Part shown: positions 1-64,000 of the stretch, in pieces | Layout: the number at the start of each line of letters is the position of its first letter | Numbering within the stretch: position 1 is the first letter of the stretch | Assembly (NCBI GenBank): GCA_963855995.1 | Contig: OY979723.1 | Location: forward strand, 9,367,013-9,431,012 | Length of the DNA: 64,000 nucleotides | DNA from: Muricea muricata | Taxonomy: Eukaryota; Cnidaria; Anthozoa; Malacalcyonacea; Plexauridae | Direction of reading: 5' to 3' | The notes under the pieces: generated by a model | The model's database searches: none | Told to the model about the DNA's origin: nothing | What the model saw: the letters and a program-made list of their open reading frames with translations, nothing else | Translations under genes and position numbers: made by a program

Positions 1-2259
1 ATGAAGGAAATGAACAACTGGCAATCAAGGTAGGACAACTGATGCATTATCATTAACCTGGCAAGCAAACGACCTGGCTTTTCGACTAAAATTGCGAAAA
101 TTATTAATAATTTTCATTAATTGTGTGGGAATCACTTTACAGTATCACTTTCACATGCATGCATCTGTAAACCTAAATAAAGTTCAGTAATATGACGCAC
201 CATGAATTGTATTAAAGTTAACGCAGAGTTGGTATCAATAATTATTCTGTTTTTTCATGCATTTCACAAGTACGTTATAATACTCGCGACATATCTGTAT
301 AGTTATTAACAATAATGATTCGTGCTATGCACTTCCTAGTGTAAATATTACACACAGATCGATCGCGAGTATTTTATAGCCATTACTTGTGAAATTAATT
401 TATAATGCGTGCAATAGTTACTTAATCAATATCTATAATTGACTTTCTAACCAAATATCATTCATCTCTTTGAGATCATTAAAGAATGAAAACGTCGTTT
501 TTTATCTCCACAACTAACAAGACTAGCACGATATAGCATTTGCATCAGATCTTTATGAGTGCTTGTTGCCTTGCAATGCTGTTCATCAAACCAATATAAG
601 ACGACCCGCTTATGGAATTGTAGGGCAGTATTTGAATGAATGGATGACTACTTGCAACAAAGGACATCCCCCCTAAAGAGGGTCGTGAGGGGTAAAATGG
701 GATTTGGGGATGGGATAAGCAACGATGGTATTTCATGCCTTGGGGCGCTAGGATTTAGTCAAACATGGACTGTGAAACTGGGATTAGGACCTCCCCTTTC
801 GCGACCTCCTTAAAAAATCTACCAATGAACAGAAATTAACAATCTTACCATGGTATCGTTGTAGGATGCTGTAATTACGCCATTATTGAACGTGCTCTTT
901 TAGATCAGTTCCGGAAACTCTGGAGGAAAGAAATTATTTTTTGTCAACTGTGGTATTCACTCTCGTGAATGGATCACGACCGCGACCTGCATGTACATGA
1001 TCCGAGAGGTATTGAGGAGTAAAAGACATTTAGTTCATTTTTGTATAAATAATTAGATAGGATTTGTGGAGAAATCTCGAAAATCTTGACGCAAAATCTT
1101 ACAAGTCGATAGAGAATCTCGTTGGAATACTTCGAAAGTTGGAATTTATGTCATACAAATTCCTCGGACGCTGCAGTCCCTCGGGTACTTGGCATAAATC
1201 CCTGCTTCACGTTATCTCTTCCTTCAAGAACTCTAGTTACGGCTTTGCACAAATGTAATAAGATTTTGTAGCATTTTATTCCATACAAGATAAATATTTG
1301 TTTGTTTTCTTTTGCGACGAATTATTCATACAATATTTGCAAAACCATAACCGTAAAGTTAAGAAAATCAGCAGCGCCGGCAGGAATCAGACTTACGCCA
1401 CAGTTCTGTATTCAATCTTTCAGATGTTAACAAAATACAACCAAGACTCCAGCGTGAAAAGTATGGTTGATAAAATGGATTGGGTGATAATGCCTTCTCT
1501 AAATCCTGACGGATACAAGTACACTTGGAACGGGGTAAGATCTGAATATTTTTTTAAACCCCGAGGAACTATGTGTCTGATTTATTATAAGTAAACGCAT
1601 GCTTTGAGGGATATTAGTGATTAAATGTCCCGTAAATCGAGGGAGGTTTAGTAAAAGTTTACTAAACCTCCCGAGGTTTAAGGGACATTTAATCACTAAT
1701 ACCCTCAAAGCATGCGTTTTGTAATAACATGATCGCCGAGGAAATAAACAATGCATTGACGCTTTTGTTTAACGAAATCTTCGTATTGAATTCGTTCGGT
1801 GGTTAGAATATTTACAAGCACCAGTGGCGTTCAAAGCTATGCGTTTAGTATAATAAGTGAGACAATAAAGCCATTGAAATTTGTGTGTAATTGAATTTGT
1901 TGTTTTAGTTTTGTTATTAATGAATATTGGATGAGGGATATTTAGTCTAAACGTCCCTCATGAATACATTGATGAGGGACGTTTAGAACTAAATATCCCT
2001 CATCCCTGTGGGGGGGGGGGGGAGGAAATACGTCAGTAAACGTCCCTGTTGAAACAAAAGAAACCGAGGCGATCATGTTATTACTTGCTGAAACATTGTG
2101 TATTAAAGTAAAACCCTGTGCAAAAATGAAAATATTACTTTTCCTGACAAAAATATTACTTTTCCTGGGGAAAACTAACTTGTCTCACGACGGTCTAAGC
2201 CCAGCTCGCGTTCCCCCTATTGGCGGGTGAGCAATCCGACGCTTGCGAATTCTGCTTCG

Positions 2260-2297
<38 letters not shown>

Positions 2298-4009
2298 AAC
2301 CTCGCTATGAACGCTTGGCTGCCACAAGGATCATCATTGTATCCAAACTTAATTATTTGATTCATGTTATGCAGAATCGAATGTGGCGTCGAACACGCAC
2401 AAGACACGGTAGTTGTATTGGCGCTGATCCGAATAGAAACTGGAATTACAAATGGGGAGGTAATGTTCCTCCAATGTGTCCAACACTTTTATTATGACAC
2501 AACGATAAAAATATATATAGCTGAAAAACTTTCTAAATGAACATTTTTAACTGTACATAATGATGATTTTGTCGCATTTCACTCAATGGGTAGACATTCT
2601 AAAAGGCAAATGTGTCTTAATTCTAGCGGAAATCATTCACATATCGAACTTCAAGCTGGCAAGAGTTGAGAGAAATTCATCCTCAAATATTCTTGGGTTT
2701 CACGTGACGTCATAAATTTCACTGGGGGTCAACCCAAAATCGACACACAGTCATTGGAGGGCAATGATTATTCACTGTATGTGTTGAACTTTTGCCTGGT
2801 AGCAAATATGTGCAACTTCGTGAGATTTGTTCACTCCAGTACAGTATAATCATCAATACATTTTGGGTTGATCCCCACTTAGATTTACTGCAAAATGCCG
2901 TGGTGAAACCCAAGAATAAGTCTCTCGACAAGGATCAAACCTATGCCTTTAGTGGTCAGACCATTGCACCGACATCGCAAAAAGGTACGAAGTAGGTTCG
3001 ATTCCTTCCGAGAACGCATAGTTGATGATGAATCTTTCTCGGCTTGAATTCCAGCGCCTCTATGATCATAACTGCACAATCATAACCTACATATGGTAGT
3101 ATATTGAGATCCAATTTAGCTATCCAGTTTTCTAAAGTTTCCACTTAATTTATCACTCAAATTGGTTTGAAAACAACATTTGAACACGGCCGCATTATTT
3201 TTCAGGTGTTGGCACCAGCTCTTCATGCAGTGATACGTATCACGGGCCCAGGCCATTCTCCGAGGTTGAAACTTACAATGTCGCAAAATACTTGCTGAAA
3301 CAACGCAGGAATCTGATTGGCTACATGGACATTCATGCATACAGTCAATTGTGGATGACGCCTTGGGGGTACAAGAAGGCATATCCCGATGATAATGGGG
3401 AGCAGGTAGGTACATTTGTGGATTTGTTTTTGGACATTTGCTTCAGATTTGTGGAGCATTGCTTATTTTTTAGGTGCGCGTTGGCAAGATTGCAGCGACG
3501 GCGCTCAGGAATGCCGGATATGGCACACAATATAACGTCGGACCCTCTTCCGTCATTATTTGTAAGTAGTGGAAAAAACTGGTGACCTAACTAGCGTTAC
3601 TAAGGGACCTTAAGCTGTGCAACGGCAACACGACGACGACGGCTAGTAATGCCATGAATTTAAAATTATTGAAAAAGACATCGCCAAGGAGAGTTGAAAA
3701 CATCGTCTTTTATCTTTCAACATGATTTTTTACTTCGGAAACAATGTTCCTCTGTATTTCTATTTGTTCAATGAACACGGATTTATTTCTGTTTATTTTT
3801 TCATTCTATCTTTTTGCACTGCAGATGCGACAACTGGTTCGACCGGGGATTGGGCCTCGGGTGTTCTGGGGGTGAAATACTCGTACGCTCTAGAGCTCCG
3901 GGATAAGGGAAGATACGGTTTCCTACTGCCAGCCAATCAGATCATTCCAACAGGACATGAAACATTCGCTGCCATGAAAGCAATGGCTAACGCCATGAAA
4001 ATGTCTTAA
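1..4009 (+). CDS. M14 zinc carboxypeptidase, gene A (5' end outside the window)
   Basis: Exons I assign: 1-29, 904-1008, 1424-1534, 2375-2459, 3206-3405, 3474-3561 and 3825-4009, all with AG/GT borders and one continuous frame giving about 266 residues. The product would remove C-terminal residues from peptides (M14A, pancreatic carboxypeptidase A/B type), probably as a secreted zymogen. Seen: the first two zinc ligands in HSREW (exon 904-1008); an Arg127 equivalent in NRMWRRTR and an Asn144/Arg145 pair in ADPNRNWNY (exon 2375-2459); the third zinc ligand in [16 protein letters not shown] (exon 3206-3405); Tyr248 created across the last splice junction; and the catalytic Glu270 equivalent in [11 protein letters not shown]. 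The residue equivalent to bovine CPA 255 is Gly (TGDW). The leftmost 29 bases encode the end of an exon (EGNEQLAIK). Signal peptide and propeptide must lie upstream. Exon phases match those of the paralogue at 13,411-27,806. Family assignment is secure; substrate preference is inferred. Confidence 0.93.
1585..1727. repeat. Foldback element in a gene A intron
   Basis: Near-perfect palindrome with arms of about 65 bases. The left arm (aaacgcatgctttgaggg onward) is mirrored by the right arm ending in ccctcaaagcatgcgttt, and the centre is gtttagtaaaagtttactaaac. It lies between the exons ending at 1534 and starting at 2375. Consistent with a MITE-type insertion. Confidence 0.75.
1929..2005. repeat. 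Short hairpin repeat
   Basis: Inverted arms of about 32 bases, from ggatgagggatatttag to ctaaatatccctcatcc, followed by a run of G at 2010-2022. In the same intron as the larger foldback at 1585. Confidence 0.7.
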
Positions 4010-4069
4010 TTGATTTTCGTATTATTGCTGTAATCTACATTGAGATATGTTGTCATGATTATGAAAGCA

Positions 4070-4075
4070 AATAAA
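4070..4075 (+). promoter_or_regulatory. Poly(A) signal after the first terminal exon of gene A
   Basis: AATAAA lies 61 bases past the TAA stop, and further AATAAA copies follow at about 4080-4090. This would let a transcript end after the Gly-type exon. Confidence 0.6.
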
Positions 4076-4127
4076 GAAAAATAAATAAAATTTTAAAAAT
4101 AAAATCGTTCCCATGCATGTAATTTAA

Positions 4128-4440
4128 ACGGCAGATTTTCGTGAAGTGTTTTTGAAACGAAATTTTCTCCAACGATTTATCGATTGCATTGAAAAATCAG
4201 TTAAAATCACACCATAATTCTTTGACAGAATTTTTGTCTTACTTTTCGAGATACTCAATCTTATTGGATACGAAAATAACACAACCACCGACTTCATTCT
4301 GCATAATGACTTTTCAAAAAGCTTCATTCATTTAAGAAGTAGTTAAATATTACACATAAATTACCAGGCCTGGATGTCAATCATATGCAAGTGCAGTTTT
4401 AGTTATTTTACATTCTTACATCACGAAATGAGCAATCTCA
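4128..4440. repeat. Single arm of a dispersed foldback family
   Basis: This stretch (gaaacgaaattttctcc ... cttacttttcgagata ... ctgcataatgacttttcaaa) is a diverged copy of the left half of the inverted-repeat element at 40255-40759. It lies between the two alternative terminal exons of gene A. Confidence 0.65.
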
Positions 4441-4463
4441 TCTCTCTTTCTGTTCCTGCATCG

Positions 4464-4509
4464 TGATTCAGGCTCAACAATATTGCACAACATTGTTGAG
4501 CCTGAATCA
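4464..4509. repeat. Short perfect hairpin
   Basis: tgattcaggctcaacaat is followed after a short loop by attgttgagcctgaatca. It lies in the spacer between the two terminal exons of gene A. Probably transposon debris; an RNA role is possible but unsupported. Confidence 0.6.
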
Positions 4510-5544
4510 GCCTGCAATCAGGTGTTAAAATGCAGAACTATATTGTTGACAACTGGGAACAATGTTGCTCCCAATAAAACAATGTTGCATCCTGTTTTTA
4601 GCAACTTCTTATTTCTTACCTTGTAGAAGAGGACTCGTATGTGAAATAAATGAATAACTGCACTGACGAGATGTTGCATATGCTGTAATTTAATTAGCTT
4701 CTCTGTCTACACAGCTATTTCAATTAAGTTGTCTTCCCAAAAATGCAAACTGTGCAAGGGACGATGGGTTATTGTTATTTAGGAGTTACATTTGTAGCAA
4801 GGTAATGTACCGTCGTAAGTTTCCTATGTGCTCTCGATGCTGTTTGAAAGAATTAATTCCGAGTTAAAGGTGAAAATAAGTGATAAATCGTCACAGTGGC
4901 GGATCTAGCGTAATAAGTCAAAATAAATTACCACAGCTCATTCTACGATATATTTACATTTTAAAATACCTTCAAAGCAACTTCATTGGTTAGATTTTAT
5001 TCTTTTGAAATTCATAACCTATGACATTGTTATAAAGCTATTTTGAATTTAAAATTGAGCTGCTATAATTTATCTTGACTTACCCTGGATCCGCCACTGA
5101 CCCGTCATTCCTTGCGCGCTCGTAGTTTGCAGTTTCTGATTTTAGAAGGACAACCTTCGTTGAATTGGCTGTATATAAATCAGTAGATATCGGTGAGCAA
5201 AACAATCATTTTCCTGGGACGAGATTCGACTTCATGAATTATCAATTCATAGAAATTGAAAGCAAATGATCTAATTCGCTTCTTCCCCGAACAAGGATCA
5301 TGTACTATAAATGTATGATTGCAAATACCAGAGCAGTAGCAATATAAAACGGTAATGGGGGGGGGGGGGGGGTTATTCATATATCTATGCTTAGGGCGAC
5401 AAGTTTCTTTTCACATCAAACCCAAATTTATCAGGAACAGAACATTGTTCTTGTAAGTCATCTAAAATTAAAATAGAAGCAATCGACATATCAGATATAA
5501 AACCATTCGGTAAAACTAAAGTAAATTGAACTTTCTTAACACAG

Positions 5545-5726
5545 ATGCAACGTCAGGGGCGACAGATGACTGGGCGTATGGTTTTCTCGGAGTAAAGTAC
5601 TCCTACGGTTTAGAACTCCGGGACAAAGGTCGCTACGGGTTCCTACTTCCAGCGAACCAAATCATCCCGACAGGAGTCGAGACGTTCGCAGCTATGAAAG
5701 CAATGACAGGAGCTATGAAATTGTGA
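5545..5726 (+). CDS. Second, alternative terminal exon of carboxypeptidase gene A
   Basis: A complete last-exon copy begins after a pyrimidine-rich acceptor ending in acag and keeps the same entry phase as exon 3825-4009: a single T from the preceding exon plus AT restores Tyr248. It encodes 59 whole codons and TGA and has its own AATAAA at 5753. Compared with the upstream terminal exon I count 10 differences in 60 aligned residues, several in the stretch that lines the S1' pocket. Position 255 is Asp (TDDW), as in carboxypeptidase B, instead of Gly. The catalytic Glu in [11 protein letters not shown] is kept. It is either an alternatively used 3' exon or the surviving end of a partial tandem duplication; no other carboxypeptidase exons lie between 4,010 and 5,544. 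The intact frame, splice site and poly(A) signal favour use. Confidence 0.8.
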
Positions 5727-5752
5727 AAATAGTGTATCTCTGAGGTTAACTG

Positions 5753-5758
5753 AATAAA
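5753..5758 (+). promoter_or_regulatory. Poly(A) signal after the second terminal exon of gene A
   Basis: AATAAA lies 27 bases past the TGA stop of the Asp-type exon. An independent signal supports separate 3' end formation for the two exons. Confidence 0.55.
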
Positions 5759-6169
5759 ACTTACATTGAAATTGATTTTCTGATTCTCTACTGATTCAGA
5801 AAACCCAAAGAGACATTGCAATATCTTTCTTTTTCGGTCTTATTGATAATAACCTTTGAAGCAATTGTAATATCGATTGAAATTTTTCGTTGCATGCGTA
5901 GATTCTAAAATATTGAAGGACCAAGACACTAGGTCTATTTTAATAGACAGGACAGATTTGAAAAAACTTTGTCAAAAATTTACACAAGAAGTATAAAACA
6001 TACAAATACAGTTGGATTTTAAAAATGAACATATTTGCAAGATTGCTTCTTTAAGAAAAGAATTTTAACCTGTTGTGACGTCAGAGATTTTTTTGACAGA
6101 TAACTATTATCTTTGTCCTTCTTTGTTCTTTAATATTCCAGAAACTAAGTACGCTATCAAAAATTTAAC

Positions 6170-6740
6170 AACGTATATTAGAGTTACTTCAAAAGTTCTT
6201 ATCATTAAAGGGAAATGGCAACGAAAATTTTTATTGTCTCATTTCGTGAGACTCTAAAATAGTATGTAGAAGTATAATGCAAAATCTTTATATCTGTTTT
6301 ACTTCGAGCGATATTCTCACCTAAATCATCGAACTGTCCGCCATCTTGGATTAATTTTTAACCTCATTAACAATGTTTTGGTGACGTCACAACAGGGATA
6401 AGCCATTCAAAGCTTCTCCTAAATACCTACCACCAATAAAATATTTGTGAAACCTTTTCAGTCCGTGCTGAAATCCGAAACACTTACCTTGTGTGTGGTT
6501 ATTGGAGAAGAGTAATCATTACGTCGTAAGAAAAAAAATTGCGTGACCCCAGTTGTGACGTATCACATATATCCACAAATATCCAAGATGGCGGACAACT
6601 AAAGATTTTAAGTCAAATAAGGCAGATATAAAAAATCTGCAATATATTGTCTTGGAGTCTCTTTCAAATAAGACGATAAAAATTTTTGTTGCCATTTCCC
6701 TTGAAGCTAAAAAATAGGCTGCCCAATCCCTTTAATTTGA
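6170..6740. mobile_element. Foldback/MITE-like element, about 570 bp
   Basis: Left-arm sequence aagggaaatggcaacgaaaa at 6213 and the block tgtccgccatcttgga at about 6337 both recur inverted on the right (tccaagatggcggaca at about 6581, ttgttgccatttccctt at about 6687). The centre contains inverted TGACGTCA-like sites. No ORF is present, consistent with a non-autonomous DNA transposon. Confidence 0.65.
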
Positions 6741-7667
6741 TGAAATCCGTCATTTGTTATTCTCATTCTTTAACCCAAACAATCATATCTGAGTAACAAA
6801 CTAATCGTAACTAAATTCGAAATCATTAATTGGTTTCTCCGCTTTCCCACGAAGATATGCTTTCCATGACACATTGTTCTAATTAAAGGCCATAATTGCT
6901 ATTAATTACCAAATTAGCATTTATTAATATAAAGATTATATGTTAAATTTATTTCTAATCAACACGGCTTCTCGTTATAGAACAGATCATTCAGGTTAGT
7001 TGTATTTACATGCTGACAGTCACTCTAATCTGTTCTCTGTAATATCACTCAATGCATTGTATGCTGTCCGATTTCTTTGCTGTTCTTGTTGTTGATGTAG
7101 GATTACGTGTGACAGTCAGAATTGGTAAAAAAACCCTTGAATCTCGGGAACTTAGATTATAGAGTTGCTTGTCAATCGTCCGTCATTTTCCATGAAAATA
7201 TTTCAAATTTTTCAGAATCAATTTCATTTCTGATAACGTGAGACAAAATTTGCTCTCTTCGACAATTCAGTAAACAACCACTGTCATGGGTGCTTTTGGT
7301 GAGCTGTAATGCGCAAATGACATGTATTGCACACGCATTTTTGCTTGTGCAAAGACCAACACATGCTATGAACATTTGATTCACTCTGATGTCTGTGTCT
7401 CGATTCAGAGTTGACCCCAATGAAATCTATAACGTCATATGAAACTCAGCAGAGCGGCAGAACGACTGTCTCCCTAAATTCTTTTTAATATTGTACTTTT
7501 ATTAATAAAGTTTACTAATTAATCTTTTAATATATAGTATTTTAGCGTAAGAAGAGCCACGTATGTGGAATATGCTAATAAACCTCTATTATTATTATTA
7601 ACGGCAATATGCAAGCAGAGTTTTCGAAATTGAGCATGGAACCTTTACCCCCTTGTCTTTACAACAG

Positions 7668-7876
7668 GTGGTATGGCAGCGGAGTGTTTGAGGTACCACC
7701 GTAGATTGGCTGAGTTAATCGCTGACAAGAAAGCCGAAAGCAATGCCGATACCATATCCTGGATCAGAGCAAAATTGTCCTTTGCAATTCTGCGTTCGGC
7801 CATATTGTGTCTTAGAGGGTCAAGAAGAAGATCACCATTAAACATTACTGACCATGATATGAACTTGCATGGATAA
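7668..7876 (+). pseudogene. Transposable-element ORF fragment
   Basis: A 67-codon open stretch encodes a peptide with the segments LAELIADKK and [14 protein letters not shown] followed by LCLRGSRRR. From memory this resembles the C-terminal part of a retroelement or transposon ORF that is repeated in many invertebrate genomes; I cannot name the family. There is no start context, no upstream domain and no splice-linked neighbour, so it looks like a decayed fragment. Confidence 0.45.
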
Positions 7877-8667
7877 TATTAGAGCGTTTTTAAATTGACT
7901 CTATGCTTTTTCTATTTTTAAACTAATTTTTGACTTTAAAAATGCACAGAAGAAAATATGGAAATCTTTTTAGAAGATTTATTAGTATTTTTTTATAATA
8001 AATCATTCTTATATTAAAAAAATAAAAAATAATTATTAGTATTACATGGTTCCCGCGCGCTATGAGAAACATTTTAAACAGGCAAACCCAAGATCCGATA
8101 AATATTAAACGGTTTGTCTTGTCTGGAAACATTTTAAACATTTGCCGACAATATTGTAAACGATTAAACTATTTTCTCGTGTTGTTGGAAAGGCAATTTT
8201 TCTACATTTCACACATGATTATCCGGCTGATATTCAATATTTGAAAGTCGAACCTTCTTGTAATGCAGTAACGGCCTTTCTCTAGGAGATGAACTAAAAT
8301 AAGCGAACTTTATTAGAGTTTGGCAAAGAAAAAGAAATTTTGAATGCACAGCTTTAACATTCAAAACATAATCATCGATTTTAGAAGCGCTATATATTGT
8401 TATGAAATGATTTTAGTCCATTCCTGGACATTAGCTAACAAACAAGCTGTTTCAAGTTTCTATCATGAATATTTCTCTCAAAATTATGCATACGAAACTT
8501 AAGCACAAGACACACTCATTCTGGTAACTAATCAACAATAAGAATTAACAATATATTTTTTCGGTCAGGGAAAACTGCCATGACAGCACAGTAAAATTAT
8601 CGTCCGATAGCATTAGAAACTAAAAATATTACATTTTAACACTGGACCCCCTTAAAGTCTTCCCACG

Positions 8668-8828
8668 ATGATAGCGAGCTTAAGTCGATGATGCGAACGT
8701 CAAAGACGACGTGAAAATGGCGTCAAAATGGCGTGGCATGTCCATACATGGGCACAGCAACCATTTTCACGGCGTTATCGACGTCTTCAATGCGTCCGCG
8801 TCGCGTGATCTTAAGCTCGCTAACATCA
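8668..8828. repeat. Foldback repeat
   Basis: Imperfect palindrome of about 160 bases. Outer arms are gatagcgagcttaag and cttaagctcgctaacatc; inner arms share cgtgaaaatgg / ccattttcacg. No ORF of its own. Confidence 0.65.
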
Positions 8829-9099
8829 GGAAGAAACACCGCCGGTGATAAAAACATGGAAAATGAACACCCGAAAGATTTACCACGTCTAATAAATTAC
8901 AATATATATGTTATCAACGCCCACATTTGGCCATCACGTTTCTCTCATGTCATAAGATATCAACCTAGTTCCTACGTGGAAAATTCCATACTAAGTGTCT
9001 TGAAAACAGCTATGAACTAATCGAGCTTAACAATGCAATACATATTAAATTTGTTTCCGTAGTTGGAGTTTGCTTATGTACATATACTAGTGCTGAACA

Positions 9100-9790
9100 A
9101 ATAAAAGATGATTTGCACTAAACCGTTTGAAGCAAAGTTTAGAACTGATAGAGTTAATGTACTAGAAATAAAGTTAGTTTAGTCCACGTTTACCATAACA
9201 ATGAATAAATATGAGATGTCCCTTAATGACGTTTTGGAGGAGACAGATACTGAACTGATAGAGCAGTCCTGTACGGATGAAGTTAGTTTAGTTTGGGTTT
9301 CCTGTTCCAGTCACTGGATAATAAAAGATGATTTTTAAATGACCTATAAATAGAATAGTTAAGAACCGATAGAACAGCCTAGTATAAATCTAGTTTAGGT
9401 TATGTTTCCGCCTGTAGTAAACACTGGATCAAATAGAAGTGATCGATCCTCACTGGAACACTAGGGAGAACACATTTAGTATATCCAATCCGTATATACA
9501 CCAGTACTTCAGTATATGGAGCTTGTTTAGCTTATAGATTTTCTATTATAGTAGAACCAGATCAATGAAAGCTGATCCTTACTGGCAGGAAGAACAGTCT
9601 AGAGCTGATAGAGGCATAGAGCTATCCAATATAAATGAAGTTAGTTGAGTTTAGATTTCTCCAGTAAGATATGATCGTTACTTGATCTCTAGAAAGAATC
9701 ACTTACAATTAATAGACCTATATCTAGTATAAATATAGTTGACAAATAGATGATCCTTACCAGATCTCTAGGGAGAATATCTGATACAAG
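9100..9790. repeat. Degenerate tandem repeat tract
   Basis: The blocks aataaaagatgattt, agaactgatagag, aatgaagttagtttag and gatccttactgg / tctagggagaa recur several times with a period of roughly 110-150 bases. Units are heavily diverged. No coding potential seen. Confidence 0.5.
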
Positions 9791-10803
9791 TAATGGCATT
9801 TTCCCGAAATACAGAGATACGATGCCCCTCCCTTCCTAAAAACAACAAACGAAATAGGATTGGTTACAGTTGCTTGATAAAGATGGAGAGTATACCTTTA
9901 CAACCATTTAAAATAGCGGTGTTCCGCCGCGGAAATATCGGTTTCGTCAGTAGTGAGTGATAGTGGTGCTAAATTGGTCCACACTTTGAGATAAGAACAA
10001 AGCCCGGCAGTTTACAATCTTAAAACCGCAAATCTTGAGATAACCTAAATTGCATATCTTTGCTCATTTCTTCCCATCCGTTATACACATGATTTCAAAG
10101 ATTTCACGTCCAGTGGGACTCGAATTCAAATGGAATGCAGTCGATTGATTTAAATATCAAAGATTGTTTCAGTTTACTCCGTGTTCGAGTCTCGCGTGTA
10201 ATAGTATAAGGATTATAACATAAGGGCATTGTGTAAAAATAGATCGGAGTGTGATGATACGTGTAAGATATTGGAAGTGAGTCAATTTACTTTCCATAAA
10301 TACACTCGCGTGCATGAAAAGGTCAAGATCGCAAGATCAGTCGGATATAGCTTCATCTCCTTTCTGCGGAGCGGTTCACGTCATAGCAAAAAGGGCCCAC
10401 AGATGTACACATTGATGGTTGTCAACCAAGTCCCTAGCAACGGGTAACATTTTTAAATTTTAGCAATTTCTATGTATGAGACGTTCAACGATCGCTGCAA
10501 ACTATTCTTAGATAATGCACACTTAAACCAAGTTCTGAAGTAGAAATGAAGAGAAAATAAAGCGTCCGATATAAGACGTACAAGAACAATGAATACGAAG
10601 TTAAAATAGTAACGATTCTAATGAAAACTTTGCCCGTAATTCTCGTATGTAAACCTGATTTACACTATACGACAGGTCGCATGCCTTTCTTAACCTGGCG
10701 TATGTGATTGAGTGAGTGCACGTTAAGATGTCACATTTCACATCTTGTCTCTCGTTGATAAACAAAAAAAATGATGCTGTAAGCAGATATTTTCATACGC
10801 CAG

Positions 10804-10880
10804 GGGCAGTTGTTCAAAAGCCAGTTTTAGCTTAACTCTGGGTTAACGTAAAATTGAAAGGAAATTTCCCATCAGCTTAT
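10804..10880. mobile_element. Partial copy of the 'ggggcagttgttcaaaagc' MITE family
   Basis: The terminal sequence ggggcagttgttcaaaagcc followed by ctctgggttaac matches the ends of fuller copies near 42820, 55577 and 61035. Only one end is recognisable here. Confidence 0.55.
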
Positions 10881-13410
10881 TTATAAACTTGGCTGAAAGA
10901 CTGCTCAGGACATTCTTCGCATGTTCGAAGTTCCTGTGACCAGAGCACGAATTTTGGAGTCGCCGAGATCTTCGACAGACACAACATTAAAGGGCCAATA
11001 CGCCAGACACATTTTTCAAGACAACACATCCAAAAGTTTTAACTGGAATAACCCCCTCTCTTCAGTTATGTCAGAAACTGTAATGGATTAACTTATTAGA
11101 ACACTTAAAGAAGAAAGCTACAAATACATTTAGCTTATAGGAATTTTTGATATGTTGAACGTAAATATATAATTGTTGTAAATACAGTTTCGGTATAGGT
11201 TTACAAATACAGTATAGTAATTTACAGATCAAAAAGACAAAAACCACTCGTTACAGGAGATACTGTAATAAATTTATTGTTGTTATCATTATTAAGCTCC
11301 ATTTCCTGAGCAATTTTCTTCATTTTTATCAAATTAAATAGTCTGTGAACTCATTTCATTAATTATCATCTGGTACTAACTTTCAGGAAATTGATTCTTA
11401 CAAAAGTTACAACAAAAGTCTGAATGAATGATCTGGAATGTTTACCCGTGAATGACATAAGACAACACGTACAAATCCCCCATGACTATTCTGTCTGTTT
11501 GACTGGAAAAAACTTTGAAATCGATAGTATTAAATAGACCTTTATTGCAAGTAAAAAATGTCTGGGAAATCAATGGCTTCTAGCAAAGTCCATAGCAATG
11601 AGTCGATATTTCTATTTTATGGATTTGCAATTTTTCCCAGCGTTTCTAGTTGCATAACGGACATATTCTATATGAGATGACTTTAAGTGGATGGATAAGA
11701 ATTAAAGTGCAAGAATGATACCAAATTAAGTATGTACCAACGATATAAATACTGATAAGTCCCTCTTAAAGGGTTGGGTTGGTGGTCATTTTATTGGCAT
11801 CTAAGGGGGGCGAGCTCTAAACTCTGGTTAATACCAGGCGATCTAATTGATAAACGAGCGATATCTGCTTGGAATAATAAAGTTCACACATGGTTTTGCA
11901 ATGTACACAGCACACGCTTGGATATTAATTTGTTTGTTTAATGGACAATATGTCGTAATATTTTCAACGGATAATGTCAATATCTGTTCTATTAGTTGTT
12001 TTCATCATGACATCTCCACGATGTCGGGTATGACTCCTGTCGGTTCGAAATTATGGCGGAATGCCTTTCAAGATCTCACTACCGGAACATAGTAATCAAA
12101 TCGTCACAGTCGTTCTGCATCGAGGGTCTTAATGAAGCAAACTTGGGGTTCTTGTTCGAGATACTAGACTGTCTTCATTATTGAAATAACTATAGCCTAG
12201 AAAGATAAAGGTAACGCTGACGCTTTGAGAAAAAGGCCTTTATCTAGAGCTCGGTAACCAAAAAAGGCTTCGATCACGGCCCAGACAAATGGTCTTGGTC
12301 CAAAACGTTCTCATTATCTTTTTCAGGTAGATCACAATGAAGACAGGTTATTGGTGCACTAATGACTTGAGACATTATGCAAGTTGTGTCATCTTCGAGT
12401 CTCCAGCTGAGGGCTATAACGCAAACTGACCCACACTTTCTGTAAAATCATCTTGTCATCGGGTACGTACTGAACTGTGAACTCTACGAACCGGAGTCGC
12501 GCAAGTAAACTGGAATGTCGTATGACGAGAATTATCAGTTCGCAGAACCATCGAGAGGACATGTTGAGAACAGTCGAGAGTCTGTCACAGAAGACAAATT
12601 GAGTTATAGCTCGAAGACTGTTGCTCATAAAATCATATAGCATAAAATAACTAACTTTAACGATGTAGTGTTGTGGTCACGACTCTTCACTTCCAAGCTG
12701 GGAGGCGGGGGCTCAAGCCTTGGTCGGACTCAAGGTTTTGAGATAATTGAGGAGAAAGATCTCTACGGATTGACATGGGTGGTAAGACTACATTTCTCGG
12801 ATAAGGATGTTAACTACCGTACTATAGCTACTTCGGATGCCGTATCAGTTGGGCAACAGCTTTACCGTAGGCAAATTAATCCGCTCACTCGAGAGTGAGG
12901 AGGAACACAATAACATGTTCCCAAGCGAGGGATCCAGTTTTTCGAATCCAAGTCCGTGCACTCCGGTCTTTGCATTGTATGACGCTGATGACGTACTTAA
13001 ATCAAAGCTTAAAACTGCCGTGTTGGATGGGTTGCCCAAAGAGTTAAGAAGGACACAGAAGAGAGGAGATCGATAAAATAACAGACAACGGCAGTCGCAG
13101 AGGTAAAGTAAAGACATCAGGACACTCGTGCAGTCAAAGTACAAGGCATTGTTCCCTGATATTGTCCCCCTCGTTGGATGTGGTTAATAAAACGCACATC
13201 AGGAGGCACACAGTGATCTAAGCAACGTTCTCCCGTGGTATTTTGCGCACATTCTGGCACGCAGAGAAGTTAAAACACAGTTTGACGTATTTCCTATCGC
13301 CAACCTATAAAGAGGCAGGATCATACGCGACACTGCGTTACATTCTGCTCGGAAGCGGAGAGAAGCAAACTTGGCGAAAAGAAGATTTAGATAACTTAAG
13401 ACATTGAAAG

Positions 13411-16400
13411 ATGTGGTCATCAGTCCTGCTCCTTCTCTTAACGGCTTCAGCAGCGAAGACGAATGATTTTTATGGAGATTTTTATGAGGGGTAAGTGAAG
13501 CTAATAATTTTACACAAGACCAATTTATCCGAGCATGTTGATTGTCAATTGCACACAAGACTTTGGATGCTTGATATTTATGTATTATTTTAACAGAATC
13601 GTTTAGCAGAAAATAAGCTTTCTATTTTAAAGTAGTAATATCTTGGTAGTCTTTTAGTAAGAAAATTCCAGCCCTCAATCTGTAATCGCTTTGAAATAAT
13701 TTTAACATGCAATTCACTATTTTGTTCTTCTGTTCAATGTAGCTCAAATGCTCACATTAAATGTTTGCGTTTTTCATTTTGCTGAAACGGAAAAACCTAG
13801 TCACCAATACTGTAATTTAAGGAGATCCAGATATTGATACCTAGTGTAGCAGAACGCAAAGATTAGTTAAGATAAAAAAAGCCCTTGACAACAAACAAAA
13901 AACAACAAACACGTTGTTTGTTGTTGGAGGCACGTTCCTAACTAAGCATTGGTGATATAAAGCCCTTCATAGAAAACTTCCAACATGGCTTTGATTTGAA
14001 TAAGGCGAGAGTTCCTTTATATGGCTTGCTGTCTCTGCCAAAGATGGAGTAATTCGCGGAACAGCGCGTTCAAACGCACGCACGGATATAAACAAAGCGC
14101 GCAAGTGATTATCAAGTGGTTTAAGAACTAAAAATGCCGAAAGGGCTTTCCATGTCCTTATTTTTTTAAGCGTCCCCCACACACACGGATATAAACAAAG
14201 CGCAAGAGTTAATCAAGTGGTTTAGGAACGAAAAATGCCGAAAAGGTATTCTATTGTCCTTATTTTTTTAAGCGTCGGTGGTATCTTAGAGAAGGAAACA
14301 TGGCTAAAACATTGGGTATCAAAATGCTTCATTTAATGAAGTTAGTCGTATATAGGTAAGATTGAAGAAACGAATAAAACATTGATTTGATTTAAAAAGA
14401 AAGCAAAACTTCTTAAACTCTCTTAATCTTGTTTGCTTTCTATATTGTTCCTCTTTCTTACAAGAGTCTTTCATGGCTGGGTCCACGTAGCCCTCTATTC
14501 AGGTAATTATACGAGGAAAACCCACTAGACATTATTTGTTTGCCTTGCACTGTGACTCTGTGTACAAAAGAAGAATCTTTCTCGTTTAAGTCAGCCTTTT
14601 TATCATAATGATACTCCCAGATAAAAGAAGTGGCATTTCGAGATTTTAGCTCCAGCTCACGGATTAACCAACGCGCGCAACCTTTAAACGCCAACGCTCA
14701 CATTTTGCCAAACTTTTAATTTTATAAAGCTTTTCTTGTGATGATTTTATTCCAACCAAAACGCTGATCACATAACAAATACATGGCCTGGAATTAATGT
14801 CGATGCTCTCGTTCCTTATAAAATCCAGTTGTATCGTGTGTCAAGGAAGGTCTGATTGCCCAAGGGTGTGGGAACTGAAGATCACTCTGCCACTAGGTTA
14901 ATTGATGAATATAGGTTGATATAACATTGAGTAACCCTAGCCATTACTCAATATAATCAAGATCATGTCAAGCATGCGCAATTAGAAGCGGAACAAAATT
15001 TAGCAAAGTCATGGATTGAGTCAATGCACATATATATAGTTCCTTGTGCATGGCCCGCCTTAAAATTGTAACGGAAATGACCATTCGCTTAAGGAAACTG
15101 TATTTTTGCATTTTCTTTCCTTTTAAACGTGTAAGGAGGAACTTGGGCTCATTTTCAAACATAAAACCGCTTTATCTACAGTGAATGCGGTAACAATGTG
15201 GGCTCGATGACGTACATATAACTGCTTCACAGTTGTTGACGTGTTTACAAACGACCACAAATACGTCGCCTATTTCATAGTTGTTTATAACGTTGAAAAG
15301 TGTTTATAAACTATCACGAAATATCTTATCATAGAATAAACAATTGATATGAAATCTTAACCTAATTTTTTTGAACTTTGTTTATAAATTGCTCGAAACT
15401 TAGGATTGAATATCTAGCTGAATTGATATCGTATTGTTCACAATTTGAGGTGACAGAAATGTTTGCGTCACAGCATTTGTACCGTTTTCTGTTGTGGATC
15501 AACTGAAACATTGCAAAGTTTCGAGAAGGACATCAAGGACAGATTTTTTGCACTTTATAGAAATGTATGAATTAAAGGAAGAATTTGACGTTACTGCTCA
15601 TCGCGCATCGTTTCGTGACTGTTCCACTGGGTTAATGACGTGCAAGTTATCAGTCAGAGATAAGGAATGAGTAATGACAGTTTAGAATAACCAAACAGGA
15701 ATATTGCGAAATAATTTTGCGATTTGAATTAATTCTTATTTATCTACTTCATTTCCCGATGCTAATCTGCTGTAGATTGTATAAGAACAGGAAATCGATC
15801 TCATTATAAAATTGGAGCATTCAATTCGCGTTTCCTGAGATTAAAGTGCTTTCGGTATAGAAGATGTTGCTCTTTCAATTTAACGCTAATTGCTGTATCT
15901 CATGAATTGCTTCGAATTATGGGCTTAGTTTAACCTGCAATAAATAGGCCTGTAGTATCTTTGGCAAACCAATAATTTCATCATTTTTAACTGATCCAAT
16001 TAAAGTCTGTTGTATGTGCAATGCGAAACGTTTTTCACACTGAACAAAATGTACTATTTCATTAAATTTTGCAACAATTTCGCGACAGTGACAATTCGAT
16101 TGCATTCTTCGTCCTAATCCAATCAATTAACAATATACAGCTTTATAAGACTTCCTGATTAGCTGACTCGCGAACAAAGCAGTTGCTTTACGAAACAAAG
16201 GACATATGACAACGCGATAGTCAACCACAAAAGGCGTTATCATTTCCAGCTTCCCGCACCGTTTGTGTAATTAGAAAAAGATTACGCCGTTCGATAAGTT
16301 GTGTTTTAATAAGACGTCTCTCTCCAAGCCCAGCGAGAACCGCGGAGAAGTCGACAGTGAGGTTTTATTAGCAGGAATACGCCTTGATTGCTCCTGTCTA

Positions 16401-19400
16401 GATGTCGAACTGGGAATATGGTTTTCAGCTCTTTGTGGGTGACCATTGGAAGTCGATCTTTTAATAAGTACAACTCGACGACGCGCAGACAAAAGCTTGC
16501 ATTGTACATAAGGCAAAAATGCGCAGAATTCTTTTATTGAATGCAAAAAATGTATTTCAAAAGGAAAATATGCTTCTAAGTAGATGCAATTCTTGATAAA
16601 CCCACGCAGATGCATACCAAAGATCGACTGAATTTAATTTACCGGTATCTAGAAAATTCAACTGCTTGAAATGTCAACGAGACGAATCTATCAAGTCATT
16701 CATACTTGAGAAAGCGTGGATTTTTTTGAAACCACGAAAGATCCCCGCTCGATTAGTGTACTCTTTGAATTTAATTTGTAACTCACCATGATCAATTTTT
16801 TTATGTGGCATATGCTGTCTGCTTTATTCTATGGCCACATTGGTTTGTTTATTATTTCAAGAAGGGTAGCCTGCTCGCAGACCCCGCCTGAAAATTAAAC
16901 GGGAAATTACGGATCATGCGACGAGTTTTGTCAGTAGAATTCGCGCTCCCCTGGGTTGAAAATAAAAAATTAAGCAAGGGTGGCGCAAACGGTTAAAGCG
17001 TGTTATGTCTCTCACCACTGAAAAGCACTCATGCTAGATCAGGCGATCGCGTCGTTAATCTCTCCCGTGCTCCGAGGGTTTTTCTCCGCGTACACGGATT
17101 TTCCTTTCTTTCATGCCGATGTCTATAGTGTTCCTGTGTTGCTTTCAAAGTTAGTGGATTTCAATGCCATATGCTAATTTCTCCACCTGCAGTGTAAGAA
17201 ATGATTGATTGTTAATTACTTGCTTATACAACTCATTACAAGTGAATTTCAGCTCAGCAGTTTGTTTGCACAGTCGAGTTAGGGTCAAGCGTCGCTAGGC
17301 ACACAAGAATTCTCATACAGCTGCATTCACACTCACAGATTAGAACCATTAACCACATTGGTAGCATGCTTAAAAAAGACATTCACCGACGCAGTCCATA
17401 ATCCTGAGACCACTCACACCCAATACGAATAATGTTAAATGTGGTGTAACATCCTTAAAGCATGAACCTTGGGCGATTATCATTACACACACGGCTTGAC
17501 CCAGAAAAAAAACTCACAAAATTCTAGCCTAAACTAGCTTCCACGTTTACGCCTAATATCAGATCGAGAGCCTACCACCGTTTCGAATGGTTCTTTCTTC
17601 AAAGCATCATTCTAGTTTTTGAAATACTGGTCACTGACAGACAGGCCTGATAAGCACCCTAATGTTTCGATGTGGTTTCTTAAAAATGCTAGAGCATAGA
17701 TATTACTGGAGTGTATGGACCATTATTGCCTTATTTAATAGCGATCGGAGCAGATTGTTTGTGAAACAATGGTTGTACATGTATGAATTTTGGTACTGTA
17801 CAAAAATAACTTCTGCAAACTGGCTTTGCTAACTGGGGAAAGCTTTCTTCTCATAACGTTTAATCAGACGTTCAATTCAGTATTTTTTCATTTCGCTATG
17901 ACAGAACGCTCAGAGAATTGGGCTTTAGTTGCCGGTATGGATGACGTCATAGCAAGGCGTACTCACGTCTTACAACATCTGATCTGTCTAGACTACGACA
18001 ACAACATGCAGAGCAGGTTGCCAACCTTTTTTCATGTATTATACATCCATGCATGTATGGTTGTTCTATAGAACGTACAAAACTAGGCAGCATCTGTTTG
18101 GGAGGCAGTTGGTCTGGTAAAATGTCATTATATACATGTGTTAATTAACTAAAAAGTTAATAACGACCTGTCGTTGCAGTCACAAAGATATCAGGCGAAT
18201 TAATAAGATAGCCCTATCCACCAGCTGTTCGAAATAATATTCATGTCTGCATTGTTAATTACATACAGCGCAAATGGCCTTATAATTGACTTAAGGTAGA
18301 TGTGTCTGCATTGGTAAGAACGTGATATTGCCAAGGTCAGTGGAGCTCATTGAGCTGCAAACATTGCTTAATTCAAATCACAATGACGAAAGAGAAATTT
18401 ACAAATCCCACAAAGAAATTTAAACATGCCCCCGTCCAAAATCACAATCTTTTGCCTTTTGCTTGGAGCCGAAAATCTTGACAATTACCTGAAACTCGGC
18501 TGTTTTTCTGCATGCTGACATATACCCTTCTCCCCATCCTCTTTCATCAGGGAGCAACTAAAGTACATGTCACATCGAAAGTAGCAATCATTCGGCCTTA
18601 TTTATAGCTACATGATATAATTAATGTTAGACATATCATTATTGTCAAGTTTGATGTGATCGTTAGAATACTAAGCCATCATATCGGACATTGACCTTTC
18701 TGAGATAGAAATCTGGTTGCTTATCTGATTAGAATACAATTATAGGATTCTCACAAATCTTTTGAAAAAATTCTTTTCTTTAATAGTAATGCAAATATTA
18801 TGTATTTTATTTGTAAATGGACTCTAAATCACATTAACAAACTAAATGTACGTTGACACAATATTTAAATTCAACTTGTAAATTATTTGTAAAATATTTC
18901 TAATAGTTTCTAGACCATAGTTTATATATAGGATGTGAGAAAGTTATGAAAATCAATTTTTCAATTTGATGCTTTTACATACTACGTAAATTCTGGATTA
19001 CAAATTATTGCCAACATTTTGCAAACAATTTACAAGTTACATTAAATGTACACACTATGTCGATGCATATTTTGTCTGAAAATGTGATTTACAGTCTAAT
19101 TTACAGATAAAGTGACGGTTATTTACATACAGTGAGGTAAAATTCCAAAAGAATTATTGGAGTAAATATGCGAAAATTAACATTGGGGAAATTAGATGAT
19201 ATGTAAGGATTCGATAAATGTCATAGTTCATTTGTATTTCAGAAAAACTACTGATGCTCTAGCCTTTATATGCAAGGACTCTTAGTGAAGTAGCAATTTC
19301 TAATCCATTTCAGAGATCAAGTCATTCGTGTGCTACCAGACACAGAAAGCAAAGTTGAGGATACTAAGAAAATTTATAAAGAACCAGGACTGGAAAAGGT

Positions 19401-22400
19401 AAGGCATTATTGGTTCAACACGATGTGCTGATATAAAATAATAATATATTTGTATATGATATAAAAAACGTGCTACAATTTATAACACACATGTTATAAA
19501 ATACAATTAATAACATACATGTTAAGAAAATCAAAGTATAATTTTGTGAAAACGAAAATTCATCATCGCAAAGCCTTTTGAGCCGTAAGCTCGGATCTCA
19601 GTGTTAATAAGAATGCAACTAATTTGAATTCTAATTTGAAATAATGGTATTTACGGACCGAAAGCATTGCGATGATAAATTTACATGTTATTTCCCCAAA
19701 ATTATACTTTGATTGACAATCGCCATGCAAACATACAAGGAACTTACTACATAAAAAGAAGTTGCGACAGGGAAGAGGATTATCAGTTTATGTTTCGCTA
19801 ACTCAGGGGTAATAGGGTTCAGAGTTAGATATAAGGTTTAGTATAAGGGTTGGAGAGACATAATTTGATTGCCGGGGAGAGAAACAGGACATTGATCCCA
19901 ATGCTAACACGACACAAAATAATGCTTATGACAAAAAAAAGTTAAGTTAGTTAAGGGTAGTTGCGACGTCACCGGCGTGAGAGTCGAAGAACTAGATTGA
20001 TGGTTAAATATCGATGAAAGATGATCAATGAAAGATGATTAAAATCAGAAGATCTTCAGTGAAAACTTATCAAGTTTTATACTATGAAAATAAAGCCGGT
20101 CATATCATGTTGTATATCATGTTTAGTCTCTGTATTTCTACACAACTGGTTATTTCACAACTTCAGAAACGAAAACTACTGTATTGATCGAGACTAGAAG
20201 GAAATCACGTTAACCAGAGTTAAGTTAACCTGTTGTTGAGCTAGTAGCCCATGGATGATTTAACATGGAAGGGTAGAGTGAGATAAAGACAGGCTCAGAA
20301 GGAACATAAATTAGAGGATACAAAGAACGTGTAAATGACTGAATACATAAACGGAAGGAAAGAAAAAAAATATAAAAAAAACAAATATAGAAATACACGA
20401 GAAAGAAAAGATTTTGAAGAATCACAGATTTCTGAATGTCAGGCCTGTCATGTTTAATAATATCTATCTTAGCGTATATAGGTGCATGTGGTTGCTAGCT
20501 CGACGTAATATTTACTTATCGCCCCTAGCAACAATTCTTAATGCAACGGATGCAAAATTAAGCAGTATTTTGACCTCTAAGGTTATGGGTACACAGTGTC
20601 GTTTTCGAGCGTTTTCATTCGAAACTATTTCATGACATAATTTAATGAATACCAGCATAAACCTAGCTACTGGACAAAAACTAAACACTTCGTGCGATGA
20701 GAATTTTAATTGTTCACATCGTTTTCATTTTGACTGTTGTGAAAACGCTCGGAAACGACCTCGTGACGGTGCGCACATAATCTACTTTCGAAACATGGGA
20801 GTGAGTGGATTAACGGAGAATCACCTTGATCACCGACGTTAATGTAAAACTCTGTATGACCAATCCACTCGATGACATCGTCCAAAAGAGGAAATCGCTC
20901 TTACACTCGCTCGTGCGAATCCATGGCCTCAATTTCGCTACAACCATAGCTGTATCATGCGGAGATCTTATCAAACTTGTACAGTTGTTGATTTGTACCT
21001 TAGAGGGGGCTGTAGTGTTAGTTAAATACACACGACGGGAGCCGTAGCATGATTAAACCTGACTGACCAGAGGGTACTACGGTGATTGTCAAACAAATAG
21101 AAGTATGCAATTAATTTCAACCCCGAAGTTGGCGGAGTTTCACGCTGTTTTGAAACAAACGAGAACTTTCACATCTGATAAAAACCCACTCGAATGTCAC
21201 AACTTGGGAGACATTTCATTTATCATTACAAAACGTATAAGGAATAACTTAGGAGAAGTCCCAGTGTGTCCGAAGTTCCCAAAACACGTTTGGTGATATA
21301 TATATATAATAATACTAATGTATACACAAAATCTGCAAACTTTGTATGGCAATGTTCTGCACAAATTTTATAACAATTTACTAATTTCACTGCTGTGGTG
21401 ATTTATTTATTTCTCATGTGGTAGTTTAAAATTTATTTTGAAATGCAAATCGTCTATTGCTCTACAGCCTCCACTGATACCCCCAGTGTCGGTAAAGCAG
21501 CTGAAAGCACACAAAACGATCCAGTTTGTCGAGGTAGTGAAAAGATCCTTCGATGTTGAGTGCTCCAAGGAAAATTAGTATTTCAAAGCAAACTAGAACA
21601 AAGTCAAACTATCCACAGGCCTATCATACTGCACTCGTGAGGATCAGTAAAGCTGATCCTCGAAACAACTGAACTAACGATGCTGAAATACCAATACCAA
21701 TACCAATAGTAATAATAACTGATGAAATAATAGTAGCATTAATACTGAAATACTAACAATAATAATACTGAAAATAATAATATACTCATAAATAATAACA
21801 ATACTAAAATAATAATACTGAAATAATAATACTCATAATAACATAATGACAATACTGAAATAATAATACTCATAATAACATAATAATAATACTGAAATAA
21901 TAATACTAATAATAACAATACTGAAATAATAATATTGAAATAATAATACTAGTAATAACAATACTGAAATAATAATACTGATAATAACAACACTGAAATA
22001 ATAATACTAAAAATCATATAATAATACTGAAATAGTAATACTAGTAATAATATAATAACACTAAAATAATAATTCATGTTTTCATTTATAATGAACAACC
22101 TGAGTGGATGTATTTTAAAAATCACATTACAAATGTGAATACAATTTTACCAAGACAAAGCGTCTTTTGCAGAATCTGAGTTGTCCCCAAAACTACATGT
22201 CTGCATCCCACCCAACACATCTGGAATGTCCAACTCCCTTAAAAATGCTCCAACCGGCATGACACAACACAGACACAACCAACTACCAATGGAACAACCT
22301 TTGTTGAAACTCGGTGACGTTTTGTGATTTCTTTAACCAAAGGAGAGTAGTTGGTAATTTTCTCATCCTCTTTATTCACCACATTTTTATCCCATGGTAC

Positions 22401-25400
22401 AGAGAGGTCAACAAAGGTCCACCAAATAATAATACTACTAATAATACTGAAATAATAATACTAATCATAATATAATACTGAAATTATGCTGCAACGTATA
22501 ATAATACTTTTTATTGATATAATACTGCATGAAATAAGCATGATTTAACATCATGAAACAATCATGAAGGAATAGTTTGATTACTTATAGTTTTTCGTAC
22601 CGGGCTACTTTACTCAACGATTTCCAATGCTAATATTCAAAATAATCACTTACACTAGCTGGATTCGTGGCTGCCAACATTTCGTCCAAATCATCCGGCA
22701 GATATCTACGCGAAGAAAAAGGAACTCCCAATCATCAAAGAATTCCTGACAAATAGAAGTATATCTTACTCAATCTTGGTAAAGAACGTTACTGAAGCGC
22801 TTCTCAAACAGAGAACGATGAAAAGAAGACAAAGATATCATAAAGGAGTATATGACTATCAGAAATTTCATCCCTTGGACGAGGTGAGGGAAGCACGAGT
22901 TCATGGCCCAAGTGCAATTAGCGAGTTTGCTCTCAGCGAACTGCATGTGTCACTGTGGCCCCGTCCACACGTATGCGGATATTTTTGAAAACGGAGGTTT
23001 TTCCCTCCGTTTTGGCTTTGCGTCCACACGTAAACGGCGTTTTCGGCGAGTGAAAACGGAGGTTTTCGAAAACGCTCTTCAGAGTGGAGGTTTTCGAAAA
23101 CGCCGTTTTTGCGTTTACGTGTGGACGGGTGAAAACGGAGGTTTTCGAAAACGATGACGCAACTGGAGCCTGCGATCGTTTGGACGATCTCATATTACTA
23201 GACAATGCGCATGCTCCACATCGGGCGCAATCATATTTCCTCCGTTTTTGTGTTTACGTGTGGACGGGCGAAAACGATTCGAATACGCTACGTGTGGATG
23301 CGAATTTTTTCAAAAACGGAGAAAAAAAATCCGTTTTTAAAAATATCCGCATACGTGTGGACAGGGCCTGTGACAATCCATAACGTATATTGTAGAAATG
23401 TCTTCAACACAATGAGATTGTCGAATTCAATGATGGAATTTGCCTGAATCTATGGATTTACCAGACATTTTCCATAGTATACCGATAATATAACAATTTT
23501 TATCGCTGGCGAGGTGGTTAGACCACGGGTGCGACTTATAAACTTCTCTGCAGTTGAAAAGAGTACTGGTCAACGCTCTGTCGAGAGTCGTGGGTTTTCT
23601 CCGGCTACTTTGGTTTCTACCCACAGACAAAGTTGACAGGGTAGGGTGGGGTTAGGTAACACGGGCCCACAGTAATTGGCTAACGCTATTGTGGTGACCC
23701 TGCCCTTTAAGGAAGCTTAATAAAAAAAATATGATTGAAAAAAATACAACTTGATTGTCAAGTTCCATAGATGATCTCTCTTATGTTTCGAGGATTATAC
23801 ACAGAAGAATATATTCAATTGCATCTACGTTCTGCCTGTCGACCTCTCTTTTGTATTGGGAAAGTGTCATAAGCCTACATGAAAAGTCATGAAATCGACT
23901 ATTACGTTATGCACATGAGCTTTGTACAAATTGAAGAAAAAAGTAATTTAAAAATAATTGCCAGCCCAGACAGAAAAAAATGCCCAGACTTTCAAGGACC
24001 TTAGAGATTTTCAAGAGTTCGTACATTGTAAAGAAATGCATTTTCAAAGCATTGAGTTGCACCTCAAAAATAAGTTATCTACCTAAATAACAACAATACT
24101 ATCATTTTCTTGCAGATTCATGAAGAGATCAATAAACTACACTCTACTTATCCCAACGTAACAGAAGTCTTTAGCCTGGGACAATCTTACGAGAAACGTG
24201 AAATGAAGGCGATCAAGGTAACTGAAACCGGTTCTTGTTTCTCTTTGTTCTTCAACTCTTGCGAGAAGGTTAGGCTCAGCATTTCAGCAAGGAACAATGT
24301 GAAAACAATCTACTTTTGTCACAGATTTCTTCCGTGGACACGGCGAAGAGAAACAGGCGAATTTTTTTCATAGAATGTGGAACGCACGCTAGAGAGTGGT
24401 TGTCTCCTGCTACATGCATGTGGCTCATTAAAACGGTAATCAGCATGCGATTAAATAAAGCAATTAATGTGAATTTTCTACTCTTGACGGATGGTAATAA
24501 GTGGATTATCGGTAAATCTTCTTGATAGCTGATGCCAGTGCGGTCAGAACTAGTTTCCATCTACGAAATTGATGTGAGGCCACTCTATTCCACTTAAAAT
24601 TGTCGCCAATCTGTTGCTATCTTTTCGTCTTTAGTAATATATCTCGTATAATCTTGTATTCACTCAATAAGAACGAAGAGCTAGCAACAGATTACCGACG
24701 ATGTTGAGTGGACTAGAAGGAGTTCACGTCAATGTCATAGATGGAAATTGTGCTGACCTGCTACTGTGAAGATTCCTGACAAATCCACTCGTTCACATCG
24801 TCCGAAAGAGAGAATGTTGGACTGAAATCTTCTGCCTACTCGTAGTTTAATGTTCTATCTTTCTCAGATTTTGAAGGATCGTGTTTCTGAGGATAAACAT
24901 AAACGAAGAGAAAGATTGTGTCATAAGATTGATTGGGTTATTGTTCCTGTGCTAAATGTGGATGGATATGTACACTCATGGTCAAAGGTAGGTCCAAATT
25001 AATAGTTACTCCAGTTTATAAACATTCATCCAGAATTACCCTTGAAGTCTATTAAGCAATTGTATGTGTAACTCTGCTCTATCCTAGACATGTATTACCG
25101 ACTTCTTCATAAGATTAATATCCTCCATCATCCATCTCTCTATCTATCTATCCACCAATACCCATACTCATCCATTCGTTCATCCATCCACTCACCCATG
25201 CACCTTCTTACCCATGCTAACTCCCATACATTTTTTCTATAACCATGATCAACTTCAGCTGGTTGAAAAGATATTCACGTTTCTACTCGTTCGACTAGCC
25301 ATTAGACTTCAATTTGTAATTATTTATAGAGGGGCTATGACAAAAAGAGAATGCATGAAATTCTAATTCCACTAAAGATTAAAGTACATACAATATATTT

Positions 25401-27806
25401 AAGCAGATTTCAAATTTACTTTCAACCGAGTGTCATCGTCCTAGTTAGACTTGAGCTATATGAACATAACGAACCCTAAGAACTTATCTACTTACAGACG
25501 GGAAGATTTTGGCGAAAAAATCGCAGACCGAACAACAACAGTGAATGCATTGGCACTGACCTCAATAGAAACTGGGGGTACAAATGGGGAGGTATGTAGA
25601 TCTTCTTCAACAGCGTATAGAATTTAAGAACTTCCTATTAATTTATAATGTGTTAATGTACACGTGCAAAAAATGATCAGGTCGCTGAACAACGCTTAAC
25701 ATTATTACCAAGAATAATATTGTTACCAAGAACAACAGCACCTGTTGAATTTGGGATCACAGTAATTGGCCAAAAGCTGTTGTGATTCACAGTCACAATT
25801 TGTAATGTTTTCTTAGTGTTATGACAAAGCTGGTAAAATTAAAAATTAAAATTAAAAAAATTGACAATGTTGATAATATTGCTCGATCACTAGTTGTTTG
25901 ATGTTGGCAAAGAACAATAATTATAAAAATGTTGTTGGAACAAGAGCCGACAACTGTTGATGAAAGAAGGTCGTTGATGATTGTCGACAATGATTGAACG
26001 ATGATTGTTGACCGTGAACAACCGTGAGCAATGGTTGTGAATGACAGTTGTTGACAGGGTGCAGCACAATATGTGGCAAGTTGTTGAGAATAACTTGCAA
26101 CAAGTTGCTGACAACATTGATCAAGTTCTTCATTTTTGCGCGTGAAGCCTTTGGAAACTTCAATGCACAATTTGCATTATAGACTAACATTCTATCTAGG
26201 CAAGAAGAACAAAATCTTTTATTACAGTTAGAAAGAGGATCCTAAGATTAGTAGAATTGCAAAGTTTGGTGGCGAAATGTTGTAAAATACGGAAAATATA
26301 GCCTTGCGAATCGCGCGGGAAAAGTTATTTTCGCTGCAATTTTAGCTCGAATATGGTAACTTTTTCCGCGCGTAATACAAATATATACAAAATTTGCAAA
26401 CTTCGCAAGGCTATATTTTCCGTATTATACAACATTTCGCCACAAAAATTTGCGATTCTACTAATCTTAAGATGCTTTTTCTAACTGTAGTAAAAGATTT
26501 CGTTCTTCCTGTCTAGTTTGACCTCTAGTCTATTATGCAAATTGCACGTTGTCCGACGACGCACAATGGTATTACTTCATTTTATATTGCACGCTAAAAT
26601 TAAATAAGAGCTAGTTCGAACTCAAAGGCAGAATGAAGTAATTTAAACTATGATTTTGCATTCTTATGAATCAGGAGCTGGCGCAAGCAAAGATCCTTGC
26701 ACGTTATCTTACTGCGGAACCTCTGCATTCTCGGAAATTGAAACGAGAAATGTTGCCAAATATTTGTATAAACATCGCTGTCAGTTACTGGGTTACATTG
26801 GTCTGCACAGCTATAGCCAACTCTGGATGACGCCCTGGGGCTATAAGAAAGATAAACCTGAACATTATGATGAAATGGTAATAATAACAAACTATTTATG
26901 AAATGTTGCCACATTGAGCAGAAATATTCGACTTGCAGCATGACATGGTGGGATTCGAATCTGCGTCTGTTCATAAGCTAATACGTTCCTTGTATGTTTG
27001 CATGGTGAATATCAAATTAAAATATAATTTTGCGGAAACGCCACCTATGTTTGCTATCGCAAAGCTTTCGATCCGTAAGCTCGGATCTTCATCAATGTTA
27101 ATAATAATGAAAGCTACCTCCGTAGCTATGTTGTAGAGTACTGCATCGGCATGGCAAAGACGTATGTTCGATTTCTGCTGAAGGAGCTATAAGCCTATTT
27201 CTCAAATTCTTAGCCTATTTCTAAGCCTCTTTTCTTAAATTAAGTTTCGACATTTGCATGATTTTCGCTCGAGATTAAGACACATTAACCATTTACCGTC
27301 ATATATTAATTATAGGTACGGGTTGCCAAGGTTGCAGTGAACGCAATCAAGATGTCACGGGGTGGGGCAATTTACGAACAGCCTGGGCCTTCATCGGAGA
27401 TGATTTGTAAGTTGTATATCTATTTTGGATAGATCTGTCAGCTTTAGAATTGTTCGTTCTAGAAATCCAGTAAGAGTCATCCCATATTAGACCATGTTGC
27501 TACACGAATATTTTTTAAACAAAGTATTTCTTAACAAACGTTTCTCTTACAGACCCCAGCGTAGGCAGTTCAAAGGACTGGATCTACGGAGTACTGAACG
27601 TGCAATATTCCTACGGAATAGAATTACGACCACACTATAACGGCAAGTATGGATTTCTCATCCCTCCTGACCAGATCAAACCAGCAGGTCAAGAAATTTC
27701 CGCCGCGATCAAAGGAATGTCGACGGCTGTTCATCTATACGAGGGAAGAAGATTGCTAAATTTACGCAAATCTCGCAACAGAAACCATCATCATCACAAC
27801 GATTAA
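13411..27806 (+). CDS. M14 zinc carboxypeptidase zymogen, gene B (complete)
   Basis: Exons: 13411-13490, 19314-19398, 22659-22883, 24116-24217, 24325-24435, 24868-24987, 25498-25591, 26675-26877, 27316-27406 and 27553-27806, giving 1365 bases and 454 residues. Seen: a signal peptide from residue 1 ([14 protein letters not shown]); a propeptide opening with GDQVIRVLP; and a basic stretch near residues 107-112 (MKRRQR) suited to activation cleavage. Zinc ligands are His185, Glu188 (HAREW) and His317 (LHSYSQLW); Arg244, Asn264/Arg265 (DLNRNW), Tyr371 (created across the last junction) and catalytic Glu394 complete the M14A site. The specificity position (bovine 255) is Lys378 (SSKDW), which predicts preference for C-terminal Glu or Asp. 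The C-terminus carries an extra basic and His-rich tail ending HHHHND, beyond the usual end of the fold. Likely a secreted digestive or regulatory enzyme. Start chosen as the only ATG followed by a signal sequence and a good donor. Confidence 0.95.
13889..13926. repeat. Small palindrome in gene B intron 1
   Basis: caacaaac repeats on the left are mirrored by gtttgttgttg on the right around acacgttg. Simple foldback with no further features. Confidence 0.5.
14080..14276. repeat. Tandem duplication of about 100 bp
   Basis: The unit acggatataaacaaagcgc ... tccttatttttttaagcgtc occurs twice in direct orientation (from about 14083 and 14186), in the first intron of gene B. Confidence 0.65.
16975..17215 (+). 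mobile_element. Probable SINE in gene B intron 1
   Basis: gcaagggtggcgcaaacggttaaagc resembles a tRNA-like Pol III A box. It is followed by the block ctcccgtgctccgagggtttttctccgcgtacacgg and ends near a short repetitive tail. No ORF. Called on general look, not on a matched family. Confidence 0.4.
19530..19714. mobile_element. Foldback MITE in gene B intron 2
   Basis: Arms atcaaagtataattttgtg and ccaaaattatactttgat bound about 185 bases, with inner arms catcgcaaagcctttt / aaagcattgcgatga. The internal motif gatccgtaagctcggatct (diverged here) reappears near 27060 and 35090. Confidence 0.65.
21690..22075. repeat. AAT-rich microsatellite
   Basis: Long run of units such as aataataatactgaaat and aataataac with drift, in gene B intron 2. 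A shorter tract with the same motif continues at about 22428-22500. Confidence 0.85.
22951..23372. mobile_element. Terminal-inverted-repeat element in gene B intron 3
   Basis: The left end ggccccgtccacacgtatgc and the right end gcatacgtgtggacagggcc are inverted, with the TIR extending about 40 bases through gatatttttgaaaacgga. The interior is a set of subrepeats of gaaaacggaggttttcgaaaacg in both orientations and three further cgtttacgtgtggacgg motifs, so the element is largely built from repeated terminal sequence. It begins 67 bases after the donor of exon 22659-22883. Confidence 0.75.
23500..23730 (+). mobile_element. Probable tRNA-derived SINE in gene B intron 3
   Basis: gctggcgaggtggttagacc resembles a Pol III A-box region, followed by gagagtcgtgggttttctcc and a 3' end cctttaaggaagcttaataaaaaaaat with an A-rich tail. 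No ORF of note. Confidence 0.45.
25135..25205. repeat. ATCC/ATCT microsatellite
   Basis: Repeats of tccatc, tatcta and atcc within the intron between exons 24868-24987 and 25498-25591. Confidence 0.7.
25900..26120. repeat. Low-complexity gttgttgac-type tract
   Basis: Short units such as gttgttga, acaactgttg and caagttgttgac recur many times. The open frames across this stretch are a by-product of the repeat composition. Confidence 0.5.
26222..26493. mobile_element. Foldback MITE in a gene B intron
   Basis: Ends ttacagttagaaagaggatc and ttttctaactgtagtaa are inverted, and the arms continue through ctaagattagtagaatt and ccgtattatacaacatttcgccac for roughly 110 bases each. It lies just upstream of exon 26675-26877. 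A diverged relative is visible at about 37375-37500. Confidence 0.75.
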
Positions 27807-27944
27807 CATGACTATTTCCTGAAAACTATGAAATTCCAAGGAATTCCCAAAACATTATGGAAACCAGTCATAAATGAAGCCAAAGTGTTGATTTAATACA
27901 AGTGTAAAGTGGAAACCGTAAAAGAAAACCATAAAAAGAATAGT

Positions 27945-27950
27945 ATTAAA
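27945..27950 (+). promoter_or_regulatory. Possible poly(A) signal of gene B
   Basis: ATTAAA, a weaker variant, lies about 140 bases past the TAA stop. No canonical AATAAA was found closer. Confidence 0.3.
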
Positions 27951-28793
27951 GGATGCACCGTAAAGTATTTTAGCTCGAAATGCACATGTAAAGTTAAGAT
28001 ATAAACTGTTTGCGTGAAGAAGTATTTTTGGAGAGTTCCAACCAGTATAAGCGCTCTCTGCTTAAAATAGAGGAAACGAAACGTTCCCTAGTTTGAAATT
28101 GTGCATGTCGCTTGTGTAAATACAATATACAAATAATGAAATTCGACAATGATTGTGTGGACATCTACATAATCTTTTAAATATATAATACTGTAAAAAT
28201 ACTTTATGTATATTTATATTAAACTTTATACTCTATATTTTGTCGGTATTCTTGGAGGAAATTGTTAAAAATATTAGTATCCCCCCCCCCAATACAATGT
28301 TGACTATGACATGGACAATTAGTCACCTCAGGCTCGGTGACTCTCGCCTTCGGCTCAGTGAATATAGGCTTGTAATCACCGAGCCCAAGGCGACTAATTC
28401 TTTTAGTATACGTTTCCAGGTGTTTACAAATAATAATCAACAAAAATTCACTTTAAATTCATTACTGTACAGAAAAAGCAAAAAGTAAAAAGCGATAGTC
28501 ACTGGTCAGTGATTATCGCTTCAGAGAGAGTGAATCTTGGCCAACCAGAATGCAGGAAAATCAATAGTCACCTGGAAATTCACACCAATAGGAGTTATAC
28601 GTTATACAAACATCAGTATTGTATATGGGGAGGGAAACATTGTGGAAATTATCGTGTGTACCATGATTGAACAGCAACGGCGAAAACGTGCTTATGCAAA
28701 AATTATACGCGGCGTTTTCAGTAGATTCGTGATTATTTAATTGACTTCTTATTCATTGTTTAAAAGTATTTGTCTTCTATTAAATCCAATACT

Positions 28794-29370
28794 TTCTTTA
28801 CACGTCATTTTAATACCGATTTCTAGTAAATTATTGGTGTTAAAAAGTCAAGCTGTTTTTTTTGCTCGCTAAAACACGGATTCAAAACATTTTTTACACG
28901 TCATTTTAACACCGATTTGAAGTAAATGATTGGTGGTAAAAAGTCAAGCTCTTTTTTGCTCGCTAAAACACGGATTCAAAACGTTTCTTTACACGTCATT
29001 TTAACACCGATTTCTATTAAATTATTGGTGTTAAAAAGTCAAACTATTTTTTTCGCTCGCTAAAACACGGATTCAAAACGTTTCTTTACACGTCATTTTA
29101 ACACCGATTTCAAGTAAATTATTGGTGGTAAAAAGTCAAGCTGTTTTTTCGCTCGCTAAAACACGGATTCAAAACATTTCTTTACACGTCATTTTAACAC
29201 CGATTTCAAGTAAATTATTGGTGGTAAAAAGTCAAGCTGTTTTTTGTTCGCTAAAATACGGACTCAAAACATTTCTTTACACGTCATTTTAACACCGATT
29301 TTTAGTAAATTATTGGTGTTAAAAAGACAAGCTTTTTTTTTGTCGCGATTATAACACCGATTTCAAAACC
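28794..29370. repeat. Tandem satellite, unit about 95 bp, six copies
   Basis: Each unit reads ctttacacgtcattttaaca ... ggtgttaaaaagtcaagct ... ctcgctaaaacacggattcaaaac. Within a unit, aacaccgattt and aaattattggtgtt form an imperfect hairpin. Copies differ by a few bases and T-run length; the last is more diverged. Confidence 0.85.
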
Positions 29371-31883
29371 CTTTTTCTTCTTTAGAAATTGGTTCAGGGA
29401 TCTGCATTATCCCAGAACAACTTATCGATCACATTATGCTGAAACATGTCCAATTAAGTTAAACAAGAAAAAAATTGAGCATGTGAGACACTGAACAGAA
29501 CTAGTCGGAATACTTACAGAAATATTCGTACATTAGCCTATATATGGTGTGCATGATTTGAATATTTGCTGGACATTAACTTTGAATACGTACGTCATAC
29601 ACACATGCACATGACCCAAATCGTAAATTCTAAAAAGGTCAAGGTGACTTTTAAGAATTTTAACAAGAATCACGGAATACCCACACCTCCTGAGCGGTTA
29701 ATATCACCAAGAATTAAGATATTGCCAGTGGCAGTTTTTGCAGTTGGCTGGTCCCAAGAAAAGCGAGGCTCACGGCTTATCGATTTTGAAGATATCAACA
29801 CGATAGACAACTTACGATCTTTCAAAATAAGATCTGAGAAAAATGGTCAGGTGAAGTATTACGTCAATGCTATATAGGAATTCTTTACATGCGAGTTTTA
29901 GCACGGTTACACATACATCATGCGTATACGTGGCAAACAGTATTCCTAAAAACGGTAATACCCATTATCTTCGTCAACTACCGTCAACAAGCAATAATGC
30001 TAAGAATTGTAATCTTATGACATAGATCTCAAAATTTCTAAACTTAAGGAGGAATTACTTCGGTACTAAAAGGGGTACTGTTTTATTATGGAACAATCTG
30101 TCGTACGAAGTCTGCTCCCTCGATATATCAGCCTTGAAGAGGCTTACTAAAGCTGGCTAATGTAATATTCGTGGTTCGCAGTCAATCTCTTGCGATCCAA
30201 CAATGGAACTAAAAACATATTCTTTTGTGTCATACCTTCAACATGGCCGCTGTGACGTTAAATGCAAACCATCAATAGTTGTTCTTTCGTTTAAATAAAC
30301 AATCGTCGCGAAAATTAGTCCATGACTCATGAGGTCAAGCAGTGTCTCAAAAGAAGGTTAGATAGTAACTTCTTCGCTGAAGAAGTGTTTGGGCGAAGGT
30401 GTTAAGAGGCTGTAACGAATGATAGCAGTATTAGGATTAGTAAAGGTTGTATAGATGGAAAAGAATAATGTTACAGTTCATCCATTACGCATATCCGGAC
30501 AAGGAGCAGTCGCTGATGTCAGTTGACATTAAGATCGACTATTCAAGAATCTGCTACAAGCCGACCTCCGCGCATTCTATGCATCATGGCACATTTAGAG
30601 AATATTGCGTAATTTTTGTTTCCACACCAAACCAAACATTTGAGATCATTTCCGGCATTTTGTACTGTAATATATAGGAAATTTATAATTTGATTGATTT
30701 TGCAAGTCACCACTGTATTTTTCTACCTAAGATGGATTGTTTAATAAAGCTTTATATTTAAGAAATATAAAACCTTTTTCTGTGCTAATATACAGTTATA
30801 AGTGGAAATTGGAAAAACAAGAAATTGTGTACTAAACTTTACTAAACGTAATCACAAAGTTTCAGCGAGCTTCATAAAGGAAAATACAAAGAAATAAATG
30901 GCTGAGAGCAACAAAGTTGATTTCTATTCTGTTGCTAGTTCTAGGGCTTATTTTGCTTTCAGTCAGATGAATTAGATGCCTTAAAATTAGTTTCTGTTGC
31001 AAGTTGCAGCAAGGGTGTTGCTGCATGGAATTATAAATCATTGTTCAAAAAGGTTGAGAGTATAAAATTCAAGGACGCTTCAAGGACTTTCAAACCCATA
31101 TGTATATATCAGGAAATTCGAGGACTAAAAATAGTTGTTAAATAATGCTCTAACTGCAACCTAAATTCGAAACAGATTTAGAAGTGATAAACCTTCAATT
31201 TCAATGTCAAAAATGTCCAAAATCTAAACCGAGACGAATTCAAGGACTTTCAATTTTCTTTCAAGCACTAGCTATATAGCTATCTGATAAATTCAAAGAC
31301 CTAAGGCCTTGAATTTTTGTTTTCAAATTTAATGACTTAAGGACATTCAAGCTTTGTACCAACCCTGATTTTGTCGTTTAGCTAATCACCTCTTGAAACA
31401 GTCCCTAAAAATTATCCTCACGCGCAAACTAATAAACTCATTACCAATTTACCCACTGTTGGCACTATGACAGGAAGACTGGCTATCATCAGCCCGTCAA
31501 TGACACTCTCGACCCCAAAATCTGCCACAAACTTTATCCTCACATAAACTTTCGAGTATTTGTGGTCAGTGTTTGCATTCCAATTCAATTTCAAAGACTA
31601 GTTTACGTTCTCAGTTACATAAGGCGACTGGCGATGACGCAAAACGTCCTGGGCACACGAGGGTCTTAGCAATTTTCAAATAGAGGAATGAAAGACGTGA
31701 TCAATTCTGCTTTCATTAGATCAATCAATAGTTGAATGCGAAATATTTACAGAATGTATTTACAACTGGAGGTTACCGGTGGTGCTATTTAAAGCTCTGA
31801 TTAAAATATCCTTCACTCAGTGCCGAAACAGCATTCTGCATGTTAATTGTTTTCATATATCGACCGAGCAAAGTGCTTTCCAC

Positions 31884-34800
31884 ATGGAGGTATACAGCTC
31901 AACAGAAGCGTTGGATTCGGTCGAAAGAGATGAGAAAGATACACCGGATAAGAAAGAAAAGCCGTCAAAGAAAAAACCAATCGTTCTACTCAGCATCCTG
32001 CTTTGCGTCGCTGCGCTGACGGCCACCACCGCGACGTTTCTCTTAACAAAAGACAGTAAGAACAGCTCGGACTGCGAGAGAAGGGTAGCGCAACAGAACA
32101 AAAAAACGCAGGGACTTTATAAAACGATACAAGACAAGTACATTGAGCTACATTCAAGCCCACTGGTAAAAAATGCGGACGGCGTTTCCACGATTGCACC
32201 ATTGTACTTGAATTTCACGCCTACTTTGTACAAAGTACGAACACAAGCAGCTCAAGAATTACTTACAAAGCTAAATGGGCTGTCGGAAAATGGTTTGGAA
32301 TTATCCAAAGAAGAGAACATCACATTTGAATTGTACAGACGGTTTCTGGTGAACACGTTCGGAGCACCGTACGAGAATAACTACGAAATCGGCGACTGGT
32401 TGCTTGGCCCGAACATATTCTGTTGGCAAGAGAGCTGCGCATTGCTGTCCTCTTTGGGGCATGCCTTCACCCAAATCGACGGGAAAACGGTAGAAGATAT
32501 CGAGCTGATGGTGGATTTCATCAGGAAATGCAGCGAGGGTTATAAACAGAGAACTAGGAACCTAAAAAACGGCATTTTAGCTGGCATAGTTTTGCCCGAC
32601 GTCGCGTGCCGTGCTGGCCTGCAGAACTATAAAGCGCTACACGTTCACGTTGCCAAAAATGGACCCAATGGTAAGCATATTCGGGACGAAAACAACAATC
32701 TTAACTTACTTAACTATATGCTGCTAATTTCGCTGCTGAAAATACAAAACGAATTGTTGAAATGTTTTAAACAGGTGTAAACAACAAAATCTCTTTCGCA
32801 TATGGCGTGCCAGGAGTGTTTGTTTTATGGTTTTATCTGCGATCATCAAAACGTAAGCGGATCAAATGTAATTTAGTACAAACTAATATATACTGCAGTA
32901 AATTGCTTTTTAATAGGAACCTTGCCATAGTTGTGGCCAAACTTAATAATATTCCTGTACTTCCAACTGGGAAGTTTTAATTACTCGTCATACTTAATGG
33001 GTTAAGCTTTCTACCTTTCTGAAACGCATCTATGGTATAGAATTAAGTACGCCCTATGCAATTTTTACACGTAAATTATTTTACTGTGAAAGTAGCAATA
33101 GGGAATTATAGGTCAAAATATCGTGCGCTTGGGATAAGAAAAGGAAAGATGATACCCGGTTAATTAACAGCGCTAAATGTCGGCATTAATAATAGAACGT
33201 TCAGATATTTTTAGGGAAGCTGTTAAAAGAGAATTCAATGGAAACTATATATCACAATTGTCTTGCTGACATCTTGTCCAAAAGAATTGGCCAAATAAAG
33301 TAATAAAACAAACGTTGGTGCCTGTGTACCGGTGTAAAGGTCATACACTAAAGACGAATGGCTTTCTTGAGCAATTTTCTCATCGTATTTATTTATTTTT
33401 ATTTATTTTTCATTCGCTGGATTTGCCAGACGTTACAACCTAGCGACAAGTCAGAGGGGAAAAGTGAAGCCAATTTGGTTCGGAGTTTTGGGTTGAAATA
33501 CTTAACGTCAAAAATTGGGCCGTATATCAAATGAAAAGATGCATTTGATGTGCAAAAAAATTGATGTAGAAAAACAACTTAGACTTTGAAAGCAAATTTG
33601 CCCTATTTTTGAAAGTTGCAGTTGTATTTTTTACTGAGGCATTTCTTTTTTGTCTAAAGTCTTCAATTTTTAATATTAAATTAAAACTTTTTAATACCTT
33701 CAATTTGATTTACGGTCCGATCTTTGGCGTAAAGTATTCATCGATTCAAAATTCAGAAAACTAGCTAATTGGCTTCACCCATTGACAGACTTTTGTATTG
33801 GTTTAGCGTTCCAGTTATATTGCAGTTCAATGTTACAAACCTAACTGAATTAAAACTCGCGATGGACCTTCATGTTTAGTATAAAGAAAATTATACTGAG
33901 TCTACCATGAGATATGGGAACAAAGTAAATCATAATTTCATGAAGAATTTAGTAATTTGCATGGATCGATTTGCTAGGGCCTTCTCAGACCACTTGTAAG
34001 ACATATATGACGTACGTTGCGATATTACGCCTCAAATATCATCAATAATTCATGAGCAAAGCACAATGGCAATCATAGCCGTGCAGGAGTCTTCACTGTT
34101 GTGACTCGATTTTCGCGCCTTATACAACATCTATATTGAAAATTCTTTCGTGAGCAAACTGACAAGATTGGTGTTTTAATGGATCGTTTTTGAAGCTATT
34201 TAAGCTATCCTCCAGATTTCCTGCTCGTGTTTTAAATATTACATAAAAATATTTAAAATTAATAGACATGACATGCAATGATCTTGGACAAAAGAGCAGT
34301 GACTGTCCACAGAAAATAACCTTCGATTGGGGGGCTGTGCACAAGAGTTAGGAAAATTGTCACCATTATTATAAAATTATAAATGTGCTTCTTGGTTACT
34401 GTAAAGATCTCAGGGGCCGCGGAGCGGTTTTTTATCGGTGGGGCTAATCGAGCACCGAAGGCGAAGGTGCGAGATATCCAGAGGGGAAACTTTTGAAATC
34501 AAGAGCCCTGAGATGCCTGGAAACACTTCTAATTTCAACAATCATGAATGGCATATAGTTTTTGCCTCGATTCTTATATTTTTAATGCAAACATATGTAT
34601 CGAACAAAATTATTGGTGGGGCTTTAGCCCAGCCAGCCACACCGCTCCGCGGTCCCTGGATCTAACAATGACTTACTGTATGTCCAGGAATTTTTATAAG
34701 AATACAATTTCTCAATACCAGAAAAACTGGAAATAGCACCTGTTTGTCGCAAAATGGAAAAGACCTATAGGAATTTACAGGCCTAAAAGCATCTTAAGCG

Positions 34801-37800
34801 GATTAACTGATTTTGCAAAAACAGTTTTTCAAATTTTCGTTTTTCCCATGTAGGTATCTTCAAGGAAGACAGCATTGCCGAAATCGTCGGTTCGGAGCAG
34901 TTTCAAAATATCATGAAAGACAAAAAGCTTGAAGAAAAGTGGAAGAAAAAGTACAAGGTTTCAATCATGCAGCATCTTAAGGATAGTTTGCTCAACTATG
35001 TTGGGAAGTCATTGCACGATTTTCTGAGGTGACTTCAAAATTAATCATTAATTTCATGGAAACACCACGTACATTTATTATCGCAAAGCTTTTGATCCGT
35101 AAACTCCTCGGTCTTCTTCAGTTTTAGATGATTGATATGTAATATATCCAATCCAAGTTGGTGTTTTAGACGTGGTTTCTAACTCCGAGTGCCACTAGGG
35201 ATATGGCTTCTCACACATCATTAGATATTCATAGCAATGAGGCATGGAATTATTACGATTACATATTGATAAAAAAAAGACCTGGGACAATAAAGAGTGC
35301 ACACTAAAGTGGAATTAATGACTTCAATACAAAAGAAAATGCTAGGATACGTTACGATATGGTTGAGGTGAAAAACAAATTTACCAATACATTTGCATGA
35401 AATTTTGCATGCATGAAGTGAAACGAAGTGTTCACTTCGGCTTAGGTTCGTCGTGAATAGATCAATTGTGTTGGGAAGAGAGCATAGCATCTTCTTTTAC
35501 GAAAAAAACTGTTTCGAGAGCCGGAAAGTGTTGAGTCAATTTGACTGGAGTGAATTTGATAATCATGCACAGCGAAATATTGCTCCAGAACAGATGATGT
35601 TGTCCAGCAATACTTTCAACAATTGTAGTGTTAACATTTGTTTTAACACAAAATAACTAGTTGTGTTTAAAGGGATATTTAAAGCGTGTTTACTGTGTGT
35701 ATTTGTGTTATAAATAAGTTAAATTACGACATGCTAACACCGTCCAAAGTTTTTTATCCAGGAGATATTCTCGAAAAACAGTAAAGTGTATTTAGAACAA
35801 ACGTAAACTGTATTTATTTCTAGAAATAAATTCTAAATACAGCAATTAAGTGTAATTGCATAATCTTTTGTTTACCCCCTCAATTTCCCTCAGCTTCAAA
35901 GCCCTGCCCACTTGAATATATTAAGAGACTGACCTAGACTAGGTTTTCATGTACAGACACGTGATGTGAATGAGGAAGCATCATTGGCGAATTGCTATGA
36001 ATATCTAATGATGTGTGAGAAATTATATATCTTCACCATCCAAACTTATACGAACTTACAGTTGTGGCAATAGAAGCGTCTCCAAAATATTTGACTATGT
36101 TTAGCAGTTCCTTGGAACAATTCCTCAAAATTTTGAAAAGTTCCTTTGAAGATTCACAACTTTCTGTTAATTGACCAATCAGAAAGCTATATCTTCTTCG
36201 TGAGCATTCTGATTGGTTAATAAACAGGAGGTTGTGAACATTTTAACGAACTTTTCAAGATTTTGATGAGTTGATCAGAGGAACTGCTAAAGTTGAGCAA
36301 ATAAATTGCTCGAATATTTTTGGAACGCTTCTGTTGCCACGACTGTAACTAACAAATGTTTGTATATTACGCACGCATGTACGCATACTGTGTAAAACGC
36401 CTTCATTGCGTTGCCATTGTTGACAACAAAGGTGTTATGAAAGTTCTTGGTGGCTGAATGAAGTTCAAAAAACTATTACTATCAGACAATTGACTACAAT
36501 ATAAGATAGAATACACTCCGAAAAACAACATCCTGTAAGTTTAAGGTATGAGCTTTTTAAACAAGATAATAAGAGGTGACGTTTGGAATGTAACATTCAA
36601 CTATTTCTACAAACGTTGATACTAATTACAAAACCATCTTTTCACCATCTCATACAACCATTGTTTATATTGCATGAAGTTGAAATGTTTGCAAGTCCAA
36701 GAAAGCTGACTTAAAATTTTAACTTCAAACTCGCTGGACTCTATTTAGGTATCTAGAAGATGATTACTCAACGCATTGTCCTTCCAGTGACATTTCCAGC
36801 GGCTTTGCTTCTATACCTCTACCTTACGTCTATAATAACAGTGTTCCAGACATCAGTCAACCTACAACAGGACGCTTGCCAGGTGGGGGGAAGTACAACG
36901 GGAAACATGCATACCTAATAATGCTCTCGTATTTTACAACATATAATATCACTCCAGAAGAAGTCGACCAGCTGGCAAACGAAAAATTGAAGGAGATTTT
37001 TCCACAGGTAAGATATTGCGCCATATACATATACCTATACAGCTAATTTATTCCCAAAAGCGTAAACTGTGTACTATAGGCGCGCAAGGGATGATGAACT
37101 ATTGTTTATCAATGCCCTGATACGCAGGGAATTACACTTGTAGCAAATAAGTTTGCCGAGGTCAGTTTCTTATGTTCCCTCGATGCTGTTCCAAAGAAAT
37201 AATTCCGAGTTTAGAGGGTAAAGTTTAAACGCGTTTAGTTTAAAGTATACAAAATTTGCGGGTAAATACCAACCTGATCAGGCCTTGTAATTGGACTTTT
37301 AAAACAATACTCATCATTGTTTGTGATTTGTTCTTTAGAAAACCAATTTCTATCGTTTATTGTCTTTCACTGTTATAACCAACCACTCACAAATTTGCAA
37401 AATTGACGAGACTATATTTTCCACATTTTGCTATATTTTACAACCGAACTTAACAATTTTACTAATTTAAGGATGCTCTTTCCAACTTTGCTGATACATT
37501 TTCTCAATACAAAAGTTTGTCTAATAGGAAAATAGTGGTCCATGCATTCTTGCAAATATTGTCCTTGCTAGCTTAACTATATACACTCTAAAAAACGGTG
37601 TGTTAATTTGCCAAAATTTTAACACACCTTTGGTGGGTTTTCTAGCACATCTTCAGGTGTGTTGAACACACCTTTTGGTGTGTTGGAAAACGCACCTAAG
37701 GTCTGTTTAACACACCTATAGTTGTGTTTTCGTACACACTATTATGTGCTTTCGTACACACATTGTGTGTTTTCGTTCACACCATGGCGTGTTTTCGTAC

Positions 37801-40800
37801 ACACCTTGGTGTGTTTTCTGCAAACCGGTAAAAAGGTGTGTTAAAATTGCACACCTTGGTGTGTACTACGACACACCTTGTAACACACCTGTTTTAAGAC
37901 TATAGTTTCACGATATCTTTTAAACAGATAGTGAAGATCGCAAAGACCATGACAAATGAGAAGAATGATTCCAAAGCTATCGAGAAATTTCGCTCTCTAC
38001 TTGAAAGTGATAAATTTTTTTATCCTGTCGAAAACGAAAACAAATATCCTGAACCTTACATGAGATGCTACGACGACGAAACAGCAAAACAAAATTGTCC
38101 TGAAAGATGGAAAGCGATGACTCGCTGGCTAGAATCTGCCGAGGAGGTACGTGTATAGTTAAGGTTTCAAAGGTGACTTTCGCTGCACCAGTGTTAGTTG
38201 TAACTTGTAACTGTCTAATTTATTTTTCCTAATTAGTTCTTCAAACGTGTTGGGCACGATTAGTGGCTCAAAGAGGTAATAGGACTCAAAAAAGGGCTCA
38301 AAGAAGTAGTGTTAATATGCCTGGGTCCCTTTCGCATTGGCTCATGGGGGGGGGGGGGGGGGGTGGGTGCCCTTTCACTGATAGCAATTGAGTTGATCTA
38401 ATAGTGTTCTTTAAGAATAAAAACTGTATAGCGTTTTACAGAGAATGCTTGAATTTTAGGTCATTGCACAGCTCTGTAGCACTGTTCTCTCTACTTCGGA
38501 AATCATGTTTCCCGAACTCAGTTCTAATTATACGTTCATTTACATAAATTCCACACCTTATCGATGACAACAATGTCTCTAGGCAACGAAGACAACCAGT
38601 AGAGCTACATAACCTGAACTAAACTTTACACGAGCACTATAACAGATTTTATAACGAAATAAGTATATATTAGCCATTACTCAGACGATCGAGCACCTTA
38701 ACTTATTGTCTCTGCTTATTTTTCTTCGATTAACCATCGCCCCTTTTCTTTTTACTCAGAATGTAAACCAGCTAAAGAAGAAGGTTCAGTTAGCGTTCTA
38801 CGTGACAGGAGATAAACGAATACTGCCCGTGTGTGACGTAAGAGTTAGATTTGATTTCAGTCCAGCAAATCCTTACCACAGCTATTCTGAAGGCTCTAGC
38901 TGTGCATATCCGGCTGAAATAAATATACCGTTCTTTCTGGAGAGACCTGGACCGAATTATGAAGAGATAACTGTGATGGCACACGAATCCTATCCTGGAC
39001 ATCATCTGGAGGTAGGTTTCTGGACTATGATGAGCTCGAAATACGAACGTTTGTCGCAGGATTGTTGCCTTATCTGATCTGACTGATCACGGTTAACAGA
39101 CCAGCATTAGTCTATTAACTGTGAACCGATACTGGGCTGTTATCGCGTCGCTTTCTTGGCTTGAAGACAATTCACGTCTGCTACAAGTTGTCAACAGGCT
39201 TGATGCAAGTTGATTGTCAAGATTTTTTATCCACAAGCTTGATGCAAGTTGTTTTCACAACTAGCTTGTAGAAGTAGAAATGAAGCCAAAAGGCTTGATG
39301 CAACTTGATGACAACTTGTATCAAGCTGGTAAAATTCATAACTTGCGTCACGTCTGTGAGGTTTCTGGCTGTTTTCTATCTCGAATCTGAGTTCATTTAT
39401 CTAAAAAGGGCGGGCATATATAGCTCCAAAGCCAAAAACGCCACGGACTTGTTGCAGTTTGTCAATTTAACGGCTTGTTGTAACGTGTCAAGAAGTTGAA
39501 CACACTCGTCAATTTCATCAAGTTGGAGCAAGTCTATCAAAATCAGGCTTTTTGCATTTTGCAGCAAGCTTGTGGATAACAAGTTTTAACGTTCTACTCG
39601 CAACAAATCTGTTCCGAACGCATTCTAATACTACGGTTTCGGATTGAGCTTGGACACGCGTGATTCGAACGCGTATGTTTCTCGTGTGAAACGTACGCGT
39701 TGCTATGCGGAAACTGCCACGTTTCCAAGGGCAAACTTTTTAGAACGTAAATAGCCGTATGACCATTGACCAAACTAAAAAGTTTACCCTTGAAAACGTG
39801 GCAGTTTCCGCATAGCAACGCGTACGTTTCGCACGAGAAACATACGCGTTCGAATCACGCGTGCATGTCCAAGCTCAATCCGAAACCGTAGTATTGGTTT
39901 GTTGATCAAGTCTGTTACAAGTCGTAAACAGGCCTGCTGCAGTGGTTTGCACGGTTTGCAACTTGCTCGCTGTGTGTTACACATTTTAACGATCATGATT
40001 TCTTATTGATTTAAGGTACAAGGAGTGCAAGAACATTTTTCGGAGAACTGTGATAAGTTACGACAATGGATAACAACAAGGAATTACTTCGCAGCATTTA
40101 GCGAAGGGTGGGCCACTTATATCGAGAAAGACGTCGCAGATGTGGACATGAAACTGTATAAAACTGATATGCAGAGATATGGAATGCTGAAACACCAGGT
40201 AAATGAACTCAGGCGTGCTTTATAACCTGCATATAACAAAAAATGCTTATTGTGTTAAAGTGCCTATGAAACGAAATTTTCTCCGACAATTTTCTTATTG
40301 CCTTGGAAAGATCAGTTAAGTCACTGTATAACTTCTCTGATAGAATTTTTGTAACCGCCTTACTTTTCGAGATATTCAATTTTATTTGATTTGAAAATGA
40401 CACAACCAGTGACGTCATACTGCATAATCACTTTTCAAAAAAGCTGAATTAATTTAAAAAGTACTCAAGATATAACACCTAAATACCCAGGTCTGGATGT
40501 TTAACGTAGCCTACACACATGTAAGTGTAGTTTTAGTTATATTCCACTATTATATGCTACAAATAAGCAATCTAACAGTCGCTCATTATGCAATATGACG
40601 TCACTGGTTGTGTCATTTCCAAATCAAATAAAATTGAATATCTCGAAAAGTAAGGCAGTTACAAAAATTCTATCAAAGAAGTTATACAGTGATTTTAACT
40701 GATCTTTCCAATGCCATAAGAAAATTGTCGGAAAAATTTCGTTTCATAGGCACTTTAAAAGAAAATTATTGATCTCATAAACTGTAAGCTGTATCAACCT

Positions 40801-41729
40801 AAAGTGATCACGCCTTGTTACTCGCCTTCTAAAACAAAAGTCATCATTGTTTATGCAACTTGCACCAAGCTTGTGGATAAAAAGTCTTCAAAATATCAAG
40901 CCTGTTGACAACTTGCAGCAGACTTGTCGTCATCAAGCCGGAGCAAGCGATGCGAACGTATCCTGATATCTGCTTGATGACCGCCAGGTAACAAGCCTAT
41001 GACCGACTTAGGGGCTGATTACATGATCCCACTTACCCGGGATTAAATGAAGCGTAAAATGATCTTGAGGCATTGAAAAAGTCATTTTATGAATTACGAA
41101 ACAACCAAAGTTAGAATGCCTTCAGCGTTGATGAATGAAAACGATATATTTTGCAAAAATTCATACCCGACACTATTTTGTTTATTTCATATTTCGGCAA
41201 AACAAAAATCTCGAGCAATCAGGAATTAGACATTTTTTATATCATAAACTATGACTCATTTCAATTCCTCAAAATCATTCTACGCTTCATTTGATCCCGG
41301 GTAAGCGGGATCATATAATCTCTCACTGCAACTTGTGCATTTAAAAAGACCTACACCACAGCTTACATACAAACCATCTTCCTTCAACAGATTCTCGCTG
41401 CACTGCGAGCAAAGGTCGATGTTGGTGTCCATTATATGGGTATGAAACGCCGGGAAGCAGTCGCCCTATACGAGAAATATGCTCTGGACACAAGCGACGG
41501 TATCCAGAAGGAAATTACGCGATTACAAAGCGGCCCCGGGCAGGGCACAGCTTACTTGGTTGGAGAGGCGAAATTTTCTGAGTATAGAAAGAAAGCTGAG
41601 AAAAAACTTGGAAAGAAATTCAACGTGCGCGACTTTCATTACGAAATATTAAGAAAAGGAGAACTGCCGATGATCGATGTAGGAAATCAGATCGAAGAAT
41701 ACATACAGAGAAAGTTGAAAGAGAATTAA
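31884..41729 (+). CDS. DUF885-family putative metallopeptidase, type II membrane protein
   Basis: Exons 31884-32670, 34854-35028, 36749-37007, 37928-38146, 38760-39011, 40016-40198 and 41391-41729 join in one frame to 737 residues. Seen: a charged cytoplasmic N-terminus (residues 1-31, with KKEKPSKKK before the membrane), one hydrophobic segment at about 32-54, then a large extracellular region. Family hallmarks are in order: TTGRLPGG (exon 3), the zinc-type motif HESYPGHHLE at 555-564, FSEGWATYIE at about 592-601 and PGQGTAY in the last exon. The His/Glu of HExxPGHH and the Glu of EGWA are the expected metal-binding and catalytic residues, by analogy with HExxH gluzincins; the biochemical activity of this animal subfamily is not established here. 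Start chosen at the first in-frame ATG of exon 1. Introns hold many transposon insertions, but the reading frame is intact. Confidence 0.92.
34411..34658. mobile_element. hAT-like MITE in DUF885 intron 1
   Basis: Ends caggggccgcggagcggt and accgctccgcggtccctg form an 18-base inverted repeat with one mismatch, bounded by CAG/CTG. GATCT directly flanks both sides, consistent with a target-site duplication. About 248 bases, no transposase. Confidence 0.75.
36060..36350. mobile_element. MITE copy 1 of a two-copy family (DUF885 intron 2)
   Basis: A long imperfect inverted repeat centred on gaccaatcagaaagc / gcattctgattggt, with outer parts ttgtggcaatagaagcgt and acgcttctgttgccac. Closely related to the copy at 61722-62072. 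Confidence 0.75.
37582..37905. mobile_element. Terminal-repeat element with internal gtgtgtt minisatellite (DUF885 intron 3)
   Basis: The left end cactctaaaaaacggtgtgtt is inverted at the right end aacacacctgttttaagac. The interior is a run of cacaccttggtgtgtttt-type units on alternating strands. It ends only about 20 bases before the acceptor of exon 37928-38146, so it supplies sequence where the branch point would lie. Confidence 0.7.
38343..38363. repeat. Poly-G tract
   Basis: Run of about 20 G bases in DUF885 intron 4. Similar runs occur at 2010-2022 and 5357-5372. Confidence 0.8.
39150..39990. repeat. Nested cluster of cttgatgcaagttg repeats
   Basis: The motif aggcttgatgcaagttg and its inverse are repeated through this DUF885 intron (39190-39320, 39520-39590, 39900-39960). 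Relatives are near 40850-40930, 43140 and 57650-57730. The foldback at 39627-39895 is inserted inside. Confidence 0.6.
39627..39895. mobile_element. Foldback element with near-identical 115-base arms
   Basis: The left arm from aatactacggtttcggattg mirrors the right arm ending in caatccgaaaccgtagtatt. The arms differ at only a few positions and are separated by about 40 bases, implying recent insertion or arm conversion. Confidence 0.8.
40255..40759. mobile_element. Foldback MITE in DUF885 intron 6
   Basis: Ends ttaaagtgcctatgaaacga and gtttcataggcactttaa are inverted. Arms of about 190 bases include cttacttttcgagatattca and gtgacgtcata. The left half is shared with the single arm at 4128-4440. 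Confidence 0.8.
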
Positions 41730-41972
41730 ACTGACCAGATCTAGTGTGGTGAGGAATTAAAGAGACCTCGATCGAAGATTGTCAGAGAGCTGAGCTTTAC
41801 CGCCGAAATTAATGCATCATATTAATATTAGTGCGATCATTAATTTTAAATATTAATTATTTATTGAGGAAAATAGAGCTCGCTGCAGTTTGAATCGGAC
41901 TTGTATTGATGCACAGGTTGTGTCAGGGACATCAGACCTCGCATGTGAAATGGCTTTAGCGAATGATTTACA

Positions 41973-42235
41973 TTAAGTTACTTTAGAGGGTAACAGCTGG
42001 GTTTGTTTGCAGTTACTGCGATAAAATACTTCCTAAAGTACAGCATATCTAGTGCTCTGGTCCCCACACTTCAGCAGGGCGAGAGTTAAATCTCTCCTTA
42101 TATTAAGTTACTTTAGAGCGTAACAGCTTGATTTGCTTGTAAATACTGCGATTAAAATACTTCCTAAAATACAGCTTATGTGGTGTTATGGTCGCCGCAC
42201 TTCGCTGGAGCGAGAGTTCGATTCCTTGTCCAAAC
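41973..42235. repeat. Tandem duplication of about 127 bp
   Basis: taagttactttagagggtaac through cagcagggcgagagttaaat is repeated once in direct orientation (second copy from about 42103). The end of each unit (gcgagagttcgattcc) looks like a Pol III B box, so the unit may derive from a tRNA-SINE. Confidence 0.7.
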
Positions 42236-42559
42236 AATAGAAAAGAAAGGGCTTTTCATTTACATCAGTAAATTGTAGGACTTCCACGCCTTCTCAGATA
42301 AGGACGTTCAAAATCGTAGGTATATGCTCGATCACTTGAGAGTGAGGGAGCTATAATACAGGAGCACTATACAACACGATACGAAACTAAACAGCGACAT
42401 GAAAAACAGTAAATATGCACATACTAACCTGAGATTGTTTTTTCAACGTTTCGACTAAATTATAATCATCATCAGGAATAAAGGATATCATTACAAATCA
42501 TCGGTGTACATACAAGTGAAGAAGTATGAAAACTATATGAAGGCGTGTTTGCGCATGTA

Positions 42560-42836
42560 AGTTTTGTTAATAGATATTTCTACTGTGATTTCGCCTTCTG
42601 ATGGATGTGAACGGGTGGACCAGTTAGAAATGTTCATGCGTTTCAACACCTTTTCTTTCAAAACGTCAGAAAACGATACTACCATTGTTGATCCACGCAA
42701 GATTTCCGAAGAAATATTTTCAAGCTTCTCAAACAAGCTATTCCGGGTTCTTCCTTTGAATCTCATGTTAACCAAGGATTCAGTTAACAAGCATTCGAGC
42801 AACTGCCCCCGGGCCGGGGGGGGGGGCAGTTGTTGA
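42560..42836. mobile_element. MITE of the 'ggggcagttgttcaaaagc' family, truncated copy
   Basis: Internal block gatccacgcaagatttccga and end attcgagcaactgccccc match the adjacent copy at 42820-43057 and those at 55577 and 61035. The left end is not preserved. Confidence 0.6.
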
Positions 42837-43057
42837 AAGCTAGGCTACCGCTAACTCTGGGTTAAAGTTTAACCCACTCATAGTTGCTGTGTTTCTTACA
42901 AGACATTACAAAACCGACACTACTATTGATCCACGCAAGATTTTTGAAAAATATTTCAAACAAGCTACTCAAACAAGCTATTGCATGGCGTCCATCTTTT
43001 GAATCTAATGTTAACCCAAATTAAGCTAACCTGCTTTTGAATAACTGCCCCTGGTGT
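42820..43057. mobile_element. MITE of the 'ggggcagttgttcaaaagc' family, near-complete copy
   Basis: Starts ggggcagttgttgaaagctag and ends ttttgaataactgcccc, with inverted ctctgggttaaa / taacccaaatt. Head-to-tail with the truncated copy, sharing a C/G-rich junction at about 42806-42829. Confidence 0.7.
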
Positions 43058-45117
43058 ATTAAAATGATTGCTGATGTCAGATTTCTGCCCATTCGCTAGT
43101 GGCAAATCTGACGTTTCTACGCGCGTCAAACACGAGGAACAGGCTTGATACAAGTTGATTCTCAAAAATTTGTCGTGTCGTACAGATCAGATAGGTTTTT
43201 AGTAAGATATTTCGCCGTCTTCAACAATATAATGACACGTCTTACGCTCTAGTAGAAGACCAATCGTATACGAACAATCGTATAGTGTAAATATGCGTTA
43301 ATAATAGTACGTCTAATCTAGAATAGCACAATAGTATAACAATTAAGTACATGAATATCAGACACACATGTGGCCGTAAAAATGGTTTGGAAATAAAGTT
43401 TAATAACTCGATACACGGCAGTTACTTAGTAAGAGTGCCACGCCCATGATGTGGCTAGTTGACCTCTTTAGAAATCAACCAATTTTAGCACATTGCAAGC
43501 TCGTAGCTTGAATTCGACACAAAACGTGAATTATCAGAGCACGTGCCAAGCAATGTGCGTAGCAAATAAAGCTCACAAATAATCTCTGTGTACGCCACGA
43601 GCTCGGCGCTCGTTCAGGCATGATTGCAATAATAACTGGGTTCATTTCGAGTCGTTAACTTAGATTGCCAGTGTTCCTTCGCCGTGCTCAAAGTGTCGCG
43701 AGTTTCTTTTAAAACAGTGCCGTTACTGAGGCAATAACTGCATGTAAACAAGCATAAACACATGGGGCACAAACACAGCACAGTTTATAGAATCGAATTT
43801 GTTCGCATGCAGTGTGAGGCTTTGTCATGCCTTGATAAAATATTTTTATCCCTCACAAGGTTTCCAGACCCAAACATAATCCTGCCAAATAATATGTTTA
43901 AACTTGAGCTAATTCACAACGGTATATGGGCTGTAAAGAAATTAAATGCTTTCTTGCAAGATATTCATGTAGTTCAGAAAGCCAGATAAGAACATTTTGA
44001 AATAAAGCACAGTCATTGTTACTTTGTGTTACGTAACTTACGATGAATATGCACGTGACTCTCTCAGTTACATGACAACTATCAAGTGCTGAAAACAATG
44101 GAACATTTGAATTTCGATATTTTTCTGTGCGATTTCCTGCTTTTTTGAAAATCGTATAGTGAGATTAGGAAATACCTAGCAATAGGCTAGCGGACATCCT
44201 TAAGCCAAGCTTTGCCTCTGGGCGTGTCGGACTATAAGCCTTTATCTGCGTCGATAAGCAAAAGTAAAACCAATATGAGGCAATATGTGCTCGGTAAATT
44301 TATAAGTTCAGTTTGATATTCATTCAGGGTTCATGAAATCGTAGCAAAAAGATTTAAGGAGGCTACCATGCTTATCTAACTTATACTGACAATTTAATCA
44401 CCAACATTGCAATCACTATAACATATATAGTTCTGAAGTCAGTATTATACAAACTGTTAAATTTGCTCGGAATTATCTCACGATATTTGAATACAGAAGC
44501 TATACATATAATGAAAAACCAAAAACATAAATAGATGATGCTCACATATAATTTCCCATTTACAGAAGTCTTTTAAATTTTAATGATCTAGAAGAGCTTG
44601 GAGAAGAAATGACAATATGAAGTATTTTCTTTGGCTTTGGCTTTGCATGCTTAATCAGGAAAATATCATGTAAGAATCTTTTGGGGTGTTTTTTATTGTA
44701 AAATAATAAATATAGTTCTGGAGGGGACGACAGGACGCGAGGAGAATGAAGCTGTACAGAACCGGGACATGAAGAAAGGACATCACAAAAAATGAAGAAG
44801 AGTTCAAGCTGAAGACAACGCAAGTTCGTATCAAGATCGGTCTTAATGAAAGGACTGTGTGGGTTTTAGCGTATAGTCATGAAGGAAAATAGATTAGCGT
44901 AAATTAATCCCCTAACTTCCCCAGAAAGAGCTCGAAACTCTGTTTGCATCGTTTGGGATAGTGAAATATACTTCGTGTGCTACAGAAATGTGTGCTATTC
45001 GTACAACACGTGAGCAAAGAGAGAATAATTTCTTTCTCCACAGACAACCTCACTGGAAAAAAATTGTATGAAAATTTTATGAATTTTTTGCGGAAGTAGA
45101 ATGGACTTTGATATTCC

Positions 45118-45220
45118 ATAATAATTGTATGTTTCTACACTATGGAAAACTGTTGACAAATACATGGATTCCGGCAAAATTCATACCATTGAATTCGGCA
45201 AATACATGCTCAATATGGAA
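45118..45220 (-). repeat. Dispersed 'tttgccgaattcaatgg' repeat, copy 1
   Basis: On the minus strand it reads tgccgaattcaatggtatga, attttgccggaatccatg, tatttgtcaacagttttcc. Related plus-strand copies lie at about 23428-23485, 46600-46690 and 47850-47930. No family name known to me. Confidence 0.5.
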
Positions 45221-48200
45221 AACATTGCTATACTCTATGGATTGTCAATTCGTTTTACAGTATCTTTTAGCTCACACCGTCTCTCAGCAGCCAAGGAAGA
45301 CAATTTTCATCTAATCAAACTAACAATAAACAATAACAATGTCGCGAGCCACGAATAAAGTTCATAAATAGAGTAATAAGAGAAGACTAGAACGCCACGC
45401 GACCCTATTCAATAGAGAACACAGGGGGGTAATACTCAATCACGACCAAGATTTGCCGAAAGTATTATGGTGTCTATACAATGTCTTTATTTATATCATC
45501 CACACCCGTGTGTTTGTTTGCTGTATCCCTTATCTTTATCTAATGTAGGATTTAGATTTATTATCTAAACACAATAGGAAATCCTTCGAGTATTTTCATG
45601 ACTCGCACACAGATTGCCGAACAAAATATCTCTGAGTATTAGAATATGCAGGCCTTGGGCAAACTATATAAAACACTGTCTCCCGTCAATGTTTTGTCAT
45701 GTTATTTCAGCGGTGACAAATTACGTAAGAAACATTGTTGAGAGAAACATTAGCTCGAACGAGCCTCAAAATAGTACTTAAAACATTGCCTGCACATGTC
45801 TAATCGTGAAACAATGTATCCCGTGCGATAACATGTCGGCAAAATGAGAAAACATTGTCTCGCTGCAAAAGTGTTTCTGAATTTTTTAGGAAACATTTTT
45901 GCTTCCTGAGAAGCAAATTTTATTTCTGCTTCTAAGTGTTTCCGAGGTGAGCAAACAGGGAAGCATTGATAGGAAATATAATTTTTGGGTAACAATGTTT
46001 TCCAGTTTGCTCAAGGATTTGCATATCAATGTCTCATTCTTCAATCTTAGTTGCAATTGAATATTTCTTCTGTGACAACCGGCCAACGCTCAACACTATT
46101 TTTACAATATTTTTTGTTCATTCCTGTGAGGTGTCTCTATTGATTTTAGGCTTACGCGTGATGCAGCTTACGGAATGGTAGTATCAATAGATTAGGCTTA
46201 TGTGCTTTGCATCTAGCTACACAAAAACAAGACCTTTAATAAATGATGTACTTTCAAGTGAAATCAAAACAGCTTATGGAAAAGTAGCGTATCTAAGGAG
46301 AGGTTCAGTATAGTTCAGCTGGCTTTTGGAAACACGTTATCTTTCCAATCATTTTTAGAAATGTATACTGCACAATTGACATTCTTCCCTTATCTTACTC
46401 TGGTCAGACGTTTAAGATCGATCGATAAGGGCAATCATGTCATAAAAATAAACTATTGTGAAAAAATACAAGAGCTCTATAGAGAGCGAGACCCTCGTCC
46501 AGCTGAAAGATGGCATGAATATTTGAGCAAGGTCAAAGACCTTCTCAATTCACTGCATTTCATTATTCATTTGGAAAACATTTTGCAATGTGTCTCATAT
46601 TAATGATTTGCCGAATGCAATAGATCCAAGGATTTTTCCAGAATCTATACATTTGCAAGACATTTCCAAAGTATGGAAATGTACAATCAATATGGAGAAT
46701 AAATCATCCATTCTTCTTCAAGGTCCATACAATTTTCAATTTTATTATTTCAAAAGCTATTTCAATTTTTTCGGCAATGCTTATTCTGATGTTGCCAAAT
46801 CAATTTCGCTCAAAAACTCCCAAATTTTCCAAAGGAGACAATACATACATTCATTTCCTTTTTTTAACCATTCATCACGTTCCTCAAAAGATCTTTTAAA
46901 GATAAACTATCTTTGTTAACGATTAGTTCCTGTTTCATGCAACCGCCGACTTTGAATTTTACTTATGGATTTTATATAAAAGTATTGGTTCTTTCGCCAA
47001 CGTCTATCGCACCAATTTGACGTTTCGAGGGAAAGCCCTTCTGCGGGTATAGTAGCTGATACTATACTTATAACACCCTGATAAAGAGCCTTCGCTTGAG
47101 ACGTCGAATTCTGTTCCATCGTTTCAGGTAGTGAAAATATCTATGCGTGCGTGGTGTACGTTAGACTGTATACTACATACACTGGCAACGTTATTTTCAG
47201 ATAACATTACTTTGACTAACCTCTTTCACCTAGTGTATCATTATTAGAATTATAGTCAATTGAAGAAATCGGTAAGGAAATTTTATGAAACTAATATGTC
47301 TCTTACTACATATTTCAGTGCCACATTCAATGTAGATCTTTACAGTATTTGCCAAAGATTTTTTTAATAGGATGGAAAGATACAATTATTACGGAAAATT
47401 AATATTCATTCTACTTCCAATAAAGGTCAACACGATTGTCACAATATGAATTTTCAATTTTTTGCTTTGAGTGCTTGTTCTGCTCAATAAAGAATCTGCT
47501 TCGAGGTTGAATAAAAAAGATACATTCGGGCATGCCAAGGTGTTGTGGAACAGGTGAACGTGCTTATTGAAAAATATTTCTGATAGCACGGAGCGTTCAT
47601 TAATGATTCATTACGACGCAGAGATAAGATTTCATAATTGGAAGAAACAAGAGAAGATGATTACATTAGCTAAAACCCATGTGTCTGAAGCTTTTCTTTA
47701 TACTCAATATTCACGATACATTGTTTATACTGATTTGTCCCCATATTTTTTTCTTAAGTTCTTTTTCTATGGATCGTTCTGGAATGTACGTTTCCCATAT
47801 GAAGACTGGAAAATAATTTAGAAAATAATACATGGCACTGTCTTTCATTTGCCGAATTTAATGGTATAGATTCTGCCTGAATCCATGACTTTGCCAGACA
47901 CTTTTCACAGCATCGAAATACAAAATTATGAAGGGATATCACTCGTTCGTACTATAGTAGTATTGATTGTTTTTCAGTGAAAGGCAGAGGAATATTGAGG
48001 CAAATAACACTGGGAATAACTGTGACTGATTTCAATGGATATTAATAAAAAAACTTTGGGAACAAGCGGAGATAAATAAGCAAACAGCAGGCAATATTCG
48101 CAATAATTTCTAGTTAACATGAAGTGAAGTCAGGATTGTTTCCAAGCTGCAGCAAACTTGCTTAATGGTTTTGTATCTTTGATTTTCATTCAAACTACGC

Positions 48201-50587
48201 CCTTTTTATTAGAAGTAGAATATTTTTCATGCTAGCTAACAACATAGTCCTGACAAATAAACAATAAAATAAGACCTAAATCCAAAACATCTGCGAAGCC
48301 CATAGTAGACCAACGGAATGTTTACTCAAGTAATTTTGAACTTGTCCAACTAAATTAAGAGAGCTTTGACTGGAACAAGCCATCTTAAATATGACTTGGT
48401 TGAAGGATTTAGCTGTACATGAAAAATACGTGATGAAAATGTAGTTAAATAAAAGTGTTTATTATATTACTATTTTATTATTATTGAGACGTTATTTATT
48501 ATTATTATTAATATCATATAGAAGAATTTCTTTTTGTTGTAAAGAATATCTGTACAATCAACTGTATATTTAAGATTTCCCCCTTAATTTCAACATAAAT
48601 TTTCAGGCCTTTGAATGAGTGGTTCTTTGAGAATTTGTTCAATTCTCTTTTTGGAAGATGTAAACGAGTGGATTTGTTACGAAACCTCACACTTGGATCA
48701 ACCATCAAAGATAGCCATCATTAATTCACCCAATTACATCCCTCAGAAGTAGAAAATGGAGCCGAATTGCCTTGTGCCATGGCAAGGATGCATCAAGCAA
48801 GGCCTGTTCAGAGACGCACAACGAGAGATTCTAATTTCAAACGCGTGCCATTAGATCAGCATATTGTCTTCCGAACACTTCGTCCAGCATTTAGTGTTAA
48901 TAATTAACTAATTATCCATGTTCGTTGACTGTCATTAAATAAATAATTATCTATTTGAAATGAGTTTATGTGTTCGTTTTAAACAATCAACATGTCTTTG
49001 CTAAGTGTTGAATAATCCTAATCAGTCTTTTTTAAAGACGTTTTCATCCCACTTAGACTTGCTGGCGTCTGGCTCATGAGTTAAAGAATCGACGACTATG
49101 CGTCTGGGTTACGAGTAAAGGAATCGACGAGTTGACAAGCGAGAGTCTGATGAATCGCCGGGAGAAATGAAAACAATAGTGAGGATTTGCGACAGTTTTA
49201 TACGCACCCGGGGTCTTACAGCTTAATTATGCACGGCCATGATAAATTGGCATAATGCGAGTTAATACGTATTTCTTAATTGATCAATATTTGCTGAAAA
49301 AATTTTGTTTGTTTGCCAAGATTCGCTTTAGTTCATTGTCCCCTGTAAATACTAAATCAAAATGGTTCACTCGGGCCAAATCAAATGTGAAATCTCTCTG
49401 GTAAAAAGCAATCAGATATATGCGCGTAAAAAGACGCGCAAAACTCTCGAAGAAATGCTAGAATTTTTTAAGCAACCAAGGTTAATTCCTAAAAAATAAG
49501 GTGACGTAAGTGACGTAATACTTTCAAGGACTGTCTATCGACGTTGGCTCGGTACCGCAATTCGTTGACGGCGATGTCAACTCTATTGCTGAGTGTAGGA
49601 TGCTAACATGGGGGCTTTTTTTTGAAGGGGAGAGAGACAAAAGTGAAACAGCTGCAACTAAACCCATTGAATTAGAGTGTTGCCAGCCCCGCGTCGCAAG
49701 CAGATACATTTTGATTCCTCAAATTTGATTCTCGATCCAGTGTTTGGATTATCATAACTGAGAACACAATAGTGACAAAAAGCTAGGATGCCTAGTGTAA
49801 CCCGAGCTGACGGCGTCTTTAAAGCCATATGAAAGTTGCACAAAATCATAGGATCTTCCACTTATACCCAAAACGGAATAAACAGAAATGGACGTTTTAA
49901 GCACAGGCTTCGTTGTCGGGAAGTCAGTATTCAATGCTTTGCTCAAAACGTGGAAGTTTGAATATGTCGTTTAAGGTGGCGAAATTCTCGTATTTTTGTG
50001 TACTTTTGGCTGCACTACGGACGATGGCAACGTGAGTTCGACATATGAAAACCGCATTTAGTTTTTTTCTTGTTAAGTATGATCTTCCTGGTAAAGGCAT
50101 AAGGCAGCATACAGGGCTGAACGGGCCATTTAATTAACAGGGCTCCTATAACTTTGGAATCTCTAGAAAGCAACTGTGAGGGTGATGTAAATTACTTACA
50201 ATTGGGCGAACAATGCACTTGTTGTTGTCCAGTCAATTGAGATCAGTAAGGTAGCTAGCGGTTCTCTAATAAAAAAAATGTTGTGATGAAAATAAACGTG
50301 ATTTAAAGCGATAAACTAACCAGCTAAAATGCTTGCGGCAAGCAACCGCTAACCACAAGTTACTTTAAGTCGCTTTTGTCTGATTGGCACGCTTGTAACC
50401 CACAACCGTGCAATTACCAGTGAATAAAACGCACAAATAAAGATTTTTTTGTTCAAAACATGTTTTCAAACACTCACGGCTACAAATATCTAGGAATGCG
50501 TCGCTAAGTACAATCCCTGATCTCGAGGAATCACGTGAAATCGACATGAATAAGTAGTCTTGGAAGATTGAAGAAGGAAGTTTAGGC

Positions 50588-51150
50588 TTTTAACATAAGA
50601 TTAGTTTTAAAACATGATATCATGCTTATGTTTGGCATCTATCGTTCTTGACTTGCTACAAGGTTATATATCGCGCAGTGTTGTTAGCGAGCCCGAGCCG
50701 ACTTGCAGCAAAGTCTACCATCGTGCTTGTATAAAGAAGTCTTTACAAAAAGGATGTTTAGTTCGCCTCAGTGTTTTAACATTTTAACATAAGATCAGTT
50801 TTCTCAACAAAACCAACTTAATTCATCAGGGAGATGTTAGAGGCCTTTAACAGATGATATCATGCATATATGTTTGGCATCTATCGTCCTAGACTTGTTA
50901 CAAGGTTGTATCGCACAGAGTCGTCAACGAGCCCCGAGCCGACTTGCAAAGTCTGCTACCATCGTCCTTGTATAAAGAAGTCTTTACAAAAAGGATGTCT
51001 AGTTCGCCTCAGCGTTCTAACATTGTAACATAAGATCAGTTTTCTAAACAAAACCAACCAAGTTTATCGTGGATATGCTAGAGACCTCGTAGCAAGATCT
51101 CATGCTTAAATGTTCCGCATGTAGCTGTTGTATAAAGGAGTCTTTAGGCA
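50588..51150. repeat. Tandem repeat, unit about 195-240 bp, two full copies plus a third partial
   Basis: Units begin taacataagatcagtttt and include tgtttggcatctatcgt, gagcccgagccgacttgc and gtataaagaagtctttacaa ... ttcgcctcagtg. The first copy lacks about 45 bases near its start. No coding frame shared between units. Confidence 0.75.
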
Positions 51151-54100
51151 TTCATGGTTAATAAGTGCAAAGATAACGGCAGGTGATGAAAACCGCAGGG
51201 GGTGATTTAAGTCCTGTGTGCACTAAGTGTCGTTCGAGACATCATACGGCGGAGCGCGTGCTGCCTTTGAAATAATCACTAGCTCTAAATAACCTCACTC
51301 ATTAACTGTTCATATTAAATGTATCAGTTTTATCAACTTCATCCGACTACCGAGCTCGTAAAAAACCTCACGACTCGCGTCTCGAGGAGTCCACGACCCA
51401 CGCCGTGTAGCCCCAAGAGTACAGCATAACCCAGAACAGTGAAACAAGAAAGCAGACATCAGTATTCCTATGCATTCATCTACTTGAATCTCTGGATTCT
51501 CATATCTTGTTTAAATCGACCATCTTAAAATACGTTTGGTGCCTTTGCTCGTGCAATATAAACGCCTCAATTTTTAAGGCTATTGCAAAAGTTTCAAAGC
51601 AATAAACAAATTTCCAAAGGGGAGTTGTAAACAACATGTTTACTTAGCATTGTTCGTCCCCTCTGTGTTGCACACGTGGACTGACAACAAACATCAGACA
51701 AGTTTTGTGGAAAATTGTCTTTTGAGGAAATAATAATTATATGGATTTAAGTTGACAGTACCAATTAATATAAAACATATTTCAGACTTAATCATTTGTA
51801 TGTAGAAATTACCAGCAGTAAGCACTGATTCACAAGTGGCAAAAAACATCAGGTTATACGTAAATGACAGACAATTTGATCATTTGAAACATTTGAAACA
51901 CAAAAAGTAGCTTTCCACGTATGTATGGTTTGCCAGTTGACTTAGAACGTTCCTTCCAAAAAGTACCCTCTTATTCAGATATTGTCTCCCTTAAGTATGT
52001 TTAAGTCTTCATACAATAAACCACTTCCGAATGCTGTCTGGGAAATTTCTCAATGGCTTAATGTTTAAAGGATGTTTGTACAAAACAAGGCAGCATACAC
52101 CAACTTTCTTTACGAGAGTTTGAAAGTACTTATTGTTTCATTGATGTCAGGAAACAAACCCCGCATGCGCAAATCAATATAACAGGTCTAAGGATATGCA
52201 AAGAGTCTATTTTGAGGGTTGTCTTGTCAAAAGATTTTCTAGGCTATATTGGCAAAACTATTTGTGAATTTTCACTCAAATAAGAGAATTTAAAGTAAAT
52301 ATTTGCGAACTTTGATTGAGGATGCATACAGAGAGCAAGTGAAAGCGATATAGAGGTGAAACCATCCGATCATTTCGTGCAGTTATACATGCTTTGATAT
52401 GTTGCCATGCAGTGGTCGTAATATCCTTGACGAATGTCGGCGCGGCTTGTATAGTTGTCTATATACATGTGTACACTGCAAGACTAATTAAATTGTCTGT
52501 TTGTGTTGCAATTTTTAACGCAATGACAACACGCTGTCCTCTATGTCTTCAGACAAAAGGGGAAGATCTCTTCCTTCAAGCACACGTCAATAACTCCACA
52601 CTCTCGTGCATCGCAAAAAATAAACACAGTGAAATTGCGCTCGTACGCCGTCAATGTCATTGAATTGTCATGAAAAATCGTTCAGCCTCGGGAGTACGCC
52701 ATTTTAATTCTGACGCAATTGTTCTCTGGCTCTTGGACCTATATCCCTGTCTAATCACAATGCAACATGAACACATTTCACAGAGCTATACTAAACATAC
52801 TGCTACCTTCAATTCCTTTTTACAAAATTTACAAAGATAGATTCTGAGTCTACTATAACAAAGAGGAATCTTTCTTTTCCCAATTATATAAACTTCAGAA
52901 AGCATTGTATAGGATTGCACCACGTTCCTCTGGGGATACATGCATTGCCCTATATGCCTCCGAATCTCTATATTCTGCAGACAAAAGTTTCTGAAAAAGT
53001 TTTTTCTCAGTATATATACATCCATAATGATGTACGTTTGTTGAAAACCAAAAAGCTTTGAGTATACTACAAAACATTGTTTGTAAACCAGAACTATATC
53101 TTCAAGTAGCGTCCTGCTGATCTTACGGGTGACCGGGAGAACTCAAAGTGTGCGTCGTATTGTTGTGCAGGGAAGATTTGTACCGAGCCAACTCGTCAAC
53201 ATTAATCTTCTTCTTGCGGTAAAACGCAGAAAATATTAAGTACAATATTGCCCTTCGCATGTATTTATGAAAATTAAATATTTATCCACAAAAGAGGGCT
53301 AACAATTTTGACCAAAAAAGGTATGGAGGCCTTGTTTGTTGCATTCTTACTGTTTAAGATGAGAGCCGTTGATTAGAATAGCCTTACATACCGGAAAAGC
53401 GCAATAAAGACACATTGTTGTTTAAAAAGCGTGCCTAACACAGGGCGAATACTGTGCTTCTTGAGTAGACACACGGCATAATGATATTCTATATACATAT
53501 ATACATATATATAATATTTATAGAATTGTAACATTTATAGATATAAGGCATTGTATGTATAGAAAAAATTATCTTATTATTAACGAAATATCGCACTATA
53601 TAACACAAAAGTCAATCATAAGTTTGTTGTATCAATTCATATTATATTATATTTTACAGAGCATCAATACAGAACCATTTAAAGAATTGTGTCCTTTTAA
53701 TGTTTTATAACTTGTATTCATGCGATATTTTGCTTTACGTAACTACAAGTCTTGAGTGCAGAGCAAATAAGCCAAATATGTTCTAGAAATCACTGCTTCT
53801 GTTTGAGCTGAATTTTCTAATCAAACACTTATCCTCTCTTTAATTCAATTAACTGAACCAATGATTTATTACTGAAAATTGAGCGCTATATAATATGAAA
53901 CCAGCGAGTTGGGCAGAAAATGATACATATGAGTCTTCAGTCAAACTCCAGATCTACATGTGTTGAAAGCTTGATAATTGTCATTTAAAAATTAGACATT
54001 AAAAAATGAATGCTTCCTTGCCGTTAAGCAATAACTCGGGCACATGTAAACAGAAAAATAAATCATGGAAACAATTGAAACCGTGGTCAGGCTTAGCACA

Positions 54101-55222
54101 CGTCGACCACATAGTCATTAGACGCGCGCTTTTTTGCAGCGCTCATGCTTTGCTCTAAAAATAACTTACGAAAAAATGAGCGAACGACTTAACATTAAAT
54201 ATTTAGAGACGAAGAATAATCGATTGCTACTGCACTTACTCGTGCGTAGATTGAAATCAAAGTAGGAAATTCTGTACTCAAAGAATATCTATCTGTTCAG
54301 ACTTCTCGATACATCACATGCAAAAGCTTCCGAGAAGTTGTTTGAACTTTGTAGAAATATATACAAAGATAAAATTGATTGCTCTCACTATAAAGACTTT
54401 GAACAGCCCTGTATGAAAGTTTACTAAACCTATATGCGATGTATATAGGAAATATTGAAAAGACCTTCTATATTTTAGCCGCACCATTGTCTCTTATTCA
54501 CTAGCATTACTTTCTGAAGTACAAGAGTCGCTGAAAAAGGGAAGGGCATTTGGTAAACAAGGGGAATAACAACGACGATAATTTCAAGATATCTTAAGAA
54601 GCTTTGAGGGCACGGCAAATTCAAATCTCGATAATTATAACTTAATTGACATTGCAGCGATGGGGTGCTTTTATTTTTTGTACCAAAATATAATTAGACA
54701 GTATGATTGGGGCTTTGTTATATGGCGCGTGTGCATGAATTAGGAATAATGAATATTTGTATTTGTATGCAAGATAATGTGAAGACAAAAAGAGCACACG
54801 CGCCATTAATAAGTCGCACGCGCCATACACATTAAGTCATTACGAACGAAACTGTCCAACAGTGAAGAACTCCTGAGCGGCTGAGGAGGAAAGTATAACG
54901 CAGAGCAAGTAAAGTGCTACAGTTGAACATATAGAGACCATCGGGTTAACGTCAAGTAGAAACGCGAACGGCGACGATCTGAAAGCTCTCGACCACAGCA
55001 CGATTTTAGAACGAAAAGAATCCTTTAAATCCACCTCGAGAAACAAAGATACAGTTCCGAGAGAGGCCGTCTTGTATACAATCCTAAACAGAATTCGATT
55101 GAAAGCCTTCAAACGCATCTCAGGAACTACGTTAGAGTCTGCTCTCAGTCACATCTTCATTAGACGACAATCTTATCAAAAACAGCAACGATTATATCAG
55201 TCGAGTTAACGCCTAACTGAAA

Positions 55223-56842
55223 ATGCCGCGATCATTCCTCGTCAAACTTCGCGCAAAGAAAAACAGCGCAGTTTTTGAAGATGATGTTCAAATCAGTACA
55301 CCAGGTAAGTTGGCAAGTTATAGAATTTCATCTATTTGTACACCAAAGGAAGATTTTTATCAGAATTTCAGCCCATGCAAGAGCGAAACAGTTTTGCAGC
55401 AAGTTAATTATGCATAGCGTTACGGCTGTGCCGTTAGTCATCTAAAGGATTCCAAAAAGACATCGTGTCAAAAGATATATTTCATAAAGTCCTGTATATT
55501 TGCCAGCAAAATAATTCCTCTTCATCCACATCCCCTCTCGAAAAAACCATACAGGAACGTAAAACTTCGTTTAACTGGCCCGATTGTTCAAAGCTGGGTT
55601 TGTGCTAACGTTGGGTCAAAGTTTTACTTTCTGTATTTCCACACTTCCGTTTATTTTAAGCTTTCAGGAACCAAAACTACTACTGATCAAGATTTCTAAA
55701 GAAGTCTTTTCAAGCTTCAAAACAAGCTGGTGGGAAATTTCCTTTGAATTTTAGGTTGACCCAGGATTGAGCAATCGATCCCCGGCTTTTGAAAAACTGA
55801 CCCTTTGAGACTGTTGTATTCGACAAGAACGCGGAAAAATTGAGGGGGTTTTCGGTCCAAAAAGTTAACGATAATTTTTGTCCTTTTTTCTGTAGAATTT
55901 TCTCCCGACTCTCCTGCGAACGAAATTTCGACCCCAGTTACTTTTGGTTCACTGTATAACAACTTCCGACTACAACCGCTAAACTTAAACATCTATCATC
56001 CTGCGTTTCCACTTGGAGCAAAAAGAGACCAATGCAGTCCCGTAGCGAAAATCTTTGATCCTTTAACCTTGCACCTGAGCTGGCCATTTCCACCGAGATT
56101 GGTCGAGAATACGTTTGAAAGACAAGCAAACGTTCTCAACGAATCAGCAACTCAACGGCAGTCTACGGAGGATGTTATCATTCCATCCCCCACAAAAAGC
56201 GACGACAGAGGACCAACAAACCAACCCTTCTTTCCCGCATCATTTCAGTCGACTTCCCCCCGGTTACAAGAGAATGTAGAGTTGCAACCTGCCCGAAAGA
56301 ATACCCGACGCAGGAGGGGGAATGCGAACAAGACGTTCTCGTGTCAAATCTGTGGAAAGGTTTTCAACGCTCACTACAACCTCACCCGACATATGCCAGT
56401 TCATACCGGAGCCCGCCCTTTCAAATGCAAAGTCTGCGGCAAAGGATTCCGACAGGCGAGTACTTTATGTCGACATAAAATAATCCACACGCAAGACAAG
56501 CCTCACAAGTGCAAGGAATGCGGCAAGGCATTCAACCGTTCGTCAACTTTGAACACGCACATGCGCATTCATCTTGGCTACAAACCTTTTGTTTGCGACG
56601 TGTGCGGCAAAGGGTTCCATCAGAAAGGGAACTATAAAAACCATCGACTAACACACACGGGAGTCAAGGCATTTCAGTGTCATCTCTGTGGAAAAGCCTT
56701 TCATCAAGTCTATAATCTCACATTCCACATGCATACGCATACCGACAAGAAACCTTATACTTGTGACAAATGCGGCAAAGGATTTTGTCGTAACTTTGAT
56801 CTTAAAAAACACATGAGGAAGCTGCATGAAGGTAGCAGCTAA
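55223..56842 (+). CDS. FEZ-family six-finger C2H2 transcription factor with N-terminal SNAG motif
   Basis: Exon 1 is 55223-55304 and exon 2 is 55896-56842, joined in phase 1, for 342 residues. Residues 1-8 are MPRSFLVK, the SNAG motif of Snail, Scratch and GFI1, which binds the LSD1-CoREST corepressor. Residues about 28-174 are Pro/Ser-rich and disordered, with a basic patch (RKNTRRRRG) before the fingers. Six C2H2 fingers span about 175-340, starting [14 protein letters not shown] and ending [18 protein letters not shown]. The finger order and recognition helices ([40 protein letters not shown]) are those of FEZF1/FEZF2. I see no FSIxxI-type Eh1 motif, which FEZF proteins normally carry. By family it is a nuclear sequence-specific repressor, with roles in neural patterning in other animals. 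The symbol is left blank because the N-terminus departs from the family. Confidence 0.93.
55577..55805. mobile_element. MITE copy within the zinc-finger gene intron
   Basis: Starts ccgattgttcaaagctgggt and ends cccggcttttgaaaaactg. The interior aactactactgatcaagatttct matches the copies at 42820 and 61035. It occupies much of the 591-base intron. Confidence 0.7.
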
Positions 56843-57085
56843 AGAGAAAGAGGATTATGCACCCAACTTGATCATAAACATTAAATCCACAAAGCTACAT
56901 ATCGGAAGTAATTCGATTTTATGAAAAGACGTATCGAACTATATGTATATAGAAATATTTGACGTAGAAATATTAATTTATATTTTTAATGATATATAGA
57001 ACTGTAATGTTGGACAATTGAGGTTTAGAGAAATTGATTGTAGAATAGGGATTTATAGTATTTAGTTTGTGTTGCAAATTAATGA

Positions 57086-57091
57086 AATAAA
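57086..57091 (+). promoter_or_regulatory. Poly(A) signal of the zinc-finger gene
   Basis: AATAAA about 240 bases past the TAA stop, in AT-rich 3' UTR sequence. First canonical signal downstream. Confidence 0.55.
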
Positions 57092-57734
57092 ACTTAGAAA
57101 TTTATTTGTTCCTAAACTATTCCACTTTACGCTCAATTATAGATATTGTTGGTAAACAATAGCGAAGAAACATTTTTGAAATAAACTACAGTTTTTAAAC
57201 ATTGCTTTAATACCCACTGCCTAATCGGAAAATACTGTTTCTAATGAAAACAAAATATATTGCTTGTATATACGGTCAGCATTAATTTATTCTCCAACAA
57301 AAAATCCCATTAATTTTAAAGGTTCTGTTACTCATCCCAATTCACTTTCAAAATTCTGCTAGCTCTCTTATGTACATAATAGCTTATTGAATGATTATAT
57401 ATATGATAGTTTAATAATATTGGGCTTTCATTAAAGATATTGGTTATACTAATACAGGTAATTGATACACATGCTGATTAAAATATTAAGCATATTAACC
57501 ATATTTACCTAAATGTCTTGAGATGCATAGACTCCGAACCACTTCATCTTCTTAATGTATGCCTGCAACATTCGTTCAAACGAGAGTGTTTTTAATTTTT
57601 TTCAAAGGTACAAGCTCCAGCAAGTCGGCTGCAGCCTTTTTGCTTGGCAGCCGATACCAGGATTGTTTCAACTTGTTGCATGTTGATTTTCAACACTTTT
57701 TATTCACAAGCTTGATGCAAGTAGTTTCAAATAC

Positions 57735-58118
57735 CTTGACATTTTGATTTTTAATCAATATATTGGACGGTAATCACGATATATATTGATCATTGTTGTT
57801 GATACGCAAGTGAACTCTTTGGAAATAAAAATCTCCAGTATTGACAGCTGAGATTGATGTTGTTGAATGTTCGCAATATTAAGCTGTGCTTTTAAATATC
57901 ATTGCTTCCATAGAATAAACAGCGGGAAACACCACAGATGCAAGTTGTGGAGTTTACCTGCTCGATGTAAGTTTGTCAGCAAGTTAAGATGACATTGTGT
58001 AAATCAGCTGTCAATATCGGAGATTTTTATTTTCAAAGAGTTCACTCGCGTATCAACAACAGTGATCAATATATATCGTGATTACCGTCCAATATATTGA
58101 TTAAAAATCAAGATGTCA
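57735..58118. mobile_element. Foldback element with arms of about 118 bases
   Basis: The left arm cttgacattttgatttttaa ... ccagtattgacagctga is mirrored by tcagctgtcaatatcggaga ... aatcaagatgtca. The loop of about 150 bases contains gatgcaagttgtgg. Flanked on the left by another cttgatgcaagt repeat. Confidence 0.75.
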
Positions 58119-58378
58119 CGATTTAATAGCTGTTTGGAATAGGTGATCACCGAACACAAAGGTTGATAAACTGTTTTACAATATCCACAATTAGCCATTT
58201 TCCAATTCAGAACCGCAGATGGATTGTTTGGAGGGTGGCAGGAAAATTTAGGTTAAAGTTGGAGCAAGAAAATATAAAAGATGTCTCACCATCTCTAAGG
58301 AAAACCTTCAAAGGTTGTTTGCACTATTTTTGCATTATTGTTCACACTGATGCTCTCTATCGCACTATCCCTCCAAAC

Positions 58379-58805
58379 AATCAATTCATGCTTTGCGGTC
58401 TCGACAGGTATGTGCCTAGTCAGCTAGGCTTTGGATAAACTCGGAAACATTGTTTGTTTGGTAGAAAATATATCTCGTTTATTGAAAAACTTTCAATAAG
58501 TCCCAATCTTTATTAAGACGAATATAGCAATGATGAATAACCTGCACCGCGGCTATCAAGGCAATAAGAGAAAGTGAGGAATTGCAAACAATCCATTAAT
58601 GCTTTGCAGTCTCGATAGGTATATGGCTAATATGCCTAGTCAGTCATTGACTGTGTACATACACTCAATCCTTAAAACCATGACCTTTGGACAAACTAGA
58701 AAACATTGTTTGTTTCCAATATGTCCCAATCTTTATGAGCACGAATATAGCATTGATGACTAATAACCTGGTCCGCGGGCATCAAGGCAATAAGAAAAAA
58801 TTAAG
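58379..58805. repeat. Tandem duplication of about 210 bp
   Basis: caatcaattcatgctttgcg ... atcaaggcaataagag occurs twice in direct order, from about 58379 and 58589, with moderate divergence. Confidence 0.7.
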
Positions 58806-58887
58806 TCATAAAATTATTTTACATAATCGTACATGAAGGTTGTGATGTTAGTCTAAGTGTACATGGAAACGGAAAAATATTCCTGAA

Positions 58888-59896
58888 GCCTGGTTACCAT
58901 TTAGTCGTGAATATATGTGCGCCGATCTACACTTAATAATTATGACTGATTTGAATGCAGCTCACAAAAGAAAAGGTGGATTTAGACTATACCACTATCG
59001 CCGAGAATGACTTTGCTATATACGACAATTATAACCAAATACCGGTAGAAACTAGGCTTAACAACGGCAGGAATCCAAACTACGGCTTGGAACGCTAGCC
59101 CAATCTTCTGTCAATAACATAACTCTGACGAAGGAACTAGACCGAGTTTTGAAATAACATACACTCGAATCGATCCGACCTGAGTCAGCAGAGTATAATT
59201 AGGTTGGGTTGGCATTACAAAGGTTGTAAGTTCGATTCTGAGCGTTCGTATTCTCAGCGTGGCCAGGTATATTTTTCAACTTGCCCGGTGTTATACTCGG
59301 AGTAACCAAACATTGTTTTCTTGGCTCTAGAAATTCCCTGAATGTTTGAAATAGTTTACAACGGAAAAACATCATGGCTCATTACGCCTTTTCACGAAGG
59401 ACAATGAAAACACTGAAACGTGCGGTTCCATGCTGATTCTATTGTGGGCACGAGAAGCAAGCCAGTGAATTGACGAAAAGTTAGGTCGGCAATTAAATTT
59501 GAACCAGGCCGGCATAATTAGGGTTTTCGCTTCTATTTCAGTGCGACATTGTTCAGGGCCGGCCAGCGGTTTGCGTATTTCGGCATCCTGGTTAACAACT
59601 TGTTACCAGTTTACTGAACCTGTGAAGTAAGTTTGAAAAAACCTATCATCTCGTGGATATCGCTATGCACCGTTCGTATACAACCGATGCTCAGCAAGCA
59701 GAACAAAGAACAGTACAATCCGTAAAGCCTAGTTCCTTTTTAGTCGTGAATATACCAAAGTGACCGATGTGATAGAGTATGTACGCAAATCTACACTTAA
59801 TACGACTGTTTTAAATACAGCTCACAAAAGAAAAGGTAGATCTAGACTATATCACATCGTCGAGAATGATTTTCCCACGACAGTTACGACCAAATG
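58888..59896. repeat. Dispersed direct repeat pair
   Basis: The block gcctggttaccatttagtcgtg ... cagctcacaaaagaaaaggt ... cgagaatga at 58888-59043 recurs at 59727-59896 in the same orientation. Confidence 0.65.
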
Positions 59897-60352
59897 AGAA
59901 TTACGATTAACTCCCGCAAAGGCCGACGCAAAAAACGAAATACCAAAAACAACTCCGACAATGCTTCGACTGCATGCTCGCAGCTGAGCCGAGCACGTGG
60001 ATGTTGTTGACGCAGGATGTGGGTTTTAAAAACAAACAGCCTCACTTGTTGCAATCTTTTGGAATGCACCGCTGCAAGCCTTAATTAGAATAACGTTTTC
60101 CAATAAACTGCTGAGTTTTTGTGCAATGGTGATGTTTTCAACAGTTTGTCAAGGACAATGCATAACTTACATTAGACAATCATAACCAGTGAACCTTACA
60201 TTGCTACATGTGACAAGGGGGTGCGTGTAAGTGCAGATTGGATGTTTTCATTGTCCTTCGTGAAAAGGCCTAAAGAACCATGCTGTTTTCCGGTCGCAAA
60301 CAATTTCAAACATTCAGGGAAACTCTTGTAAAGCCGAAGCCAGGGAAACAAT
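59320..60352. repeat. Widely spaced inverted repeat, arms about 110 bases
   Basis: ttccctgaatgtttgaaat ... ccttttcacgaaggacaatg at 59334-59425 reappears inverted as cattgtccttcgtgaaaagg ... aaacattcagggaaa at 60250-60322. It encloses about 820 bases, including one member of the direct repeat pair. May be a larger foldback element. Confidence 0.6.
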
Positions 60353-60830
60353 ATTTGTAACTGAGTATGAGGCTCTATTTTAGTTAAGATTACATTCATA
60401 TCGTAGGAAGTACTCTCTTAAATGAAAAGATTGGTTTGAAGAATTTTTCAATCTAACAGACTATTTTTTTAAACTAACAGAATGAATATAGATTGAGCTC
60501 ATTGAGGGATACTCCTTCAGTGTTCCAACTGATTGAAATATGTCACTCAATTAGATTACTTTTCAATAGAAAAGGTATGACCCCTAAAAACAATCCCAAA
60601 AAGGAAGAAAATTCAATCCATTAGATAGAATTTTCAATCGTTTGAATGAAGAGAGTAGACTATTTTTTGCATCTTGGTCTCATTCACTCGGATGAGAACG
60701 GTGTTTGTGCATGGCGTTGCTCGGAGGATGATATTTGTCATGTTCTTCCGAAGCCATAGGCGGCCCAATTCACTGTGTGGTTTCATATTAGAAATGTGAG
60801 TTTAGAAATATCACATACTCGAACCAATAT

Positions 60831-60903
60831 GACCGCGTAGCTCAGTTGGCAGTGCGTTAGCATTCTACATGTCGTAGGTTCGATTCCCGCCCTGGTGAGC
60901 CGG
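60831..60903 (+). mobile_element. tRNA-derived SINE head (not a functional tRNA)
   Basis: tagctcagttggcagtgc matches a Pol III A box/D arm and ggttcgattcccgccc a B box/T arm at correct spacing. The 5' and 3' acceptor strands pair poorly and the anticodon arm does not form a clean stem, so this reads as a SINE promoter region. A diverged copy with gtaagttcgattctgag is at about 59190-59250. Confidence 0.55.
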
Positions 60904-61034
60904 TTGTTGGTAATAAATATAAATCTTAATCCAAGCCCTAATCCAAACCCTAATCCTAACCAGCATTTTATTTGTCATGTTTTAACTTTGATGGATTGAA
61001 GATTAATTTCGCGTACTGAGAACTCGGAATTATT

Positions 61035-61265
61035 ACCCGGTTGTTCAAAGCTCGGTTAGCGCTGAGCATGGGCCAAAATTTAACGCTTAAATTTAGGTTT
61101 CTGTAATTCATTTCTACACATCTGTTTACTTTAGAACTCCAGGACCTTAAACCAGCATTGATCTGGATAAGATTTCTGAGGAAATATTTCTAAGGTTATC
61201 AACAAATTGCAGGGCAAATTTCTCGCAAATTTTACATCAATTTAGTACCCATGTTTAAGCTCCTA
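61035..61265. mobile_element. MITE of the 'ggttgttcaaagctcggtta' family
   Basis: Starts cccggttgttcaaagctcgg; internal tgatctggataagatttctga and cagggcaaatttctcgcaaa match the copy in the zinc-finger gene intron. The right end is diverged. Confidence 0.6.
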
Positions 61266-61721
61266 CTAACTCCACAAACAACAGTAACTGCAGCTGTAGC
61301 AAAATTTATTACATTTTTTCACCGGCAAAGTAGTCAATTACTTCGTCAACAACTGGCACTTTAGAGTTTATCAATGATGTATTTTAAACCTAAACCGTTA
61401 GCTACCGTTATAACATGTTTGTACAGTTTTGTTTAGTTTTCTTTCATTTCTATCAAATATGAAGAACAGAATTCCATGGAAACTATTTTATATCGTTATG
61501 ACATAATAGAAACCAGTTATTACCTAGCTTAAAGGATTCCAGTGGAATTGACAGTTATATTTTTGATAAAACAAGACCTATTCACTTATATAAAGTTTCC
61601 ATGATTTTAGGACAAAGTGGACGTGTGAGACACAAGGAGTATGATAGAAAGAGAGCACAAGTATGTAATTTCCAAATTTATGCTCATTCTTGAACATAAA
61701 GAAGGCAACCAACTGTTCTCC

Positions 61722-62072
61722 AATTGTGACAATCGAAACATTCCCAAAAATATTAGATAGACCAAACCATTTGCAATTTAGCAGTTCCTCTGATCAATTC
61801 CTCCCATGGCTCTTCAAATTTTGAAAACTTTGTTGAAATGTTCTTGTTTATTGACTATATTGACCAAACAACTTCCTGTCTATTCACTATATTGACCAAT
61901 CAGAATGCTCATGAATAAGATGTAGCATTCTGATTGGTCAATTAACAGGAAGTTATGAACTTTTAAGGAACTTCTTCAAAATTTTGAGGAATTGATAAGA
62001 GGAACTCCTAAACTTGAGGAAATGAATTGGTCAAATATTTTTGGAATGTTTCCATTGCAGCAACTGTAATGT
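61722..62072. mobile_element. MITE copy 2 of the same family
   Basis: Shares agcagttcctctgatcaatt, gaccaatcagaatgctcatg, gcattctgattggtcaatta and ggaactcctaaacttgagg with the copy at 36060-36350, in the same order and with the same palindromic layout. Slightly longer because of a duplicated ttgactatattgaccaa block. Confidence 0.75.
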
Positions 62073-63282
62073 ATTTAATCTGTTGTGGCATTTTCAAATG
62101 CAATCCTGGTTTACGTAGGGGTACTTGTTGAGTTAAGTAAGTGCATTTTATCTGACAAAGCACTAGCTGCAGCCTGCAAGAGTTTTTAAACAGTTTAAAA
62201 ACAACCCAACTTAATAAAATTATGTAAATTAAGTATTAGAGTTCTTTACCCAATGTAAATCCTCATGAATTATAACAGGTAATAAGTTTTTAAATTAATT
62301 TTGCAACTAACATATTAAACTTTATGAATGATTTCTGTCAGGGTTGGATAAAAGAAGATTTTCAAAAAATGAAAATCTTCTTTTATCTTTTATTAATGAA
62401 AGAAGACTTTTGAAATATCAGAAAAATTACGATGGCATCACAATATGATGTCATTTTTTTTAAACAACAACAAAAGTAATCTAGAAATAATAAACTAGCC
62501 TTGACGGAAACATTAGGTTAAAACAGTAATTGGTTTAAGTGTTATAACTGTTCAATCATCACAGAAGCTTGTGTAAGATGTAAATTGTAAAATTATTAAT
62601 TATCATATCTTCTTTTATTATAAAAGAAAGTAAAATGAAATATAATAAAAGAATAGTCAGCCCTGATTTCTATCAACAAAAAGGTCAACTACGCACAAGG
62701 CTCAACAACAGCAATGTTGAATTCTTACCGTGAAATGCAAACGCATTTAATGAGCAGTACTTTAATATTAACAATTAATTGTTGCTTTACTTGCTTAGAA
62801 TTTGGCGAAAAATTGTACAAAATAGCGCATTTTAACAAACATAACTTACCTACAAAATACAAATACAATCCTTTTTAATTAGGCCGCTTGCTTCGCCTAT
62901 AAATTTTACAAAGTAACAGACAAAGCGTTATAAAAAACTGTCATTTTTTGGACAATTTTTGAATTTAAATTTTGACACTTCTTTATTTATTTCTTCTTTC
63001 CCGCCAAAACCGCGCATGCTTCCACCACTTGAAAATCGATCTAACTTTCATAACCAAGAAAAAATTAGCATGAAAATTTGATGCTAATTGATGAAATCTA
63101 GTCAAAAAATCAAGAATCCTATAATTCGTGCCTTTAAGAACCATGTAGACAGCAAGAAAGAACTCGAAGACATGTAAACTGTGGGTTAAAAAGTAACGTC
63201 TGTTGTGGAAAAATTACAAATTTTAAACTTTTTTTAGATATATTTTTTAATTTATAAAATGTTAAGTGGATGCATAATAATA

Positions 63283-63290
63283 TGACGTCA
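63283..63290. promoter_or_regulatory. CRE-like palindrome upstream of the candidate exon at 63,425
   Basis: TGACGTCA, followed 12 bases later by TGACGT, about 135-142 bases before the candidate ATG. CREB/ATF sites near promoters have this form. TGACGTCA also occurs inside repeats in this window, so it may be incidental. Confidence 0.3.
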
Positions 63291-63424
63291 TAGCTTGATA
63301 TGACGTAAAGGTCCATAGTTCATTGCGTGCTTCCTTTCTAAATTTGAGTCCTTCGTCTACCGGGAGAAGTCGTCTTTCTCCCACAAAATTTAGTTCAATA
63401 AAAGTTTTCTTTATATAAAACATC

Positions 63425-63539
63425 ATGTTCTCTGGCTTATTACAAGCGGCAAAGAACAGTCCGTTTTCTAGTCCAATCCAACAGGCGGAATGCGCTCCGA
63501 AACAGCAGAAATCAGTGAATATGGCCGCTGCCCCTTCAG
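63425..63539 (+). CDS. Candidate first coding exon of an unidentified gene (continues beyond the window)
   Basis: ATG in an acceptable context (aaacatcATGTTC) opens a 38-codon frame starting MFSGLLQAAKNSPFSSPIQQ and ending MAAAPS, then a gtaat donor in phase 1. Composition is higher in GC than its surroundings, as for true exons here. No family is recognised; the visible part is low-complexity and Gln/Ser/Ala-rich. The rest would lie to the right of the window. Supported only by codon-like sequence and a donor site. Confidence 0.4.
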
Positions 63540-64000
63540 GTAATATCGTGAAAATTTGTTTTAATATCTAAAAGTGATTGAAGTTTCCAAGTAATTTTAC
63601 GCAGATTTGTAGGTAATGTCTTCGGTTGGTATCTGCCTGGATTTATAATGTGGTGTGTACCAGTTTAATGTTGTTTAGGGTTGTTTGTCGCGATAAATTA
63701 AAAAGCCGGTTTTAAATTTGTACACGTGAAATTGTGACAATCAAACAATATAAGATTAGCAATTTTAGTTGTAATCTTGACCGTTTTCCCTTGATGGTTA
63801 CCTGAAGTGAAATGTCGTTAGAAAAAGGGAAAACATGGAGAAATTATGTAGTGTTACTGCATTAAAATCTGATTGAGCTTATGAAGAGAAAACGTCTGTC
63901 TAAAATTATTGTACAGAATTTGTATATTTGTAAAGAATGTAAAGATATTGAAAGTTCCATGTTTGTACGTCTGGTTTGGGGATTAAATGTACAACTGCAG

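Follow-up and report, generated by a model that had tools for sequence, protein, structure and literature searches.

Two homologous last exons in a procarboxypeptidase gene of Muricea muricata and their predicted effect on the specificity pocket

MASP-1 and MASP-3, the proteases encoded by the human complement protease gene MASP1/3, differ in specificity. Exon 12 of this gene encodes the protease domain of MASP-3 and exons 13-18 encode that of MASP-1 (PMC7432537), and the MASP1 trypsin domain has been listed as built from homologous exons (PMC4465641). In Drosophila, GSTO2 (GSTO2A/B) has exon 1 in common and alternative 3' exons with 3' UTRs of their own, giving two proteins according to the authors' curation (PMC4195677), and among the human events of tandem-duplicated exon substitution 77 of 236 are C-terminal (PMC9741552). 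As regards carboxypeptidases, the vertebrate CPA, CPB and CPO specificities sit in separate genes; residue 255 is key to M14A specificity, and the form of the pocket further depends on residues 203, 207, 243, 247, 253, and 268 (PMC9925722).

Here, we describe a procarboxypeptidase gene of Muricea muricata (referred to below as gene A), which has one upstream body and two homologous last exons, A1 (proximal) and A2 (distal). The first-pass annotation of this locus proposed that the choice between these exons would switch the specificity pocket, and it knew of no earlier description of such a case. A limited literature search, with most subscription journals outside it, found no alternative homologous last exons in M14 carboxypeptidases; within that search the claim of novelty is thus uncontradicted for M14 enzymes, whereas the general device was already known. 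With a probability of roughly 0.7, we consider A1 and A2 to be a tandem-duplicated alternative terminal exon, which would provide one isoform specific for basic residues (Asp255) and one for neutral residues (Gly255).

The procarboxypeptidase gene and its two last exons

The window, i.e., the whole stretch of 64,000 nucleotides analyzed here, corresponds to positions 9367013-9431012 of contig C8 in a genome of 453 Mb assembled in 74 contigs, and the coordinates given below are those of the window unless a contig is named. Gene A lies on the + strand and was recognized as an M14A procarboxypeptidase by profile and sequence comparison. The Peptidase_M14 profile (PF00246) matched the two predicted isoforms with 319 and 323 bits, covering positions 1-285 of 286 in each case, and the Propep_M14 profile (PF02244) matched the predicted protein with 70.4 bits over its full length (positions 1-73 of 73), which identifies an activation propeptide. 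A signal-peptide exon of gene A was looked for and none was located.

The propeptide is encoded by two exons situated before the window (C8:9364677-9364755 and C8:9365928-9366140). They are followed by an exon which starts about 72 bases ahead of the window and ends within it (1-29; C8:9366940-9367041), its translation ending with LAIK. Further exons, all on the + strand, were placed at 904-1008, with the zinc ligands His69 and Glu72 (HSRE), at 1424-1534, at 2375-2459, with Arg127 and Asn144-Arg145, and at 3206-3405, with the zinc ligand His196 and the pocket residues 203 and 207. The last exon of the body (3474-3561) carries the pocket residues 243 and 247; its final base is the first of the Tyr248 codon, and the donor gtaagt begins at 3562. 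Exon boundaries were placed by eye from GT/AG dinucleotides and reading frame. When the translated exons were read against aligned PDB chains, every one of His69, Glu72, Arg127, Asn144, Arg145, His196, Tyr248, and Glu270 was found, the list of zinc-ligand and catalytic residues and its numbering being those which we take to hold for M14A peptidases.

The presence of two complete last exons, as claimed in the first-pass annotation, was confirmed, and so were the acceptor in the same phase, the stop codon, and the AATAAA which it had ascribed to each of them. Exon A1 (3825-4009, + strand) encodes Tyr248, Ser253, Gly255, Ala268, and Glu270 and ends with the stop TAA, with AATAAA at 4070-4075, 60 nt past the stop. 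Exon A2 (5545-5726, + strand) encodes Tyr248, Ala253, Asp255, Gly268, and Glu270 and ends with TGA, with AATAAA at 5753-5758, 26 nt past the stop. Both are preceded by an AG acceptor and open with AT, which completes the Tyr248 codon begun by the terminal T of exon 3474-3561, and this codon is split identically in the three other genes of the cluster described below. The placement of Tyr248, residue 255, and Glu270 within the duplicated exon was borne out by alignment to the bovine CPA chain 1hdu, in which query positions 6-58 match chain positions 246-297, with one residue inserted between 257 and 262. The bovine CPA numbering used here follows from these matched ranges, on the assumption that the chain index of 1hdu equals that numbering.

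In a repeat search, A1 and A2 appeared as one direct repeat of 183 nt with 74% identity (3822-4004 and 5542-5724). Beyond it, comparison of 3562-4400 with 4401-6100 by blastn gave just matches of 11-16 nt. The locus shows features expected of tandem-duplicated alternative terminal exons, i.e., adjacent homologous exons of compatible phase, each with a stop and a poly(A) signal. Between the two copies, short inverted ends CAGTGGCGGATC (near 4894) and GGATCCGCCACTG (near 5088) are situated about 200 bases apart (4894-5100), and this pair looks like a small inverted-repeat transposon.

It should be stressed that, of the 3819 stop-like triplets which the window contains, 339 (8.9%) have an AATAAA within 70 nt; a single one near a stop carries little weight and a pair of them somewhat more. 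The acceptors of A1 and A2 scored -2.0 and 0.1, respectively, with a matrix built from 14 neighboring acceptors, whose own leave-one-out scores ranged from -4.5 to 7.0, and 16.8% and 7.9% of the AGs in the window, respectively, scored as high. The matrix singles out neither exon and serves as a plausibility check, lending weak support.

Neighboring genes and the search for another gene body

The Pfam search placed four M14 genes within 9.345-9.395 Mb of C8, namely G1 (9345.4-9349.5 kb; positions 9345358-9349490, + strand), G2 (9354.5-9351.0 kb, - strand), gene A, and B (+ strand, mapped so far over window 24116-27806). Residue 255 is Lys in G1 and B, which would predict acidic C-terminal specificity, and Thr in G2; judged from these translations, position 255 has varied within the cluster. 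Gene B ends with a C-terminal tail of 22 residues (27738-27803), Arg-rich and terminating in HHHHND, which is longer than the C-terminal ends of its neighbors in the cluster, and on the 3' side of the gene there is a tandem array of a 96-base unit in 5.7 copies (28793-29340).

A neighborhood of four M14 genes means that gene duplication is common here, and this speaks for the main rival explanation, according to which a downstream tandem copy of the gene lost its body recently and A2 is its leftover, unused last exon, not yet decayed. However, a search with the bodies of genes A, G1, and B as queries (G2 was not among them; word size 2) found no body remnant above chance level, either in 4010-5544 (best E 0.79) or in 5727-20000 (best E 0.68), and the positive control, 880-4009, recovered the body exons of gene A. 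The first-pass annotation had held that its reading would be undermined by evidence of a separate gene, the other exons of which were lost from the assembly between 4009 and 5545. Such a gene is unsupported, as the 1535 bases concerned contain no N and no recognizable body exon, and a separate gene with its body between A1 and A2 was rejected, with nothing above chance found there.

It was also considered that the second exon is an artefact of the assembly or of haplotypes, or that A2 comes from another gene, with a body that is absent or situated elsewhere. Nothing points to this, and a distant body is excluded only via the M14 family search of the genome, which gave at least 35 matches, those beyond C8 being located on C2, C3, C7, C14, and C15; two stretches of C14 compared with the body of gene A gave no clear match (one at E 0.12). 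When the genome was searched with the A2 protein (E <=10), the best five candidates were A2 itself, A1 (83%), G1 (54%), B (54%), and G2 (39%), all of them in the C8 cluster. Since G1, G2, and B each carry body exons of their own, none of them is an obvious orphan in need of an end, and the idea that A2 completes another gene which lacks its last exon was rejected, the best five matches being A2, A1, and three cluster last exons with bodies. An allelic or assembly duplicate was likewise rejected, on the basis of the 74% DNA identity and the saturated synonymous sites presented below, and no N occurs in the 101,012 bases of the joined sequence. We regard an artefact or a foreign origin of A2 as highly improbable.

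As a separate observation from elsewhere in the genome, a mitochondrial COX1 match with one stop was found at C1:38414782-38416095, on a large contig and with COX2-like sequence adjoining; it probably represents mitochondrial DNA copied into the nuclear genome. In the mitochondrial contig itself (C74), AGR is read as Arg at COX2 positions where Arg is conserved, and COX1 and COX2 lie on opposite strands, a combination which fits a cnidarian and, judged by it alone, probably a medusozoan.

Divergence of the two copies and selection acting on them

The two exons had been reported to differ at 10 of 60 residues, and this count was reproduced. At the DNA level, 48 of the 180 aligned coding bases differ (9, 5, and 34 at codon positions 1, 2, and 3, respectively), and amongst the 60 codons there are 21 identical ones, 29 with synonymous differences, and 10 with residue changes. 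The Nei-Gojobori comparison, which is pairwise only and made without orthologues, gave pS of 0.78 (past Jukes-Cantor correction), pN of 0.10, and pN/pS of 0.13, and 8 of 26 fourfold sites are identical, i.e., these sites are near saturation. When the same 48 changes were placed randomly (5000 trials), 29.5 residues were replaced on average, with a minimum of 21, and a stop arose in 76% of the trials. As the synonymous sites are saturated while the protein has been kept, this pattern of substitutions indicates that purifying selection has held both A1 and A2 throughout nearly the whole period that followed an old duplication.

Two separate genes of long standing could likewise show old synonymous divergence combined with an intact protein, and such genes are supposed by the explanation in which A2 has outlived its own gene body. 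In that case, however, the orphaning must be recent. A rough Poisson bound, which does not amount to a likelihood test, limits any neutral phase of A2 to about 4-17% of the time elapsed since duplication; it varies with the number of changes charged to A2 and the divergence assumed, 17% being reached when all 10 changes are charged to A2. Moreover, A2 is the copy which retains Tyr259, together with its acceptor and poly(A) signal. This residue has been lost in A1 (Ser, 3857-3859) and kept in A2 and in seven of seven other sequences, i.e., G1, G2, B, and four PDB fragments, the comparison being confined to these. On balance, a recently orphaned A2 seems unlikely to us.

The loss of Tyr259 may suggest that constraint is weaker on A1 than on A2. 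It also provides the argument for a further explanation, in which one exon alone is functional now (e.g., gene A mainly uses A2, with A1 decaying or seldom used, or the reverse) and the other exon contributes splicing noise. Against this, no stop or frameshift interrupts either copy, both keep Tyr248 and Glu270, and their terminal branches in the tree of the 60-residue exons are nearly equal (0.105 for A1 and 0.092 for A2), thus neither copy looks released from constraint. We find a single functional exon less probable still than a recently orphaned A2. The same tree is uninformative as to the origin of the copies, as it contains no A1+A2 clade and joins A1 to G2+B with a support of 0.42; the identity between A1 and A2 is 50/60, versus at most 32/51 to any other sequence compared.

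The reading of A1 and A2 as alternative terminal exons, proposed in the first-pass annotation, is upheld as far as it concerns intact, same-phase exons which are conserved by selection and differ in the pocket. The use of both exons in mRNA, control by tissue or stage, secretion, and the specificities of the isoforms are what we infer from the sequence.

The specificity pocket and comparison with known systems

According to the first-pass annotation, residue 255 is Gly in the first copy and Asp in the second, and it is indeed Gly255 in A1 and Asp255 in A2. The copies also differ at 251 (T in A1, S in A2), 253 (S/A), 259 (S/Y), and 268 (A/G), as well as by V/F at or adjoining the one-residue insertion and at four positions closer to the C-terminus. 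Two of these residues, 253 and 268, are further pocket positions which the first-pass annotation did not mention, and the loss of Tyr259 in A1 likewise went unnoted there. It had also stressed that five of the ten differences fall within the first 14 residues; the count is correct, but clustering is a weak argument alone (hypergeometric P 0.044), and the test of pocket positions is stronger. All three pocket positions of the exon (253, 255, and 268) differ between A1 and A2, for which P is 0.0035 given 10 differences in 60 residues, with the three sites picked from a published list, and the addition of residue 250, which is identical in both copies, changes the result to three of four (P 0.013). 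The pocket positions of M14 enzymes are variable generally, and the enrichment of differences in the pocket may partly be ordinary divergence.

The remaining pocket residues, Met203, Gly207, Ser243, and Ile247, are common to both predicted isoforms. An acidic residue at 255, characteristic of the carboxypeptidase B type of specificity, is present in A2 and absent from A1. Acidic 255 is taken as a predictor of basic specificity, and in the assay described in the same source Xenopus Cpo.2, an enzyme with Gly255, cleaved FA-Phe-Ala, and the Phe-Phe and Glu-Glu substrates were not significantly cleaved, with the caution that the protein was barely detected (PMC9925722). On the basis of the acidic-255 rule and the result for Cpo.2, it can be predicted that the A2 enzyme would prefer C-terminal Lys/Arg and the A1 enzyme small neutral residues.

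In the mechanism which we propose, the last exon of gene A would have been duplicated in tandem long ago, and its copies would serve as alternative ends of the transcript. Joining of exon 3474-3561 to A1, followed by cleavage past 4070, would yield the enzyme with Gly255, and skipping of A1, splicing of the same exon to A2, and cleavage past 5753 would yield the enzyme with Asp255, the propeptide, the zinc site, and the remaining pocket residues being common to both isoforms. Since the exon carries Tyr248, Glu270, and the pocket residues 253, 255, and 268, its choice should switch the C-terminal preference from small/neutral (A1) to Lys/Arg (A2). The full proposal, i.e., that a single gene provides a carboxypeptidase with either a basic-type or a neutral-type S1' pocket through the regulated choice of a duplicated terminal exon, in an arrangement which is old and held by selection, has in our estimation an even chance of being right. 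If it is true, the substrate class of an M14 enzyme would be set by splicing and polyadenylation, and the locus would offer a compact natural experiment on the extent to which residues 253, 255, and 268 redirect specificity while the scaffold stays the same.

As proposed for gene A, a single upstream body is joined in MASP1/3 to either of two homologous 3' parts, each of which ends the protein. However, MASP1/3 swaps a whole protease domain, belongs to another protease class, and has a known splicing pattern, whereas gene A would exchange one 60-residue exon inside the catalytic domain, and its splicing is predicted from the genomic sequence. Similarly, GSTO2 appears to exchange most of the coding sequence (PMC4195677), and gene A would exchange one exon of the catalytic domain. 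The human C-terminal tandem-exon events resemble what is proposed for gene A in that tandem homologous 3' coding exons are used alternatively, but the human tandem-exon regions, as described there, tend not to overlap ligand-binding sites, whereas the exon of gene A carries catalytic and pocket residues (PMC9741552). Gene A would thus exemplify a duplicated terminal exon placed on the active site rather than on a tail, which is an unusual placement. The Xenopus CPO paralogues, also of M14A, have diversified in specificity at residue 255 and other pocket residues, as is predicted for A1 and A2, yet by whole-gene duplication and not by a putative alternative exon (PMC9925722). Gene A appears to pack this vertebrate-type switch, at the same residue, into the alternative last exons of one gene.
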